Of a stretch of DNA of 64,000 bases, positions 1 through 64,000 are shown piece after piece. The position numbers and the translations under genes were made by a program. The stretch is from Pseudomonadota bacterium (GTDB lineage: Bacteria > Desulfobacterota > Desulfobulbia > Desulfobulbales > Desulfocapsaceae): assembly GCA_018817385.1 (NCBI GenBank), contig JAHIUA010000023.1, forward strand, positions 1 to 64,000. Direction: 5' to 3'. How positions within the stretch are numbered: the first letter of the stretch is position 1; each line of letters begins with the position of its first letter. The notes under the pieces are model-generated. The model made no database searches, was not told the DNA's origin, and was given only the letters and a program-made list of their open reading frames with translations.

Positions 1-741
1 CATCAGCATCCTGGTGGCCACATCGACCACAGAACAGATTTCCGGCTTGAAGGGCTGGCCATGTACCGGATGGGCAACTCGGGCCTTGTAGGAATGGCCG
101 TCACAGGTGCCGATTTCCATGGGGAGGATGTTGCTGGTGTCTCGCTGGCGGTATCCTTTGAGGGCCTTGAGTTCGGAACCGGTTCTTCTGCCACGTTCCC
201 GGTCCAGGCGGCTGCGTTTGGTATGAAAACGGTACACCTGGTGGTAGCTGGGCATGGGGATGTTGGCGGGTAAGATGTGCGCCATTCGCTCCATGGCCTG
301 GGTTATGGAGGGTTTATCCGGTGTCCCGTAGCATTTGACAAAGTATTGTGTCCAGGGCGGAAGGCTTCTGTCCTTGATAGGTGTGGGAGCCAGGGCCATG
401 ATGCCGTGAGATTTCACAGCCCGGTCCCACCCAAGGATCATTGATTTTGATAAGGTGCGGCCATTATTTCCACGGCGGGCATTGGCTTTTTGCACGAGTG
501 GTTGCAGGTGTTCGGGTAAGGTCTCGGTGTCTGCCATGATTACGAGCTTTTGCCACGCCTTAGTGGTTCCGTGCAGATCTTTAAGCCGTTTAAACTCGTT
601 ATAAAGGGGAAGCCTGGCATCAAAGACATCTCGTTGCCAGCCCTTGAGGTCGGTGAAGTTCTGCAGCTCCTTTGGTTCCAGGTTGGCCAGTTGTTTTGAT
701 GGTGCTGCAACCGGTAGAGTTGTATTACTATCGGCCTCCAT
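1..741 (-). CDS. MuA-like (phage Mu type) DDE transposase, 3' part beyond the left edge
   Basis: Reading the minus strand from an ATG at 741 gives an uninterrupted frame of 247 codons to base 1, so only the N-terminal part is visible. Near the edge the protein reads GTCDGHSYKARV, then a conserved VVDVATR block. This matches the start of the Mu transposase catalytic (rve) core, where the first Asp of the DDE triad lies in a GDG-like motif followed by a DVKTRK-like strand. Upstream residues look like the helical DNA-binding part of these enzymes. An in-frame stop lies at 766-768, just inside the left end of an adjacent IS3-like element, so the original 5' end and promoter may have been cut off by that insertion. 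The rest of the gene and its usual partner (a MuB-like ATPase) would lie to the left. Family assignment is fairly firm; whether it is active is unknown. Confidence 0.72.
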   Translation of the reverse strand, partial: MEADSNTTLPVAAPSKQLANLEPKELQNFTDLKGWQRDVFDARLPLYNEFKRLKDLHGTTKAWQKLVIMADTETLPEHLQPLVQKANARRGNNGRTLSKSMILGWDRAVKSHGIMALAPTPIKDRSLPPWTQYFVKCYGTPDKPSITQAMERMAHILPANIPMPSYHQVYRFHTKRSRLDRERGRRTGSELKALKGYRQRDTSNILPMEIGTCDGHSYKARVAHPVHGQPFKPEICSVVDVATRMLM

Positions 742-750
742 GGCCAGGTA

Positions 751-1605
751 TAGTGGACCCCAGTTTTAAGACAGTAGTTTAAGTTGTGGGCAATCATAGA
801 ACGAGAAATGATGAGTGAAGTAAAGAAGAGGAGAAACCACACTCCGGAGTTCAAGGCGACTGTAGGACCAGAGGCATTGCGAGGAGTAAAGAAGATCAAT
901 GAAATTGGCCAGGAGTATGGAGTTCATCCTGTTATGGTTGGACAATGGAAAAAGGAAATATAGGAGCAAGCCAAAACGCTGTTCAAAGGTAAGCGAGGCC
1001 CCAAAGCTGTTGTTGCGCACCGGGAACCGGAGCTGTTATTCAGCGAGATCGGCAAGTTGAAAGTGGAACTCGATTGGTTGAAAAAAAGTCCGGGATCAGC
1101 CGCTCATAATACGACAAACCTGTATAGACAAAGGAGATTCGGTATCGATAACCCGGCAATGTTGCCTGGCCGGAGTCTCCAGGGCGACGATCTATGCGCA
1201 GCAAAAACACAAACCGGCCAATGAAAGCGATCTGTTCTTTAGTCGCTTGATCGACGAGGAATACACACGCCATCCGTTCTACGGCAGTCGAAGAATGGTA
1301 GCAGTGCACAAGGCAGCAGGGCATAGCATCAATCGCAAACGGGTACAAGGCCTATCCCTACTTGCTCCGCGGTGTTTCTGTGATCAGGCCCGACCAGGTC
1401 TGGAGCACGGATATAACCTATATCCAATTGGCACGTGGTTTCGTCTATTTGGTTGCAATTATCGACTGGTATTCCCGGCGGGTGCTGAGCTGGCGGATCA
1501 GTAATAGCATGGAGGCAGTATTTTGTGTCGATTGCCTGGAGGAGGCTTTACGTACTCATGGCAAGCCGGAAATTTTCAATAGTGATCAAGGCTCACAGTT
1601 TACAA
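751..1605 (+). mobile_element. Degenerate, right-truncated IS3-family insertion sequence
   Basis: A likely left end lies near 751 (TAGTGGACCCCAGTTTTAAG), just upstream of an orfA-like frame. OrfA and OrfB coding traces follow in order and stop abruptly near 1605, immediately after the second catalytic Asp motif (NSDQGSQFT). The glutamate end of the DDE domain and the right inverted repeat are missing. Sequence after 1605 shows no IS3 coding trace, so the element was truncated by deletion or recombination. It sits directly upstream of the leftward MuA-like gene. The left end was picked by eye and its exact base is uncertain. Confidence 0.75.
808..1605 (+). pseudogene. IS3-family transposase orfA/orfB remnant
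   Basis: OrfA starts at 808 (MMSEVKKRRNHTPEFKA) and carries a helix-turn-helix typical of IS3 OrfA. It is broken by an in-frame TAG at 961-963, after which the same frame continues to the typical LDWLKK end of OrfA near 1085. OrfB traces appear in shifted frames: RLIDEEYTRHPFYGSRRM around 1240-1300, then DQVWSTDITYIQL and FVYLVAIIDWYSRRVLSWR around 1390-1500, with NSDQGSQFT at the end. Several frameshifts and stops separate these pieces, so no functional transposase can be made. Two Asp of the DDE triad are readable; the Glu region is lost. Confidence 0.8.
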
Positions 1606-2039
1606 GAGCGCCTGGCTTTTTTGTTTTTCTTTCCTCACACTCCCCCCCACACATAGTCGATGTATTGTTTATCCTGTCACCATGAAACATGGACGCAAGC
1701 GAAATTACATCACAGGCAGTAAAATCCCAGGCCCACTCTTCTCAACGGTAAAGGCCGCAGAGACATTTACACTGATCTCCTAAGTGCGGTGTTCAGGCGC
1801 ATGATGATTTATTTGCGATGATATTTTCAGCGGTTATAAAAACTTTTGGGAATATTTTTGGGTCACAGTATAATGGGAATATGTTGAATTTATCTTAGGT
1901 GAATAATCTACAATTCTGATGAATTGATAGGGGACATGAGTCGAGAAGAGTCAAAAGCAGACTCGCCCTCTGTCCTCCCATGTTGCAGTCACAGAACATA
2001 TAAAGAGGGATTGGTTACTATTTCAAGAAAGGAGCTGGC
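1606..2039. other. Noncoding stretch between the IS3 remnant and the protease gene
   Basis: No gene is supported here. The first part has a T-rich run after a short GC patch near 1605-1630. The second half contains a good sigma70-type promoter, listed separately, and the leader of the C39-like gene. The ribosome binding site AAAGGAG lies at about 2028-2034. Confidence 0.5.
1846..1874 (+). promoter_or_regulatory. Sigma70-type promoter for the C39-like protease gene
   Basis: A -35 element TTGGGA (1846-1851) is separated by exactly 17 bases from a consensus -10 TATAAT (1869-1874). The expected start near 1881 would leave a leader of about 160 bases before the gene at 2040. Both hexamers and spacing are seen directly; use in vivo is inferred. 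Confidence 0.6.
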
Positions 2040-3098
2040 ATGGAAAAATATTTATCCCAATTCATTATGTTAAGTCTTTTAGTTATGACCGGAACTGGCT
2101 TTGCCGCTGATAAAAAAGTCACATCTGTCCTTCCCGAATCATACATGATCGAAAACGTGCCCTGGCACAAGCAGATTACAGGAATTTCCTGTGGTGCAGG
2201 ATCGCTGGAAATCGTATTTGACTATTGGGGTCCGGATATCGACCAGAAGGAAATTGCCGATGTGGCTCGGACGTCTTCATCAGGCACATGGCCGGCAGAT
2301 ATTGTTCGCACCGGCCACTTCAGCCGCCTGAGTTCAGCCATGGGATCATTTTATCCCTCAATGCTTCCGGAAGAGGGCTTCACGGCACGACCCATAGGAT
2401 ATGCAGCATTTTCTCATTCCGGCAATACTTTCTGGCTGGAAGAGCTCAAAAGCCTGATTGCCGGTGACATACCGGTCATCGTTCTGATGGCGTATGCTCC
2501 GGATGGGGATGTGGGGCACTATCGGGTGGTGGTGGGATACGATGATGCACAGCAGTTGATCTATTTCAGCGATACCTGGGGGCGTGATATAATGAAGCCC
2601 AGCGATTTCACCGGTGTCATCTCCTGGAGCTATGCAGATTTTGAACTGTGCTGGAACTACACCGACTATTCGGATCTGCCGTATTTTGGCGCTGTTATTT
2701 TGCCTTGGACAGTGGAGTTGAGTTACCAGGGTGAAATTTCCCCCGGATCAGTGATGACCGTCGATGCCAGGATCACCTATCCCTGTCCAGCCCCCATGGA
2801 CACATCCCAGTTTCCGGCCCGCGCCGTCATGGTTGAAATCGAGCTTCCCCAGGGCATGACGCTGATTGATGAAGAAAGCGGATTTGTTCAGATCGGAGAG
2901 ATGGCAGCCGGTGATACTGCCGTCGTTACCTGGGAGGTCCGCTGTGATGAAGAAGTTCTGGGGGAACGGATTAATATAACGGCCACAGCGCTTGTTGACG
3001 GGGCTGTCCCTGTTGCTGTCTGGGCCGGAAATGCCAGTTATTATCCCGCCTATGAATACACGGACCTGATTGGTGGAGAGGGATCCCTGCAGTTCTGA
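2040..3098 (+). CDS. Secreted C39-like cysteine peptidase-fold protein
   Basis: The 352-residue product begins with a signal peptide (MEKYLSQF, a hydrophobic stretch, then GFAA at about residue 23), so it should be exported. Residues 35-225 fit the C39-like peptidase fold. The candidate nucleophile is Cys51 in GISCGAGS, followed by a long helix ending FDYWG. The candidate His is in GHYRVVVGYDD near residue 160-168, and the candidate Asp in YFSDTWGRD near 180. The remaining C-terminal 130 residues look like a beta-sandwich (VELSYQGEISPGSVMTVDARI) similar to domains found in cell-surface proteins. There is no ABC transporter or bacteriocin precursor beside it, so this is probably not a double-glycine leader peptidase but a free secreted protease or inactive relative. 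A strong AAAGGAG precedes the ATG. It is monocistronic. Confidence 0.7.
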   Translation: MEKYLSQFIMLSLLVMTGTGFAADKKVTSVLPESYMIENVPWHKQITGISCGAGSLEIVFDYWGPDIDQKEIADVARTSSSGTWPADIVRTGHFSRLSSAMGSFYPSMLPEEGFTARPIGYAAFSHSGNTFWLEELKSLIAGDIPVIVLMAYAPDGDVGHYRVVVGYDDAQQLIYFSDTWGRDIMKPSDFTGVISWSYADFELCWNYTDYSDLPYFGAVILPWTVELSYQGEISPGSVMTVDARITYPCPAPMDTSQFPARAVMVEIELPQGMTLIDEESGFVQIGEMAAGDTAVVTWEVRCDEEVLGERINITATALVDGAVPVAVWAGNASYYPAYEYTDLIGGEGSLQF

Positions 3099-3581
3099 AC
3101 CGTGGGCTGGTGGCAGGAATGCGGACGGATCAATGGGCCTGATTCAAAAGAAGATGAAAATCTGCGCTGGAAAAAGCAGAAGACCAACTTGAAGACAAAA
3201 TTTAAAGCGAAGCGTGTCAAAACAAAACTCCATAAAAACATTTTGTTGGGCTGGTAATTGCAGCAAGCGAGACCGGTGAACACCGACGTTCAATTGAGAC
3301 AATACAAGTTTTTAGTTACTGGCTCTCCCTGGCCAAGGGCAGGCCAACGCTTTATGCAGGACTGTTCGCTGGCTCCAAAAACCATTCTGATACGATATAA
3401 GAGGAATAGTAGCCGTATGAAAGGATCGTTGACTCGAAAGAGACGGTGGCTATTACCCGCTCATTTTCCTAAAATCTTACAGAAGGTATCATCCTGATCA
3501 AATGCAATATGCTGATAGGGGTCTGGGCTCCATCGTAAAAGTTATGAATTTCCCTATGTTAACCTATTAGTGGATTGTTAT
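3099..3581. other. Intergenic stretch without recognised features
   Basis: Short open frames occur but none has a ribosome binding site, family resemblance or sensible length. I see no strong hairpin-plus-T terminator after the protease gene and no repeat. It presumably holds the promoter of the downstream kinase. Confidence 0.4.
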
Positions 3582-4727
3582 ATGAATGAAAAACCAACCT
3601 ATGAAGAATTAGCAGCAAGGATCCATGCCTTAGAGAAGGCAGCTGTAAACCACAGATCTTCACATGAAGAGGAACGATACCGCAACGTTTATAATACAGC
3701 CCCTCTCGCCTTTGTGATCTGGGATACTGATTGTAAAATCATAGATTGGAATAAGCAGTCCGAAAATATATTTGGCTGGTCAAAAGAAGAGGTTCTGGGG
3801 CGTAACTTTTTTGACTTTCTTATTCCACAAAATGTCCGTCCGCAAGTGGGAGAAATCGTAAACGCTTTACTCGGAGGAAAGATTGAGCGCCTCGGCATCA
3901 ATGAGAATTATACCAAGAGCGGCAAGGTTGTTCTTTGTAATTGGAATAACTCAATATTATATGACGATGACGGACAGGTAAGAGGAGCAATGTCCTTGGC
4001 ACTTGACATTACAGCCCAAAGACATGCGCAAGAGCAATTAAGAGAAAGTTCTGAAAAAATAAAACTATTTGCTTACTCGATTGCTCACGATCTCAAAAAA
4101 CCATCTCTCGTATTACACAGTCTGACAAAGAAGCTTCAGGGAAAATGCAAAGACAGTTTTGGTGAAGTGGAATCAGCTTACTGCAATCAAATCGTCAGGT
4201 CAGCTGAGCAGATCGCAACGCTTGTTGAAATGATTAATTTGTACATTACGACTAAGGAAACTCCTCTCTGCATTGAAGAGGTAAACCCCAAAGAAATCAT
4301 TACGGTAATCAGGGAAGAATTTTCAGCTCAGTTAACTGTTCGCCAGATTGAATTAGTTGAACCAGAATACATTCCTGATATCAGGGGAGACCACTTGGCA
4401 ATATTACGGGTTTTCAGGAATTTGGTAGATAATGCTTTGAAGTACGGGGGCGAAAAGTTACGAAAAATTGGGATTTGCTACAGAGCCAGTAATAATTCTC
4501 ATATTTTCTCTATTTTTGATGATGGTATCGGCTTGAACTACGAAGAATCTGAAGGAATTTTCGGCCTTTTTAAACGAAAGGAGAATTCGAGGGGGATTGA
4601 AGGAGCGGGGCTGGGATTGGCAATCGTTAAAGAGATCGCTGAACGACATCGAGGTAACGTTTGGGCTGAGTCTGGGGCCGAAAAAGGCATAATTTTTAAT
4701 ATTTCGATTTCAAAATTTATTTCATGA
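3582..4727 (+). CDS. Soluble PAS-domain sensor histidine kinase
   Basis: The start is placed at ATG 3582 because MNEKPTYEELAARI with a short coiled helix is a common N-terminus of PAS kinases in Deltaproteobacteria-like genomes; an in-frame GTG at 3570 is the alternative. A PAS domain covers about residues 35-155 (YRNVYNTAPLAFVIWD, then GWSKEEVLGRNFFDF, ending GAMSLALDITAQ). The dimerisation/phosphoacceptor helix has the His in AYSIAHDLKKP near residue 170. The ATPase domain shows the N box RNLVDNALKYG, G1 DDGIGL, F box FGLF and G2 GAGLGLAIVKEI. There is no membrane segment, so it senses something in the cytoplasm. No response regulator lies nearby, making it an orphan kinase. Kinase assignment is sure; signal and target are unknown. 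Confidence 0.9.
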   Translation: MNEKPTYEELAARIHALEKAAVNHRSSHEEERYRNVYNTAPLAFVIWDTDCKIIDWNKQSENIFGWSKEEVLGRNFFDFLIPQNVRPQVGEIVNALLGGKIERLGINENYTKSGKVVLCNWNNSILYDDDGQVRGAMSLALDITAQRHAQEQLRESSEKIKLFAYSIAHDLKKPSLVLHSLTKKLQGKCKDSFGEVESAYCNQIVRSAEQIATLVEMINLYITTKETPLCIEEVNPKEIITVIREEFSAQLTVRQIELVEPEYIPDIRGDHLAILRVFRNLVDNALKYGGEKLRKIGICYRASNNSHIFSIFDDGIGLNYEESEGIFGLFKRKENSRGIEGAGLGLAIVKEIAERHRGNVWAESGAEKGIIFNISISKFIS

Positions 4728-5002
4728 TGCTGTCAATGCCCGACCCGCATGTGCTGGTAGCGTTGGCGCGCCTCAACGCAGAGGATTATGTCCATTTTAT
4801 AAAGAAATTTACTGCAGATCTCTTTTTCCAGTTGAGTACTTGCCTGCCTTTCCAGAGAGTAGCAGAAATCCAATATGATGGTGCACCGCCGTCTACAATT
4901 AATCCATGCTGCAGGTGTTATCTTGCGCAGGGCAAAGAACCTCGAACACCTTTCTTGGGCCGAGAGTATCTGGGGATTCTTTCTCTCTTCACCGTTGTAA
5001 AG

Positions 5003-5041
5003 CACACAACACTGTTGCCATTGTGACAACAGTGTTGTGTG
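5003..5041. repeat. Perfect 15-bp inverted repeat downstream of the PAS kinase
   Basis: Arms 5003-5017 and 5027-5041 are exact reverse complements around a 9-base loop; the core is ACAACACTGTTG on one side and CAACAGTGTTGT on the other. No T-run follows, so it is not a classical terminator, although it could still stop transcription of the kinase gene. It could also be a binding site. The surrounding gap 4728-5294 contains no supported gene; a 100-residue frame at 4724-5026 has no ribosome binding site or family resemblance. Confidence 0.6.
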
Positions 5042-5294
5042 TACAAAAGTACAACATGTGCTGTAGTATGCTGGAATTAATTCATATAATGTTTGGCATG
5101 ACTGTTGCTAGTCTAAAGGCAGGCAAGAAAAAGTACTTGCTAGTTGGTGCTCAGCCAAAAAGGGATGAGGAGAGTGGGAAACAATGATGTGCCAACAGAG
5201 TGTTGGGAAAAGACAAAGCGGATACAGAAAGAGGTGCCTGGGCAATGGGATGTCGAAAAACTGAAGAGAGAGTCAGACAAAAAAGGGAGATAAT

Positions 5295-5615
5295 ATGAAA
5301 ATTGTACAATTGGAAGACACGCGAGAGTTCAGTTCAGGAATAATGAAAAGATTTTTCCTGGTAGAAAACTCACCTCATTTCAAGATCATTAACTTCAATC
5401 TTGATGCCGGAGTTACCTTTCCGGTTCATTCCCATGATCTTGATGGAGAATTGTCAATTCAGGTACTTGAAGGGGAGGGCTATTTCCTTGGCGAGGCAAA
5501 TGGGGAAATAGCGGCAAAAGCGGGTGATATCCTCATTTCACAGATTCGAGAGCCTCATGGAGTGAGGGCTACGACCCAGATGAGACTTCTCGTGACAATT
5601 GCCCCTCCTATTTGA
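5295..5615 (+). CDS. Small single-domain cupin protein
   Basis: This 106-residue protein fits one Cupin_2 beta-barrel. Metal-ligand candidates sit in FPVHSHDLDGELSIQVLEGEG (two His and a Glu, residues about 44-58), and a second conserved block in GDILISQIREPHGVRA supplies the last His near residue 92. AGGGAGAT lies 6-12 bases before the ATG. It is followed 62 bases later by a ferredoxin gene and then a flavodiiron protein gene, so it may take part in oxygen or redox stress handling. The substrate cannot be told from sequence. Confidence 0.75.
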   Translation: MKIVQLEDTREFSSGIMKRFFLVENSPHFKIINFNLDAGVTFPVHSHDLDGELSIQVLEGEGYFLGEANGEIAAKAGDILISQIREPHGVRATTQMRLLVTIAPPI

Positions 5616-5677
5616 TAGGTTTAGGGCCAGGCAAGAAAAAGTTACCCAAGGTATGAAATCCAGACAAGGAGAATGTA

Positions 5678-5869
5678 ATGGCTGAAAAGATTGTAATAGA
5701 CCAGGATGAATGTATCGGTTGTGAAGCATGTGTAGAAACGTGTCCTTCTGCCTTTGTCTTTAATGACGATGAGGGGAAGGCCTTTGTTGTCGATGGGGCA
5801 GATCCTGATGAAGAGTGTGTTGATGAAGCAATAGCGTCGTGCCCTGCAGACTGTATTTCTAAAGAATGA
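5678..5869 (+). CDS. Small [4Fe-4S] ferredoxin
   Basis: The 63-residue acidic protein has the signature CIGCEACVETCP (Cys12, 15, 18 and the P-following Cys22) and a late SCPADCI block. The cluster ligands are most likely Cys12, Cys15, Cys18 and the Cys in SCPA near residue 54, giving one [4Fe-4S] cluster as in the monocluster ferredoxins of sulfate reducers. The start MAEKIVIDQDECIGC follows AAGGAGAA. It should act in the cytoplasm as a low-potential electron carrier and may feed the flavodiiron protein encoded 230 bases downstream. Confidence 0.9.
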   Translation: MAEKIVIDQDECIGCEACVETCPSAFVFNDDEGKAFVVDGADPDEECVDEAIASCPADCISKE

Positions 5870-5941
5870 CACCGTAATATGTGTTATCGGGATAAGAGCT
5901 GGGTCCCGATGGGAATGAGGAGACAGGAGATCTGTAACCCT

Positions 5942-5967
5942 TTATGGAGTGACGAATCATTCCATAA
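5942..5967. promoter_or_regulatory. Inverted repeat upstream of the flavodiiron gene, possible operator
   Basis: TTATGGAGTGA (5942-5952) and TCATTCCATAA (5957-5967) form an 11-bp inverted repeat with one G/T wobble and a 4-base spacer. It lies 135 bases before the flavodiiron start, between it and the ferredoxin gene. No T-run follows, so a regulator-binding site or RNA hairpin is more likely than a terminator. The identity of any regulator is unknown. Confidence 0.4.
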
Positions 5968-6101
5968 TATAAGAGATGGGGGAGGATGATGTCGCGAAAT
6001 AAGCGGATTTTTTCTTCATGCTGACAAGGGAGTTCAGGGGAGGACATTGCTCAGTCCAGATGTCTTTCAAAAGGCGATTTCGGGAAAAAGGTGAATCAAG
6101 T

Positions 6102-7289
6102 ATGAGCATCAAGGTTAAAAATAATATTCACTGGGTCGGAAAGATTGATTGGGAATTGAGGAAATTTCACGGTGATGAATATTCAACCCACAAAGGTTCT
6201 TCTTACAACTCCTATCTGATCAAGGAAGAAAAGGTAGTATTGATAGATACGGTATGGGGTCCCTTTGCCAAGGAGTTTGTCGAGAACTTGGCAAAAGAGA
6301 TCGACCTGAAGAAAATCGATTACATTGTTGCCAGTCATGCTGAAAATGATCACAGTGGGGCTTTGCCTGAGTTGATGCGTCATATTCCAGATGTACCGAT
6401 TTATTGCACGAAGAACGGCGTTAAATCACTCAAGGGACTCTATCATCAGGATTGGAATTTTCACACAGTCAAGACGGGTGATAAGCTGGATCTTGGCAGC
6501 AAAGAACTTATTTTCATTGAGGCCCCGATGCTGCATTGGCCCGATAGTATGTTCACCTACCTGACAGGAGATGCCGTGCTTTTCAGCAATGATGGTTTTG
6601 GGCAGCACTATGCGTCCGAAGACATGTTTAACGATTGTGTCGATCAGAATGATCTTTTTCAAGAGTGTATAAAATACTATGCAAATATTTTGACGCCGTT
6701 CAGTCCCATGGTCATAAGGAAGATCAAGGAGATATTGGATTTTAAGCTGCCACTGGATATGATCTGCACCAGCCACGGGATCATTTGGCGAGACAATCCT
6801 GCCCAGATTGTCGAAAAATATCTCCAATGGGCTGATAGCTACCAGGAAAATCAAATCACCTTGTTGTATGACACCATGTGGGACAGCACCAGGGTGATGG
6901 CCGAGCAGATTGCGGCGGGCATTAGAGACGCAGACGCTAAGGTGAAGGTAAAGCTCTACAATCTGGCCAAGACAGATAAAAATGATGTCATTACAGAGGT
7001 CTTTAAATCAAAAGCGATTCTCATGGGTTCGCCAACGGTCAATAATGGCATTCTGGTCTCTGTGGCGGCACTGTTAGAAGAGATCAGAGGGTTGAAATTT
7101 AAAAATAAAAAAGCAGGTGCGTTTGGCAGCTATGGTTGGAGTGGGGAAGCTGTCAAAATTGTATCAGAGAGATTGGAGGCATCAGGTTTTGAGGTCGTTG
7201 ATGCAGGAATGCGTCTTACTTGGGCACCCGATGAGGAGAGTAAGAGGTCCTGCCAAGAATATGGCCGGGAATTTGTAAAGAAAATGTGA
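6102..7289 (+). CDS. fprA: A-type flavodiiron protein (oxygen or NO reductase, FprA family)
   Basis: Start ATG 6102 ([18 protein letters not shown]) is preferred over an earlier in-frame ATG at 6018 because family members begin here and AAAGGTGA lies upstream. The 395-residue protein has an N-terminal metallo-beta-lactamase-like diiron domain: HAENDH near residue 83, His in APMLHWPDS near 149, Asp in FSNDGFG near 167, and His in TSHGIIWR near 228. A C-terminal flavodoxin domain begins at [20 protein letters not shown] and continues through [10 protein letters not shown] and [11 protein letters not shown], which bind FMN. No rubredoxin domain is fused. The protein reduces O2 to water or NO to N2O in the cytoplasm of anaerobes. 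The nearby ferredoxin and cupin support an oxidative-stress role. Confidence 0.92.
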
Positions 7290-7417
7290 TGCTGGAGAGG
7301 GTCCACAGGGGGGCGGGTCTGTCTCTTTCTGTTGTCGATATGTTGACCTGTGACGCAAACAGGTGCGTGCTGTACGAAAATAATGGCCAAGCTACCTGGG
7401 TGTTGGCCTATCAGTTC

Positions 7418-7451
7418 AAGGGTTGGCGGAATTTTCCGGCAACCCTTTTTT
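7418..7451 (+). terminator. Rho-independent terminator after fprA
   Basis: AAGGGTTG (7418-7425) pairs with CAACCCTT (7440-7447), with an inner CGG/CCG pairing, and is followed by a run of six T (7446-7451). It lies about 130 bases after the fprA stop and just before the convergent antiporter gene. Confidence 0.75.
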
Positions 7452-7463
7452 GTTACCTTTATT

Positions 7464-8747
7464 TCAGTCGCCAGTCTCACCTCCATGGCTTGTCGACAGC
7501 TCTTTCCGTGGCTTGACTGCAAAATTTTTGATGAGACGACCGACTGTCAATCCCTGAATCAGGATAGAAAATGCCATAATGGTATAGGTAATGGCGATTA
7601 AACTGTTGCGTTCAGGTCCAAAGGGCAGAGAGAGGGCGAGGGCAACGGATATGCCACCTCGAAGACCAGCCCAGGTCAGGATACGAACGGTCCCTCGATC
7701 AACAGGGTGAAATATTCGTAAAAAACTGCTCACGGTACCGACGCTGAGAAAACGAGCGAGCAGGACCAATGGAATCATAAGGGTTCCGGCCACAATCAGG
7801 CTCATGTTGTGGGGAAGGATGAGATACTCCAGACCGATAAGAACGAAAAGAACGGCATTGAGAATTTCATCAATTAACTCCCAAAAGGTATCAAGGCGAC
7901 GTCTGGTCAGAGGGGACATGCCGAAATGGCGGCCATGATTTCCCACGAGCAGGCCGGCCACCACGATAGCCAGGGGGGCTGAGACATGGAGAAGCTCGGC
8001 GGAGCGGTATCCGCCAATGACTGTGGCCAGTGTGATCAAGACTTCAACCTGATATTTGTCAACCCGTTTGAGGAGAAAATAGGTGGCATAGCCAACCAGC
8101 GCTCCATAAGCTATTCCACCGACGGCCTCAACAAGGAACAGATGGGCAATTTCGTTTAGGCCTGGCTGGTCTCCTCCCTGGACAAAGGCGAGTAAGGCAA
8201 GGAAGACAACAACTCCAATACCGTCATTGAAGAGTGATTCGCCTGTCACTGTTGTTTCCAGGTTCTTCGGCGCCCCCGCTTTTTTCATTATTCCGAGGAC
8301 GGCAATAGGATCTGTGGGAGAAATGAGGGCTCCAAACAAGAAACAGTAGATGAGTGGCAGATCCATGCCGAGCAGAGCAAGCATTGCCCAGGCAAGTCCG
8401 CCAACGAAGAGGGTTGAAAAAAGGACGCCGACTGTGGAGAGGAGAAAAATGATCGTTTTTTCTTTGAGAAGGTCGTCGAAATTGACATGCAAGGCTCCGG
8501 CAAAGAGAAGAAAACCGAGCATTCCATGCATGAGCGTATTGTAGAAATCAAGCTTGGAAAGGAGTTCGCGAGCGTATTCAGCAAGAGAAAAAAAACCCAT
8601 TTTCCCTAAGATCATGAGAACGAGAGAAAAAACCAAGGACATGGCCATAAGGCCAATGGCGCGTGGCAGACCGATAAAGCGCTCGTTTACAAAGCTGAAG
8701 AGTGCTGCAAAGGTAACAAGGATGGCAACGATATCAAAAAGGGTCAT
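7464..8747 (-). CDS. CPA1-type Na+/H+ (cation/proton) antiporter
   Basis: The 427-residue product is an integral inner-membrane protein with about 12 hydrophobic segments. Diagnostic motifs are GALISPTDPIAVLG (the unwound helix region) near residue 140, GESLFNDGIGVVVF with the ND ion-binding pair near 165, and the late LTWAGLRGGISVALALSLP block near 370. Together these place it in the NhaP/CPA1 family, which exchanges Na+ or K+ for protons. The C-terminus is short, with no regulatory RCK domain. It is transcribed alone; the start ATG at 8747 follows directly after a promoter-bearing gap. Ion specificity cannot be told from sequence. Confidence 0.9.
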   Translation of the reverse strand: MTLFDIVAILVTFAALFSFVNERFIGLPRAIGLMAMSLVFSLVLMILGKMGFFSLAEYARELLSKLDFYNTLMHGMLGFLLFAGALHVNFDDLLKEKTIIFLLSTVGVLFSTLFVGGLAWAMLALLGMDLPLIYCFLFGALISPTDPIAVLGIMKKAGAPKNLETTVTGESLFNDGIGVVVFLALLAFVQGGDQPGLNEIAHLFLVEAVGGIAYGALVGYATYFLLKRVDKYQVEVLITLATVIGGYRSAELLHVSAPLAIVVAGLLVGNHGRHFGMSPLTRRRLDTFWELIDEILNAVLFVLIGLEYLILPHNMSLIVAGTLMIPLVLLARFLSVGTVSSFLRIFHPVDRGTVRILTWAGLRGGISVALALSLPFGPERNSLIAITYTIMAFSILIQGLTVGRLIKNFAVKPRKELSTSHGGETGD

Positions 8748-8925
8748 GGCTCAGCATACATCGTTGCCGCTTGGGAAGGCAAGTGTGTTTGGTTATTATT
8801 TGCTGAGAATTTTCTTGGTGAAAAGAGTCATACTCTTCAAGTGAATAGAGTGAAACGTTCCAAGGGTGATCGTTTCAGGGGAAGAAAAAAATAGTATCTT
8901 CCTTCCTTGCTGGGCTGGGAGATAA

Positions 8926-8968
8926 AAGAAGCGGGAGTAGAATTGCCTTGTTTCTACTCCCGCTTCTT
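8926..8968 (-). terminator. Terminator of the acidic-tail protein gene
   Basis: A perfect 16-bp stem (arms 8926-8941 and 8953-8968, core GAAGCGGGAGTAGA) encloses an 11-base loop. On the minus strand it is followed by TTTT, fitting the 3' end of the gene at 9043-9414. The gap 8748-9042 otherwise shows nothing. Confidence 0.7.
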
Positions 8969-9042
8969 GCGTCTGGCGGTGAGTTTCTTGACGGAAAAGG
9001 AAGATTGCTTTTCAGGTCAGGTGTGGGAAATATTGGAACAAC

Positions 9043-9414
9043 TCATATGTCGGTATCGAGTTCATCTTCGTCGAAATTTTCATCTTCCGATGGCTCTTCA
9101 TCCAATGGATCATCATCGCTATCGTCATCATCGTCATCGTCACTGGTATCGGTTTCTTCTTCATCATACTCATCGCTGCTATCTATATCGTCCTGCTCTT
9201 GCTGCAGGCGTACTGCTTTGGGAATTTTTGATTCTGGGAGAACGATCTCAGTGATTTTTTCTATTTCTGCCTGCAGGTCCGGGTCATCTTGACAGACAGG
9301 ACATTCTGCGGCATGTGCTTCTATAAAAGACACCATGCGGGCAGGGGCCATGGTTTCGTTGCTTACATGAATATACCATGATTTTATCTGTTTAAGGAGT
9401 CTTTGACACTGCAT
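9043..9414 (-). CDS. Small protein with a CPVC motif and a long polyaspartate tail
   Basis: I do not recognise the family. The first 70 of 123 residues form a compact domain: MQCQRLLKQIKSWYIHV, a helix ending in FIEAHAAECPVCQDDPDL, and a helix to KIPKAVRL. An EAHAAECPVC pattern with His and paired Cys resembles a small zinc-binding site, as in anti-sigma-like zinc fingers, but this is only a resemblance. The last 45 residues are almost entirely Asp, Glu and Ser (DDDDDDDSDDD), so disordered and strongly negative. Such tails can mimic DNA or bind basic proteins. The gene is alone, with a clear terminator downstream. Confidence 0.65.
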   Translation of the reverse strand: MQCQRLLKQIKSWYIHVSNETMAPARMVSFIEAHAAECPVCQDDPDLQAEIEKITEIVLPESKIPKAVRLQQEQDDIDSSDEYDEEETDTSDDDDDDDSDDDPLDEEPSEDENFDEDELDTDI

Positions 9415-9562
9415 GCTTTTTTATATTTACCTGGACTATGATTATGATGAAAAAGAAAAATAATTTTTATTTTTCTTCGCGTTATCAATAAATTGAAGAA
9501 TAAATAGAATACGCATTTTGTTCTGAGAAAGCAAATTATAAAGAAGATTTTGTATTAAAAAG

Positions 9563-9591
9563 TTGTCTTCCATTATGATTATTATTACAGT
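9563..9591 (+). promoter_or_regulatory. Probable promoter of the selenocysteine tRNA
   Basis: TTGTCT (9563-9568) and TACAGT (9586-9591) are separated by 17 bases. Transcription would start near 9598, a few bases before the tRNA. The hexamers are moderately good matches. Confidence 0.4.
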
Positions 9592-9603
9592 AACAATGCG
9601 CAC

Positions 9604-9701
9604 GGAAGTGGACAGGGCACTGGTGGCCCTCCCGGACTTCAAATCCGGTGTAGCGGGTTAATGGCTCGCTAGGTGGGTTCGATTCCCATGCACTTCCGCC
9701 A
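9604..9701 (+). tRNA. selC: tRNA-Sec (anticodon UCA)
   Basis: The 95-base body plus encoded CCA (9699-9701) has the long extra arm, the long D stem (GGGC...GCCC) and the anticodon loop CTTCAAA with anticodon TCA between CCGGA and TCCGG. The T loop TTCGATT is closed by GTGGG and CCCAT. The acceptor starts GGAAGTG and ends CACTTCC with G discriminator. In canonical bacterial tRNA-Sec the acceptor has 8 pairs; here the eighth pair is G against G by my alignment. It reads UGA as selenocysteine, so the genome should encode selA, selB, selD and selenoproteins elsewhere. Confidence 0.93.
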
Positions 9702-9706
9702 CTTTT

Positions 9707-10588
9707 CTATGCCTTCTCTGTTTTCTTTATGAGTGGGTGTCCCAGCGCTTCTCGCTGCGTGACATACTGTCCTGCCACTTCTCTGGCAATATTTCGTATT
9801 CGTCCTATATATCGTGTTCGTTCGGCCACGCTGATCGCCTTTCTTGCGTCTAGAAGATTAAAGGTGTGAGAGCATTTCAGGCAGTAATCGTAGGCTGGCA
9901 GGATCAGCTTTTTGTCTACCAACTTGAGTGCCTCTGCTTCATAGGTGTTGAAAAAAGTGATCAGTTCTGCCACGTTTGCTTCTTCAAAGTTGAAAGTGGA
10001 GAATTCAATCTCTGCCTGGTGAAAGATATCACCGTAGCTGACGGAGTCGTTCCAGGCGATATCATAGACTGAATCCACTCCCTGCAGATACATGGCAATT
10101 CGTTCCAGGCCATAGGTGATCTCAACCGTTGTTGGGAATAGATCGATGGAACCGGCTTGCTGGAAATAGGTGAACTGGCTTATTTCCATGCCATCAAGCC
10201 AGACTTCCCAGCCCAGCCCCCAGGCACCCAGAGTTGGTGACTCCCAATCGTCTTCGACAAAACGAATATCATGCTCCAGGAGGTCGAGACCAAAACGTTT
10301 CAGGCTTTCGAGGTACAGTTCCTGTATATCAAGGGGAGATGGTTTTATGACTACCTGGTACTGGTAATAGTGTTGCAGGCGGTTGGGGTTCTCTCCATAG
10401 CGGCCATCAGTTGGACGACGAGAGGGTTGAACATAAGCGGCCTTCCAGGGCTCTGGGCCAAGAGAGCGGAGCAGGGTGGCGGGATGGAATGTTCCGGCAC
10501 CGACTTCCATGTCGTAGGGCTGCTGAATGACGCAGCCCTGTTCGGCCCAATATTGGTTGAGTTCAAAAATGATAGTTTGAAAATTCAT
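9707..10588 (-). CDS. glyQ: Glycyl-tRNA synthetase alpha subunit
   Basis: The 293-residue protein matches the class II alpha subunit along its length: [31 protein letters not shown] at the N-terminus (motif region), [17 protein letters not shown]-like block near residue 60-75, and [25 protein letters not shown] near 120-145. It charges tRNA-Gly with glycine in the cytoplasm as an alpha2-beta2 enzyme. The beta subunit gene glyS, usually immediately downstream, is absent: the next sequence on this strand is the convergent selC, whose CCA end is 5 bases from the glyQ stop. glyS must lie elsewhere or the pair has been split. Confidence 0.96.
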
Positions 10589-10721
10589 TCAATTTTCCTG
10601 TGATGATGAGAGGTTGATTTTTAGGGGATCCTGATTATTTTGCAGAGTCAGTAGCAGCTGTGTCTGGAGCAACTCGTATTGGATTCTATGCGGTGGGTTG
10701 TGTAACTGTTAGGAAGATCTC

Positions 10722-10810
10722 TTTAGTACCTTAGAAATTCTTTTCGTGTTTTTTTGAAAAGAATTTTGTGAAGGTACTTAGGCCAGCTTACCGTTCATCA
10801 CCGGTGTTAG
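10722..10810 (+). repeat. Dispersed palindromic repeat, copy 1
   Basis: An 89-base block contains a hairpin (AGTACCTTAGAAATTC pairing with GAATTTTGTGAAGGTACT, slightly imperfect) followed by a conserved segment, CAGCTTACCGTTCATCACC, then GGTGTTAG. An inverted copy lies at 14629-14716, on the other side of uvrA. The remaining sequence of the gap 10589-11004 shows no gene. Confidence 0.75.
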
Positions 10811-11004
10811 AGAGCTAACGGTCTATTTTCGGGCTTCTCGCTGCAGCTGCGCTTTTGCACTCCATGCTTTTCCGGGTAGATGCCTCAAAAAAAGACAGTC
10901 TAATCGTTCATATTTACCATAGCCATTATCCGTGGTAAATCCTTTTTTTCTGCAACTGGGAGAAGTTGCCGGAATCAACTCAAATGTTTTCAAGGTTCTT
11001 GTTT

Positions 11005-11415
11005 ATGTTGCCAATTAATTCCATGCAAATAATTCACGATATTCTTCGCACGAGCACTTCTATCGCCGTGGTAGGCTTTTCTCCAAAAGAAAGCAGGCCC
11101 AGTCATATCGTGGGAAAATACCTAATAGAGGCCGGCTTTCGAGTGTATCCTGTAAACCCAGGGATGAATGAAATTCTTGGCCATGTCTGTTATCCGGATC
11201 TGTTTTCCATTCCAGATCCCATTGATGTGGTCGATATCTTTCGCCGCAGTGAGGAGGTCACTCCTCTTGTTGAGGCGGCCATTCGTATTGGTGCCAAGGT
11301 GATCTGGATGCAGCAGGGCATCAGTAACCAAGAGGCCGCTGATCTTGCCGAAAAGTCTGGTCTGCAGGTTGTCATGGATCGTTGTATCAAAATTGACCAT
11401 ATGCAAATGGTGTAA
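11005..11415 (+). CDS. CoA-binding (YccU-like) Rossmann-fold protein
   Basis: The product matches the small CoA_binding family: ILRTSTSIAVVGFSPKESRPSH at the start, with the GFSP nucleotide-binding loop, then YPVNPGMNEILGHVCYPDL, PIDVVDIFRR and GAKVIWMQQGI. Family members are about 135-140 residues, which fits a start at 11005 or 11023. In-frame alternatives upstream are ATG 10984 and TTG 10966, and none of the four has a strong ribosome binding site, so the start is uncertain. These cytoplasmic proteins bind CoA in structural studies, but their physiological role is not settled. It is 180 bases upstream of uvrA and probably transcribed with it. Confidence 0.82.
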   Translation: MLPINSMQIIHDILRTSTSIAVVGFSPKESRPSHIVGKYLIEAGFRVYPVNPGMNEILGHVCYPDLFSIPDPIDVVDIFRRSEEVTPLVEAAIRIGAKVIWMQQGISNQEAADLAEKSGLQVVMDRCIKIDHMQMV

Positions 11416-11595
11416 AAGCTTACCACTCCTCTGTTGTACCTGGTCAGCCTGGCCCCGCAGAGCGGGCATTTGATTTATTACCTTTGTCGTTTGAATGGGA
11501 GGCACCGCTCATATTTTGCCCTGTCTCCGATCAGTAAACAAAATAATTGTTTTCGCCTCTGACCAGATGCTGGTTGGCAGGTTGATGGATATAAA

Positions 11596-14448
11596 ATGGA
11601 ACCCAAGAAATTGAGCATTCGTGGGGCGCGAATGCATAATCTGAAGAATATCAATGTAGACCTTCCCCGTAATAGTCTGGTCGTTTTTACCGGTCTGTCC
11701 GGTTCAGGAAAATCCACCTTGGCCTTTGATACCCTTTATGCAGAGGGGCAGAGGCGCTATGTCGAGTCTCTTTCCACCTATGCCCGGCAGTTTCTTGGGC
11801 AGATGGATAAACCTGATGTGGACGCCCTGGAGGGCCTGTCACCAGCAGTGTCCATTGAACAGAAAACGACTTCGAAAAATCCTCGCTCGACAGTGGGCAC
11901 GGTTACGGAAATTTATGATTACCTCCGTTTGCTCTTTGCCCGCTGTGGACGTCCATACTGTCCGGAGTGTGGAGCGGAAATCAGGTCGCAATCCATAGAG
12001 GATATGGTCAACACCCTCTCTGCTTTGGCGGAAGGGACAAAGGTCATTCTTTTAGCTCCCCTGGTGGCCGGAAAAAAGGGGCGGCATGAACAGCTGCTGG
12101 CCCGTATTCGTAAAGAGGGATTTGTCAGAATCCGTGTGAATGGTGATATCGTTCATACTGATGATATTCAGGCATTGGAGAAGAATAAACGCCATTCCAT
12201 TGAGGTTGTGGTGGATCGGGTGGTAGTCAAACCTTCTGCAACCCGTCGGCTCAGTGATTCGGTAACCACTGCAGTGAAGCTCACTCAAGGATTTTTGCTT
12301 GTCCATTTTCCTGATAGCGGCGAAGAACAGCTGTTCAGTGAGTTTGCTGCCTGCCACCAGTGCGGTATTTCCATCCCTCGTCTTTCCACCCAACTCTTCT
12401 CTTTTAATAATCCACAGGGTGCTTGCGAGGAGTGTGGAGGGCTTGGCGTGAAACAGTTTTTTGACCCTTCCCTTATTGTCCCCGAGCCATCTCTCAGTCT
12501 GACTCAGGGAGCGATTGCTCCCTGGGGAAAACGGGCAGGCAAAAGTTACTCCGGGCAGATGTTGACGGCTGTTGCCAAACACTATTCGTTCTCTATGAGT
12601 ACCCCTTTTGCCAAGTTGCCAAAAAAAATACAAAAGATTCTCCTCTATGGATCAGGGACAGAGGTTATAGCCTTTCGCTATCAAAAGGGACGTCGGCTTA
12701 TGACCACGGAAAAACCTTTTGAGGGTGTTATACCGCAGCTCGATCGCAGGTTTCATGAGACTCAGTCGGCCATGATCCGCGAAGAGCTGGATTGTTATAT
12801 GAATGAGCAGACCTGCCCCCAGTGTCAGGGCGCACGCCTGAAACCTGAGGCCTTGGCAGTGAAGATTGGAACCTGGTCCATCCATGAATTGACCTGCCTT
12901 TCTATTGACAAACTCCTTGCCAATCTCCCCATTATTCCCTTTAGTCAACGAGAAAGACAAATTGGTGAGCCGATTTTAAAAGAGATTGTCGATCGTCTTT
13001 CTTTTCTTGAGGATGTCGGCTTGGGATATTTGTCATTGCAAAGAAGATCTGGAACACTTTCCGGAGGTGAAGCGCAGCGCATTCGCCTGGCCTCGCAGAT
13101 CGGGTCCAGGCTTGCCGGGGTTCTGTATATCCTCGATGAACCAAGTATCGGCCTGCACCAACGCGACAATCAGAAACTGATCAATACCTTGATTGAATTG
13201 AGAGACCTGGGAAATAGCGTGATTGTGGTCGAACATGATACCGATACCATTCTGACTGCTGATCATGTTCTCGATATGGGTCCTGGAGCAGGAGTACATG
13301 GTGGGGAAGTGGTATATAACGGAGATGTCGCCGGCCTTCTCTCCTGTGAGGGGTCTGCCACAGGAGACTATCTTTCGGGGAGGAAGGAGATAGCGATTCC
13401 TCCTGTCAGGCGGAAAGTTGAGAAGGGCCAATTTCTGCACTTGAAAAATTGTGTCGCCAATAATCTTCGCCATGTGGACGTCTCTTTTCCCCTCAGAATG
13501 GTGACATGTGTTACGGGCGTTTCCGGATCAGGAAAGAGCTCACTGGTCATAGAGACCCTTTTTCGGCTATTGAAGGAGGGGCTGGGGCGCAGGCTTGATC
13601 GCATACAGGTGGAGGAGACCCAACTGTCTGGCCTGAAGAAGATAGATAAGGTCGTGGATATAGATCAGAGTCCCATCGGCAGGACGCCGCGTTCTAATCC
13701 TGCCACCTACACGGGTCTTTTCACCCCGATAAGAGAACTCTTTGCCAGGCTTCCCGAGTCCAGGTCACGGGGCTATAAACTGGGCCAATTCAGCTTTAAT
13801 GTCAAGGGGGGGCGGTGTGAGGCCTGCGAAGGGGAGGGAGTCAACAAGATTGCCATGCATTTCCTCCCTGACATTTATGTGGTCTGCGAGGCCTGTCGAG
13901 GGAAGCGTTATAATCAGGCGACTCTTGAGATCGCCTATCGAGGCAAAAATATTCATGATGTCCTTTCCATGACTGTGGAGGAGGCCTTGGAGTTTTTCCA
14001 GAATATTCCGCCTGTTAAAAACCGGCTTCAGACCCTCTATGATGTTGGTTTGACCTATATCACCCTGGGACAATCTTCAGTGACTCTCTCGGGAGGGGAG
14101 GCCCAGAGAGTCAAGCTGGCTAAAGAGCTTTCCGGAAGGGCCAGTGGAAACACCTTCTACATCCTTGATGAACCGACGACCGGATTGCATCCTGCAGATA
14201 TTAAACATCTGCTTGCAGTCTTGGGACGGCTTGTGGACAATGGCAACACTGTTGTCGTGATTGAGCACAACCTCGACGTTATCAAGACCGCGGATTGGCT
14301 GATTGATGTGGGCCCAGAAGGAGGAGATCTTGGAGGAACGATTGTTGCGATTGGCACTCCTGAAGAACTAGCCGCTGAAAAGGGTTCCTATACCGGGTAT
14401 TATCTGCAGAATGTCTTAGGAATCGGACTGGCGGGGGAAAAGGTGTGA
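11596..14448 (+). CDS. uvrA: Excinuclease ABC subunit A
   Basis: The 950-residue protein is full length for UvrA. The first ATP-binding half has Walker [10 protein letters not shown] (33-41), a zinc site around Cys117, Cys122 and Cys125 (CGRPYCPEC), a second zinc module CHQCGI...CEECGG, and the signature [12 protein letters not shown]. The second half has Walker [10 protein letters not shown], the C-terminal zinc finger (CEACEGEG ... CEACRGKRY) and a second [12 protein letters not shown] followed by [13 protein letters not shown]. UvrA dimers find bulky DNA lesions and load UvrB for nucleotide excision repair. The start ATG 11596 gives the conserved [15 protein letters not shown] opening. No UvrB or UvrC is nearby, as is usual. 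Confidence 0.98.
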
Positions 14449-14628
14449 TTTTCTTTGCGTGGAGATGAATTTTGCTGTTAAATAGCGGAGTATACTCCCT
14501 CCCAGACAAAATTTGATTAACAATTGAAGGTGACAGATAATTTCTTCATCAGCACAGACTATTTTGTTAACCATTCTGTGTTTCGTATCATCTGTAACAG
14601 TCCACCAGGGACTTAAACCTTGGCATAA

Positions 14629-14716
14629 CTAACACCGGTGATGAACGGTAAGCCGGCATAAGTACCTTAAAAATTCATTTCAAAAAAACCCGAAAAGAAT
14701 TTTTAAGGTACTAAAA
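14629..14716 (-). repeat. Dispersed palindromic repeat, copy 2 (inverted)
   Basis: Reverse complement of this block matches 10722-10810 along about 85 bases, including the hairpin and the ACCGTTCATCACCGGTGTTAG segment. Here the hairpin arms are perfect over 16 bases (14661-14676 with its complement at 14696-14711, AGTACCTTAAAAATTC). It occupies most of the gap between uvrA and secB, where no gene is seen. Confidence 0.75.
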
Positions 14717-14770
14717 ACTGTGAGAGATTTCTTGCAATCATTTGAGAATTTAAACTTGAGGTAAGTGAAC

Positions 14771-15250
14771 ATGGCAGAAGAGAAAGGTAATAACGGTACT
14801 TCCGGGGACAGCCCGGTGTTCCGGATGCAGAAAATGTATATCAAAGATTTTTCTTTTGAGAATCCTAATGCTCCAGAAGTATATCAGTCTCAGAACCAGG
14901 AGCCAAAGGTTGAGGTAAACCTGAAACTGAATAACAAAAAACTCGATGATGATCATTGGGAAGTTTCTCTGCAGATCACAGCCAAAATTATTGATAAGGG
15001 AAATAATGATAAGACCATGTTTATCATGGAGATTGAACATGCTGCAGCGTATCTGCTGAAAAATATCCCGGCTGAGCACCTGGAGATGGTACTTGGGGTA
15101 GATTGTCCCACCCTTCTCTTTCCCTTTACCCGCCAGATTGTCAGTCAAATATCTGTTGATGGCGGTTTCATTCCTTTCCTCATGGAACCAATCAATTTCA
15201 TGGCCTTGTATCAGAATTCGAAAAAGAAAGAGGCCGAGAAGCAAAATTGA
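14771..15250 (+). CDS. secB: Protein-export chaperone SecB
   Basis: From ATG 14771 (GAGGTAAG 8 bases upstream) the protein is 159 residues, normal for SecB. Family landmarks are FRMQKMYIKDFSFENPNAP at the N-terminus, the central VEVNLKLNNKKLDDDHWEVSLQI strand pair, and GVDCPTLLFPFTRQIVSQISVDGGF near the C-terminus. SecB tetramers hold outer-membrane and periplasmic precursors unfolded and hand them to SecA. Its presence indicates a Gram-negative envelope. It has its own terminator. Confidence 0.95.
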   Translation: MAEEKGNNGTSGDSPVFRMQKMYIKDFSFENPNAPEVYQSQNQEPKVEVNLKLNNKKLDDDHWEVSLQITAKIIDKGNNDKTMFIMEIEHAAAYLLKNIPAEHLEMVLGVDCPTLLFPFTRQIVSQISVDGGFIPFLMEPINFMALYQNSKKKEAEKQN

Positions 15251-15276
15251 TTCATTCTTTCTTTTCTAACAAAAAC

Positions 15277-15313
15277 AAAAGGCCCTTATCACCAACGGTG
15301 ATAAGGGCCTTTT
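15277..15313. terminator. Bidirectional terminator between secB and the pilus operon
   Basis: A 17-bp stem (15277-15293 with 15297-15313, AAGGCCCTTATCACC against its complement) has a 3-base loop and is flanked by A-rich sequence on the left and T on the right. It fits both secB on the plus strand and the lipoprotein gene on the minus strand. Confidence 0.85.
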
Positions 15314-15345
15314 CGGTTGAGAGATCTTTTTGAGAGCTGTCTTTC

Positions 15346-16368
15346 TTAGCGAAGTCCTGTGGTCACGAAATTATTAACCAGAGTTGCGACTCCTTTGTTG
15401 ATAGCCTGGTCAAAGAGAGAGTCATACTGACTGTCGGCAAAAACGGTTTCAGGGGAGACCTTGACGTCAACACGATTGGTCCAGACCACATTACCAGTGG
15501 ATGCTTCTTGGACCCAGATACGCATTTGTACAACAGCCTGGGTAAGTTTTCCACTGTGCTTGGACGCATGGCCAAGACCAGCTCCCACAGCACCCCACAA
15601 GATGGTATTGCCTGTGGCATCACCAGTAATACCAAGTATGGAATCTCCACCCTGTGGATCCCATGGGCCGCCAACATTGTGACCGATGATAGAGCCCCAT
15701 GTTCCACCAGCTGCCATCATATCAATATTGTCATATTTGTCTGACTCGGCAAAGCCAAAGGCAACCTGGCTGGTTGTGCCACTGATAAATGGGAGAATTC
15801 CACGTTTCCATGGTGCCCAGCTGTGTTCCTCTCGGGTTTTGAATTCGAGTATCCGCCCTCGAACGATATAATCAGCGTTGAATTTTCGCCCGATCTTGGC
15901 AATAACGGCCTGATTTATGCCATGGGAGCCTGGGCTCTCGGCCACTTTGCCGCCACTTTGTGTTTTTTGCTGGTTGATGTAATAGTCAATTTCCCCTTTC
16001 ATGGCATCTGACCAGTCACTTTCCAGTTCATTCGAGAGAGAGTTGTAGGAGCTGGTATCATATTTTGCAAGACTGATAATCTCTTGTTCAATCATGTAGG
16101 CGAATACATCTTCCTGAACAGGCATTCTGAAACCATTCCCCACCAGATTGTCTGTTAAGGCCTCGGTGATGGAAAGATTGCGTCTGTGAGCAGAGGCTAA
16201 TTTATCAGCATAGCTGTAATCGGCAAAGGGGAGAATAACCATAGTCATTCCCTGGCCGGGGCCATTTGGATTTGCATCCGGTACTTTTAGAGTTTCAACG
16301 ACAGTCTGTCCACAACCTGTCATTGCAAGCAATAACATCCAGACCAAGAGATAGGTAATCCGTTTCAT
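15346..16368 (-). CDS. Lipoprotein of the pilus operon
   Basis: Start ATG 16368 gives MKRITYLLVWMLLLAMTGCGQ, a lipoprotein signal with the modified Cys at about residue 19, and GGGAGC sits 8 bases upstream. The mature 320 residues carry a conserved-looking TMVILPFADYSYAD opening, FNADYIVRGRILEF in the middle, and VQMRIWVQEASTGNVVWTNRV near the end. This layout resembles periplasmic lipoproteins of the CsgG/TolB-like N-terminal type, where a small alpha/beta domain precedes a glycine-rich region (GAVGAGLGHAS). It is the last gene of the leftward pilM-to-secretin series, 70 bases after the secretin, so it may help assemble or anchor the secretin. Function is inferred from position only. Confidence 0.65.
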   Translation of the reverse strand: MKRITYLLVWMLLLAMTGCGQTVVETLKVPDANPNGPGQGMTMVILPFADYSYADKLASAHRRNLSITEALTDNLVGNGFRMPVQEDVFAYMIEQEIISLAKYDTSSYNSLSNELESDWSDAMKGEIDYYINQQKTQSGGKVAESPGSHGINQAVIAKIGRKFNADYIVRGRILEFKTREEHSWAPWKRGILPFISGTTSQVAFGFAESDKYDNIDMMAAGGTWGSIIGHNVGGPWDPQGGDSILGITGDATGNTILWGAVGAGLGHASKHSGKLTQAVVQMRIWVQEASTGNVVWTNRVDVKVSPETVFADSQYDSLFDQAINKGVATLVNNFVTTGLR

Positions 16369-16437
16369 AAGCATGCTCCCAACCAAAGAGTGTGTTAATG
16401 TGTAGTATTGATATGAATGCGCTTCAAGCATTACAGG

Positions 16438-18066
16438 TTAAATTATACGAGGACGCAAGAGGATAATCAGCTCACGTTTTTCAGCAATTTTTTCTTCGTA
16501 GCCAAACAGGTATCTGATCAGAGGAATCTTACCAACTACCGGTGCAAAGTTTCCTTCTTTCTGATTGGTATTGCTGATCAAGCCACCAATCACCAGCATC
16601 TCACCGTCTTTAACCCGGACTGTGGTGCTCATCTCGCGAACATTGATGATAGGGAGACCGACTTCACCAAGGCCAAACTGTTTGTACTCAATGGGCTCTT
16701 CAAGTTCTGAGGTAACCGGTACCAGATTGAGGATGATTTCATCGTCATCAAGGATGTTGGCAGTGAGGGACAGGCCAATACCTGACAGAACTCGTTCGGT
16801 CTCAACCGTATAGGTAACTACTCGGGTTTCATTGTTCACGTCTGATTCAACACTGTCAATGTAGGTGACATTGCGACCAACAGTGATGAGAGCAGGCTGT
16901 CCATTTAAGACGCTGATTTTGGGGTTTGAGAGAATTTTTGTCTGTCCCTCTTCTTTCAGGGCATTGAGAAAGAGGGTGAAATTCGCTGGGTCTATGCTCA
17001 CTTTAGAAACAAATTTAGAGCCGCCATCAACAATGGGAATCCATGGGTAAACCTGTTCATTTGTGCCAAACTGTACCGTACCGTCAATTTGGAATGCGGA
17101 TAATACTTTATTCCAGTTGATGCCTATAGAAGAATTATCAGTGAGGAGGACCTCAATGATTTTTGCTTCGATGGAGATTTGTTTGTACAGCTCCTTTTTC
17201 AGGCTATTAAAATAAACTTCAAGTTTGTCAAGGAGGGGCCTTGGGGCATGAACGGTAATGAGGCCGACGGGTTTGTCGATGGTGTAGCGATTACCGGAAG
17301 CAGAAACCTGTCTTGTTACAGATGGTGTACTCTCTGCACCTGCTGCCGCAGCCTCATCGGCGACAGGTGCTGGCTCTTCAGTGACGGCAGAAGTGGACCA
17401 GATGTCGAGAATGGCTTCCATGTTATCCTGGATGTTCTTCCAGATATCAAATTCGTTGCCTTTTGAATCAAGACGGATGGTTCCTTCAATATTGCTTGAG
17501 GCATCATTGCTCCCCAGGACATTTCCGCCGGTTCCGGTTTCGTACAGATGTTTGGTGAAGGGCATGGCAATATGAAACTGCCTGGTCTCTTTATATTTAA
17601 CGACAATAGTAGATCCTTCCATTTCATGATAATAATCGACCTGACGGAGAAGATTTTCAATGGCGTCATAAAAATCATCATTGGCGTTGATATCAACATC
17701 AACGAGGACGTGTTGATCGACATCACTGGCCCAGGAGACATTCATTTTTTTCAGGGAGGCCAATCGTTTTAGAATATCCCATAGAGGTTGAGGGCCTTGG
17801 GTAGAACGGATAGAAGCGCCCACTTTTATGGCCACATCATCAGCTTCGGCATCAAGGCTGTCCTTGCCGTCCATATTAACCATATAGGACGGTTTTTGGT
17901 ATTGGACAGGAAGTCGGCCTTCCTTTTCGATCATCGGCTGTGATGGGGCAACCGGTGAAACGGGAGTGTCAATCCCTGGTTCCGTTGTCTGAGGACTACA
18001 GGAGGCAAGAAAGAAAAGGAGAATAAAGAGGCTGCTTAACTGCGCCATTGGTGTTTGAAGCTTCAT
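16438..18066 (-). CDS. Outer-membrane secretin (type IV pilus / MshL-like), lipoprotein
   Basis: Start ATG 18066 (AAGGGG upstream) gives a lipoprotein signal ending FLASC at about residue 23. Residues about 85-170 form an N0/STN-like domain (ASLKKMNVSWASDVDQHVLVDVDI). From about 290 the secretin core follows: EAKIIEVLLTDNSSIGINW, ILSNPKISVLNGQPALITVG, and a C-terminal beta-barrel block MSTTVRVKDGEMLVIGGLI, ending KRELIILLRPRII. Secretins form the outer-membrane gate for pilus fibres. Unlike a typical PilQ, it lacks AMIN domains, which are carried by the separate upstream gene. The lipobox resembles MshL-type secretins. Confidence 0.88.
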   Translation of the reverse strand: MKLQTPMAQLSSLFILLFFLASCSPQTTEPGIDTPVSPVAPSQPMIEKEGRLPVQYQKPSYMVNMDGKDSLDAEADDVAIKVGASIRSTQGPQPLWDILKRLASLKKMNVSWASDVDQHVLVDVDINANDDFYDAIENLLRQVDYYHEMEGSTIVVKYKETRQFHIAMPFTKHLYETGTGGNVLGSNDASSNIEGTIRLDSKGNEFDIWKNIQDNMEAILDIWSTSAVTEEPAPVADEAAAAGAESTPSVTRQVSASGNRYTIDKPVGLITVHAPRPLLDKLEVYFNSLKKELYKQISIEAKIIEVLLTDNSSIGINWNKVLSAFQIDGTVQFGTNEQVYPWIPIVDGGSKFVSKVSIDPANFTLFLNALKEEGQTKILSNPKISVLNGQPALITVGRNVTYIDSVESDVNNETRVVTYTVETERVLSGIGLSLTANILDDDEIILNLVPVTSELEEPIEYKQFGLGEVGLPIINVREMSTTVRVKDGEMLVIGGLISNTNQKEGNFAPVVGKIPLIRYLFGYEEKIAEKRELIILLRPRII

Positions 18067-18135
18067 GGAAAACCCCTTGGGCATTGGAAAGGATAGTGTT
18101 GGTCTCATCTCTGTATACATATTCTAATCGGGGAT

Positions 18136-20085
18136 CTATTGTATCAGTTGGCTGTCGTTCATAGCCAATCGGCCTTGGATGTATTTCTTCAGTTCTGGAA
18201 TCAACTGGTAACCAGAGTACAAAAGTGTTTTATACTGTTCTTTTGCTTTTTGAGGTTGGCCCATATTGTCATAGATGCGTGCCTTGGAGATCATTGTGTC
18301 TACAGTTTCACCATAGACCTTATTGTATCGATCGAGCAGTTTGAGTGCGGCTTCAGGTTGGTCTTTCTCTTCACTGAAAGCAGCATAACTAATAAGGGCT
18401 TCTTTCATTGGTGGTTCTCCACTGATACTCTGCGAGAAAAAGTCGATGGCTTCAGGAATTTGATCCATATTGGCCGATCCTATTGCTGCGTAAAGTGCTG
18501 CCTGGAAATTCTTGGGGTCTATTTTAAGACTCTCTTTGGCATAATGTACGGCCTTGACATTCATCCCAAGGTCGGCCAGATAAAGAACTGCAAGTTTGTT
18601 GGAGATATGGACGTTGTTCGGCCATAGTTTGAACGCCTGTTCGTAAAAGTTGGCGGCATCATCAAGGTCATCATTGTTTTCTTCAATCTTTGCCTTACGC
18701 AACAGTTCTTTTGCATGCATAATTTCAACAGGCTGGTTCATGGACTGTTGAATAATCAGTGCCTCTTGCTCAACAACTTCAATATCTGCCTCAAAAGAAA
18801 GGTTGTCGGTAGCCCTATCCGGCCAGGTAAAATTATTGTTGGCAGGATATATGACGATCGTGTTGTGCCGTTCTTCTTTTTTGAGATTTTTCAAATTCAA
18901 AATGATATCAAGAGCAAAATCCCATGGTACATCGTTTAAGGCCAGGGTCAAAGAGCCACTGACGGCCTCATCGACAATGAGATTTACGTCACTTATCTGG
19001 CGGAATAATCGGAAAACGTTGTGTAAATCGATCTTGTAAAAATCAACGCTGATGCGTTTGCTTTTGTAGCCGGAAAATTGGAAAGAGTCCTGCATCGCCT
19101 CAGCGGCAGTTGGTTGCGTATTGCCAGGCTGAGGTCCACTGATTAATGCGGCTTCTGATGAATCAATGAGTGCTTCCAGGGTGGGGTCAACATTCATTGC
19201 CGAAGGATTCGACTTGTTGTTGCTGGGTGCAGGAGTTGTGGCAGCAGGAGCCATCTTTTCAGTCAATGGGGTCTCGTCGATGGTGACCAGTAATCCCTGT
19301 GGAACGGTGTTAACAGTGTAGGTAAATAAGCCCTTTTGTCCGGAGTCAAAAACAACACGAACTCCAGAACCTCGGGTTGCAACACGAATTTTGTCTAGAT
19401 TGGTGCCTACCTGTTTTTCTCTTACCAGTTCCGATGCATCAATGTTGTTGATGTCAAGGAACATGGCGTCAGGGAGCTCTGCACGGCCAGTGACCGTGTC
19501 CTGACGATAATTGGTTACCGGGTTGTCAGCGACTAAAAGAACTTCTGTTTGGTTGTCCTTTTGGCGAACAACAATGTCATGTAATGAAACTACTGCTTCT
19601 GGGGTAGCTACTGCTGCTGCTGCCTGAACACCTTCTCCTGGGTCGGCACCGGTTTTCGGAAAAAGTTGAATGGAGATGTCGTTTTCTATGCGATCAACTT
19701 TATAGGTATGACCTTGGCCAAGGGAAATTTCAAAACGAGTAATCGCTGGTCCCTGATCATTCAAGGTTGAAATTTTCAGTGTGGCAAAGTCATTTTCAGG
19801 GATGATGTCTGCTGTGTTGATGTTTTCGGCTATCTTTGCCTCGGCAATATCCAGGACTAATCGCGATGGATTGAAGAGTTCATACATCGTATAGGCAGGA
19901 GCACTGTCGCCTACAATAACCATGGCTAAGGCGTTATGCTGCAGGTCTGTTTTGATCTTGTTAATGGTGTACACTCCGGTTTGCGTGGCTTCGCCTTCAG
20001 CCTGAGCAATGTTCGCTGAGAAAACGAACAGGGAGCAGAAAATGGAAAAAATTGCCAGATGGTATGTGGAGAGCTTCCTGTACAT
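18136..20085 (-). CDS. PilQ N-terminal-half-like protein: AMIN, STN and TPR domains without secretin core
   Basis: The 649-residue protein has a Sec signal peptide (cleavage near AQAEG, residue 29). An AMIN domain follows (MYELFNPSRLVLDIAEAKI, about residues 65-130), a second AMIN-like stretch reaches about 270, and a linker rich in Pro, Ala and Thr follows. An STN domain covers about residues 345-415 (DFYKIDLHNVFRLFRQISDVNLIVDEAV ... ALNDVPWDFALDIIL), as in PilQ. Instead of the secretin barrel, the C-terminal 200 residues are TPR repeats (DDAANFYEQAFKLWPNN, AVHYAKESLKIDPKN). It is therefore a periplasmic peptidoglycan-binding partner of the secretin, combining PilQ-like AMIN/STN with a Tgl/PilF-like TPR role. 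It overlaps the expected pilQ position in pilMNOPQ. Confidence 0.8.
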   Translation of the reverse strand: MYRKLSTYHLAIFSIFCSLFVFSANIAQAEGEATQTGVYTINKIKTDLQHNALAMVIVGDSAPAYTMYELFNPSRLVLDIAEAKIAENINTADIIPENDFATLKISTLNDQGPAITRFEISLGQGHTYKVDRIENDISIQLFPKTGADPGEGVQAAAAVATPEAVVSLHDIVVRQKDNQTEVLLVADNPVTNYRQDTVTGRAELPDAMFLDINNIDASELVREKQVGTNLDKIRVATRGSGVRVVFDSGQKGLFTYTVNTVPQGLLVTIDETPLTEKMAPAATTPAPSNNKSNPSAMNVDPTLEALIDSSEAALISGPQPGNTQPTAAEAMQDSFQFSGYKSKRISVDFYKIDLHNVFRLFRQISDVNLIVDEAVSGSLTLALNDVPWDFALDIILNLKNLKKEERHNTIVIYPANNNFTWPDRATDNLSFEADIEVVEQEALIIQQSMNQPVEIMHAKELLRKAKIEENNDDLDDAANFYEQAFKLWPNNVHISNKLAVLYLADLGMNVKAVHYAKESLKIDPKNFQAALYAAIGSANMDQIPEAIDFFSQSISGEPPMKEALISYAAFSEEKDQPEAALKLLDRYNKVYGETVDTMISKARIYDNMGQPQKAKEQYKTLLYSGYQLIPELKKYIQGRLAMNDSQLIQ

Positions 20086-20088
20086 TGT

Positions 20089-20637
20089 TTACTCTTCTCC
20101 CTCTTTCTTTAGAAGCATCACTATGTTACTTGTTAATTTTTCACCCGCACGGGTGAAAGCAGTTTCTTCAATAATAACCTGATTTGGTACGATTGATTTA
20201 ATGATACCACGTTTTCCTATCTTCATGCCTGCTTGGAGAATATACCCTCTCCCTGTAAAATCTTCAGCCATGGCAAATTCGTTGTTCTCAACCATCATAA
20301 TCGCCACCAGATTCAATTGACCTGGTTCGAACAACTGCATCCCGGATAATTGTTCGTCTATTGGAACAATTTCATTCAAATTCGAGGTGGCAGCTTTTTT
20401 CGTAATAAATGGAACAAAAGGGTCAGGTCTGCCTTCAATACGATAGACGAAAAGATTTTCCTGGTTCTGTTGTGGAGGGGTCACAGAATCCACAGCGTTT
20501 TTCACATCCTGAGGAGAAGTGGAATCCCCTGGTGTTGAAAGGGCATGGGCAGGGAAATGACAGATGAGGCCGAAAAACAACAAAGCCGGAAAGGCCATGA
20601 CCATTATTTTTTTATGCTGGGAAGTTGATGTTTTCAT
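20089..20637 (-). CDS. pilP: Type IV pilus assembly protein PilP
   Basis: The 182-residue product has a hydrophobic N-terminal segment (residues about 12-32) without an obvious lipobox. The typical PilP block follows: YRIEGRPDPFVPFI, LFEPGQLNLVAIM, FAMAEDFTGRGYILQAGMKIG, and the final NIVMLLKKEGEE. PilP links the inner-membrane PilMNO complex to the secretin. It lies 12 bases after pilO and 3 bases before the next gene, within one operon. Confidence 0.88.
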   Translation of the reverse strand: MKTSTSQHKKIMVMAFPALLFFGLICHFPAHALSTPGDSTSPQDVKNAVDSVTPPQQNQENLFVYRIEGRPDPFVPFITKKAATSNLNEIVPIDEQLSGMQLFEPGQLNLVAIMMVENNEFAMAEDFTGRGYILQAGMKIGKRGIIKSIVPNQVIIEETAFTRAGEKLTSNIVMLLKKEGEE

Positions 20638-20649
20638 AGGCCGGATGAA

Positions 20650-21282
20650 TTATCTTTTTCCTTTTTTATTTTTGTCTTCAGGTTTGCTGACTTGTTGATT
20701 AGTAAATCTGTAGGTGACTAATCGACAGCTGGAATTTAAAAGCATCTCGCCACTTACCTGCGCCGGGCCACCCATGTTGATATTGGAGACAGCCACGATA
20801 CGATCAAGTTTGCTGACCTGGTCCAGAAAAATTCCCATATTATGGTATGGGCCTCGGACTTGAATATCAACCGGGATTTCAGAATAAAAATCTTTAGGGA
20901 TGTCGGCAAGGGGCTTGAAAGTGAGAAAGTCCAGACCTGATCCCCGACCCAAGGCTGATATGTTGGTCAAGAGGCTGGGGATTTCTTTTTCCTTGGGCAG
21001 CAGTGTTGCGGTCTCATTGAATAGTGTCTCTGTTGCATCGAGTTCGGCCTGTAACTTCGGACGATTAGCAGCCGTTGCTTTGGCCTTCTTCAGTTCCTGG
21101 CTGAGGCCTCCTTTTTGTTTTAAGAGCGCTGAGATCTTGTCGCTTTGTGGCTGGAACCAGAAAAAAATAAAGAGAACCACAGGAAGCAGAAACAAGAGCG
21201 CAGCAATGGCAATTTTCAGCTTTTTGTCAAGCGGAATGTATTTTTCGTCTATGAAGGTCGCAAATGCGTTGTTCTTTTTCAT
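20650..21282 (-). CDS. pilO: Type IV pilus inner-membrane protein PilO
   Basis: The 210-residue protein has a short cytoplasmic N-terminus, one transmembrane segment (about residues 24-45, IAIAALLFLLPVVLFIFFW), a coiled coil (about 50-110), and a ferredoxin-like periplasmic domain with the family segment FYSEIPVDIQVRGPYHNMGIFLDQVSKL near 135-165. It pairs with PilN. The C-terminus is basic and likely disordered. Confidence 0.9.
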   Translation of the reverse strand: MKKNNAFATFIDEKYIPLDKKLKIAIAALLFLLPVVLFIFFWFQPQSDKISALLKQKGGLSQELKKAKATAANRPKLQAELDATETLFNETATLLPKEKEIPSLLTNISALGRGSGLDFLTFKPLADIPKDFYSEIPVDIQVRGPYHNMGIFLDQVSKLDRIVAVSNINMGGPAQVSGEMLLNSSCRLVTYRFTNQQVSKPEDKNKKGKR

Positions 21283-21300
21283 ACGCCGCTGAGTTCTCTG

Positions 21301-21879
21301 TTAGTTCTGTTTTGGAGTTTCGTCGCTTTGATTTTCAGGGCTTGCGATAGAGCAAGCCAATGAAAAGCTCTTCAGGTCACGACCAGATACGTTTTTCAGG
21401 GAGGCATTAGAGAGATCCACTGCAGTAATATATGGAGATTCCATTAATGCATCCATGAATTGAGCTATGGTCCTGTTGTCCAGAGCCGTTCCTGTCAATA
21501 GAAGGCTTGGGCCTTGTTGTTTGAGGGATTCTAACCACATTCGTTTGTTGTCGACTTTGTTGGCGACTTCGTCAAGAATATGGACAGTTATGGAAGAGTC
21601 CCTTTTCAACGCTTTTATGATGTTAATTTTGTTTTCCAGGTCCTTTTTGACTTGTTCCAGGCGTTTCATTTCAGCAAGGATGGGGGCATACGTCGCTGTC
21701 TCTTTCTTGAGTTCCGAAATTGAGTTCTCGATACTGGTTGTCTTGGTAATCTGGAGAAAAGCGACAGTTCCCAGAATAAGAAAAAGAAGGACAAGTAGCG
21801 CAATGAAGCTGGCTATCTGGTTGCGTGCCTTGGCACGTTTTTTCAGTTGTCGTATGGGGAGCAGATTAATTCTGAGCAT
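21301..21879 (-). CDS. pilN: Type IV pilus inner-membrane protein PilN
   Basis: The start MLRINLLPIRQLKK contains the INLLP motif that binds PilM in the cytoplasm. A transmembrane segment follows (about residues 25-47), then a coiled coil and a PilN periplasmic domain (ITVHILDEVANKVDNKRMWLESL ... LLLTGTALDNRTIAQFMDAL). It is 18 bases upstream of pilO and 9 bases downstream of pilM, so translationally close. Confidence 0.92.
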   Translation of the reverse strand: MLRINLLPIRQLKKRAKARNQIASFIALLVLLFLILGTVAFLQITKTTSIENSISELKKETATYAPILAEMKRLEQVKKDLENKINIIKALKRDSSITVHILDEVANKVDNKRMWLESLKQQGPSLLLTGTALDNRTIAQFMDALMESPYITAVDLSNASLKNVSGRDLKSFSLACSIASPENQSDETPKQN

Positions 21880-21888
21880 AATTGCAGC

Positions 21889-22947
21889 CTATATCACTGA
21901 TGGACGGATAGCTATACCTGTGGCAATAGCCATTTCTGGTCCAATGGTATTCAGGTAATCCGCGTCTATTTTTTTGTTGTTGACTGTCATGTTGGCAAAT
22001 GGGTTGAAGAGTTCTACCGCAATACCGGTTTCACTGGTCAGAAAGTCGGCAAGACCTGCGACTTTTGCACCGCCGCCACTGAGGACCAGGCGGGTAAGGG
22101 GTTCATCTGCATGATTGGCATGGTATAAATCAATAGCTTTTTTTATTTCAAGAACCCATTGGGTGCAGGTGGTTGAGAAAATATCCTCAATCTGCTCCTG
22201 TCTATCTCCTGCTGGGAGATGGCCGAGTTTTAAAGCTTCCGCTTCTTCAAACTCGATGTCAAAGGCATTTTGAATCTGTTCTGTCAGTTGGCGACTCCCC
22301 ACAACAATGTCTCGGGCTACCACTGAAGTTCCCTTCGATATAATATTGATATTCATCTTTGTCGCCCCAATATCAACCAAGGCAACATTCTCATCTTTTG
22401 GATAGTTGTATTCGTAGGTGTTTTCCAGAGCAAACCCATCTACATCGACGATGACTGGTTGCAGGTTTATGCTTCTCAGCATCTCCAGATAGTCATCAAC
22501 GATTTCCTTTTTTGCAGCGACCAGCATGACATCGGTACGATCAGATCCATCTTTGTTGGTTTTCAGGTCTTGAAAATCGAGGTATACGTCGTCAATGTCA
22601 AACGGTATGTACTGTTCTGCTTCAGACAAAATATGTTCTTCAAGCTCTTTTTCCGTCATAACGGCAAGGTTGACTTTTTTGACAATGACGGAATAACCGG
22701 AGATGGAGAATCCGATCTTCTTCTTCTTAATTTTGAGATTCTTGAAGAGTTCGGCAATCGCTTGGCCTACGATTTCCGGCTCGTTCAGGGTACCATCATC
22801 TACTGCATCTTCTGGAAGGGTCGCACTTCCCAGGTTGACGACTGCATAGGCCTTGTCTGTTCGTTTGAGCTGACAGACTTTGACTGCATGTGAGCCGATG
22901 TCTACACCAACGACCAAGTCTTCTCTTGATAGGAAAGGCAGTTTCAT
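21889..22947 (-). CDS. pilM: Type IV pilus actin-like ATPase PilM
   Basis: Start ATG 22947 (MKLPFLSREDLVVGVDIGSHAVKVCQL) gives the normal 350-residue length; an ATG at 23004 is in frame but adds an unrelated leader. Actin-like motifs are VGVDIGSHAVK (phosphate 1), ENVALVDIGATKMNINI (phosphate 2) and LVLSGGGAKVAGLADFL (adenosine). PilM is the cytoplasmic partner of PilN and begins the leftward operon pilM-N-O-P, AMIN/STN protein, secretin, lipoprotein. Confidence 0.93.
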   Translation of the reverse strand: MKLPFLSREDLVVGVDIGSHAVKVCQLKRTDKAYAVVNLGSATLPEDAVDDGTLNEPEIVGQAIAELFKNLKIKKKKIGFSISGYSVIVKKVNLAVMTEKELEEHILSEAEQYIPFDIDDVYLDFQDLKTNKDGSDRTDVMLVAAKKEIVDDYLEMLRSINLQPVIVDVDGFALENTYEYNYPKDENVALVDIGATKMNINIISKGTSVVARDIVVGSRQLTEQIQNAFDIEFEEAEALKLGHLPAGDRQEQIEDIFSTTCTQWVLEIKKAIDLYHANHADEPLTRLVLSGGGAKVAGLADFLTSETGIAVELFNPFANMTVNNKKIDADYLNTIGPEMAIATGIAIRPSVI

Positions 22948-23344
22948 GATTGTTTGCTGATAACAGTATAAATAAGAGTAGTGGAAATATAAATCTGTAT
23001 CCAAGAATAATTTCAGAGGATTACAGTCACTGATAGCTAATGTATATTTAGGACATAAAAAAAAACATTTGTCAAGGAACGCCTCAGAAAAAAGAATATC
23101 TTCTTTCTGCTATAACAAGGGGTTAAGGAAAAGGGGTGCGCTCCTTGGTCCTTTTTGTACTATATGTAGCAGTTTCCCGGCACGATTCCTCACTATATGG
23201 TATGACAACTGTTGTTAAGGGGCTGGCCGGAAGCGACTGGTTTTATTTTAAATGCAGGGAACTATCTTGAAATTGGTTGATGTTTGAGGTACGTTCACCA
23301 AAAAATACAGTATTGTAGCTGCACATAAACGACGTCAATTCAGG
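22948..23344. other. Divergent promoter region between pilM and lepB
   Basis: This gap separates two divergent transcription units. It is AT-rich near 23040-23100 and should hold promoters for both. I see no repeat, RNA gene or clear hexamer pair strong enough to call. Confidence 0.4.
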
Positions 23345-23998
23345 GTGGTTATTTTGAGTTCCCCAAAACATGAAAAATCAGTAATTCGTGAGTATACAGA
23401 AGCGATTCTCGTAGCGATTGTCCTTGCCCTCTTTATCAGGAGTTTTGTGGTTCAGGCTTTTAAAATTCCTTCCGGGTCAATGCTGCCCACCCTCCAGATT
23501 GGTGATCATCTGCTGGTGAATAAGTTTATCTACGGTGTGAAAATTCCCATTGTCGGAACAGTTCTTGTCCCATGGAAGACTCCTGCTCGTGATGATGTGG
23601 TGGTCTTTCGATTTCCCAAAGATCGTTCCATTGATTACATTAAACGGGTTGTGGCCGTGGCAGGGGACACCGTGGAGATGAAAAACAAGCAACTCTATGT
23701 CAATGGAGAAGCGGCAAATAATCCCCATGCCCATAATACCACTCATACGATTATGGAGTCCAGCGCTGGTCCTCGTGATAATATGGGACCGGTCAAGGTT
23801 CCCGAAGGGAGAATATTTGTCATGGGAGACAACCGCGATAATAGCTATGACAGTCGATTCTGGGGATTTGTTGACTTAAATGACGTCCTCGGAAAGGCAT
23901 TTATACTCTATTGGTCATGGGATATTGATGAACCACTTTTCTCAGTTGACCGTGTGGCCTCAATTCGTTGGAGTCGGTTTGGTGATATTATTAATTGA
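23345..23998 (+). CDS. lepB: Signal peptidase I
   Basis: The protein of about 214-217 residues has one N-terminal transmembrane segment (AILVAIVLALFIRSFVV), the catalytic Ser in KIPSGSMLPTL near residue 42, and the catalytic Lys in DYIKRVVAVAGDTV near 97. The late MGDNRDNSYDSRFWG box near 160 is diagnostic. It cleaves Sec and Tat signal peptides on the periplasmic face. The start is either GTG 23345 or TTG 23354; the latter places GGTGG at better spacing. It begins a series of housekeeping genes on the plus strand. Confidence 0.93.
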   Translation: MVILSSPKHEKSVIREYTEAILVAIVLALFIRSFVVQAFKIPSGSMLPTLQIGDHLLVNKFIYGVKIPIVGTVLVPWKTPARDDVVVFRFPKDRSIDYIKRVVAVAGDTVEMKNKQLYVNGEAANNPHAHNTTHTIMESSAGPRDNMGPVKVPEGRIFVMGDNRDNSYDSRFWGFVDLNDVLGKAFILYWSWDIDEPLFSVDRVASIRWSRFGDIIN

Positions 23999-24053
23999 TC
24001 CAAGTCATTGGTATGGTGAAGAGTGTCCTGATGTTCTGCCCTCCTGATGGTGA

Positions 24054-25010
24054 ATGGGAAACGTGAAAGAAAAATATCGATTTAAACATAAGCACATTCT
24101 AGGTATTGAGCAGTTCTCTGCTGCTGATATATTTTATATCCTTGATACCGCAACATCTTTCAAAGAAATATCCAGCCGCAATATTAAGAAGGTCCCCACC
24201 CTGAGGGGGAAGACCATCATCAATTTCTTTTTTGAGCCCTCTACAAGGACCCGTCTCTCTTTCGAGATTGCTGCAAAGCGAATGAGTGCAGATACCTTTA
24301 ATATTGCAGCCTCAACCAGCTCCGCCCAGAAAGGGGAAACCCTGATCGATACGGCCTGTAATCTGCAGGCCATGAATCCCGATATCATTATTATCCGCCA
24401 TTCCAGTTCAGGAGCCCCCCTTCTTCTCAGTCGTTATGTCAATGCGGCCATCATCAACGCCGGGGACGGAGCCCATGAGCATCCAAGTCAGGCGCTTCTG
24501 GATATGATGACTGTTCGGGAGCATAAGGGAAAAATAGAGGGATTGAAAGTGGCCATTGTTGGGGATATTACCCATAGTCGGGTGGCCCATTCCAATATTG
24601 TCGGGTTTACCAAGCTGGGGGCAGAGGTCAGGGTGGCAGGACCTGCTACTTTTATGCCGCCGCACATCGATACTCTTGGGGCCCGCCTCTGTAAAAATGT
24701 AGAGGATGCAGTACGGGATGCTGATGTGGTGATGGCACTGAGAATCCAGAAGGAACGGCAGGATGACCCCCTGATCCCCTCACTGCGTGAGTATTCCCAG
24801 TTCTATGGTATTAACCGATCTCTCCTGCGGTACGCCAGTCCGGATGTCTTGATCATGCATCCCGGGCCGATCAATCGCGGGGTGGAAATGAGTCCGGACG
24901 TCGCCGATGGTCCAGGTTCCGTCATCCTCGAGCAGGTGACAAATGGGGTGGCCGTACGTATGGCCCTGCTTTATCTGGTTATGGGGACTGAGGGGAGTAA
25001 GGGGGAATGA
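24054..25010 (+). CDS. pyrB: Aspartate carbamoyltransferase catalytic subunit
   Basis: The 318-residue enzyme has the carbamoyl-phosphate site [13 protein letters not shown] near residue 63, SSAQKGET near 90, [10 protein letters not shown], and the aspartate-side [19 protein letters not shown] near 275. It makes carbamoyl aspartate in pyrimidine synthesis. The stop overlaps the pyrC start, so the two are translationally coupled. No pyrI regulatory subunit is present; the class that pairs with a pyrC-type protein is suggested by the context. Confidence 0.95.
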
Positions 25011-26287
25011 AGACAATGATAACGATCTTGCAAAATGGCCGTCTCATTGATCCAGTAAGCGGGATTGATGTCAGTGGAGATCTCTGGTTGGAGAATGGTG
25101 TCATTATCCCTGCTCGAGAGTCTTTTCCGGAGAACTCTCTGGTATTTGACCTGCAGGGAAAGTGGATTGTGCCCGGACTGATTGATATGCATGTCCATCT
25201 CCGCGATCCAGGAGAAGAGTATAAAGAGACCGTGGCCTCCGGCACCAGGGCTGCAGCAGCAGGTGGTTTTACTGCCGTGGCCTGTATGCCCAATACCCGG
25301 CCGGTGAATGATAATGCCGCCGTCACTCGTTTTATCCTCGAGGCTGCTCGTAGTGCCTCTGCCAGAGTATACCCTGTCGGTGCTATCAGCAAGGGGAGTC
25401 ATGGCGAAGGGCTGGCCGAGTATGGTGAGTTGAAAGGGGCTGGTGCTGTTGCCGTAACAGATGACGGCCTCCCGGTCCTGGACAGCCAGTTGATGCGTCG
25501 AGCCTTGGAGTATGCGGGCAGTCATGATCTCCTGGTGATCTCTCATTCGGAAGAGATCGCTCTGAGTCGTAACGGTTCCATGAACGAGGGTGTGGTATCC
25601 ACCCGCCTTGGCCTGCGTGGAATTCCGGTCGCTGCCGAGTCTATTATGGTCTATCGGGAGTTGGCCCTTGCTGAACTGACTGGCCAGCGTATCCATATAG
25701 CCCATGTGAGTACCTCCGCAGCCACAGATCTCATTCGCCGGGCAAAGGCCCGGGGCGTTCAGGTAACGGCCGAGACCACGCCGCACTATTTCACCCTCAC
25801 CGAAGAGGCGGTGGCGGAATATGATACGAATGCCAAAATGAATCCGCCCCTTCGTACCGAGGCCGATCGCCAGGCCATACGAGAAGGGTTGCGAGACGGT
25901 ACCTTTGATGTCATAGCCACCGATCATGCTCCTCATTCAGTATTGGAAAAGGAACTGGAGTTTGATCAGGCGGCAAACGGGATCATTGGTCTTGAGACTT
26001 CATTGCCGCTTTCCTTGAATCTTGTTCGGGAGGGAGTGATCGATGCCATGCGTCTGGTGGAGTTGATGTCATCAGCCCCTGCCCGTATCCTCAGAGTCCA
26101 GGGAGGCACACTTGCTGTGGGCAGTGTTGCCGATGTTACCGTGATTGATCCCGAGCGCGAATTTATCTATACTCGTGATTCTATTCTCTCCAAGGGAAAG
26201 AATTCCCCCTTTCTCGACTGGAAGCTGCGGGGCAAGGCTGTGCTCACCATCATGGGTGGTCGTATCACCCATAATGCAATGGAGTGA
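25007..26287 (+). CDS. pyrC: Dihydroorotase (multifunctional complex type)
   Basis: The 426-residue amidohydrolase has the zinc site [17 protein letters not shown] near residue 60, [10 protein letters not shown] near 95, HSEE near 182, HVSTS near 235, and TDHAPHS near 308. It closes carbamoyl aspartate to dihydroorotate. The ATG overlaps the pyrB stop by four bases (ATGA); a second ATG at 25016 gives [13 protein letters not shown], the conserved opening. It ends 18 bases before the convergent queC. Confidence 0.94.
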
Positions 26288-26305
26288 GAGAGGGATGCTC
26301 TTCGT

Positions 26306-27034
26306 CTACCCTGCAGTTTTTTTCTGTCCGCTTTTTTTCACATAGTCGATAGGGTCTTCGACGCCTGCCTGGGCAAAGCCTTTCAACCGTAACCGGCAGG
26401 CGTCACAGCGGCCGCAGGCCAGGTTCCCTGCCGGATCGTAACAGCTGTGGGTCTTGCTGTAATCCACTCCCAGGGAAATTCCGGTATTGATGATTTCTGC
26501 TTTGCTCATGGAGAGCAGGGGGGCATGAATAATGAACGGGCTGCTCCCCTCGACTCCAGCTTTGGTCCCCAGGTTGGCCATGGCGGTAAAGGCCTGAAGA
26601 AATTCGGGCCGGCAGTCAGGGTATCCTGAATAGTCGACAGCATTGACTCCGATGAAGATGTCCGAGGCACCGAGGACCTCTGCCCAGGCAACAGCATGGG
26701 AAAGAAAGATGGTGTTGCGGGCCGGGACATAGGTGACGGGGATTTCTTCCTGATCTGCTTCAGAATCTCTGTCTTTAGGGACAGCAATGGTGTCGGTGAG
26801 GGCGGAACCACCAATTTTGTCCAGGTCCAGATTGAGAATGAGGTGTTTGGCAACCCCGCTTTCCCTGGCGGACTGTATTGCTTTGTCCAGCTCAATCGTC
26901 TGTTTCTGGCCATAACGGAAGCTGAGGCAGTAGCAGGAATAACCCTGGCTTTTGGCAATGGCCAGGACGGTGGTGGAATCCAGGCCACCGCTGAAAAGGA
27001 TGACCGCTTTTTTTGTCTCATTGCTGGGTGTCAT
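26306..27034 (-). CDS. queC: 7-cyano-7-deazaguanine synthase (queuosine pathway)
   Basis: The 242-residue ATP-dependent ligase has the pyrophosphate loop SGGLDSTT near residue 16, the [18 protein letters not shown] segment near 105, and a C-terminal zinc site [19 protein letters not shown]. It converts 7-carboxy-7-deazaguanine to preQ0. It overlaps the sfsA stop (ATGA), so both are in one transcript. Other queuosine genes are not in view. Confidence 0.95.
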
Positions 27035-27759
27035 AATTCTTTGTTCAGGTGTTTGGCGCTGCCTTCCAGAAAGCAGGGCAGGGATTTGCGAATGCTGATA
27101 GACCGGGGACTGACTTCAGCTTGATAGACCAGGATCTGGACTCCTTGTCGGGCCACTTCTATCAGGGTCTGGGTATAGAGTGGATCGATATGGGCAGCAG
27201 GTCTGAATCGATCTGCATCCGTGCGTTGGACACAGAAAAAGATGACTCCCTGAGATCCCTTTTGTACCAGGTCGGCCAGTTCACGCAGGTGCTTGGTGCC
27301 TCTGGCAGTCACGGCATCTGGAAACATGGCCCAACCTTCTTCGGCAAGTGAGCAGTTTTTAATTTCTACATATATCTTTTTCTCCCCTTTTTCAAGGAGC
27401 AGGTCGAGCCTGCTGGACGCTGAGGTCTTCACTTCTCGAGTAATGGAGTCGATTCCCTGCAGCTCTTTAATTTTTTCTTCAGCAATGGCTTCGGCTACGA
27501 TATGATTGGTCAACATGGTGTTGACTCCTATCCAGGTATCTCCTTTCTGGATCATTTCAAAGGTCTGCGGATACTTACGTTGCGGGTTGGCAGATGTGGA
27601 GAGCATCACCCTGCTTCCCGGTGTTGAGCAACCGCGCATGGAGCCGGAATTGGGGCAGTGTACGGTAATTTCCCGACCTTCATCTGTTACAACATCAGCC
27701 AGAAAACGTTTGTAACGTTTGATGAGGGTGGCAGCCTGGAGAGGGGGGTGAAATTGCAT
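27031..27759 (-). CDS. sfsA: SfsA family protein (DNA/RNA-binding nuclease-like)
   Basis: Starting at ATG 27759 ([23 protein letters not shown]) the protein is 242 residues, normal for SfsA; the longer open frame adds an unrelated N-terminus. Motifs are [11 protein letters not shown] near residue 34, RLDLLLEKG, the PD-(D/E)XK-like [13 protein letters not shown] near 130, and [13 protein letters not shown]. It was first known from sugar fermentation stimulation in E. coli; the biochemical role is unsettled, though a nuclease fold is known for the family. It is the first gene before queC. Confidence 0.9.
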
Positions 27760-27939
27760 TAATAAGGGGAAGTTAAATTTTATATCAATTATGTTTAATC
27801 TTTGAAGAATTGTCTGAAATGCAGTATAAAGAATGGATCTTAAAAGGGGAAGGAGAAAGCTTCTTTCCCTTACAATTGAACCTGTCTGCTGCCGACTGGT
27901 ACAGATAAAATACAATACTTGTACAGGAGAAGCATTGTT

Positions 27940-29157
27940 ATGAAATTAGGTGTTAACGGCCTGGGACGAATAGGAAAACTTTCGCTCTGGCATCACGTCT
28001 CGAGAAAACATTTTTCAGAAATCGTGATCAACGTTGGCCGTGAAATTGGCCAGGGACTGAATGATCTCGCCGCCTCAGTGGAGCGAGACTCATCATATGG
28101 GCGATTGGGTACCTATCTTCATGGCCACAAGGGTGGACGGGTGATTGAAGAACTGAATGAAGCCGCTGGAACCATGGTCATTAACGGGGTACCTGTCAAA
28201 TTTCTGCGTACGGCCCGTAACCCCAAAGATATCGCATGGCAGGCAAATGGGGTGAAACTGGTGGTGGATACCACCGGTGCCTTTACTGACCCCACGGCTG
28301 ATGCCGACGCCAATTGGGGTGCCCTGCGTGGCCATCTCCAGGCGGGAGCGGAAAAGGTGATGCTGTCGGCTCCGTTCAAGATCAAGTCTAAGGGGCTGGA
28401 TATGCCGGAAGATGCCGTGACCACAGTCATGGGGATTAATGATGAGGCCTATGATTCGTCCAGGCATTCTTTGATTTCGGCTGCTTCCTGTACAACCACC
28501 TGTCTCTCTTATATGATCAAACCCCTTATGGAGAGTATTGGCGCGGAGAATTTTCTTAGTGCCTCCATGGTGACAGTCCATGCAGCGACAGGCAGTCAGC
28601 AGGTCCTGGATCGACTTCCCAAATCAGGGGCTGCGGATCTGCGTAAAAACCGCTCTATCCTCAACAATATCATCTTGACAACCACTGGGGCCGCCAAGGC
28701 GTTGGCCCTGGTTATTCCGGAGATGAAATCCATCGGGTTTATCGCTGAGTCGGTTCGTATCCCCACCTCCACCGGGTCTCTCATCGTTCTGGTGCTTAAT
28801 GTTCAGGATGATCTGGAGAGTCCTTTGAAGAGGGAGGCTATCAATAACATCTATCGTGAATATGCCGAAAACAGCCCTTATCTCGAATACTCTGCGGAGC
28901 AGAATGTCTCTTCCGATATTATTGGAGTTCCCCAGGCGGCTGCTGTGATCGAGAGTACTGAGACTCACACCCGTACCGCCTCTATCCCTGTGAATCTGAA
29001 TAAGCTGAAGAGCTGTTCCATTAATGCAGGCGAGGATCACATCCTCAATGTTCCGATTACTCAGGCCGTTATCTACGGTTGGTATGACAATGAACTTGGC
29101 AGTTATACAAATATGTTAGGTGATCTGACAGTTCAGGTTTCCGGTAATATGTTATAA
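27940..29157 (+). CDS. gap: Glyceraldehyde-3-phosphate dehydrogenase
   Basis: Start ATG 27940 (AGGAGA 9 bases upstream) gives MKLGVNGLGRIGKLSLW, the NAD-binding Rossmann start. The catalytic Cys is in SAASCTTTCLSYMIKPL near residue 180, and VHAATGSQQVLD and YDNELGSYTNMLGDL are further family motifs. At 405 residues it is longer than the usual 335, with extra segments around residues 35-60 and 225-250 that I read as family insertions. It oxidises glyceraldehyde 3-phosphate and heads a glycolytic block with pgk and tpiA, with rimI between. Confidence 0.93.
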   Translation: MKLGVNGLGRIGKLSLWHHVSRKHFSEIVINVGREIGQGLNDLAASVERDSSYGRLGTYLHGHKGGRVIEELNEAAGTMVINGVPVKFLRTARNPKDIAWQANGVKLVVDTTGAFTDPTADADANWGALRGHLQAGAEKVMLSAPFKIKSKGLDMPEDAVTTVMGINDEAYDSSRHSLISAASCTTTCLSYMIKPLMESIGAENFLSASMVTVHAATGSQQVLDRLPKSGAADLRKNRSILNNIILTTTGAAKALALVIPEMKSIGFIAESVRIPTSTGSLIVLVLNVQDDLESPLKREAINNIYREYAENSPYLEYSAEQNVSSDIIGVPQAAAVIESTETHTRTASIPVNLNKLKSCSINAGEDHILNVPITQAVIYGWYDNELGSYTNMLGDLTVQVSGNML

Positions 29158-29160
29158 CGT

Positions 29161-29598
29161 ATGCAAATCCGGCAGATGATGGTCGGAGATATACCTGCTG
29201 TGGTAACACTTGAGGCGAGCTGTGTTTCGTCGTGGTGTGTGGGGCAGGTAGAGTCCGAGCTTGAACGGAAAACAGGGCTTGCCCTGGTGGCATGTTCTTC
29301 TTTTGGTGAGGTGCAGGGCTGGTGTTGTGGCTTTCTTGTCGGCCCTGATGCAGAGCTGCTCAAAATTGCTATCAGTCCCCAGTGGCGGAGGCAGGGGATA
29401 GCAGGTGCTCTCCTGCAAGAGCTCTGTTGTCAGTTTGGAGAACGAAACGGAGAACGGATCTTTCTCGAAGTCCGTTCCCTGAATAATCCCGCCCTTAAGC
29501 TCTATACAAAGCGTGGTTGGGTGCAAGTGGGATACCGCAAGAATTACTATAGCGATCCTGTAGATGATGCCTTGGTTTTGATCAGTAAACTCCAATGA
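29161..29598 (+). CDS. rimI: Ribosomal-protein-alanine N-acetyltransferase-like GNAT
   Basis: The 145-residue protein has a GNAT fold: MQIRQMMVGDIPAVVTLEASC, the acetyl-CoA loop ISPQWRRQGIAGALLQEL near residue 75, and the LEVRSLNNPALKLYTKRGWVQVGYRKNYY tail, which is characteristic of RimI. It acetylates the N-terminus of ribosomal protein S18 in E. coli. It is 3 bases after gap and 28 bases before pgk, unusual company for rimI but transcribed with them. Confidence 0.88.
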   Translation: MQIRQMMVGDIPAVVTLEASCVSSWCVGQVESELERKTGLALVACSSFGEVQGWCCGFLVGPDAELLKIAISPQWRRQGIAGALLQELCCQFGERNGERIFLEVRSLNNPALKLYTKRGWVQVGYRKNYYSDPVDDALVLISKLQ

Positions 29599-29626
29599 AT
29601 GAAAAAGGTTCTAAAGGAAAGAGTGA

Positions 29627-30805
29627 ATGAAGACAATTCGTGATCTTAATCTTGCTGGAAAACGGGTACTGGTGAGGGTGGATTTTAATGTCCCTATGGA
29701 TGCTGAAAAAAATATCACCGATGATATTCGTATTCGTATGGCTCTGCCGACTATCAGGTATATTCTGGATCAGGGGGGCAAGCTGATACTCTGCTCCCAT
29801 ATGGGGCGACCCAAAGGACAGCGGATGGAAGAATTCAGCCTTGGCCCAGTGGCCGTGCATCTTGGGGGAATCCTCGAACGTGAGGTCCGTCTTGCCCCGG
29901 ATTGCGTGGGGGCCGAGTGCGAGGCAATGGTGGCAGCCATGCAGGCGGGAGACGTGGTGATCCTGGAAAATTTACGCTTTCACAAGGAAGAAACCGAAAA
30001 CGGTTCAGCCTTTGCGGAACAGATTGCCCGGATGGCGGATGTTTATATTAATGATGCCTTTGCCGTCTCACATCGTGCCCATGCCTCAGTGGTTGGGGTT
30101 CCCGCCCATGTCCCTGAGCAGGCTGCCGGCTTTCTTCTCCAGACCGAAATGGACTTCTTTCACAAGGCCATGGATGCACCGGTGCGTCCCCTTTTTGCGC
30201 TGGTCGGTGGGGCAAAAGTCTCCTCAAAACTTGGAGCGTTACAGAATATGCTGGATAAGGTGGATGCCATGATTATCGGCGGGGCCATGGCCAATACCTT
30301 TCTTAAAAGCCAGGGAGTAGGGGTGGGGGCCTCTAAGACAGAGGACGATCTGTTGGAGGCGGCCCGTGAACTGGTATGTGAGGCTGAAGAAAAGGGTGTT
30401 AAACTCTATTTTCCGGTGGATTTTGTGGTCGGGGATCGATTTGCCCCTGATGCGGTGGTTAAAAATGTGACTTTTCGTGATATCCCTGCGGGATGGATGG
30501 CCCTTGATATCGGACCAGCCACTACCACCTATTTTCAGGAGGCCTTGGCCGATGCCCGAACCATCGTCTGGAATGGTCCCATGGGTGCCTTTGAGATGGA
30601 TGCCTTTGCCAGGGGAACAATGGCAATGTGTCATACTGTTGCTTCGGCCCATGCCTTGACCATTACAGGTGGTGGCGATTCAAATGCTGCGGTCAAGAAA
30701 TCTGGAGAGTCGGCCAATATCTCATACATGTCCACCGGGGGTGGAGCTTTTCTCGCCCTCATGGAGGGGAAGACTCTTCCGGGTGTCGAGGCTCTGCAAG
30801 GATAA
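29627..30805 (+). CDS. pgk: Phosphoglycerate kinase
   Basis: The 392-residue enzyme has RVLVRVDFNVPMD near residue 15, SHMGRPKG near 58, NLRFHKEE near 115, GGAKVSSKLG near 190, and the C-terminal TGGGDSNAA with STGGGAFLALMEG. It transfers phosphate from 1,3-bisphosphoglycerate to ADP. AAAGGAA precedes the ATG. It sits between rimI and tpiA. Confidence 0.97.
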   Translation: MKTIRDLNLAGKRVLVRVDFNVPMDAEKNITDDIRIRMALPTIRYILDQGGKLILCSHMGRPKGQRMEEFSLGPVAVHLGGILEREVRLAPDCVGAECEAMVAAMQAGDVVILENLRFHKEETENGSAFAEQIARMADVYINDAFAVSHRAHASVVGVPAHVPEQAAGFLLQTEMDFFHKAMDAPVRPLFALVGGAKVSSKLGALQNMLDKVDAMIIGGAMANTFLKSQGVGVGASKTEDDLLEAARELVCEAEEKGVKLYFPVDFVVGDRFAPDAVVKNVTFRDIPAGWMALDIGPATTTYFQEALADARTIVWNGPMGAFEMDAFARGTMAMCHTVASAHALTITGGGDSNAAVKKSGESANISYMSTGGGAFLALMEGKTLPGVEALQG

Positions 30806-30890
30806 TTGATTCACTCTGCCTGGTTGATCGACTGGGCAGCACGGTGCTGGGCTGTTACAAAATGAGAGTAACCTATTAAATGGAGAGAGC

Positions 30891-31646
30891 ATGAAGCGGA
30901 GACCATTGCTTGCAGGAAACTGGAAGATGCACACCACTGTCATTGAGGCCTGCCATCTGGCAGCGGAAATTGGGGCATGTTCTGCCCATTTAGATGACCG
31001 TGATATCCTGCTTGCCCCGCCATACACAGTGCTCAGTGAGGTGGCCCATGTCTTGAAAGACAGTAATATCCTGATTGCTTCCCAGAATGTCTGCTGGGAG
31101 CAGGAGGGTGCCTTTACTGGAGAGATCTCCCCGACCATGGTTAAATCAGCAGGGGGGGTTGCCGCAATTATTGGTCATTCTGAGAGGCGGCGGATCTTTC
31201 ATGAAGACAATGAGATGGTGAACAAGCGTGTTCATGGCGCCTTGCGTTTTGGCCTTATCCCCATTCTCTGTATTGGCGAAACGCTGGAAGAAAGGGAAGG
31301 GGGACAGGCCTTTACTGTGCTTGAAGGGCAGGTTCGGGAGGGTTTGGCCGGAGTCAGTCCGGATGCTATGGGAAAAATGGTTGTTGCCTATGAGCCGGTG
31401 TGGGCCATAGGAACCGGAAAAACGGCTAGTAAGGAGCAGGCGCAGGAGGCCCATGCCTTTGTCAGAAAGCTTCTGGCAGAAATGTATGAAAAAGATATTG
31501 CCGACTCAGTCAGAATATTGTATGGTGGCTCGGTTAACGTGGACAACGTCAATGAATTGATGGCCCAGGCCGACATAGACGGAGCACTCGTTGGCGGCGC
31601 AGCTTTGAAGGCTGAGTCGTTTTGCCGGATTATAAATTTTACTTGA
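30891..31646 (+). CDS. tpiA: Triosephosphate isomerase
   Basis: The 251-residue barrel has AGNWKMH near residue 7 (Asn and Lys), the catalytic His in IIGHSERR near 95, the catalytic Glu in VVAYEPVWAIGTGKTAS near 165, and YGGSV near 208. It interconverts dihydroxyacetone phosphate and glyceraldehyde 3-phosphate. GGAGAGAGC precedes the ATG. Confidence 0.97.
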   Translation: MKRRPLLAGNWKMHTTVIEACHLAAEIGACSAHLDDRDILLAPPYTVLSEVAHVLKDSNILIASQNVCWEQEGAFTGEISPTMVKSAGGVAAIIGHSERRRIFHEDNEMVNKRVHGALRFGLIPILCIGETLEEREGGQAFTVLEGQVREGLAGVSPDAMGKMVVAYEPVWAIGTGKTASKEQAQEAHAFVRKLLAEMYEKDIADSVRILYGGSVNVDNVNELMAQADIDGALVGGAALKAESFCRIINFT

Positions 31647-31658
31647 GAACCTTTTTTA

Positions 31659-32030
31659 ATGCCAACCATACTTACAGTTGTCCATATTGCAGTCTGCTTT
31701 TTTATGGTCATCATTGTTCTTCTTCAACATGGCAAAGGTGCAGATGTCGGCGCCTCTTTTGGGGGATCAAGTCAGTCACTATTCGGAACAGAAGGCCCAG
31801 TCCCTCTGATGAATAAGATTACAACCATGGTTGCAATCGTCTTTATGGTGACTTCGGTCAGTCTGGCTTACATCTCTTCAACATCGAGCACCGGATCGTT
31901 GATGAATGCAGTCCAGCAACCGTCAGCAACTGAAGAAGTGGCAGTACCTGCTGGAGAAAAAGTTATTCCCATGCCAGCGGGGATAACAGAAGAACCAGCA
32001 GCTCCCGAGGCAAAGCCAGCTCAGGAGTAG
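31659..32030 (+). CDS. secG: Protein-export membrane subunit SecG
   Basis: The 123-residue protein has two transmembrane segments (LTVVHIAVCFFMVIIVLLQ and ITTMVAIVFMVTSVSLAYI) separated by the conserved KGADVGASFGGSSQSLFG loop. The rest is a Pro/Ala/Glu-rich cytoplasmic or periplasmic tail of about 45 residues, typical of deltaproteobacterial SecG. It is a subunit of SecYEG. The tpiA-secG order followed by tRNA-Leu is common in many bacteria. Confidence 0.93.
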   Translation: MPTILTVVHIAVCFFMVIIVLLQHGKGADVGASFGGSSQSLFGTEGPVPLMNKITTMVAIVFMVTSVSLAYISSTSSTGSLMNAVQQPSATEEVAVPAGEKVIPMPAGITEEPAAPEAKPAQE

Positions 32031-32048
32031 AAAGATATAAAATTGTGT

Positions 32049-32134
32049 GCCGAAGTGGTGGAACTGGTAGACACGCTGTCTTGAGGGGGCAGTGGCCCAC
32101 GGTCGTGCGAGTTCGATTCTCGCCTTCGGCACCA
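32049..32134 (+). tRNA. tRNA-Leu (anticodon GAG)
   Basis: The acceptor GCCGAAG pairs with CTTCGGC, discriminator A, encoded CCA at 32132-32134. The anticodon loop TTGAGGG has GAG, and the long variable arm and TTCGATT T loop fit a class II leucine tRNA. It is the probable attachment site of the island that starts immediately downstream. Confidence 0.95.
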
Positions 32135-32141
32135 TTAACAA

Positions 32142-32183
32142 CAAAGCCGTAAGTCGCTTGTATAAAGCGATTTGCGGCTTTCT
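32142..32183 (+). terminator. Terminator after tRNA-Leu
   Basis: AAAGCCGTAAGTCGCTT pairs, with two weak positions, to AAGCGATTTGCGGCTTT around a short loop, followed by a T-containing tail. It closes the gap-to-tRNA unit. Confidence 0.65.
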
Positions 32184-32321
32184 TGCGTTTAGGGGTAGTT
32201 GGCTACGTTTATCACTGCTTAGCATTGAATTGCACTGTTTTCCAAAAAATTGCGACCAAAATTGCGACCAAAAAATTAAGGAAGACACGCTGCTTTTTAC
32301 AAGGATGCGTGGGAGGGAACT

Positions 32322-33371
32322 ATGGCAACAGTGAAAGCAAGAAAAAGGAAGAAAGGAACTGTCTATTGTGCAGAGATTCGTATAAAAGGACATCCGAGTT
32401 TGTCCCAAACGTTCGAACGGAAATCTGAAGCTCATCGGTGGGCTGAGGAGACCGAGACAGCGCTTCGCAATAATGGATATGTAGGAAATGCCCCACCAGA
32501 TGATATGCTCTTTGATGATGCCTGGGCAAAGTATCTGGCAGAAGTCTCAGCTAGGAAAGCACCCTCAACTCATCGTCGTGAGTTGGCCCAAGACAAACCT
32601 CTGCAGTATTTTCATGGTCACACGTTAAAGGACATAACTCCTACAATGGTTGCACAATTTCGTGATTGGCGACTTGGAGCAGTGCAAGCAGGCACGGTTA
32701 TAAAAGATCTCAATACGGTATCTCACATTTTCACCACCGCTGTTCGTGAGTGGGGTGTCGAAGCGGCAAATCCTGTGTTGATAATCAAAAAACCTAAAGC
32801 ACCAACTGGACGACTCCGTTTCCTGACCGATGGAGAGATTGTGAAGCTCTTAAAGGAAAGCAGAAAAGGGCACAGGGGAAATCTTTACCATTTTCTCTTA
32901 TTGCAGCTCCACACGGGGATGCGGCCAAGCGAAGGCGCATCTTTAACCTGGAGTCAGATAGATTTTGATGGACGAGTTATTGATTTGCAAAAAACAAAGA
33001 CCGATCCACGCCGAGTACCTTTGACTGTCCCGGCGCTTGAAACGCTTTCCAAGCTTGTCCCTGCTGGTGATTACAAATGTAGCAATTTTGTCTTTCTACC
33101 CAAAGAACCGAAAATGACGTATCGGCGTCGGCCTAATCAATATTTTCGAGAAAGCTTTGAAGCGGCTATCAAAAGAGCCAAGATCTCAGATTTTCATATG
33201 CATGATTTACGGCATACTGCTGCAAGTTACATGATTATGAATGGTGTTGACCTGAGAACAGTGGCAGATATTCTTGGGCATAAGACAATTGCCATGACCA
33301 TGAAATATACTCATCTTCTCGATGATCATAAATTAAAGGCCATCGATCGTATTGCAGGGCTAGGCTTGTAA
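32322..33371 (+). CDS. Tyrosine recombinase / site-specific integrase
   Basis: The 349-residue protein starts with a basic arm-binding segment (MATVKARKRKKGTVYCAEIRIKG), then a core-binding SAM-like domain (about residues 60-150). The catalytic domain shows Arg in HTGMRPSEG near 205, Lys in TKTDPRRVPL near 228, HDLRH near 287-291, and the pair GHKTIAMTMKYTH with the nucleophile Tyr near 325. All six catalytic positions can be read. GGGAGG precedes the ATG. Position next to tRNA-Leu implies integration into the tRNA 3' end. It ends 2 bases before the convergent HU gene. Confidence 0.94.
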   Translation: MATVKARKRKKGTVYCAEIRIKGHPSLSQTFERKSEAHRWAEETETALRNNGYVGNAPPDDMLFDDAWAKYLAEVSARKAPSTHRRELAQDKPLQYFHGHTLKDITPTMVAQFRDWRLGAVQAGTVIKDLNTVSHIFTTAVREWGVEAANPVLIIKKPKAPTGRLRFLTDGEIVKLLKESRKGHRGNLYHFLLLQLHTGMRPSEGASLTWSQIDFDGRVIDLQKTKTDPRRVPLTVPALETLSKLVPAGDYKCSNFVFLPKEPKMTYRRRPNQYFRESFEAAIKRAKISDFHMHDLRHTAASYMIMNGVDLRTVADILGHKTIAMTMKYTHLLDDHKLKAIDRIAGLGL

Positions 33372-33373
33372 GC

Positions 33374-33649
33374 TTATTTGTTTGCAGCCTCAACAAAGTT
33401 CTTGCCAGCCTTAAATTTCACGACTTTTTTGGCAGCAATTTGCATGGTCTTACCCGTTTGAGGATTACGCCCCTGGCGAGCAGCTCTTTCGTTTACGGAA
33501 AAAGTACCAAAGCCGATTAACGAAACCTTCTCACCGGATGCAACACTGTTTGTGATGGCTTTGAGCATGCTGTTCACCGCATTGTCGGCAGCAGCTTTGC
33601 TCATTTCACATTCTTCTGCAATTTTGTTCACCAGATCGCCTTTGTTCAT
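33374..33649 (-). CDS. HU-family DNA-binding protein
   Basis: From ATG 33649 (AAGGAAAA upstream) the product is 91 residues, exact HU size. It has MNKGDLVNKIAEECEMSKAAADNAVN, GEKVSLIGFGTFSVNERAARQGRNPQTGKTM with the beta-arm, and KVVKFKAGKNFVEAAN. Likely a homodimeric nucleoid protein. Being the last gene of the leftward mobilisation series, it may bend DNA at recombination or transfer origins, but that is inference. Confidence 0.93.
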   Translation of the reverse strand: MNKGDLVNKIAEECEMSKAAADNAVNSMLKAITNSVASGEKVSLIGFGTFSVNERAARQGRNPQTGKTMQIAAKKVVKFKAGKNFVEAANK

Positions 33650-33735
33650 TGTTTTTCCTTGGTTATATTTAGGGAGCACGTTGGGATGGAGATTGCTTTC
33701 TGTTCAGATAGCAGAAGCCTTTTGATCTTGCAAGC

Positions 33736-34095
33736 TTATTCCGATTTCTCGCCTTCCGTAGTTTGTATAAAGGCGCTGATTTCTCTCGGTGTATAATAGC
33801 GAAACCGCACTTTTTTGCTCAAACGGGCTGTGTAGTCAGAAAAAGCCACAACCAACTCCCTGCCTTCATCCATTAATTCTTCTCCTTCTTTATGTGAGAC
33901 CCCGTCCATTTCACCAAGCTGTGCCTTGAAATTGGTGTAAGCCATATCAAACTGTCGTAAAATGTTGAACAGCGTTGATCCAAGGGGAGAATTCACCTTC
34001 AAAACTCTGGAACCTCGTTCCTTGGCCATACTGATTTTTTTTTCCTGTATTTCCTGCCAGGATGGTTTTGTCTTTTTTGCTTGTTCCTCAGCCAT
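33736..34095 (-). CDS. Small conserved-looking mobilisation-region protein
   Basis: I do not recognise this 119-residue protein. ATG 34095 has GGGAGG 5 bases upstream. It is charged and mainly helical, with WQEIQEKKISMAKERGSRVLKV, then FNILRQFDMAYTNFKAQLGEMDGV and YTPREISAFIQTTEG. No membrane segment. It lies between the HU and membrane-protein genes in the leftward series, so a role in transfer is likely but undefined. Confidence 0.6.
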   Translation of the reverse strand: MAEEQAKKTKPSWQEIQEKKISMAKERGSRVLKVNSPLGSTLFNILRQFDMAYTNFKAQLGEMDGVSHKEGEELMDEGRELVVAFSDYTARLSKKVRFRYYTPREISAFIQTTEGEKSE

Positions 34096-34115
34096 ACTTC
34101 CTCCCTTCAATGATT

Positions 34116-34835
34116 TTATGCAGAAATAACTTTTGCGTTCCTTTTGATCTGATACCGGTGCCAGTAATCAAGGGCAAAAGCTGATCCGTATGGCAACACA
34201 GCAGCCACCATCATAAGAATTGCACTTTTTGTGGCCACAGGCATCAGGTGTGGCTTTATTTCAAAGTACCCATAGTATATTTTCTCTGCCCTTGACTCAA
34301 ATTGACTGGCCAGCTTCCAGATATTTTCGGGTGTGCTCAACCGAAAAATCATCAGATAAACCACATACAGGAGAAAGGCTTTCACCAATAAGGACATGGC
34401 ACGTCCGAGTAACAGCGAGTTGATGGCTTTTCTTGTTATATTCCCCACATAGTAGCGACTGATATAACTGCACATGGCAGTATTTACGATCAACACAAGA
34501 TACGGAACGGAGCCAAAGAGTATCTGACTGACCAAGTCATTTTTGGGAAAAACAAATGGGAAAAGATAGAAATGAAAAATTGGAAACATGAAGACAAAGG
34601 CAAAACCTTCATGAAAACCACTGGTGATTCCAATTCGGAAGAAGTCTATTGTTCTCTCTAGGGTGAGAAATTCTGAAGGAATGTTTTGCCCTTTACTCTC
34701 GATCACATAAAACTGCTGAACCTCGGATATGGCATTGAGTAGATTTCTGGGCTTGTAAATCCTGCCACTATCAGTAGTTATGATCTGGGCGTTGGTATCA
34801 TTCTGACTTCTGTTTCTCCACTCCTTTGCCATCAT
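34116..34835 (-). CDS. Multi-pass membrane protein of the mobilisation region
   Basis: The 239-residue protein has a soluble N-terminus of about 75 residues (RNRSQNDTNAQIITTDSGRIYKP) and four or so hydrophobic segments: FAFVFMFPIFHFYLFPFVFP, ILFGSVPYLVLIVNTAMCSY, MSLLVKAFLLYVVYLMIF and SAILMMVAAVLPYGSAFAL. It lies just after the HD-domain gene and TraD-like gene. The TraD-like protein lacks membrane segments, so this protein could anchor it. Family unknown. Confidence 0.6.
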   Translation of the reverse strand: MMAKEWRNRSQNDTNAQIITTDSGRIYKPRNLLNAISEVQQFYVIESKGQNIPSEFLTLERTIDFFRIGITSGFHEGFAFVFMFPIFHFYLFPFVFPKNDLVSQILFGSVPYLVLIVNTAMCSYISRYYVGNITRKAINSLLLGRAMSLLVKAFLLYVVYLMIFRLSTPENIWKLASQFESRAEKIYYGYFEIKPHLMPVATKSAILMMVAAVLPYGSAFALDYWHRYQIKRNAKVISA

Positions 34836-34850
34836 AAATCCTACTGATAC

Positions 34851-36212
34851 TTATTCTGTATAGGGACTGACTTTGGTAATATCCTTCAGTATTTTTGGTT
34901 TAGCCTGTTCCATTTCAGCTATAGAGCCAAAGGCTTCTGCATGAAAAGGTGTGTAAAAACCCTTCATGGGTTTGCCTATTTTTCTGGTTACTGAAAAATA
35001 TCCGCCAAAGAACTCTTTTTTAATCAAACCGTCTGCAATTACTTCATGTTCATTGCGTAATTGATGGACAATGGTAAACAATACATTACGCATACTTTTA
35101 TCTCTTTTGGCCATGGTCGCAATTTCCATGCATCCTGCCTTTTCTGCCTGTTGCCGTGCAATATCTTCCAGAACTTTTGCCTGAAAATAGACATAGCCAT
35201 TAGACATAGAGAACGCAAAAAACTGCCTGCCGTACATTTTGTTGATATGAGGTTTTAATTTTTCCAAGAACTGTGCAGCGTCAAACCATGCTGAAATATC
35301 CGTAGATGCAGGCGCCTCTGACTTCGACTTCTTTTGAGATGTCCCTTCTGTCTCTCCATAGATGTCTTCCTGGACTTGCCAGGCGGCTGTGCCACGATTT
35401 TCATCTACATGCTTTTTCTGCTCTGTCTCTTTCTCCACAAGTTTTAACGAATTCTCTTCCAACTCCTTTTGCCGTGCAAGCTGGTCCGCTTTCTTGAGAG
35501 TTGTCCCAAGAAGTCCTTTGGGCATCTTATGGTGGAGTTTGATGGCTTGAAGAATCTCTTCCTTTCTTGGTAACTGTTTAAATTCATCAATGCTGGAAAG
35601 TGGACGTCCGGCTGCTAAAGGATGTTCACCAAGTGAATAAAGGTAGCCATGCATAGATTTCAACTTTCCAAGGTCATGGCCTAAAGCAGCAACCATGGTG
35701 TCAGGAATAACATGCCATGCTTCTATCTCTGAAAGGAGTTGCACAACCTGTTCGGCCACATTAATGGAATGGTGAAGGAGGGATGTTCTGGAAAGAATTT
35801 GAAATGTATTTTCATCCCAACCACCTTCCACATCCCCTTGAATATTCACCACTGACGGACAGTTGCCCTCCTTATCAAGCAGACTGAGGATTTGCCCACA
35901 GACATTCCTTTGCAGCGGAAACTTCTTAAACCAACCCCTGTTATCAATCTTCTCCATTAAGGCTGCTGCTCTGATATCTTCAAAATCAAAAGGGATATTT
36001 TCCTCCTCTTGATGCTTTATTTTACGCCATAGAGGAGAGAGCTCTGCAATATGAACTTCCTTATTTCCTTCTTTAGTCCATAGCTTCGATAAACTTCGCA
36101 AGGTAACAACTCGGACTACTTTCTCTTTCTGCTGTCCCAAATACAAAACCACGATAGCTACCAGCAATAGAGTAAAAAATAAAATCAGTAAGCCACTACT
36201 CCAAGAATCCAT
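34851..36212 (-). CDS. Membrane-anchored HD-domain protein, possible MOBH-type relaxase relative
   Basis: One N-terminal transmembrane segment (SSGLLILFFTLLLVAIVVLYLG) precedes a soluble region. Residues about 145-250 carry an HD-like set: LLHHSINVAEQV, AALGHDLGKL, EHPLAAGRPL and AIKLHHKMP. These positions and order resemble the HD-hydrolase fold of TraI_2/MOBH relaxases. The C-terminal part (QFLEKLKPHINKMYGRQFF ... GYVYFQAKVLEDIARQQA) could be the DNA-binding half found in those proteins. Close linkage to a TraD-like coupling ATPase supports a relaxase or processing role. The start is ATG 36212 or TTG 36224. Assignment as a relaxase is inference; the HD motif is seen. Confidence 0.6.
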   Translation of the reverse strand: MDSWSSGLLILFFTLLLVAIVVLYLGQQKEKVVRVVTLRSLSKLWTKEGNKEVHIAELSPLWRKIKHQEEENIPFDFEDIRAAALMEKIDNRGWFKKFPLQRNVCGQILSLLDKEGNCPSVVNIQGDVEGGWDENTFQILSRTSLLHHSINVAEQVVQLLSEIEAWHVIPDTMVAALGHDLGKLKSMHGYLYSLGEHPLAAGRPLSSIDEFKQLPRKEEILQAIKLHHKMPKGLLGTTLKKADQLARQKELEENSLKLVEKETEQKKHVDENRGTAAWQVQEDIYGETEGTSQKKSKSEAPASTDISAWFDAAQFLEKLKPHINKMYGRQFFAFSMSNGYVYFQAKVLEDIARQQAEKAGCMEIATMAKRDKSMRNVLFTIVHQLRNEHEVIADGLIKKEFFGGYFSVTRKIGKPMKGFYTPFHAEAFGSIAEMEQAKPKILKDITKVSPYTE

Positions 36213-36226
36213 CGGTTCTAACAATC

Positions 36227-37576
36227 CTACGCTCTAACTTTGCTGGCCAGATCAGGAAAGATCACTTTAACTTCAGGATCATTAACTGTTGCGGTCTTTC
36301 CTTTGTATGTTCCAGAGTAGGTGCTTAAAAATATTTCCCTGGGAGCCATATTCAAAATCTCAGTATGTTTCACTCGTATTTCTTCGGTTTCACGAATGGA
36401 AAGCCCGCCACCCACTGAAATGATGGGTGAAAATTGTTGCTGCTCTCCCAGGTGTCTGGAAACATAAAAAGCCGTGCTGGCATCCGGCACGCGCATAAAG
36501 AGTTTAGTATTACAGTTATCTAAAATAGTATTGGCCCGGTCTTCTCCTACTTCTGCATACAATTGACTGATGGACTGGCAATAGCCATGGATATACACTC
36601 CGGCTCCACCTGCCTTGGCAAAGAGATCTTCAATCCCTTGATAAAGGACAGATTGTGCTTCATCTATATGCATTACAAGGGATGGGGTAACATTCCTACC
36701 ACTGGAATAAATACGCCCGACAAAAGCCTGGATCATGGAAATAATGACCTTGCCGGCAGTATAGGCAGCACGTTTTGTTAAGAGCGAGCCAAGCTGAACC
36801 ACCAAAATAATGCCCTTTCCCTCTTCCAGACGTTTAATAAAGCGGTTTTCATCCGCTTTACCAATTATCTGTCCCACATTTCCAGAGGTAAGTTCTGTTA
36901 ATGCTACACGTAAAGAACTGGCTACCTTGGAATAATAATCTGGCGGAGTGGAAAGAATCTTCTGCATGTCCAGAGTAAGCTGCCGGGCTTCCGGCGTGTT
37001 GATATAATCGAGTTTTCCCTTTAGTACTTTCAGATCCTGATGGCTGATATGGTTTTTAATATCATTGAGATTGAAGGAAGGTGCCTTGTCAACGGATTCA
37101 GCCAATATAATCAAGGCTTGTACTACTATCAAGCTGACTTCGTAGGCAACACCAAAGAAATATGGCTCCCGTCCTACTGCCACACCTGCTGTAATATGGG
37201 CAACCAGCTCTTCCGGCATATAATATGACGAAAGAGGATCCAGAATTGCGCTGTATTCTGGGAAAATTGGGGTGACCAGCATTAGGTCTTCGAGCCGGTC
37301 GGTATCATCAGCAATCTCGACAATTTTTGAAAACAGATCAATGTCTCCTTTGGGATCAATGGCCACTACAGAATAGCCCTTACGAATATCCTGTTCGATG
37401 ATATGCTCCATTGTTCTGGTCTTACCCACACGGGTGGTACCAAAACACCAGAAGTGCCCTTTCCTGTGAGAGTCAGGAAAACCGAGATCAAGAATTGTCT
37501 CCGGGGAATCCAGGTGGATCCCTGTGCCGATATGTGTCCAATGTTCAGTTGGACTACTTTTCCTGAAGATCCCCAT
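36227..37576 (-). CDS. TraD/TraG/VirD4-like type IV coupling ATPase
   Basis: The 449-residue protein begins MGIFRKSSPTEHWTHIGTGIHL and lacks the usual N-terminal membrane segments. Walker A is GTTRVGKTRTME near residue 48 and Walker B is SLVMHIDEAQSVLYQG near 310. FWCFGTTRVGKT, DPKGDIDLFS and TILDNCNTKLFMRV are typical of TraD/TraG. Such hexamers deliver relaxase-bound DNA to a secretion channel. A membrane protein is encoded two genes downstream. An in-frame ATG at 37609 would overlap the preceding gene by 31 bases and is less likely. Identification as a coupling protein is good. Confidence 0.85.
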   Translation of the reverse strand: MGIFRKSSPTEHWTHIGTGIHLDSPETILDLGFPDSHRKGHFWCFGTTRVGKTRTMEHIIEQDIRKGYSVVAIDPKGDIDLFSKIVEIADDTDRLEDLMLVTPIFPEYSAILDPLSSYYMPEELVAHITAGVAVGREPYFFGVAYEVSLIVVQALIILAESVDKAPSFNLNDIKNHISHQDLKVLKGKLDYINTPEARQLTLDMQKILSTPPDYYSKVASSLRVALTELTSGNVGQIIGKADENRFIKRLEEGKGIILVVQLGSLLTKRAAYTAGKVIISMIQAFVGRIYSSGRNVTPSLVMHIDEAQSVLYQGIEDLFAKAGGAGVYIHGYCQSISQLYAEVGEDRANTILDNCNTKLFMRVPDASTAFYVSRHLGEQQQFSPIISVGGGLSIRETEEIRVKHTEILNMAPREIFLSTYSGTYKGKTATVNDPEVKVIFPDLASKVRA

Positions 37577-37578
37577 AA

Positions 37579-38325
37579 TCAAGACGAAACAAAACGTACT
37601 TGAATACATTCATGTAATTCTTCACTGACAGCTGAGATTGCTGATTTTGGCAACCTCCTGGAAGTAATAACGAAACTTTTGTGCCCCACATATCGTTTCA
37701 CACAATGAATGTTTACCTCTTCGTCTTCCACGGGCAACTGCTCCTGTAGCAAACTCTCCACCAGAGTTTTGGAGACTCGATCCAGAACAATCTTCATCTT
37801 TGGAGTCCCGGCAACCAAAACAGGGTCAATCCGGCGTATATGAAAAGCACGTATTTGCCCAACACCAAAAGATTGTAGATTTCTTTCATGCAGGCCGATA
37901 CGATTGAGGGGACATACAGCGATCACCTGTTCTCCTGGAATTATCTCAGCCTCCACAAGAAGATCTCCACTAGGGCGACAGGCCAGCACCTCAGCCCATC
38001 GCAACTCTCTTTCATAAAACTTGTATTTTTTCGTCTGCTTGATCGTAGCTGCTTTTGACAAGGCGATGTCCAAATGTTTTAGGAGAGTGTTCGCTCCTCT
38101 TATTTCTCGGAAATCAATCCATCGCTGAATCGTTGTGCCGTCAATTTTATTGTAGAGTACAGCTTCCATCTCAAAATTATTCCGGAAAAATGCCATGGTA
38201 TCAAGTCCGTACCATTGAGATAGAATGGACGAAAATACCTTCTCGATTTCAGTTACTACTTCATTTTGAGTAAGGCCATACTGAGACGCAAATTGCTGTA
38301 TTGCTTTTTGCATGCGACAAGACAT
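37579..38325 (-). CDS. NusA-like protein heading the mobilisation operon
   Basis: The 248-residue protein aligns by eye with NusA over its N-terminal, S1 and first KH regions. Residues 1-60 match the NusA N-terminal helices (a helix, then a strand AVLYNKIDGTTIQRWIDFREI). The stretch PLNRIGLHERNLQSFGVGQIRAFHI resembles the S1 domain, and LDRVSKTLVESLLQEQLPVEDEEVNIHCVKRYVGHKSFV resembles the S1-to-KH junction SR-L--LF--EVPEI-DG-V-IK. The end, AISAVSEELHECIQVRFV, resembles the KH helix-strand. It is half the size of real NusA (about 495). It is first in the leftward series, so a transcription elongation or antitermination role for the transfer genes is attractive but unproven. The start ATG has a weak ribosome binding site. 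Confidence 0.6.
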   Translation of the reverse strand: MSCRMQKAIQQFASQYGLTQNEVVTEIEKVFSSILSQWYGLDTMAFFRNNFEMEAVLYNKIDGTTIQRWIDFREIRGANTLLKHLDIALSKAATIKQTKKYKFYERELRWAEVLACRPSGDLLVEAEIIPGEQVIAVCPLNRIGLHERNLQSFGVGQIRAFHIRRIDPVLVAGTPKMKIVLDRVSKTLVESLLQEQLPVEDEEVNIHCVKRYVGHKSFVITSRRLPKSAISAVSEELHECIQVRFVSS

Positions 38326-38794
38326 TCCGGAAAAGGTTCTGAAAGATATAAAAAGCTATCATATTCCTTTTTCGTTTGGGATGACTAGATTGTGACAGGG
38401 GTATGTCCTTTTACTTGCAGTGGGGTGGAGTGAAGAAGTAAAATTTTGTCAGCTATTATTCAAAGGGGCTAACAGAATTGAGATAGGGTGCAGTACATTG
38501 AACTGAATATAGTATAGTACTTGCCACGAGGGAGAATTCTTTTGGTACGTATTCAGGGGAGGTATGTTGACTTTCGAAGCTGGGGTCAGCCATCGTGGGA
38601 TCACCGACCTGTTCATGCCAATGCTCAATGGGCAGCTGGCTTGTTACAAGTGTTGATTTGAGGTTATGTCGGTCGGTGAATTCACCCTGCCGAGACAGCA
38701 GCAGCTCAGAAGGTTCTCTTCAACAACTCGACATAATTGTTGCGCACAACGGGGTCGGGCTATGATAATGGACTAAACTGTTACTCAAAACTAA
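38326..38794. other. Gap between the NusA-like gene and the giant nuclease-NTPase gene
   Basis: No gene is supported. The portion 38540-38780 has a higher GC content than its surroundings and a short open stretch beginning GGTATGTTGACTTTCGAAGC (38561 on) without homology I recognise, so it may be a remnant of another element. The promoter of the NusA-like gene should lie near 38330-38400. Confidence 0.35.
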
Positions 38795-41700
38795 CTAGCG
38801 AGCTTTTCGAATTCTCTCTTGGAGCGATAAAGCAATAGGTACCTGTTTAGAAGCTAAATGTGCAGCTATACCTAAAAGTGCTTTACGAAAAGAAGAATCT
38901 GAAGATATTTTGTTTGTATCATTAGAAACAATGACATCCAAAAGTTCTATTAAAGCACTTCCTGTCCCATTTCTATGCCAATAGAGAGCATCAGGGGGCA
39001 CCAAAGAATCTCTGATCCAGAATAATCCATCATACTGAATGGATGATCCTACTTTTGACGAAAGAAATCTTGCAAATGCTGATACATTATCCTCTTCTTT
39101 AGAGAGGTGCCTTCTAGCCCAACGCTCATACAAGTCCTTATTTTTTAGAACTATTTCTTGGGCACCTTCAAATTCTAAAAAATTAATCGTATTAAACCCT
39201 AAAAGATGCCGGAATAATTTTTCACCTTTGTACCAATATCTATTAGGAGACCAGTTTGGTAGTGGCAGTACAAATTCGATCATATCTCTCCAAAACAGAG
39301 AAATAGAGTTTATGTTTTTGCTTTGAACAGTTGCAATAAACCATCCATCGATTAAATGTTCAATTGCATGATGACCGTCTACACCTAAAGACAAAATCGG
39401 TTTCCAAATATTAGCCGCTTCATCTTTTTTGGCCGTTACCAGAAGCCTTGATAGCTTTTGAAGAAGAGAGTAACCTAAATCACTTGGAAGGCTATCACGG
39501 TCATTATCATCGTCGCTTGCCTCTTCATTCTTTTGTTTTCTCCAAGCCTCAAATTCCCATAGTTTTTGGGTTAAGAAGCGCACATCGGAACTATCATCAG
39601 CACCTTGCCCATGATCATTCAACAACCATGAAAACATTTTGTCCAATGTATAGGTTTCAAGACCAGAAAAACTACGACGACAGTAACGCAAACGGCCATC
39701 TGCATCTTTTCCGAACAACCGTTTAATACGAGCCTTTTTTAAACGATCCACACGAACTGCAATTCCGATTAGATCAATTGCTTCTGCATTTGCTGAAACG
39801 TTTAAATCACGAGTGCGCAACCATCTCAACCAACTAGCCCAACGTATTTCAATCGATTTGTCTTCATCTTCCCTAAAACCCGGACTAAGGCTATTAAGAC
39901 CGGCCCAAAAAATCGAAATCTGTATAAGGCGCCACCAGCGAACACCTAACTTTTCTCTATTTTTATAAGCTGCATCCATCAAAAGAAAGACAGCCTGATG
40001 GTCTCCACTGGTCAAAATTTTTAATACAGAAGCATCTGTGCCTTTATCATGGTCTGAATTGCTTATGAATTTTTCAATAACAACATGTGTCGCAAAAGCA
40101 AGTGACCTATTATTCATAAAAGGGCCGGGAGCCCTTAAGGATTCGAGGGTGTCTCCAATATTAGAAATAATATTCTGAATAATTTCATTTGCCTCGCTCT
40201 TAATATCAGGGTTTTTATCAAGCCAATGGGAAGCTTTTACTAACAATGTGGCTGAAATAGCCGCTTCTGTTGCAAGGGTACTTTCCACATCTTCTTCTAT
40301 AGACACGACGTTGAGAGCGGAGGATAGCCTCTCTGCATCTTCATCAGTCAAGTTCTGAGATGATGCTAAAATTTTCTCACATTCGTAAGGCAAAGTAACA
40401 GCCTGTAATCTTGGATTATTTTTCTGCTGAAACGCACATATATCTTTCTGAAGCTTGTCAGGATAGAGACACACTAAAAACGTTTTTCCAGATTGTTTTT
40501 CTTTTTCAGATTTATAGTTTTTGGGATCAAGTTCAGCTTTTAATATTCTTACTTCTAAGTCATATTTTTCCTCGCCTGAAGACGTTTCCCAACTTCTGGA
40601 TATCTCCTTAATAAAAGAGGCTGTTTTTTTATCATTGAGAGCAAGTTGAGCAGCTATCTGCCGCAATGGAATTTTTCGATGAGGAGCAAAACTCCACTCT
40701 TTGGCCATTTCAAAAACGTTTTCGCCTGCCCTAGCCCATGACAAAGCATCGAACCAATGCCCATTTTGAACACGGCTATCATCACCTTGATATAGTTCAT
40801 AAATGCCCAGCAAAGGTTGCAAAATACCGATAAATAAATCAGGTTTATACTTCCCTACATCCAAGAGCATGCCGATTATTGCGACAGAATTTGAATCTTG
40901 CAAAAGCGTTCTTATCACAGACTCTACATCTTCTTTTTTATCAATCTTGGTATAAATCCATTTTTCTAAAGCAGCCAAGGCACAATGGAGTTGCCCGTTA
41001 GAAGTAGAATTTTCTTGAGACCAAGTGAAAACTCGTCCATCTCCCTTAAAACTTTTTCTCTGACCGTCTTGGAGAGTAAGCTCTAAACTACAAACACTTT
41101 CATAATTATCCGCCCATCTATCTGTACAGAAATTTATCAGTGTAATCAACGTATCTACAGCCACGGTAGTATTAAGCTGTAAAAACTGGAAAAATGGACT
41201 CTTCCAATATGCCGTAGGATAGCCTGAATTACAAAATTCTAGTCCCAAATCATCACGAAGTGAACTAGTTGAATAGCCTTCTGTTGGTGAATCATCAATT
41301 AGCAATGCAAGAAGAAATTCACTTGCAACTTCTGGTCTTAGATGCATTAGTTTAGACAAGGAATTTGCATTTAAACAATATTCTCGAAAAGTATTGTCTA
41401 CCCTCCCTTGAGGGCCTAATGGCCAAGGAGGTAAGTCTCTATGGCTTGAAATACTGGTAGGCATTGCACGCAAACGTTCGTTTCTTTCACGATATTCTTT
41501 ATCAGTACGCAACCTTTCAATATGTTCTTTTCTTTTGTCTTCTCTATAAGCCTCAACAGCTTCCGTAATTTCTCTCTTGCAGGGTCTTCTACAGGCCATT
41601 TCCAGAGCCCATTCACAGACTTCTTCAGGAAGGTCATTTACAGCCGCAAACGCTGCCCCATAAAGAGATTTGTCACTGTCATCTCTAAGCCAAATGTGTT

Positions 41701-44086
41701 CCTTCTTTTGCTCAAGCTGTAAAACTCTTACCGTGCTTAGAGCAAGCTCTGCAAATTCCTTCCTATAGGGCATTACCGTATTTGTATCACGATCAAGAAA
41801 AAGTGGTGTCGTTGTAAGCCAAGTCTCACATAATTTTGAAACAGTTGGTGAGATTAGGTTGGAAATTTGTTCTTTGTGATCTGAAAGAAATTTTGCAACC
41901 TGTGGCCAACGACCATAAATTGGCAACCGTTGCATATCTTCTAGATACAGTTTTAGCGAAGGATCGATATCAAGAGACTCATTAGATACATTTGAAACGG
42001 TTGCTATATGATGAAAGCGTCTTAACAACCGATTTAAACGAGCCCCCCTATCTGCAAAAAGCATCTCTGATCGCTCATTAAGATAATGACCTGCAAATGG
42101 ATCAAGACATAAAGAGTCTAGGAGAATATCTGCGGTTAAAGGGTTTTCATCTTTTGTTTTTTCTGCTTCCTCATAAACAACATCCCATAGATTTCCTTGT
42201 TCAGTTTTTTCACGAAGAAGTAGCTGTCCCATCATACGCAAAGCATTATGCCAGAGAGGATTGCTAGCGTATGGTGCCCAAGAGCTTATGTCATTTTTTA
42301 TTTCTTTTAAATGTTGAAATCTTGCCCAATCAGCACCCAAGTCATGTTCAAATTCGATTGAATTCGTCTCTTTTCTTTTTCGTAGTGGCAAGCAATCCAA
42401 ACCTTCGTCGAGAGCTTCGCTGACATCATTGTCAAACCCTCTGAGAGGAAAGCTACGTTCAAATTCAGCTTCACGTTTTGCAAGTTTTATAAGAAGATTG
42501 TGAAATTTTATTTTGTCTTTTGTCCAATACGACCATAGACGATCAGCAATGGCAGGCAACGATATGTCATCCATTCCCCCTTGAGAAAAAACACCTTCAG
42601 CTCGTATTACCCAAGCTAACGTTTTTAAATTACCCAACGCTATAAGAGCTTCGTTATCTGAAGCAAGCCAAGATAAGTGATTGCTTGAATACAAAGCTGC
42701 TCTTACATCAGAAGAGTCAAGAGAAGAAATTTCCACCGCCTTGATCGAGGTACGTCCCGAAATTTCATGCAAATCTCCAGAACCCCAAGCTTCGGTTTGT
42801 CCAACAATGATAACTCGCCACTCAACACAGCTCTCTTGTTCGCCGTCAGACGCCAAAAGCTTGAAAATAAGAGGCTTAACTTTTTTTATGGCGTCAGGGC
42901 TAATTCTCTCAGCAGAATCAATGATAAGAATATTTTTTTCTTGAGATGTGTGAGCAAGAATATCCTGCAAAGGTTTAAGGAAGCCCAATTCTAATCTCGT
43001 TCTCTCACTTAATGCAAAATCTAAGTTTTCTGGAGAAAGCCAAACCTGTTTCCACTTAGAAAATTTCTTATTTAAAGTAGATTTTACGAACGCAGACTTT
43101 CCACTTCCCGAGCTACCGTATACAACGCATATTGGATTTTCTCTAAGATACTCTTCTAAAAGGTCTTCTTCTGCGGTTCTTATTACACTGTGACCAATCG
43201 GCAAGCTAGTTTCAATTGTACTTTTATATTCTTCAGACATTGCTTCTAAAGATGTCCATGAAGGAACATAGTTTGGATGGCTTTTTAAATCAAAAACTGG
43301 AACTAATTCTTGCCACAACTCCGATAACTGTAATGTCCCTCCTACGATACGTTTATCTTTAGCTTTCTTAAGAAGCCAATCCCACAGCTCTTTTGCAGTA
43401 TCTTGAGAGCCATTCTGCAAAATATCGCGACATTGCGTTAGTGAGGCGTCTATATATTCGGAACTTGCTAAATGAAAATCTGAAGGAATGACTTCTAAGC
43501 TGCGTATAAGAGCAACTGTGTTTTCGTTTCTGTAATCACTGCTGTCATCTGAATCCTTAATACTGTTAAATACATTACTATGTTTTTTATCATTCGTAAT
43601 TCGTGCTACAGCCGTTTCAACATCGCTCTCAGAACACCAAGATTTTATGTTTGCCCAAGCAGTAAAGAATTTTTCATTATAACCTTTCTGCACTAACATC
43701 AAACAATCGTGCTCTTTATTAAACGGCTTTCCTTCCTTCCAGAGATCCCAAGCATTATTTACAAAATCTGGTGGGAATCCTGCACCGCTAACTTGCATGT
43801 TACTTTTACATGAAATTGCTAACTGCTTTTTTTCTGTTCCTTCGCATGTGATCAAAAGATCATCTATTTGTTTCCAACCTAAGACCCCTGTCTGCCATTT
43901 TAGTGTTGTTCCCAAAGCTTTAACGCCAGATAGCCTTACTCCACGCAACATTTTTACCATCAGCCAAGCTGCAGATAAGTCTTCAAAATCATAGCCTGCC
44001 CCACCTGTTTGGCGTGGTGTGGCCTTGCTGCTTCTCTTTTTTTTTGTTCTGTCTGATTTGGAATTAGCTGTCAAAATATATCTCAA
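38795..44086 (-). CDS. Giant defence-type protein: PD-(D/E)XK-like nuclease, P-loop (STAND-like) NTPase and long helical C-terminus
   Basis: The 1763-residue protein has three parts. Residues about 27-110 look like an N-terminal restriction-nuclease domain of the Cap4/Mrr-like kind: GGAGYDFEDLSAAWLM (Glu35), WKQIDDLLIT (Asp75/76) and LAISCKSNM (Lys94, where a Cys replaces the usual acidic or Gln residue). Residues about 300-560 form a P-loop NTPase with Walker A YGSSGSGKSAF (324-331) and Walker B ILIIDSAERIS (386-394). The remaining 1200 residues are helical and repeat-like, as in STAND sensors. Architecture resembles AVAST-type (Avs) antiphage proteins, where the C-terminal part senses a phage protein and the nuclease acts. 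No ATG is available at the 5' end; the candidates are TTG at 44086 or 44074. Lower GC than neighbouring genes suggests recent transfer. Confidence 0.75.
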   Translation of the reverse strand: MRYILTANSKSDRTKKKRSSKATPRQTGGAGYDFEDLSAAWLMVKMLRGVRLSGVKALGTTLKWQTGVLGWKQIDDLLITCEGTEKKQLAISCKSNMQVSGAGFPPDFVNNAWDLWKEGKPFNKEHDCLMLVQKGYNEKFFTAWANIKSWCSESDVETAVARITNDKKHSNVFNSIKDSDDSSDYRNENTVALIRSLEVIPSDFHLASSEYIDASLTQCRDILQNGSQDTAKELWDWLLKKAKDKRIVGGTLQLSELWQELVPVFDLKSHPNYVPSWTSLEAMSEEYKSTIETSLPIGHSVIRTAEEDLLEEYLRENPICVVYGSSGSGKSAFVKSTLNKKFSKWKQVWLSPENLDFALSERTRLELGFLKPLQDILAHTSQEKNILIIDSAERISPDAIKKVKPLIFKLLASDGEQESCVEWRVIIVGQTEAWGSGDLHEISGRTSIKAVEISSLDSSDVRAALYSSNHLSWLASDNEALIALGNLKTLAWVIRAEGVFSQGGMDDISLPAIADRLWSYWTKDKIKFHNLLIKLAKREAEFERSFPLRGFDNDVSEALDEGLDCLPLRKRKETNSIEFEHDLGADWARFQHLKEIKNDISSWAPYASNPLWHNALRMMGQLLLREKTEQGNLWDVVYEEAEKTKDENPLTADILLDSLCLDPFAGHYLNERSEMLFADRGARLNRLLRRFHHIATVSNVSNESLDIDPSLKLYLEDMQRLPIYGRWPQVAKFLSDHKEQISNLISPTVSKLCETWLTTTPLFLDRDTNTVMPYRKEFAELALSTVRVLQLEQKKEHIWLRDDSDKSLYGAAFAAVNDLPEEVCEWALEMACRRPCKREITEAVEAYREDKRKEHIERLRTDKEYRERNERLRAMPTSISSHRDLPPWPLGPQGRVDNTFREYCLNANSLSKLMHLRPEVASEFLLALLIDDSPTEGYSTSSLRDDLGLEFCNSGYPTAYWKSPFFQFLQLNTTVAVDTLITLINFCTDRWADNYESVCSLELTLQDGQRKSFKGDGRVFTWSQENSTSNGQLHCALAALEKWIYTKIDKKEDVESVIRTLLQDSNSVAIIGMLLDVGKYKPDLFIGILQPLLGIYELYQGDDSRVQNGHWFDALSWARAGENVFEMAKEWSFAPHRKIPLRQIAAQLALNDKKTASFIKEISRSWETSSGEEKYDLEVRILKAELDPKNYKSEKEKQSGKTFLVCLYPDKLQKDICAFQQKNNPRLQAVTLPYECEKILASSQNLTDEDAERLSSALNVVSIEEDVESTLATEAAISATLLVKASHWLDKNPDIKSEANEIIQNIISNIGDTLESLRAPGPFMNNRSLAFATHVVIEKFISNSDHDKGTDASVLKILTSGDHQAVFLLMDAAYKNREKLGVRWWRLIQISIFWAGLNSLSPGFREDEDKSIEIRWASWLRWLRTRDLNVSANAEAIDLIGIAVRVDRLKKARIKRLFGKDADGRLRYCRRSFSGLETYTLDKMFSWLLNDHGQGADDSSDVRFLTQKLWEFEAWRKQKNEEASDDDNDRDSLPSDLGYSLLQKLSRLLVTAKKDEAANIWKPILSLGVDGHHAIEHLIDGWFIATVQSKNINSISLFWRDMIEFVLPLPNWSPNRYWYKGEKLFRHLLGFNTINFLEFEGAQEIVLKNKDLYERWARRHLSKEEDNVSAFARFLSSKVGSSIQYDGLFWIRDSLVPPDALYWHRNGTGSALIELLDVIVSNDTNKISSDSSFRKALLGIAAHLASKQVPIALSLQERIRKAR

Positions 44087-44158
44087 AAATTATGCTGGCA
44101 TGAATATTTCGAATTGTTGTCTCTTTTTAAAGAAGTCTGAATGTCAGCTTTAGGCGCG

Positions 44159-45571
44159 TTAACCCACATTATTTATGTGTGTCTTGAGCAACCTGTAGAT
44201 TTCCTGCATTTTTTTTATCAGCTCATCGAAGGTGATGATCTTGACATCCTTTTGGTTATTACGGAATAGTTCGAAAGACTTAATTTTATCTTTTTCTTCT
44301 GGCATTGTTCCTATAACAAGTGTGCATTCTACGGCGTATGATTCAATATCGTAAATTCCGGAATTTTCTTTGAGTGATGCGATCTCTTTCTGGAGTTTAT
44401 ACTTTTGATCTAAAGTCTGAGCAATAGAGCCTGCAAGGTCAAGTGACACTGCGTAAACGCTATCTCGATAGCTGTTTGCTCTTATGAGAGGTGTCGAAGG
44501 CTTCTTAATCTCTATGATTGCAAGATTGTTCGATAGACTGTTTTTGACCAGAAAGTCTGTTACTTTGTCGCTGCTTCCTGAAATTGTTCTGCCTCCGACC
44601 GATGCTTGGTCTTCGATTTTTATGACCGGATAACCGAAAACCAGGGGTAAGATTATTGGGTTATCATTTAGTAGAATCTGCCACTTGTCTTCACCGGATC
44701 TCTTACTCTCTAATAGCTTCTGAGACTTACTTATGACATCTTCAAGATTTAAGAGATTGAAATCGGCCTGAAATTCATCTACTTCATTTCTTGCATACTT
44801 GTAGATGCTCTTTTTATTCGATTTGGCAAGGTCTACTACTGCTACTGAATCGACTCCAGAAATGTTGTCATCTTGTATCGTTGTTTCAGAGATCATCTCC
44901 TTGATGGAGTTCTTCTTGTATGGTCTCTTCTGAACCGGGTATTTTTCAGGATCTACTACTGTAAGTAATGAGTTGTGAGCTATTCTGAACCGCTCTTTTC
45001 TGCTCTCGCGCTGGTGTCTAGATACTACTCTGTTCAGTGTTAGTCGTAAGTGTTCGAAATCCTCGTAATTTAGGTAATAAAATCTTTCATCAGCCCTTGT
45101 TTCTTCTCTTGTTGAAATTACTAAATGCTGGACATTGGGTATGCTAGCTATTGAGTGTATGATTGGGTCTAGTTCTTTTAAGAGTCCCAACCCGTATTGG
45201 TAGTCTTTTACAAAACCCGTCGGAAATTCATGGAGTATTGCTTCTATATCATCTTCATGCTCAGGTGTATCGAATGAGAAACCGTCTAAAGTTATAGTCT
45301 GAATTTTATCGTACTTTGATTTTAAGAAGGCTCCTATGGAGATGGTCGTTGTCACAGGACTAATTTTCACAAAGTCCTTGGTCCCGTCTATGAATAACAA
45401 CTCGACTCCGTTCGGCCCGTAGTTCTCTATTTCTTCCGGATCGAAGTCTGCCGCTTGGGCTATTTCTAGAGAAGGCTTGAACTCTACAGAGACACAACCT
45501 GGATGGTGTTCACTTATAGTGGCTTTATCGAACACTCTGATTGCGCTTGATCCGAAATATCGGTATGCCAT
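44159..45571 (-). CDS. sduA: Shedu antiphage nuclease SduA (DUF4263)
   Basis: The C-terminal 180 residues (about 285-470) carry the DUF4263 nuclease: WQILLNDNPIILPLVFGYPVI, GGRTISGSSDKVTDFLV, AIIEIKKPSTPLI with catalytic Glu and Lys, RDSVYAVSLDLAGSIAQTLDQKY, and a final TFDELIKKM. DF-V and EIK match the PD-(D/E)XK core of Shedu. The N-terminal 280 residues are a sensing or assembly domain, variable among Shedu types. Shedu proteins nick or cut phage DNA on sensing. It is read in the same direction as the giant NTPase, 72 bases upstream of its frame, and is followed upstream by an HNH-like gene. Confidence 0.87.
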   Translation of the reverse strand: MAYRYFGSSAIRVFDKATISEHHPGCVSVEFKPSLEIAQAADFDPEEIENYGPNGVELLFIDGTKDFVKISPVTTTISIGAFLKSKYDKIQTITLDGFSFDTPEHEDDIEAILHEFPTGFVKDYQYGLGLLKELDPIIHSIASIPNVQHLVISTREETRADERFYYLNYEDFEHLRLTLNRVVSRHQRESRKERFRIAHNSLLTVVDPEKYPVQKRPYKKNSIKEMISETTIQDDNISGVDSVAVVDLAKSNKKSIYKYARNEVDEFQADFNLLNLEDVISKSQKLLESKRSGEDKWQILLNDNPIILPLVFGYPVIKIEDQASVGGRTISGSSDKVTDFLVKNSLSNNLAIIEIKKPSTPLIRANSYRDSVYAVSLDLAGSIAQTLDQKYKLQKEIASLKENSGIYDIESYAVECTLVIGTMPEEKDKIKSFELFRNNQKDVKIITFDELIKKMQEIYRLLKTHINNVG

Positions 45572-45606
45572 AAGTGGTTCCTTCTAAAACGTAAATTTTA
45601 TGTACT

Positions 45607-46278
45607 TTAAAGAACAGTGGTTATTTTTGCATTGTCGTAAAAGTGCAACCTCATCATTTTGCTACCAGCTGCGTCTTGGTCGATCTGATATTTAAAAACT
45701 CCTGGGTTATTACCGTGAAACTCAGAGTTTTCGAAAAATACATCTGACGCTCTGGAAATCTCATTTACCATTGCGTTGACATGGGCATATGCTGGGTCTA
45801 GTGTTCTGAGAATGATTTCCGGTTGAATGGTTATGGGCGTGAGTAGCTTCTCTTGATAATGTTGGAAGTAGATAGCTCTTGCTAGGTTATCAATCGATTG
45901 CTCAAACCTTTCGTATTCAATAGATACAGCAAAAGAATCTGCTCTTTCTCCCGTTTCCGGGTCTTCTATTGTAACTGGGACCGCAGTTCGTGTATATCGC
46001 TGAATTAAGGCTGGATTTCTATTAATGGCTCTCATGATAGCTGCAAAAAAATGATTTTGTGCTATTTCATTGCTCGCTACATTGATCACTAGCGAATAAA
46101 GTAAGTACTCATCATCCTGCGAACGATTTTGATTGTGCTCATCACAGGACGGTACTGTGATAAGCTGATCCCGCAAATTGACTCCTTCGGGTAAATCTCG
46201 TTGCCTCGGGAATATACACTTCGGTGGAGCATGCTCTACGCTTGTGGCTTCGCTATTGCACATGTAGCAAGTTGCCAT
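45607..46278 (-). CDS. HNH-like zinc-binding protein of the defence block
   Basis: The 223-residue protein starts MATCYMCNSEATSVEHAPPKCIFP with a CxxC pair, an EH and a PPKC, then LITVPSCDEHNQNRSQDDEYLLY. This is the layout of a family annotated as HNH endonuclease, where Cys pairs bind zinc and the EH gives the active-site His. The rest is a conserved alpha/beta domain without known role. It is 35 bases upstream of the SduA gene and probably in one transcript, but whether it cooperates with Shedu is unknown. Confidence 0.65.
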   Translation of the reverse strand: MATCYMCNSEATSVEHAPPKCIFPRQRDLPEGVNLRDQLITVPSCDEHNQNRSQDDEYLLYSLVINVASNEIAQNHFFAAIMRAINRNPALIQRYTRTAVPVTIEDPETGERADSFAVSIEYERFEQSIDNLARAIYFQHYQEKLLTPITIQPEIILRTLDPAYAHVNAMVNEISRASDVFFENSEFHGNNPGVFKYQIDQDAAGSKMMRLHFYDNAKITTVL

Positions 46279-46290
46279 CGTTATACCTCA

Positions 46291-46473
46291 ATTTTAATTC
46301 ACCATACTGAATTGATTGACTTTCTTGATGAAGATCTTACCGTTCACTCGACGCTCGATATTTTCCGAGAGTTGACATGTGAGCAGGTGAAAGATGTTGT
46401 TACAGGATTAGACTATTTTAATCGATACATCTTGAACTACTTCTATAAAGCTATAGCAACGAATACCTTTTAA
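46291..46473 (+). pseudogene. Possible remnant of a gene on the plus strand
   Basis: The frame encodes IHHTELIDFLDEDLTV, then STLDIFRELTCEQVKDVV, then YFNRYILNYF to a TAA at 46471-46473. Its composition looks protein-like, but there is no start codon downstream of the HNH gene start on the opposite strand, and in-frame codons upstream are antisense to that gene. It is probably the 3' end of a lost gene. No family is recognised. Confidence 0.3.
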
Positions 46474-46571
46474 GTATTGGCAACTATATTGACCTCGTTT
46501 CCTTCCAAGCATAGTCAACATATAGGCACTATATACGTAATAACATAACGCCACATGGCAAACCACCAAAG

Positions 46572-47783
46572 TCAGCCAAAATTGAGTATGACTCCTTCCA
46601 AATGCATGTCAATCCGTTTCCGAAGTGCTGAGGGAAGCTCATATGACTTTTTCTGCTCCTTCCATTTCTCAAACGTACTCGCAACCGTTTCCCGTACAGT
46701 ATCGATGACCAGATATTCCGGTACTTCAGCCTTGTGAGTGAGCTTCTGGAAATGCTTTAAACCTATCATGCCCATATCTTTTTCACCACACAGGTTCAGT
46801 GCCAAGCGATCACCTGGAAGATATGGAACAGTTGAGACAAAATCATAAGCTGGAGACAATGCTGGTGTAACCCCATCGGTGTAAATAAATGACCAGTTTT
46901 TGAGATGCATATCACCGTTGCCTATCAGCACGGTAAAGGTAAGGCGTCGAATAAACTCCAGGAGCCCGGCTTCGCCAGCCAATATCCATATCATATTGGC
47001 AATATTGTCATAGCTGACTTTATTGTATTTGTCATTTGGGAATACGTTGTAGACCTGGGCAAAATCTTCAATATGGATCCGTTTGTTCTCTTTTCGATCA
47101 AATCGTTTTACTGCTAAAGCCAAATTTCCTGATAAAAAGCCAAGTTCCGGTAAGCCTGCAATCTTCTCAAGGGGAACAAGATCTGTTTCGGGGACAGAAA
47201 TACCTACCTCTTTCGCCAGATGTAGCATAGCCCATTCATTTTCAGGAACCTGGGCAAAGTTTTGGGCGGGTAATTTAACAATCCAATCGCCGCCGACTCC
47301 GCTTGTTGGAACGGTTAAGCCACCTTTACTTTCTGCAAGGGCAGAAAATTTTAGTTGTACTCCGGCAAGAGAAAATCGGTATGGTTGTTCCTGGGAGGAA
47401 TGTTCTGTTTCTTTTGCCTGAAGTTTTGGTGGGACATTACGTTGATCTGATGATTTTATGGAGACCGCACCAGGCAAATCTTCCCCAAATAGTTCAAGAA
47501 GTTTAAATTCACGAGAAGATTTTACTCCACCACGTTTGGCGAGATATGTCCGCAGGTGACCTTCGGGTAGTAGATTTGAAAAAAATGGAGGAAGTTTTGT
47601 TTTGTAGGTTCTGGTTTCTGGAATCAGCTCTCCAGGTCCAGTAAAAAATGACTGGCTGAGGACTGGACGATTTGAGTCATTCAAATACTCTTCTTCAAAA
47701 ACAAAAAAAGTGCGATCACCTGGGAGTAGTGTCAGTTGGCCAATGCGGGTTTGGGCTAACCATACATCTAAAATATCAGACAT
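46572..47783 (-). CDS. hipA: HipA-family serine/threonine kinase toxin
   Basis: The 403-residue protein has the HipA layout: an N-terminal HipA_N domain (LPPFFSNLLPEGHLRTYLAKR, GEDLPGAVSI), the ATP-loop Ser region RFSLAGVQLKFSAL near residue 148, WIVKLPAQNFAQVPENEWAMLHLA, KRFDRKENKRIHIEDFAQV, the catalytic GNGDMHLKNWS near 290, and SPAYDFVST near 315. In E. coli, HipA phosphorylates glutamyl-tRNA synthetase and causes persistence. It overlaps hipB by one base, so the pair is translationally coupled. Confidence 0.93.
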   Translation of the reverse strand: MSDILDVWLAQTRIGQLTLLPGDRTFFVFEEEYLNDSNRPVLSQSFFTGPGELIPETRTYKTKLPPFFSNLLPEGHLRTYLAKRGGVKSSREFKLLELFGEDLPGAVSIKSSDQRNVPPKLQAKETEHSSQEQPYRFSLAGVQLKFSALAESKGGLTVPTSGVGGDWIVKLPAQNFAQVPENEWAMLHLAKEVGISVPETDLVPLEKIAGLPELGFLSGNLALAVKRFDRKENKRIHIEDFAQVYNVFPNDKYNKVSYDNIANMIWILAGEAGLLEFIRRLTFTVLIGNGDMHLKNWSFIYTDGVTPALSPAYDFVSTVPYLPGDRLALNLCGEKDMGMIGLKHFQKLTHKAEVPEYLVIDTVRETVASTFEKWKEQKKSYELPSALRKRIDMHLEGVILNFG

Positions 47784-48055
47784 CAGTCTTCCTCATCAGG
47801 TTGCCATCTGGGGGCGTCTGTATCTTCACCGGTAAGAAGTGACCTAACAGCTGGCAACATAGAGCGTGGCACCAGGGTCAGCTCCAGATCAAGTATGCGA
47901 GCCATATCTCTTAATGTGGATAGTTGCGGATTGGTTAATTCCTGCTCAATCTTAGAGATATGACTTTGCGGCAATCCAAGCTTTTTTCCAAGTTCGGCCT
48001 GGGTAAGCCCTTTCTCCTGACGTGCAGACTTAAGACTTTGAATAATCTTGCTCAT
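47783..48055 (-). CDS. hipB: HipB-like XRE antitoxin and repressor
   Basis: The 90-residue protein carries one helix-turn-helix (ARQEKGLTQAELGKKLGLPQSHISKIEQELTNP) and a short C-terminal tail LLTGEDTDAPRWQPDEED, the acidic tail that in HipB influences stability. It should neutralise HipA and repress its own operon through the palindromes upstream. Confidence 0.93.
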   Translation of the reverse strand: MSKIIQSLKSARQEKGLTQAELGKKLGLPQSHISKIEQELTNPQLSTLRDMARILDLELTLVPRSMLPAVRSLLTGEDTDAPRWQPDEED

Positions 48056-48057
48056 TA

Positions 48058-48106
48058 GTATATGTTAAGCCATATACGAATATCTGTAAATATATTTAAA
48101 CATATA
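48058..48106. promoter_or_regulatory. Two hipBA operator-like palindromes
   Basis: GTATATG (48058-48064) and CATATAC (48071-48077) flank TTAAGC. A second, similar element TATATTTAAACATATA follows at 48091-48106, sharing TATAT, TTAA and CATATA. They lie at the hipB start and fit HipB autorepression sites. The remainder of the gap to 48485 is AT-rich with no supported gene. Confidence 0.6.
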
Positions 48107-48485
48107 ATAAAAGCTTGCTCTAAATTATTTTCTTGCTTTTCTCACTGTCACGCATAATTATATAAGTAATATTCCACTCATTTCATTTGAGTAATCCCTG
48201 TCCACAGGGAAATAGCTGGGAACCAATTTGTATTTTTTTATCGGTTACCCTTGTATGTCAGCACGGTCACACCATAAACAGTAGAAACAGTTTCATCGCA
48301 CAAGCGAACTTCTTTTCTGCAGCAGTGTGTGACAATCCCCACAACAGAATTCTATCTTGAATTCCTGTTCCCGTATTTTTTCCCTTATTTATGTCCGGTA
48401 ATTATTGTTAACGAGTTTTTGTGCGTTTTCATTACTACCCGGCATTAACAATAGACTTACACAGATTGTTATTCAATTTACCAAA

Positions 48486-48523
48486 CCCCATACTCGGGAG
48501 TGAAGCACATACTCCCATCGGGG
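48486..48523 (+). promoter_or_regulatory. Hairpin leader of the Rad52-like gene
   Basis: Nested pairing is seen: CCCC (48486-48489) with GGGG (48520-48523) outside, GGGAGT (48496-48501) with ACTCCC (48511-48516) inside. A T-rich stretch and the ribosome binding site AGGAGG follow before the ATG at 48565. Similar GC-rich hairpins precede the other genes of this operon. Confidence 0.5.
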
Positions 48524-48564
48524 AATATTGTCGTTTTTCTCCCTAAAACACAGGAGGAACAACG

Positions 48565-49236
48565 ATGCCAGAGAAGAAAACTCTCACTCAACAGATCGAA
48601 ATGGTTAATGCACAGCTTCGTGATTTTGGTCGTGCGGCTATTCAGGAAGTAAAGATGGTCAAGAACGGTCAGATTATTGGTCAGATCCGCTATGGGTATA
48701 AGCCACAGTATGTTTTTGATGCCGTGAACTCTATACTTATGCCGGAAAACTGGCGGTATGAAGTTGTCAGTAAGGAAATTTTCGAGACACAGGTCGTTGC
48801 CGAAGTGAAACTCTTTATCCGTGTGAAGGATGAATGGTTTTGTAAAGGTGCTCAGACCGGACAAATGCAGATTGTCAGAGGAAATGTTGGAGATGCCATG
48901 AAAGGTGCAATTACTGATGCCATTCAGAAGTGTTTATCTCTACTTTCCATTGGTAGTGACGCTTACAAGGGTTTACTGCAGATTGCTTTTCATGCCAACA
49001 ATAGTGCAGAACCGCAAGCAGCACCCCAAAAGCAGAACAAACCTACTAACTCCGCAAAACCGAAACCAACAAACAACGGCAATCTCCCCAAAATCGCAGG
49101 CATCAAATATCAGCAACGCAACGGAATCGTTGTTGCCACTGGTAATGCCTACGACAAACGGGAACTGCTGAAATCAGCAGGATTCAGATGGGATAAATCG
49201 GGCAAAAACTGGTTCAAGGAACTCAGCGTCCAATAA
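48565..49236 (+). CDS. Rad52-like single-strand annealing protein
   Basis: The 223-residue protein matches the Rad52/Rad22 family of phage and plasmid recombinases over residues 1-150: IRYGYKPQYVFDAVNSILMPENWRYEVVS, KDEWFCKGAQTGQMQIVRGNVGDAMKGAITDAIQKCLSLLSIG. Rad52-type proteins anneal complementary single strands. A Gln/Pro/Asn-rich linker (about 155-180) leads to a C-terminal block IAGIKYQQRNGIVVATGNAYDKRELLKSAGFRWDKSGKNWFKEL, a small DNA-associated domain. It starts a recombination operon with a RecB-like nuclease, SSB and RadC, the set found in SXT-type integrative elements. AGGAGG precedes the ATG. Confidence 0.82.
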   Translation: MPEKKTLTQQIEMVNAQLRDFGRAAIQEVKMVKNGQIIGQIRYGYKPQYVFDAVNSILMPENWRYEVVSKEIFETQVVAEVKLFIRVKDEWFCKGAQTGQMQIVRGNVGDAMKGAITDAIQKCLSLLSIGSDAYKGLLQIAFHANNSAEPQAAPQKQNKPTNSAKPKPTNNGNLPKIAGIKYQQRNGIVVATGNAYDKRELLKSAGFRWDKSGKNWFKELSVQ

Positions 49237-49261
49237 TCTCACCCACCTAACTAAACCTGAT

Positions 49262-49310
49262 GAGGGAGTACAATCGTATCCCTCCCAGGGATCCGTGTGC
49301 CCTCTCGTCT
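49262..49310 (+). promoter_or_regulatory. Hairpin leader of the RecB-like nuclease gene
   Basis: GAGGGA(G)TAC (49262-49271) pairs with GTATCCCTC (49276-49284) with one bulged G. A second pairing, AGGG with CCCT, follows at about 49287-49304. The gene's AGAGGA and ATG (49332) come next. Confidence 0.45.
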
Positions 49311-49331
49311 CAAACAAAGAGGACCAAACAC

Positions 49332-50300
49332 ATGGATATCCACAACACACTGCTCACAAGTTTACGAAAACTTGCCAGGCAACACACCGAAGAAACACTT
49401 GGTGATCGCAGGAATTATCTTGGTGCATCCGATATTGGATATTGCCCGAGAAAAACTATTCTTGAACGTATCCATCCAGGTGAACACGACTTAGCAACAC
49501 TCCTGCGTTTTCAGCGGGGACATATGACAGAAGATATCGTCGCCATGGCATTCTCTGCCGCCGGTTTCAACAACTATGACCGACAGGTGGAAATTGCTGT
49601 TGAGGGAGATGTTCCTCTCAAGGCGCATATCGATTTTGTTTTCACGTCCAAACCCCAAAAGATCAAATCTGTTCTGGAGATTAAAAGTACAAGTAAGATC
49701 CCCGATGGGCCGTATGGCTCGTGGGAATCGCAACTTTATATCCAGATGGGAGCCCTTGCCAGCAAGTATCCTGATTATACTATCAAAGGTGCCGTAATGG
49801 CACTTGATCTTGCAGACGGCAATGTTGGCTTTTTCAATGGATATAAACCGGAAGAGACGATTTTTAACGGTTTACTGGATCGGGCTGGAGCCATCTGGTC
49901 TGAATACCAGCATATGCTAAACGGAGAAGAAGTATATCCTGATACGGAAACCGGCCCCCTTTGCGGATTCTGTAATCATATAACAACCTGTCCACGTTTT
50001 GAGGGAGAAGAAGTTCCTCAGCTGGAAAACGTTGTTGAAGCATTGCAGGAACAGCAGGCCAAAGAGAAGGTAGTTAAAGGAGAGATTAAACTTCTGAAAC
50101 GAAATCTCCTTGCCGTGGTCGAACAAAAAGGACCGATTAAAACCGGAGGTTGTCTGCTCAAAAAAGCAACAAGAAGCAGAAAGTACCTGGATACTGATCG
50201 GCTGGAAAACTTCCTTACTGAAAGTGGCGTTGCCATTGAGGAATACCAGAAGACAAATACCTTTTCCTTTCTGGAAATACGAAAAGCAAAAGCAGCATAA
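49332..50300 (+). CDS. RecB/Cas4-like PD-(D/E)XK exonuclease with Fe-S cysteines
   Basis: Start ATG 49332 has AGAGGA upstream; an earlier in-frame ATG at 49260 lies in the leader. Motifs are GASDIGYCPRKTILERI (first Cys), GHMTEDIVAMAF, AHIDFVF (Asp) and VLEIKST (Glu, Lys), then QLYIQMGAL. Late Cys in LCGFCNHITTCPRF probably complete a 4Fe-4S cluster, as in AddB and Cas4. With the Rad52-like protein it forms a phage-Red-like exonuclease/annealer pair. A coiled coil follows at about residue 245-280. Confidence 0.85.
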   Translation: MDIHNTLLTSLRKLARQHTEETLGDRRNYLGASDIGYCPRKTILERIHPGEHDLATLLRFQRGHMTEDIVAMAFSAAGFNNYDRQVEIAVEGDVPLKAHIDFVFTSKPQKIKSVLEIKSTSKIPDGPYGSWESQLYIQMGALASKYPDYTIKGAVMALDLADGNVGFFNGYKPEETIFNGLLDRAGAIWSEYQHMLNGEEVYPDTETGPLCGFCNHITTCPRFEGEEVPQLENVVEALQEQQAKEKVVKGEIKLLKRNLLAVVEQKGPIKTGGCLLKKATRSRKYLDTDRLENFLTESGVAIEEYQKTNTFSFLEIRKAKAA

Positions 50301-50328
50301 CCAACAATTAATCCAAGGAGAAACACAA

Positions 50329-50721
50329 ATGAACAAAGCAATGATAATCGGCAATTTAGGCAATGACCCTGAACTCCGCTATACCCAGAATCAAACTCCG
50401 GTGGCAACATTTTCGGTGGCAAGCACTGAACGCTGGAAAGATTTTGATGGAAACAAACAGGAACACACGGAATGGCATCGTGTCGTTGTTTGGAAGGGAC
50501 TTGCCGAAGTGTGCAATGAACATCTGAGTAAAGGTTCCAAAGTCTTTATTGAGGGAAAACTTCGCACTCGTAAATGGGAAGACCAAGATGGCAATATCCG
50601 CTACAGCACCGAGATCATCGCAAGAGATCTGGAGATGCTTGGTGGCAGGCAGGAAAACAGTGAATCTGTGCCGGATGACGGAAGAGATGCACCACTGCCT
50701 GAAAATGACATCCCGTTCTAA
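50329..50721 (+). CDS. ssb: Single-stranded DNA-binding protein
   Basis: From ATG 50329 (AAGGAG upstream) the 130-residue protein has the OB fold MNKAMIIGNLGNDPELRYT, ATFSVASTERWKD, EHTEWHRVVVWKGLAEVC and a GKLRTRKWEDQDGNIRYSTEI strand pair. It ends in an acidic tail with the DIPF tip that binds partner proteins. An accessory SSB in the recombination operon. Confidence 0.95.
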   Translation: MNKAMIIGNLGNDPELRYTQNQTPVATFSVASTERWKDFDGNKQEHTEWHRVVVWKGLAEVCNEHLSKGSKVFIEGKLRTRKWEDQDGNIRYSTEIIARDLEMLGGRQENSESVPDDGRDAPLPENDIPF

Positions 50722-50747
50722 AACACCGATTAGCACCAACTCACCCG

Positions 50748-50795
50748 ACCGGGGAACCTCTCCCAGGCCAGGGCATTGGTTCCTCCGGTTTTTTT
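50748..50795 (+). promoter_or_regulatory. Terminator-like hairpin leader of radC (attenuator candidate)
   Basis: ACCGGGGAACC (50748-50758) pairs with GGTTCCTCCGGT (50778-50789) apart from one or two bases, followed by seven T (50789-50795), and AGGAGA sits just after it, 8 bases before the radC ATG. It could terminate transcription ahead of radC unless relieved. Confidence 0.55.
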
Positions 50796-50807
50796 CAGGA
50801 GAACCCA

Positions 50808-51287
50808 ATGTTATTCATGAAAGATCAGGATGGCAAATATCATCCTGCACCCAAAGAAATGGTACTGACTGCTGCTAACAAACTCAGTGGGTATCAGCTA
50901 CGACGCGGATCTCATATTATCTCTGCCGATCTGGCTAAAACTGTGATTGGTTATAAATTACAAGGCAGGCAGCAGGAAGTTTTTGCCTGTTTGTTCCTTG
51001 ATACCCAGCATAGGATTTTGTCATTTCAGGAGATGTTTAGAGGTTCCATCCATCACACAGCAGTTCATCCCAGGGAGATTGTCAAAGAGGCGCTATTGCT
51101 TAATGCCTCTGCGGTGATCCTTGCTCATAACCATCCATCAGGAAATTCTCAGCCCAGCAAAGAGGATATCTTTCTGACCAATACGCTGAAAGATATTCTG
51201 GATGTTGTTGAGGTGAAGATTCTTGATCATATGGTTGTTGGTGATGATGTAACTGCGTTTACCGATGTAGGGCTTTTGAAGCCTTAA
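50808..51287 (+). CDS. radC: RadC-like JAB-domain protein
   Basis: The 159-residue protein lacks the N-terminal helix-hairpin-helix part of chromosomal RadC and consists of the MPN/JAB domain: VFACLFLDTQHRILSFQEMFRGSI, HPREIVKEALLLNASAVILAHNHPSGNSQPSKEDIFLT with the metal-binding HNHPSG, and ILDHMVVGDDVTAFTDVGLL. This short form is typical of mobile elements; its biochemical role is not established. Confidence 0.92.
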   Translation: MLFMKDQDGKYHPAPKEMVLTAANKLSGYQLRRGSHIISADLAKTVIGYKLQGRQQEVFACLFLDTQHRILSFQEMFRGSIHHTAVHPREIVKEALLLNASAVILAHNHPSGNSQPSKEDIFLTNTLKDILDVVEVKILDHMVVGDDVTAFTDVGLLKP

Positions 51288-51304
51288 CCTATTATCCCTT
51301 TTAC

Positions 51305-51346
51305 GGGGCAATTCTGCCCTGCAAGGGAGAGTCTTGCCCTTATTTT
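51305..51346 (+). promoter_or_regulatory. Hairpin leader before the Cys-containing small gene
   Basis: GGGGCA pairs with TGCCCT (51305-51320), and GCAAG pairs with CTTGC (51321-51337), followed by TTATTTTT. The ribosome binding site AGGAGACAA then precedes the ATG at 51362. Nearly the same layout occurs at 51731-51775. Confidence 0.5.
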
Positions 51347-51361
51347 TCAAGGAGACAAGAC

Positions 51362-51706
51362 ATGCAAACAGAACAACGTAATTCTACTGTTCGTGATTCC
51401 AATGATACAGGGCTCTTTGAGCCTGATGCAAAATCAGTGCAGACATTACTCCATGATTGTTGTGGAGAAACTCTGATGATCACAGAAACTGATGGCATAT
51501 CCGATATCTTTTGTCGGAATGAATGCAGTGGGTTGAATCGTCAATCTCATGCACTCCATTGTCTGGCTAATGTTACGAATGGTCATAAGGCACGATTCTT
51601 TGTTGGCAATCTGACACCTGCTGGTGGACGGTTTCGCTCAATTGATCGTGACATGGCCATTCAAATTGTAACACGCTGGATATTTGAAAATCAGAATCAA
51701 CAGTAG
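51362..51706 (+). CDS. Small Cys-containing protein of the recombination operon, unknown function
   Basis: The 114-residue protein has an acidic disordered N-terminus (VRDSNDTGLFEPDAKSVQ), a central HDCCGETLMITE and IFCRNECSGLNRQSHALHCL, then a domain ending FFVGNLTPAGGRFRSIDRDMAIQIVTRWIFE. Five to six Cys could bind zinc. The good ribosome binding site and position between radC and the DUF932 gene make it real, but I do not recognise the family. Confidence 0.7.
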   Translation: MQTEQRNSTVRDSNDTGLFEPDAKSVQTLLHDCCGETLMITETDGISDIFCRNECSGLNRQSHALHCLANVTNGHKARFFVGNLTPAGGRFRSIDRDMAIQIVTRWIFENQNQQ

Positions 51707-51730
51707 AAACAAACAAACATTTCCCCAATC

Positions 51731-51775
51731 GAGGGCAGTCTGCCCCTGAAACGGTGCGGTCTTGCCCCCTTATTT
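51731..51775 (+). promoter_or_regulatory. Hairpin leader before the DUF932 gene
   Basis: GGGCAG (51733-51738) and CTGCCC (51740-51745) are complementary, and GGTCTTGCCCCC then TTATTTATTT follow. AGGAGACAA comes next. Compared with 51305-51346 the order GGGCA, TGCCC, GTCTTGCCC, TTATTT, AGGAGACAA is shared. Confidence 0.5.
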
Positions 51776-51793
51776 ATTTCAGGAGACAATACT

Positions 51794-52621
51794 ATGACCG
51801 CACCTACTCATTTAACAAATGATCAAATCGTAGATATCGCACCAGCGGCAGGATCTTTACAGCCAATCAATGGCGTTTCGGAACGATATTCTTTCGTCCC
51901 CACCTTAACGGCCATCGATTTGCTGCGAGATAGCGGCTGGTTTCCCGTTCATGCGCAGCAAAGCAGTGTGCGCAATACAAAAAGAGAAGGCTACCAGCGG
52001 CATATGATCCGTTTTGCCAAAAATGGCCTTGCCTTTGATGGTGAACGGGTTGATCTGATGTTATATAATTCCCACGACTGCGGATGCGCATTTAAACTGA
52101 TTGCTTCTGTCTGGCGGCAGATTTGCGGAAACGGCCTAATGGTCGCCTCTGAATTTGCCAATTTCAGCCATAAGCATATCGGTTTTAACCCGGATGATTT
52201 TATTCATTCTGCTGGTGAAATTGCATCCTCTGCAGGAACGATTGCAGATCAGGTGGATGATATGAAAGTTATCGAGATGACACCCGATGAACGTAATATC
52301 TTCGCAATGTCTGCCCATAATCTTGTGTATGATGATCTGGATAATGCACCTGTTCTGCCAGATCAGTTATTGTCCGAACGTCGTTATGATGACAAGGGCA
52401 ATGATCTGTGGACAACCTTCAACGTGATTCAGGAAAATATCATGCGTGGTGGTCTCAAGGGCAGAACCAGAGGTAGCAATGGACGTCTCAGACGTACAAC
52501 AACACGCCCGGTAAAAGCCTTGGAGCGAAATGTAAAACTCAACCAGGCTCTCTGGTATTTAACTGAGAAAATGGCTGAATTAAAGCAGACATCTTTTGAA
52601 AACAATGCCGTGAATGTTTAA
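51794..52621 (+). CDS. DUF932-family plasmid/phage protein
   Basis: The 275-residue product matches DUF932: RYSFVPTLTAIDLLRDSGWFPVHAQQSSVRN, HMIRFAKNGLAFDGERVDLMLYNSHDCGCAFKLIASVWRQICGNGLMV, and the late LWTTFNVIQENIMRGGLKGRTRGSNGRLRRTTTRPVKALERNVKLNQALW. It is usually found in plasmids and phages with unknown function. Three-gene company of RadC and recombinases is characteristic. A strong terminator follows. Confidence 0.9.
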   Translation: MTAPTHLTNDQIVDIAPAAGSLQPINGVSERYSFVPTLTAIDLLRDSGWFPVHAQQSSVRNTKREGYQRHMIRFAKNGLAFDGERVDLMLYNSHDCGCAFKLIASVWRQICGNGLMVASEFANFSHKHIGFNPDDFIHSAGEIASSAGTIADQVDDMKVIEMTPDERNIFAMSAHNLVYDDLDNAPVLPDQLLSERRYDDKGNDLWTTFNVIQENIMRGGLKGRTRGSNGRLRRTTTRPVKALERNVKLNQALWYLTEKMAELKQTSFENNAVNV

Positions 52622-52640
52622 GACATAACTCGCTAACCAT

Positions 52641-52669
52641 AGCCGTCTCCTTCTGGGGACGGCTTTTTT
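52641..52669 (+). terminator. Rho-independent terminator of the recombination operon
   Basis: AGCCGTCTCC (52641-52650) pairs with GGGGACGGCT (52655-52664) around TTCT and is followed by TTTTTT. It closes the operon 20 bases after the DUF932 stop. Confidence 0.88.
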
Positions 52670-52696
52670 ATTGCTTTGTTCTTGCAACGTTACTTA

Positions 52697-52712
52697 GATA
52701 TGATATCATATC
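52697..52712. promoter_or_regulatory. 16-bp perfect palindrome upstream of parA, operator or parS candidate
   Basis: GATATGATATCATATC is a perfect palindrome 45 bases before the parA ATG. It would suit a site for the ribbon-helix-helix partner encoded downstream or for a ParB-like function. Confidence 0.55.
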
Positions 52713-52756
52713 ATTTAGCATAGTAACATTTAATATGACTCCATATGGTATAAACA

Positions 52757-53410
52757 ATGGCAATCGTACTATTCGGTGGTGAAAAAGGCGGCACTGGGAA
52801 AACCACATTGGCAACTAATATGGCCGCTATGCTTGCTCTGCAGGGTAAGGATGTAATGTTGCTGGATACTGACCGACAAGGGACGGCATCTTTCTGGGCC
52901 ACGGTAAGAGAAGAGACGGACACAGAACCACGCATTGCTTGTGTGCAGAAATTTGGTAAAGGTTTAGTTTCCCAAGTGCGTGACCTGGCAGATCGATACG
53001 ATGAAATTGTGATTGACGCTGGGGGTCGGGATTCTGCTGAACTTCGTTACGCCCTTGGTGTCTCCGATTTTGCGTATATCCCCATCCAGCCTTTCCAATT
53101 TGACATCTGGACTCTGCAACAAATGAATGACCTGGTGGATATGGCTCAAGGATTAAATGACAATCTGCAGGCTTTTATAGTGCTGAACAGAGCCTCCACT
53201 AATCCAGCGATACAGGAAGAAACTGAAACACGAGCGTTTTTTGAGCAGGAAGATTTTCAGAATCTTACGCTTATGGATTCCGTTCTTCGGGATCGTATAT
53301 CATATCGTAAGGCTGCCAGGGATGGGTTATCTGTAGTGGAAATGAAACAGGACAAAAAAGCAATCCAGGAAATGACACAACTTTTTAAAGAGGTTTATGG
53401 TGGCAACTAA
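52757..53410 (+). CDS. ParA-family partition ATPase
   Basis: The 217-residue protein has the deviant Walker A GGEKGGTGKTTLATN near residue 8, the VMLLDTDRQGTASFW (Walker A') near 38, and EIVIDAGGRDS near 88. It is the short ParA form that lacks a helix-turn-helix and pairs with a ribbon-helix-helix protein. ParA moves DNA copies apart or positions them; here it should stabilise the element. It overlaps the following gene by 14 bases. Confidence 0.9.
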   Translation: MAIVLFGGEKGGTGKTTLATNMAAMLALQGKDVMLLDTDRQGTASFWATVREETDTEPRIACVQKFGKGLVSQVRDLADRYDEIVIDAGGRDSAELRYALGVSDFAYIPIQPFQFDIWTLQQMNDLVDMAQGLNDNLQAFIVLNRASTNPAIQEETETRAFFEQEDFQNLTLMDSVLRDRISYRKAARDGLSVVEMKQDKKAIQEMTQLFKEVYGGN

Positions 53411-53696
53411 AAAGAAAAGTGCGCTACGCTCAACACCAAAACGAAAAACAGATGCTGATCTTGATGAATTTGCATCTGGTGCCGGTAACCGCAGTTCAAC
53501 GCAAGATATTGTGTACCCTTGGGAGGAACCGCATATCAGAGAAGATGTGAAAAAGAATTTGCCTCTACGAATTCCAGAGCCGTTGTATCTGAAGCTCAAG
53601 TACATTGCTGATCATACGCCGTATAGTATGAACTCTTTTATACTTGAACGTCTGACCAGTGAGATTGAAGAAGAAGTCGCATCTCTAACCGACTAA
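53397..53696 (+). CDS. Small partner of ParA with ribbon-helix-helix-like C-terminus
   Basis: The 99-residue protein has a basic, disordered N-terminus (VATKKKSALRSTPKRKTDAD) and a C-terminal LPLRIPEPLYLKLKYIADHTPYSMNSFILERLTSEIEEEV matching a ribbon-helix-helix fold. Start ATG 53397 overlaps parA and has AGAGG upstream. It is probably the ParB/ParG-like DNA-binding partner, and may bind the palindrome upstream of parA. Confidence 0.8.
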   Translation: MVATKKKSALRSTPKRKTDADLDEFASGAGNRSSTQDIVYPWEEPHIREDVKKNLPLRIPEPLYLKLKYIADHTPYSMNSFILERLTSEIEEEVASLTD

Positions 53697-53736
53697 CCTG
53701 CATATAAAGGAGAACTCAGTTTAGCGGTACCTTCAG

Positions 53737-54327
53737 CTATTGATTCCACCCCCAATCTTTATACCTGTCCCGTGACCAGCGCAGATATTTCATCAGTTCC
53801 CAATTCACCATGTCTGTATCAAATTCTTCGCTGTCATAATGTCCGCCAGACCATTCCATCAATCTTTCATAGTCTTCGCTTCCAGGATCAGCCAAAACAC
53901 TGCAAAAGTCAAAATAGCCGGGAATACCACCAACATCTTCAGGCGGACATGCTCTTGCACCATCGAGACAGGCAATTTCGTTTTCCAGCCCAGGATTTAA
54001 ATAATGACTTTCTTCAAGGACCAACTCATGCATCCAGCTGTCACCAAAATAGTAGAGATATAAAATTTTTCTATTTTTTTGCTTAACCAGATCTCCAAAA
54101 CGATATTTACCGCACCCCAACCCATCTTCTCTTTCCTGCGGATATTCAGTGTAACGTCTCTTACCAATAGTGAATTCGTGGAGGTGACTGTCAGTCCATC
54201 CCATCACGACCTGGATAACATCATGTAGCCTGTCCAGTGTTATACTCGCAGGCACAACAAATCTTCTCCAGATTTCGGGTTCGATATCAAGTAATTTAAC
54301 TTTTAGTAAATACATCCGTTCACTCAT
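53737..54327 (-). CDS. Plasmid pRiA4b ORF-3-like protein, intact copy
   Basis: Start ATG 54327 has GGAGGGG upstream. The 196-residue protein has the diagnostic MSERMYLLKVKLLDIEPEIWRRFVVPASITLDRLHDVIQVVMGW, LHEFTIGKRRYTE, and YLYYFGDSWMHELVLEE blocks. The family is widespread on plasmids and islands and has no established function. A decayed relative lies at 55395-55688, on the other side of RhuM. Confidence 0.9.
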   Translation of the reverse strand: MSERMYLLKVKLLDIEPEIWRRFVVPASITLDRLHDVIQVVMGWTDSHLHEFTIGKRRYTEYPQEREDGLGCGKYRFGDLVKQKNRKILYLYYFGDSWMHELVLEESHYLNPGLENEIACLDGARACPPEDVGGIPGYFDFCSVLADPGSEDYERLMEWSGGHYDSEEFDTDMVNWELMKYLRWSRDRYKDWGWNQ

Positions 54328-54344
54328 AATTCCCCTCCACGGAC

Positions 54345-55352
54345 TCAATGACCCTTCTTTACCTGTTGCTCCAACTGTGTCAACTCTGCTAAGTCATCAA
54401 GATCAGCCTGTTTTGCCTCGTGCTCTTTACGCTTTTTGTCAAACAGTTGATATGTTTCCCTTACTTTTTGCTCCATCACAGCTTTACTGATTTTGCCCTT
54501 ACCTTTCAGTAATGGCTTTTCATTGAACTCCAGAATTTTATCAACATTATCACGCCAGAAATCCAATGATATGTCCGTTCTGTTTTTAACCCTTAATTCA
54601 GCAGTTTCCAGAAAGATAACAACTAAACGGTTCAGGGTATCAATTTCATCGTGGTTGAGATAATTTTTGGCAATAAAAATATCCTGCTTTCGAACCACAT
54701 GACCCTTCCATGATGAAAGTGCCATATTGGGTTTATTGGCATCAGCCCTGCTTACTATTATTTCAGCGGCAGTCTGTCCGGTTGCGGCAAAGAGCAATTT
54801 GTTTTGGGTTTCAGCAAAAAACATCTGAGTCGGCTTATCAGTTTTATCGTAATCACTGCTTAAGGCGAGTAGATCACGAATCTTTTGGTAGAACCTTTTT
54901 TCCGAGGCCCTTATTTCCCGAATTCGTTCTAGGAACTCATCAAAATAATCTGGCCTACCATCAGGATTTTTCAACCGCTCATCATCCATGACAAAACCCT
55001 TGATTATATATTCCTGAAGGTTTTGATTTGCCCAGATCCTGAACTGGGTACCTCTTTTGCTCCGAACCCGAAAGCCAATGGCCAAAATCATGCTCAGAGA
55101 ATAAAAAGTAACATTATATTCTTTGCCATCAGCGGCAGTTGTTAAGTAATCCTTAACAACTGAGTTTTCGCTTAGTTCTTTTTCTTTCAGTATGTTAGAT
55201 ATGTGAATACTGATGTTGGGCACTGAGGTGTCAAAAAGTTCAGCCAACTGACTCTGATTCATCCACACCATGCCATGCCTAGCATATAAACCCACGGAAG
55301 TCTTACCGTCAGCTGTGTTATATATAATTAAATCTGTTTTCTGGTTTTCCAT
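54345..55352 (-). CDS. RhuM-family protein
   Basis: The 335-residue protein begins with an N-terminal DNA-binding-like region: VWMNQSQLAELFDTSVPNISIHISNIL, then NSVVKDYLTTAADGKEYNVTFYSLSMILAIGFRV, and RGTQFRIWANQNLQEYIIKGFVMDDERLKNP. The middle resembles Fic-like regulators (FFAETQNKLLFAATGQTAAEIIVSRAD) and the tail is a coiled coil. RhuM was named from a Salmonella virulence island; biochemical function is unknown. The start is ATG 55352 or TTG 55358. Confidence 0.9.
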   Translation of the reverse strand: MENQKTDLIIYNTADGKTSVGLYARHGMVWMNQSQLAELFDTSVPNISIHISNILKEKELSENSVVKDYLTTAADGKEYNVTFYSLSMILAIGFRVRSKRGTQFRIWANQNLQEYIIKGFVMDDERLKNPDGRPDYFDEFLERIREIRASEKRFYQKIRDLLALSSDYDKTDKPTQMFFAETQNKLLFAATGQTAAEIIVSRADANKPNMALSSWKGHVVRKQDIFIAKNYLNHDEIDTLNRLVVIFLETAELRVKNRTDISLDFWRDNVDKILEFNEKPLLKGKGKISKAVMEQKVRETYQLFDKKRKEHEAKQADLDDLAELTQLEQQVKKGH

Positions 55353-55394
55353 ATTCAACTCATTCTCCTTTATGATCCCAAAAAATCAGCATAA

Positions 55395-55688
55395 AATTAT
55401 TCGCTGTCATAATGTCCGCCGAACCATTCAATCAATCTTCCATGGCCTTCATGCCGGGATCAGCAGAAACACAGTAAAAGTCAAAATAGCTAGGAATACC
55501 GCCAACATCTTCAGGAGGGCACGCTCTTGCACCATCGAGACAGGCAATTTCGTTTTGCAGCCCATCACGATCTGGATAACATCGTGGATCCTGTCCAGTG
55601 TTATGCTTGCCGGTACGACAAATATTCTACGGATTTCGGGTTCGATATCAAGCAATCTAACTTTCAGCAAACACATTCGTTCACTCAT
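55395..55688 (-). pseudogene. Decayed second copy of the pRiA4b ORF-3-like gene
   Basis: The start MSERMCLLKVRLLDIEPEIRRIFVVPASITLDRIHDVIQIVMG matches the intact copy at 54327 almost perfectly. An internal deletion then joins this to sequence matching the later part (CCATCGAGACAGGCAATTTC, CCACCGAACCATTC-like region), leaving only a 79-residue out-of-frame product. It overlaps the upstream DUF6880-like stop by four bases (ATGA), as a functional operon gene would have. Confidence 0.8.
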
Positions 55689-57046
55689 GATTTCCCCTCA
55701 TATTTTGGCCAGAAACTTCGTTTCCGTTTGTGCGCCTCGTAGATTCTGCCCTTATATACGTCATGAATTTCGAAATTACCCCAATCAGTTATTGAAGCAG
55801 CCATGGTGTCCAGTTTTTTAAGATACTGGGCTCCATATGAATAGGCCTTGGTGTAACCACGGTCAAGGATTGAGGACAGTAAACTGCGATAAATAATAGA
55901 TGCTGCAAGGCTACGTTCTTCTGTTTCCATGATTTTGGCCAACGGAAGTAACCCTGAATACAAATCGCCATTTATCTGACCAGCCCGGTCAAGAAGATAG
56001 GTTTCCGCCTCATAAATTTTGCCGATGGAAGTTAAAAATTCGGCATTGCTACTTTTAAAACCGCTGTCGGCTAGGATCTCAGCAGTTTCAGTTAAAATAA
56101 CATCATCCCGTTTATCTTCACCAATAACATTTAAAAGATCCTGTAGTTTTTCTGTGGAGCGGTAAGCTTTGAGCTGTTTATAAAGGAGTGAACCTAGTTC
56201 CTGATCGTCTCCCAGTTGCTTGTAAATTTGGAGTAATAACTTCTCGCGCTCGTATTCTTGAGAGGTATCATCATTAGGTATTTTTTTAAGCCATGAATGG
56301 GCAGTATGGACATCACCACTCTCAAGATAGACACGGGCAATATCGATATGGGCGGCAGGTGTCAGTTCGCCCCAGGAGGCAATCCGAGTTTTTGCGAACA
56401 GTTCAGCATCTTTTATCTGCCGTGCCAGAGATTCTATAAGACGAAAATTATGTCGATTCTTGTATTCATCTTTTTCATTGTCAACCAACTGCTGAAGCTT
56501 TGTAACCATTGATCTGATAGTTGCTTCAGGCAAACAATCCGCAGCACAATCAATCAGAACATCTCGCACGCCATACTCATCGTTCTGCTGAAGTACAAGT
56601 ATGATATCAGCAACTTTCTCTTTATCCTCACAGAGCGAAGCATATTCTGCAAATAGCGATTTTGCGTCAAACTGATACACCCCACTAACATGACCATTGG
56701 AATCATTGCAATTGTCAAAGACTCTTCTGTCTGTCTCATAAAAGGCAGAAACAAGTTCAACTCCAGTCAGAGGATCACTAACACCAGCCTTAAGATCCTG
56801 CAGCAATGCTTCCAATTCTCGTGAAAAAGAAAGAGATTCTCTCCAATCAACAACATATTGCGAATGCTTCAAAATTGAGAGTTTTTCCCTAAACCTGACA
56901 GTATTTTCCTGAGGCGTAGCAATTAGGCGGTCAACCATGTCATCGGCGGCATTTGACTGTATGGCAAGTTCTAACAAAGCATCCGCCAGACTATCAGCCC
57001 CAAGCCTTGTCAATTTCTGTTTTCGTTTATCTTTTATGGTGTTCAC
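55685..57046 (-). CDS. DUF6880-like helical repeat protein
   Basis: The 453-residue protein opens LTRLGADSLADALLELAIQSN, as in DUF6880 proteins, then has TPR/helical repeats (AHIDIARVYLESGDVHTAHSWLKKIPN) and ends with a motif rich in aromatic residues (IHDVYKGRIYEAHKRKRSFWPKYEGKS), typical of that family. It often accompanies pRiA4b ORF-3-like genes. GTG 57046 is the likely start. Function unknown. Confidence 0.75.
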   Translation of the reverse strand: MNTIKDKRKQKLTRLGADSLADALLELAIQSNAADDMVDRLIATPQENTVRFREKLSILKHSQYVVDWRESLSFSRELEALLQDLKAGVSDPLTGVELVSAFYETDRRVFDNCNDSNGHVSGVYQFDAKSLFAEYASLCEDKEKVADIILVLQQNDEYGVRDVLIDCAADCLPEATIRSMVTKLQQLVDNEKDEYKNRHNFRLIESLARQIKDAELFAKTRIASWGELTPAAHIDIARVYLESGDVHTAHSWLKKIPNDDTSQEYEREKLLLQIYKQLGDDQELGSLLYKQLKAYRSTEKLQDLLNVIGEDKRDDVILTETAEILADSGFKSSNAEFLTSIGKIYEAETYLLDRAGQINGDLYSGLLPLAKIMETEERSLAASIIYRSLLSSILDRGYTKAYSYGAQYLKKLDTMAASITDWGNFEIHDVYKGRIYEAHKRKRSFWPKYEGKS

Positions 57047-57165
57047 CTGTGCTTTTTTGTTCCAGTTCTTTCTCGATCTCTTTAATTGAGGGTAAACTCG
57101 GTTTTAAATCATCAGGAAGAATTATCCATAGTAAAAGATTGATATACAGGAGAACTTAAGAAAGA

Positions 57166-60100
57166 TTAATAATCGATCTGTTGCGCTAACTCTCTAAACC
57201 GACAAAACCCATTTGCTAGCTTCATTTGCTGAGGCGTTCGACATTCCGGCTCAAACAGAGCGGGGGAGCCTATAAGAATACAGAGTGCTGAGGCTCGAGA
57301 TGTTGCAACATTAAATCTGTGCGGATCATAGAGAAAACTCATACCACGTGGAGCATCTTCAGCACTGGAGGATGTCATGGAATATATTACGACAGGTGCT
57401 TCCTGCCCTTGAAATCGATCTACCGTACCGATATGATCCTTCATTTGGGGAATTGCTCCGGTCAACGCTGAGACCTGTGCATTGTAGGGTGCTATGATGC
57501 GAATGTCGTCCTCTTTCAATCGGTGCAGCTTCTGTTCTTTATCTTGCCACTTGCCACCATTTAGCAGTTCATTGATTATAGTGCTGATTACTTCAACTTC
57601 TTCATCGGAACGGGCCTGATTGCCTTCGTGATACACGGGCACGTATCTCAGCCCTGAGCCGCTGTACATATCCTTTGGATGTTGTATTGACTGAAGGTCA
57701 AGTCCTGGTCGAGATTCCAAACGCCCCTGATAGTAAACCTCAGAGGTAAACTGGGCAATTGCAGGGTGTAGTCGGTAGGTCTCTCCAAGAAAAAGGCCTT
57801 TGTTTGGAGGTATTGTTTCCGCACCATCAAGCAAATGATATAATGCTGAGACCTCACTACCCTCAGGGTGACTTGCCTGTATCGGCTGCTCAAGTTGTTG
57901 TGGATCACCCAGCAAAACTAAACTGCGTGCCGCCGGAGCGACCGCAAGAACATTACTCAAAGCCATCTGACCCGCTTCATCAACAATGAGTACATCGACG
58001 GTCTGTTCGAAATCAGCACGGCTCCAACACCAGGCAGTGGCCCCCACCACATCAATCTTACCGTTTTCAAGGCCACCTTGAATGGAGGGATAGCTGCTAC
58101 TTCTTACAATGCCCGATTCACCGTCGTATGTTCCTGCCTGTTTGTGTACTGCAGAAAGATCCAGTCCAATTTTATCGGCCTCTTTTTTTGCACTTTCCAA
58201 TAGGTTGACAATAACTTTGTGGCTGACAGCGGTTACTCCGACCTTCAATCCTTTTTGTTTCAATGCACAGATTATCTTTCCCCCTGTATAAGTCTTACCT
58301 GTACCGGGAGGACCTTGAACAGCAAGAATGTGGCCATCAAGTTCAGCAACAAGTCGACAAGCTGCATCAACTGTTTCTTCCTCGTCTCTTTGCAAGGAAT
58401 TATTTTCTCCGACCAGCAGAGAAGGGCGCCTTAAAAGCAATTCAAAAGCAGCTTTGTATGGTTCCTGGTCAGTAAAGCCCATCTCCAAAACACTATCACC
58501 GAGACGCATAAGAGATTCCCGTAGTACCTTTGAAGAAATTTGATTATTGAGGAGTAATGCGTCTCGATGTACCGTTGCAGTATCCATACGTTTTTTAACA
58601 TCAACGGTGCCGTCAGGATAATTTACCTCCACAATCTTGCCAAATTTATTGCCATCGGAATCTAGGGCTTCATCTCCTCGACGAATATCAAGCTCCTGAT
58701 CTGAATCATATTGATAACGATGTATTGGGGCGCGCCCAGCTTCCACCTCTTCAGCGAAGTGAAGACAAGCAATAGCCCTGCGCTCAGCAACATACTCAGT
58801 CTCTTCCAACTCAAGAAGACGGAAATACTCCCACCAGGCAGCTTTTTCCTCCCGTCTATGAAACTCCATCATATGTGCCAGGATAAAACGTGCATCTTCT
58901 TCAGCTGAACGTTCCTCTGCGTCAACCGGTATTCCTACAAGTAATCCATCCCGTAAGCGTTGCAATTCCCGGTCTAAATCATTTATTGTTTCTCCGGCGT
59001 CACCTTCTTGGAGTACAGGCCGAGGCAGGTCGTTACCATCGGCGACACAATCAATACGGAGTTGTTCAAGCCAATCACGCAGGTGCTGCGCAGATTCACA
59101 GTCTTCCCTGTTGTACTCCTCAACGATCCGGCATTGCTCGTCTAAATCAGCATCAAGCTGCCCAGCTTCCACAGCATACTCAACAAGGCGACGACTCATG
59201 GAAGCCTCATGCAAGTCCTGCTGCCTGGAATAGCCAAAAAATGGTTCGAGTTCCTTAATAGAATATCGCTCTACCCCCGCAATCAGTGATCGTTTAACCA
59301 CAGTATAGAGGTCTACAAAAGCGCCACCTCGAAGGAGCTCATCAAGTTCAACCTCCCGTGTAGCGAATCTGCCCATTAACCTTTTGAGAGCAGCGGGTTC
59401 ATAAGGAGCAAAATGATAGATATGGGCAGATGGATTTTTCCTGCGAGTGTCTATTGCCACATCCATGAATGACTCAAATGCCTGCTTTTCTTCCTCAAGC
59501 GTGCGTGCCCAGATAGCGGTATATTCAGGTTGTTCCTCTGTAAAGGTGATATAACCAATCAGATACTCCTGTACACCATGTTCTGCAAAATGGTTACCCT
59601 CGAAATCCAGAAATATATCATCTGGTGTTGGCTCAGGGAGTAAGGCCAAACCGTGTTTTTCGTTAACGGGTTCTTTCAACTCATAATACGGTTCATTGGT
59701 TTCACGACCTCTCAGCTGAACCCTTGCCTGTTCTCTGGTTCTTAACAGGGCTTCAAGAGACCCTTTTTCGGGTTTTTGGATTTCATTTGCTTTGGCCAGA
59801 CCTTTGAGATTTTCTATCCCCTGTTGTCGAAGGCTTTTGATCTGCCCCTTGGTTATCCCCGCAACATAGCCAAGATGATCATCTTTGCGCCGGCGTTCTT
59901 CACATTCGCTCCACCAGGCACATAAATCACAATGGGTTACAGGTTCCGGGTAGGTATTTCCCGGGTCATTTATAAAGTGACCAATCATACCTGTTAATAA
60001 TCGGAAATAGGCAGCATAATCTTCTGTCCGGTATGTATCAGGTTCGTAATCAGTGCCCGGCGTTACAACATGCATCATTTCCGGCCGCCCCCCCTGAATC

Positions 60101-60585
60101 TTTTCGAGCAGATATGAATACACACAGAGCTGGAGAATAGTACCTGCTTTTGTTTCATGAGCCAGTTTTGTGTCAATTACTTCGTAAGACCAATCACCAA
60201 GGTCACTTGGTTTATCGATCTTTCGTAGGAAATCAGCTCGTCCAGACCAGGTATCATCAGCCAGGTCAGGTTGATAAATAATATCTGCGCCACTCTGCAT
60301 TGCAGATAGTGTCTTTCCATTTCTGCCCACGAGAGATGTTTCAGTAGTAGGCTCATAATCATTGGCATCTACAACGAGCAATCCAGAACCACGAAGATAC
60401 TCCAAATAAGATTGTTCGTGATTTCTCCCTCGTTCTTTTAGGGCATCAAGAACAGGTCCGTAACGAACCGGACGTTCAACACTTCCTCTGGCCGCATCCA
60501 AATCACGTCGTGAGCTGTGGTTACAGCTCAAAAAATTACTGAGGTCAGTCGGAGCAAGAACAATTTTTTCTTTCTTTTTTTGCAT
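57166..60585 (-). CDS. TM0106-type RecB-like nuclease, DEDD exonuclease and SF1 helicase fusion
   Basis: ATG 60585 gives a protein of about 1139 residues. Part one is a RecB-like nuclease: YEVIDTKLA (Asp138, Lys140), WSGRADFLRK (Asp117), and Cys21 with CDLC and SEC (about 219-228), a likely 4Fe-4S cluster as in AddB. Part two (about 320-505) is an RNase H-like DEDD exonuclease: FLDFEGNHF, IYHFAPYEPAALKRL, FVDLYTVVK, and YNREDCESAQHLRDW. Part three is an SF1 helicase: VQGPPGTGKTYTGGKI (758-765), VLIVDEAGQM, LLGDPQQLEQ, ETYRLHPAIAQF, DRFQGQEAPVVIYSM, NVATSRASAL. No membrane segment. The stop of the giant upstream gene is about 27 bases before this start, so the two are probably cotranscribed. 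Such fusions occur in defence and repair contexts but their role is not established. Confidence 0.82.
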   Translation of the reverse strand: MQKKKEKIVLAPTDLSNFLSCNHSSRRDLDAARGSVERPVRYGPVLDALKERGRNHEQSYLEYLRGSGLLVVDANDYEPTTETSLVGRNGKTLSAMQSGADIIYQPDLADDTWSGRADFLRKIDKPSDLGDWSYEVIDTKLAHETKAGTILQLCVYSYLLEKIQGGRPEMMHVVTPGTDYEPDTYRTEDYAAYFRLLTGMIGHFINDPGNTYPEPVTHCDLCAWWSECEERRRKDDHLGYVAGITKGQIKSLRQQGIENLKGLAKANEIQKPEKGSLEALLRTREQARVQLRGRETNEPYYELKEPVNEKHGLALLPEPTPDDIFLDFEGNHFAEHGVQEYLIGYITFTEEQPEYTAIWARTLEEEKQAFESFMDVAIDTRRKNPSAHIYHFAPYEPAALKRLMGRFATREVELDELLRGGAFVDLYTVVKRSLIAGVERYSIKELEPFFGYSRQQDLHEASMSRRLVEYAVEAGQLDADLDEQCRIVEEYNREDCESAQHLRDWLEQLRIDCVADGNDLPRPVLQEGDAGETINDLDRELQRLRDGLLVGIPVDAEERSAEEDARFILAHMMEFHRREEKAAWWEYFRLLELEETEYVAERRAIACLHFAEEVEAGRAPIHRYQYDSDQELDIRRGDEALDSDGNKFGKIVEVNYPDGTVDVKKRMDTATVHRDALLLNNQISSKVLRESLMRLGDSVLEMGFTDQEPYKAAFELLLRRPSLLVGENNSLQRDEEETVDAACRLVAELDGHILAVQGPPGTGKTYTGGKIICALKQKGLKVGVTAVSHKVIVNLLESAKKEADKIGLDLSAVHKQAGTYDGESGIVRSSSYPSIQGGLENGKIDVVGATAWCWSRADFEQTVDVLIVDEAGQMALSNVLAVAPAARSLVLLGDPQQLEQPIQASHPEGSEVSALYHLLDGAETIPPNKGLFLGETYRLHPAIAQFTSEVYYQGRLESRPGLDLQSIQHPKDMYSGSGLRYVPVYHEGNQARSDEEVEVISTIINELLNGGKWQDKEQKLHRLKEDDIRIIAPYNAQVSALTGAIPQMKDHIGTVDRFQGQEAPVVIYSMTSSSAEDAPRGMSFLYDPHRFNVATSRASALCILIGSPALFEPECRTPQQMKLANGFCRFRELAQQIDY

Positions 60586-60611
60586 AAGTTGCTCACAGAT
60601 CAATAACACTG

Positions 60612-63600
60612 TTATTCATTCATGTTTTCAAGCTCATTCAAGAGAGATTGAAGATCCAGAAGATGTTTTTCTTTATAGGAAATTTCACATTTCTTACCGC
60701 AAAGAGTGATTTGCAAGGAAAGGTTCCCCCCTCCTCCCTCTGCTTTTGTCTTCTTTGTGAATATTTGTTCAAGTATATTGTCCGCCTCCACGGCACCATG
60801 TCGCCATTGGGAAAAATGGAGAGGGCACAGGCATAATGCATTTGCTGAATTGTCAAGCAAACGGGCATGTTTTCTATCGACAATATGGCTTACAATAAAA
60901 AATGGTTTTCCGTTTCGTTGTGGAAATGTTTTTCCACATATCTGACATTTTCCTGAGTACAAGTCAGCGAGATAAGTTCTTGTTCCGGGATCTGCAGGTT
61001 CCAGCATCCTGCGAATAGTATCCTGTCTCCGTTTATCAGGAGTCGGCTCATCTGCAATTCTATTTTTATGGTGCCCTCTTGTTTTTTCCCTCCGATGATC
61101 AGGGTTTTTAACATCTCCTGATTTATAATAATCATCATCATCTTCAAATTCCTCAGACAAGGAAGTCTCACCATCTCTACAAAAAGCCTGCTCAATTTTT
61201 TCTATTATGTTTTCAGCTGGTACGGTATCTCCAGCAAAATCAATTTCTTGATTATTGCTTTCAGCATTTTCAGCAATCTCATCTTGAACGTTTGAAGAAG
61301 AGGTACAGGACGAGTTCTCTTCGTTTTTCTCAGGGTTATCTACTGTTCCTTTCACTATCCCCCTTTTTGTCAGCATATCGTTATCAAGTTGATTAATGGA
61401 AGGATGTCCTTCTAAGCCTGAAGTTTCATCAGCCTTGGAGGAAACTTTCTCTTCTTTTGGGGACCCCGAGATGTCTACAGCTTGTTTGTCATGTTTATTT
61501 TTTGTTTCCGATTTTTTACCTTTAATATCTGCGGCACTCTTTACAAATAATTTGCTGATTTCTTTTGGAATGGGCCACCCTTCATCCTGGGTCCTATCAG
61601 TATCCTTTGCCTCCAAAATAAGTTCCACCCAATGGGCTAGATCTTTATAGGCACGGTTGCTCATTGCCCCTTTGGCTATCACTGAAGAAATTTTCCGTTT
61701 TATATCTGCTAAATTCGTTGACCTGTTAATGATCATCAAATTTTCACTACGATCCCAGAATACGGGGTAATTTTTTTCCACCTCTTTATAAATACCACTG
61801 GCTTCCAGAGTAAAAATAACTTCTATTTTTTCTTCTGTTTGGGCTTCCTGGAGTTCCCGAAGTGTTTCGAAAAAGCCATCATCTACCAATCTTCTATAGT
61901 GGTTATTTTCTTTCTCCCGCAGCCAAGCTGATAACATCTGTATCATCGAGGGCGTTATAAATTCATTGGACTTGCTGATCTCACAATCTGCCTCTTCTGC
62001 CAATTCTCTTGTAACTGACTCAGAGATCCTTGAGATACCGAATGCTTCATAAAACGGTGCCCACTGGCTAAATGAATCCTTCTCAGGCCGCCACACAAAT
62101 TCGACACTTGTTCCACTGAATATTTTTTTCAGTTCGCCGTCATCAGGTACAATCACTTCCACAGGTTCAACAAAAGATCCATTTTGAGTAAATACCAATG
62201 CCTTCTCGATAAAATGACTCCACCATTCTGGTCGTTCGTCAGTTTTCTTTTTTGCTATTGGTAGAAGAACGCGATAAATAGAATCCAACAGGTCGCGTAA
62301 TTTTTGAGAAGAATTTGCTGTATTCTGTTGAAGTAGCAACCACCTTTGTGCGAATGATTCCGGATCTGCTTTTTCTTTAACTCCCAAAGTGGTAACAAAA
62401 AAATCTTTTAACCTTGGATAATGCTTTTCAAGGTAAACGAAATCATCACCAAGAATTTTTCCAGCATCTTCCCATATTACTTGCTCCAAAGTAAACCAAT
62501 CACCTTCGCCCGTTTCCTTTAGGACAAAAATTATCTTATGTTGTTTAAACTGGCTTGCTATCTCTTCTGGATCACTAAATCGAGTTCTTCCGTCTAAGGC
62601 GGAATAAATACGAGACAGCATTTCCTGATTTACATGTACTTCATTTGAATAATCTTTTAATGTCTCCACCAATTCACTGGTTGATATAACTGATTTTATT
62701 CCTAATAATTCTATCGTCTGCTCTGAAATGGTTCCCTGTAAATAAGGGACAGTGTCACCAAAAATTTCTTTTATTTCCTTCCTGGGAAGAAAAACTTGTG
62801 GTGGACGCATAAAGCCCTTTTGGGTTGGCAACCAGACCAGGCTCAGTAGGCATTTCTCGAATTCAGATTTTCTTTGCTCCTTAATAGAAAAATTATACCT
62901 TCCATCAGGTCTTGATCTATGAATATAACCAAAGCTCGATACAGTGTTGTGCTTTGCCCAATCAAACAATGCATCTCTCTTCACAGATTCAATTTGCCCA
63001 CGAATATTTATCGTCCATTCCGGAGCCTTATAATCATCATACTCATTATAATATTCATGATTTTGGTAATGGAATGGGTCTGGAAATTTTTTTATAATGT
63101 ATTTTATTGAATAAAACTTGGCATGCGACATTAAATGATCAACAGTTACAGCTTCATAATAATTTGACAAAACAACAAAATGCTTTCTATCATCCTCTGT
63201 TACCCATATATGCTGCCACCCTGTTTGAAGATCATAATTTTCAGGAACCACTACATTCTGTCTATATAAATCAGATAAAATATATTTCTCTCCATTGTCC
63301 AGCACCACAGGAATTTTATCCCAATCCTTAAACTCTTCATCTGCATGAGCTACGAGAAAGGAGGTCGCCGATGCTATTTGTTCGGGATTCATATCTTCAT
63401 ACTTGTCCAGAAGAACATTTTGAATACCAATACAAAAATTTGTTTTTGAAAAGGGATGTACATTCAAATGCTCCATCATCCAAGCCATAACTTTGTTACT
63501 GTCTTGCATCCGGGCAATAGTTTCCAAAAAACTTCTCTCCAGGAAAGCAACAGGAATTTTTTTCTCAAGCCAGCCAGGAACATCTTTTATTACTGTTCGA

Positions 63601-64000
63601 GCTTCATCATCACGCTCAAAGTAAATTGGTTGGTCGTCATTGCATGACAACATGCTGGTTTGATATGCATCTGACCATATTTTCACAATTTTTTTTGAGA
63701 GGAGAGCCTGGCCTTCAATTTTATTTTTTTTAAGATATGAGTAAAGTTGTAAAAACCATTCATTTGATTTGCTACCAAGCCAATGCTCATCTTCAAGACA
63801 TTCTATAAGCTCTTCATTACTCAGTGAAGATACTCCAATAGTTCTTAATTTTTTGTCATACGGTCTAAGTTCCGGCTTCACAAGTTGTACCGTTTTCCTT
63901 AAAGCATTTGGCAAATCATCTCCGAATAAATCCCAAAAGTCTTTACGGGCAATACTGCTTGTTTTCGGTATAGCCAGGCAATCATGGTGTACGATATACA
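60612..64000 (-). CDS. Very large protein with C-terminal HNH nuclease, possibly sacsin-like ATPase, 5' end outside the window
   Basis: The frame continues without a stop to the right edge, so a start at 63914 (TTG) is only an artefact; the visible part is about 1128 residues. The edge encodes YIVHHDCLAIPKTSSIARKDFWDLFG. The visible stretch contains ALLKSVISTSELVETLK and WLPTQKGFMRPPQVFLPRKEIKEIFG, which recall the mid-region of large GHKL/Hsp90-like (sacsin-type) bacterial proteins; that likeness is by eye. A low-complexity acidic linker with many Glu, Ser and Asn follows. The last 111 residues carry an HNH motif: CQICGKTFPQRNG, FIVSHIVDRKHARLLDNSANALCLCPLHF. A nucleotide-binding domain, if present, would lie outside the window. 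Confidence 0.7.
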   Translation of the reverse strand, partial: YIVHHDCLAIPKTSSIARKDFWDLFGDDLPNALRKTVQLVKPELRPYDKKLRTIGVSSLSNEELIECLEDEHWLGSKSNEWFLQLYSYLKKNKIEGQALLSKKIVKIWSDAYQTSMLSCNDDQPIYFERDDEARTVIKDVPGWLEKKIPVAFLERSFLETIARMQDSNKVMAWMMEHLNVHPFSKTNFCIGIQNVLLDKYEDMNPEQIASATSFLVAHADEEFKDWDKIPVVLDNGEKYILSDLYRQNVVVPENYDLQTGWQHIWVTEDDRKHFVVLSNYYEAVTVDHLMSHAKFYSIKYIIKKFPDPFHYQNHEYYNEYDDYKAPEWTINIRGQIESVKRDALFDWAKHNTVSSFGYIHRSRPDGRYNFSIKEQRKSEFEKCLLSLVWLPTQKGFMRPPQVFLPRKEIKEIFGDTVPYLQGTISEQTIELLGIKSVISTSELVETLKDYSNEVHVNQEMLSRIYSALDGRTRFSDPEEIASQFKQHKIIFVLKETGEGDWFTLEQVIWEDAGKILGDDFVYLEKHYPRLKDFFVTTLGVKEKADPESFAQRWLLLQQNTANSSQKLRDLLDSIYRVLLPIAKKKTDERPEWWSHFIEKALVFTQNGSFVEPVEVIVPDDGELKKIFSGTSVEFVWRPEKDSFSQWAPFYEAFGISRISESVTRELAEEADCEISKSNEFITPSMIQMLSAWLREKENNHYRRLVDDGFFETLRELQEAQTEEKIEVIFTLEASGIYKEVEKNYPVFWDRSENLMIINRSTNLADIKRKISSVIAKGAMSNRAYKDLAHWVELILEAKDTDRTQDEGWPIPKEISKLFVKSAADIKGKKSETKNKHDKQAVDISGSPKEEKVSSKADETSGLEGHPSINQLDNDMLTKRGIVKGTVDNPEKNEENSSCTSSSNVQDEIAENAESNNQEIDFAGDTVPAENIIEKIEQAFCRDGETSLSEEFEDDDDYYKSGDVKNPDHRREKTRGHHKNRIADEPTPDKRRQDTIRRMLEPADPGTRTYLADLYSGKCQICGKTFPQRNGKPFFIVSHIVDRKHARLLDNSANALCLCPLHFSQWRHGAVEADNILEQIFTKKTKAEGGGGNLSLQITLCGKKCEISYKEKHLLDLQSLLNELENMNE

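Follow-up and report, generated by a model that had tools for sequence, protein, structure and literature searches.

What does a minus-strand frame of 1763 codons encode that begins without an ATG and carries a serine where related nucleases have glutamine, and what would set its product in motion? The frame lies at 38795–44086 of the window, by which we mean the whole 64,000-nucleotide stretch of DNA analysed here, and had been described from its letters alone as a nuclease-NTPase with an Avs-like but possibly new sensor. It is open over all 1763 codons counted from the first TTG, and the absence of an ATG at its start is confirmed in the window. Two TTG codons could serve as the start: the first (44086), which gives 1763 residues, and the second (44074), which gives 1759. 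Judging from the sequence comparison, the second is the likelier start of the gene, because L012, which comes from the MAG of a gammaproteobacterial symbiont and is the nearest relative with 79% identity to the window protein, also begins L-T-[AT]-[NK]-S-K-S at a TTG; the two proteins align from this codon onward. In L012 a clear Shine-Dalgarno sequence, AGAAGGA, stands six bases upstream of the TTG, and upstream of the window TTG there is only a weak GAGA. The start codons chosen for 24 relatives are ATG in 20 cases and TTG in four. We number residues from the second TTG throughout, so that the Asp75/76 and Lys94 of the original prediction become D71/D72 and K90.

A comparison of the window gene with L012 over 1752 codons (one pair) gave a dN of 0.11, a dS of 0.85 and a dN/dS of 0.13, indicating that the gene is maintained. 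With the open frame and with full-length relatives in several phyla, this upholds the 1763-codon reading frame as a real gene, and a missing or frameshifted start was rejected, the TTG being kept in L012. That the frame is an unexpressed gene, or one with a broken start, is scarcely credible: the lack of an ATG and the weak ribosome-binding site in the window would fit it, but the low dN/dS over 1752 codons and the TTG of L012, there with its clear Shine-Dalgarno sequence, speak against it. The features of the locus are collected in Table 1.

Table 1 Features of the Avs4-type locus in the window, with their positions and the basis of each assignment
Feature	Positions	Strand	Basis
Avs4-type STAND nuclease gene, 1759 aa	38795..44074	(-)	Open frame, start compared with L012, dN/dS
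Predicted N-terminal nuclease domain, ~residues 24–200 (author-set bounds)	43475..44005	(-)	Model, fold match, alignment
Glu31, acid of first helix	43982..43984	(-)	Invariant in 25/25 rows
Asp71-Asp72	43859..43864	(-)	Invariant in 25/25 rows
Ser88-Cys89-Lys90, S-x-K motif	43805..43813	(-)	S and K in 25/25 rows
STAND NTPase core, ~residues 290–530 (author-set bounds)	42485..43207	(-)	Pfam below cut-off, fold matches
Walker A GSSGSGKS, residues 320–327	43094..43117	(-)	S322, G325, K326, S327 in 25/25
Walker B-like LIIDS, residues 383–387	42914..42928	(-)	D386 and following E389 invariant in 25/25
Predicted C-terminal Avs4-type sensor, modelled residues 560–1759	38798..42397	(-)	AlphaFold2, Foldseek, VIA
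sduA (Shedu), upstream neighbour	44159..45571	(-)	PADLOC SduA 4.4e-144
attL, 57-bp exact direct repeat over tRNA-Leu 3' end	32080..32136	(+)	Repeat match

A first scan of genome contigs for relatives, with the single sequence and no profile, returned nothing; when a three-row alignment was run against genomes chosen one per species, 24 loci were returned, the viral collection yielded one locus and the phage collection had no match. Searching plasmids by tblastn gave eight records, two of them near-full-length relatives at 38% identity and the others distant relatives in cyanobacteria and a bacteroidete. Within the window's own class, four of 257 genomes match, its own in full and three others in parts. 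The 28 candidates comprise the window, 24 genome loci, the viral locus and the two near-full-length plasmid matches, from which an alignment of 25 full-length rows (A3; the window and 24 others) was built, leaving out one locus cut by a contig end (L028), one with an interrupted frame (L031) and one split by an insertion sequence (L008). The six partial plasmid matches belong neither to the 28 nor to the alignment. Structure alignments used 24 of the 25 rows, omitting the Paraburkholderia relative L007 from the plasmid collection. Rows of A3 with a named phylum belong to Pseudomonadota, except for single rows from Chloroflexota, Acidobacteriota and Verrucomicrobiota. One full-length relative, encoded on a named plasmid, has no annotation beyond that of a hypothetical protein. 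The split locus (L008 7935–14751, on Aromatoleum aromaticum plasmid 2) is a family member interrupted by an IS1182-like element, and intact copies occur in other Aromatoleum species.

The gene is carried by an integrative element of ~93 kb at a tRNA-Leu, which runs from 32049 to 64000 of the window and on to position 125284 of contig C66. Its boundaries are two exact copies of a 57-bp repeat, one over the tRNA-Leu 3' end and the second outside the window (C66 125228–125284). Its integrase (32322–33371) clusters with annotated integrases of L008, and a TraC-type ATPase is encoded at C66 92510–93628; two more contigs of this genome, C46 and C70, also carry TraC homologues. The element further contains a TraD/TraG-like coupling ATPase (36227–37609) and an HD-domain protein (34851–36224), which we take to be possibly a MOBH-type relaxase. 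The G+C content is 39% in the gene, 42% in the part of the element within the window and 47% in the left flank. Close to the end of the window (57166–63914), the element encodes a 1147-aa RecB-like nuclease-helicase (TIGR03491 1.5e-69; PADLOC MkoA 1.6e-43). The next gene encodes a protein of 1100 aa that resembles TmtA in PADLOC (5.2e-41) and matches nothing in Pfam at E up to 0.01. Outside the element, a tRNA-SeC gene is predicted at 9604–9701.

On the same strand, sduA ends 84 bases upstream of the start of the window gene, an arrangement that could be read as a two-gene operon in which Shedu and the window protein cooperate. Neighbours were counted at 27 loci (ORFs of at least 90 aa within 8 kb, several loci having shorter flanks), and the largest shared clusters reached only four of them. 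The integrase and HipA were the only window neighbours in shared clusters, and none of the 26 other loci had a cluster in common with sduA; moreover, Shedu is a single-gene system. The operon reading is therefore very improbable, Shedu was rejected as a partner for want of recurrence among the loci, and sduA is a separate system. That no neighbour cluster recurs in more than four of the 27 loci suggests that the window protein works stand-alone. The surrounding cargo (44159–48055) combines defence and toxin-antitoxin genes: sduA, a HipA/HipB-like pair and a 223-aa CxxC-containing protein that matches no family significantly. In L017, too, the relative has a HipA-like gene nearby. In PHROGs, nothing was listed for the window protein at E up to 0.01.

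We then turn to the N-terminus. In the AlphaFold2 model of residues 1–640 (mean pLDDT 82.9), the putative nuclease consists of a helix (26–44), three strands (53–60, 73–78 and 82–88), a second helix (102–114) and a further strand (124–130), an order that we read as a PD-(D/E)xK core. Seven residues of this region, E31, Q61, D71, D72, S88, K90 and D123, are invariant in all 25 rows of A3. The helix and strand order, together with E31, D71/D72 and K90, supplies the N-terminal effector that characterises AVAST/Avs proteins, here a predicted nuclease. Compared with the D...(E/Q)-x-K site of PD-(D/E)xK enzymes, D71/D72 and K90 are in place, as had been proposed, but serine takes the E/Q position in every row. 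The letters SCK had been identified correctly and read one residue off: Cys89, thought to stand in for the acidic or Gln residue, sits at the free x position (A in 14 rows, C in six, V in four, S in one), and it is Ser88 that is substituted, aligning with the Gln of Q-x-K (S in the 9/9 family rows used for this comparison, Q in 5/5 Avs4-type proteins that carry the longer nuclease). On this alignment, cysteine as a catalytic substitution was rejected. N92 and Q94, each present in 24 of 25 rows, extend the motif to S-x-K-x-N-x-Q.

By the evidence of the alignment, S-x-K is a hallmark of the whole family and not decay, since Ser88, Lys90, E31 and D71/D72 never vary. The same serine, replacing the acidic or Gln residue in 25/25 rows, could instead be taken to mean that catalysis was lost and that the domain, a nuclease in origin but degenerate, binds DNA or another effector. 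We consider this improbable, because a dead enzyme would be expected to lose E31, D71, D72 and K90, which are invariant across 25 much diverged rows, and because no recurring effector gene adjoins the loci. The missing Gln could mean altered or weak catalysis. On its own, the nuclease domain had no counterpart in Pfam at E up to 1 and, in a PDB search by sequence profile, matched no solved nuclease. Among the literature matches listed, in the portions of text available, for S-x-K precedent and for Avs, no description of this family appeared, although one may still be in print.

The nuclease is followed, as the original prediction had it, by a P-loop NTPase, with the P-loop at residues 320–327. 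The Pfam models AAA_16, AAA_22 and nSTAND1 match this region, all below their cut-offs. With the N-terminal model, Foldseek placed 8dgf (Avs4, 1.9e-12) and 8dgc (Avs3, 6.7e-12) at the top, and VIA placed NLRC4 first (Z 19.3, 338 aligned residues), followed by NOD2, NLRP3 and others, in a list that spans mainly residues 266–640 and barely covers the nuclease part. Avs4 stood at rank 15 in that list (Z 17.2, 468 aligned residues), its rmsd of 18.0 arising because the domains are placed differently. The invariant Walker A and B residues and the fold matches together identify the central STAND P-loop NTPase typical of AVAST/Avs proteins.

The remaining ~1200 residues are mostly helical, as expected, in the AlphaFold2 model of residues 560–1759 (mean pLDDT 79.5, pTM 0.53), and form, in this predicted model, a large helical C-terminal sensor of the Avs kind. 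Foldseek matched the model to 8dgf, the complex of Avs4 with a phage portal, at E 3.6e-18, the next entry being importin 13 (6.6e-05). In VIA the same entry reached Z 23.5 over 998 aligned residues (rmsd 8.7), compared with 10.3 for the next, with residues 9–1197 of the model lying on residues 449–1587 of the 8dgf chain at 13% identity. The predicted sensor fold is thus that of Avs4, and the notion of a new sensor class was rejected on these fold searches.

Profile comparisons extend this kinship to the rest of the protein. The 25-row family aligned with eight Avs4-type proteins over 1583 columns at 17% identity (probability 100, E 4.7e-75), near full length and with the nuclease included. PDB profile searches reached 8dgf with a six-row profile (1.6e-37) and with the 25-row family profile (2.3e-11); neither Avs4 nor a nuclease came up when the query was the single sequence, L007 or a three-row profile, and P0002 alone gave no Avs4 in the PDB either. 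The NCBIfam Avs4 model matches all 25 members at E up to 0.1 (the window at 8e-23) and the PADLOC Avs4 model 21 of the 25 at the same limit; the window protein has no match to the latter even at E up to 1. Against the Avs4 equivalog model NF041815, the window protein scores 79.7 bits, far under the curated cut-off of 1500, and the two best Avs4-type genes found in its class also fall short of that value (690.9 and 665.2 bits). A quick tree of NTPase and sensor, for which a long-branch warning applies and whose deep branching is uncertain, unites 24 of the 25 family rows in one clade (SH-aLRT 100) and puts E. coli Avs4 in another (SH-aLRT 100); the remaining S-x-K row, L033, joins a nuclease-free cyanobacterial protein from Geminocystis just outside the family clade (99).

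The window protein is very probably an Avs4-type receptor. It is a divergent, so far unlabelled branch of Avs4, neither an Avs4 equivalog nor the founder of a new sensor class. The Avs-like label proved right, in both fold and near-full-length profile homology, and the proposed new C-terminal class dissolves into the Avs4 fold. As for a close full-length homologue among described Avs subtypes, the homology does run near full length but is distant, at 17% identity and 79.7 of 1500 bits.

What the sequence and its models show is the gene with its order of domains, the residues that never vary, a predicted fold of the Avs4 type and the homology; on this we build a model that we regard as probable, that of an Avs4-type receptor with a nuclease effector and an Avs4-like trigger. 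The helical C-terminus of ~1200 residues would most likely bind a conserved phage virion-assembly protein, probably the portal. Upon binding, the central STAND NTPase would bind ATP and oligomerise, bringing the N-terminal PD-(D/E)xK-like nuclease domains together. These domains, using E31, D71/D72 and K90, with the invariant Ser88 where related nucleases have Gln, would then cut phage and host DNA and so lead to abortive infection. Oligomerisation, DNA cleavage and abortive infection are what we infer by analogy: in the available parts of the published accounts, an Avs2 oligomerises on its trigger (PMC12724215), and the nuclease effectors of Avs1–Avs4 cleave phage and host genomes (PMC12931631). 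The portal is our first guess because the sensor fold matches that of Avs4, and we lean slightly towards it as the trigger; the large terminase is sensed by Avs1–3 and the portal by Avs4, as given in the accessible text of PMC12724215.

At 13–17% identity to Avs4, the ligand may differ. The same Avs4-type receptor could recognise another phage ligand (the terminase, another head or neck protein, or an early protein), a reading that overlaps with our model and that we think possible though less likely. It gains from that low sensor identity, from the placement of the family and E. coli Avs4 in different clades and from the Avs5 clades, for which the available part of PMC12931631 gives a jumbo-phage protein as the trigger and perhaps more than one ligand, but it must contend with a predicted sensor fold that tracks the Avs4-portal complex over 998 residues. 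More doubtful still, the S-x-K family might be a distinct, unnamed Avs type, with a phage ligand outside those of Avs1–5 and a nuclease whose metal site, remodelled around Ser88 and the near-invariant N92 and Q94, differs in metal need, substrate or basal activity. The family shows that the Avs4 sensor plan reaches beyond the proteins labelled by current Avs4 models, given that the plasmid relative is called hypothetical and the window protein goes unlisted by the PADLOC Avs4 model. With its invariant S-x-K, it is also a natural test case for the latitude of the catalytic motif in Avs effectors, and for whether the choice of phage protein depends on the fold of the sensor or on its surface.

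Other plasmid-borne proteins carry the Avs4-type sensor with different N-termini. In a Haliscomenobacter plasmid (L010 2045–8048), a trypsin-like protease (PF13365 1.2e-05, slightly below the cut-off of that model) is fused to it in place of the nuclease; directly upstream lies a gene with a metallo-beta-lactamase fold (PF00753 8.3e-05). A nuclease-protease pair is known for an Avs1-type system, according to the available text of PMC12799240, and here such a pair would sit on an Avs4-type sensor. Two proteins of cyanobacterial plasmids (L009 4758–9572 and L072 1363–5718) are Avs4-type NTPase-sensors in which only ~100 residues precede the P-loop, not enough to hold such a nuclease, and their effector may be supplied separately.

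Among known systems, Cap4 of CBASS (6wam) gives a fold match to the N-terminal part, with Z 14.9 over 205 residues, but the range matched, 22–376 of the model, extends into the STAND NTPase; at E up to 1, the nuclease sequences are not linked by any Pfam family. To our knowledge, Cap4 has no Avs sensor. Unlike the window protein, it is, by the titles of its PDB entries, a SAVED/CARF-domain receptor of cyclic trinucleotides. Avs3 (8dgc) comes second to Avs4 in Foldseek for the nuclease-STAND half (E 6.7e-12) but is absent from the 50 matches listed for the sensor half, among which 8dgf alone is outstanding; it senses the terminase, as stated in the accessible part of PMC12724215, whereas the window sensor is Avs4-like by predicted fold. 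Avs4 itself (8dgf; NF041815; E. coli WP_042035445.1 in L071) has the same stand-alone order of effector, STAND NTPase and large sensor, but differs from the window protein in sequence (13–17% identity, 79.7 of 1500 bits) and in clade. Its P-loop lies at residue 227 in E. coli and near residue 320 in the window, because the window protein has a longer nuclease module, one of the D-D...S-x-K type; read by eye, the N-terminus of E. coli Avs4 has G-W-Q-A-K, a Q-x-K, where the window has S-x-K. The window protein was predicted to be longer than usual, and at 1759 aa it does exceed the 1587 of the annotated E. coli Avs4, though modestly, since five other Avs4-type proteins with a similar nuclease measure 1679–1806 aa. 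These five (L067, L068, L070, L073 and L074), with a longer Q-x-K nuclease, carry a homologous N-terminal module on an Avs4-type STAND and sensor; they are 18–21% identical to the window over this module, and E31, Q61, D71, D72, K90 and D123 are invariant in the 14 rows that unite them with the family.
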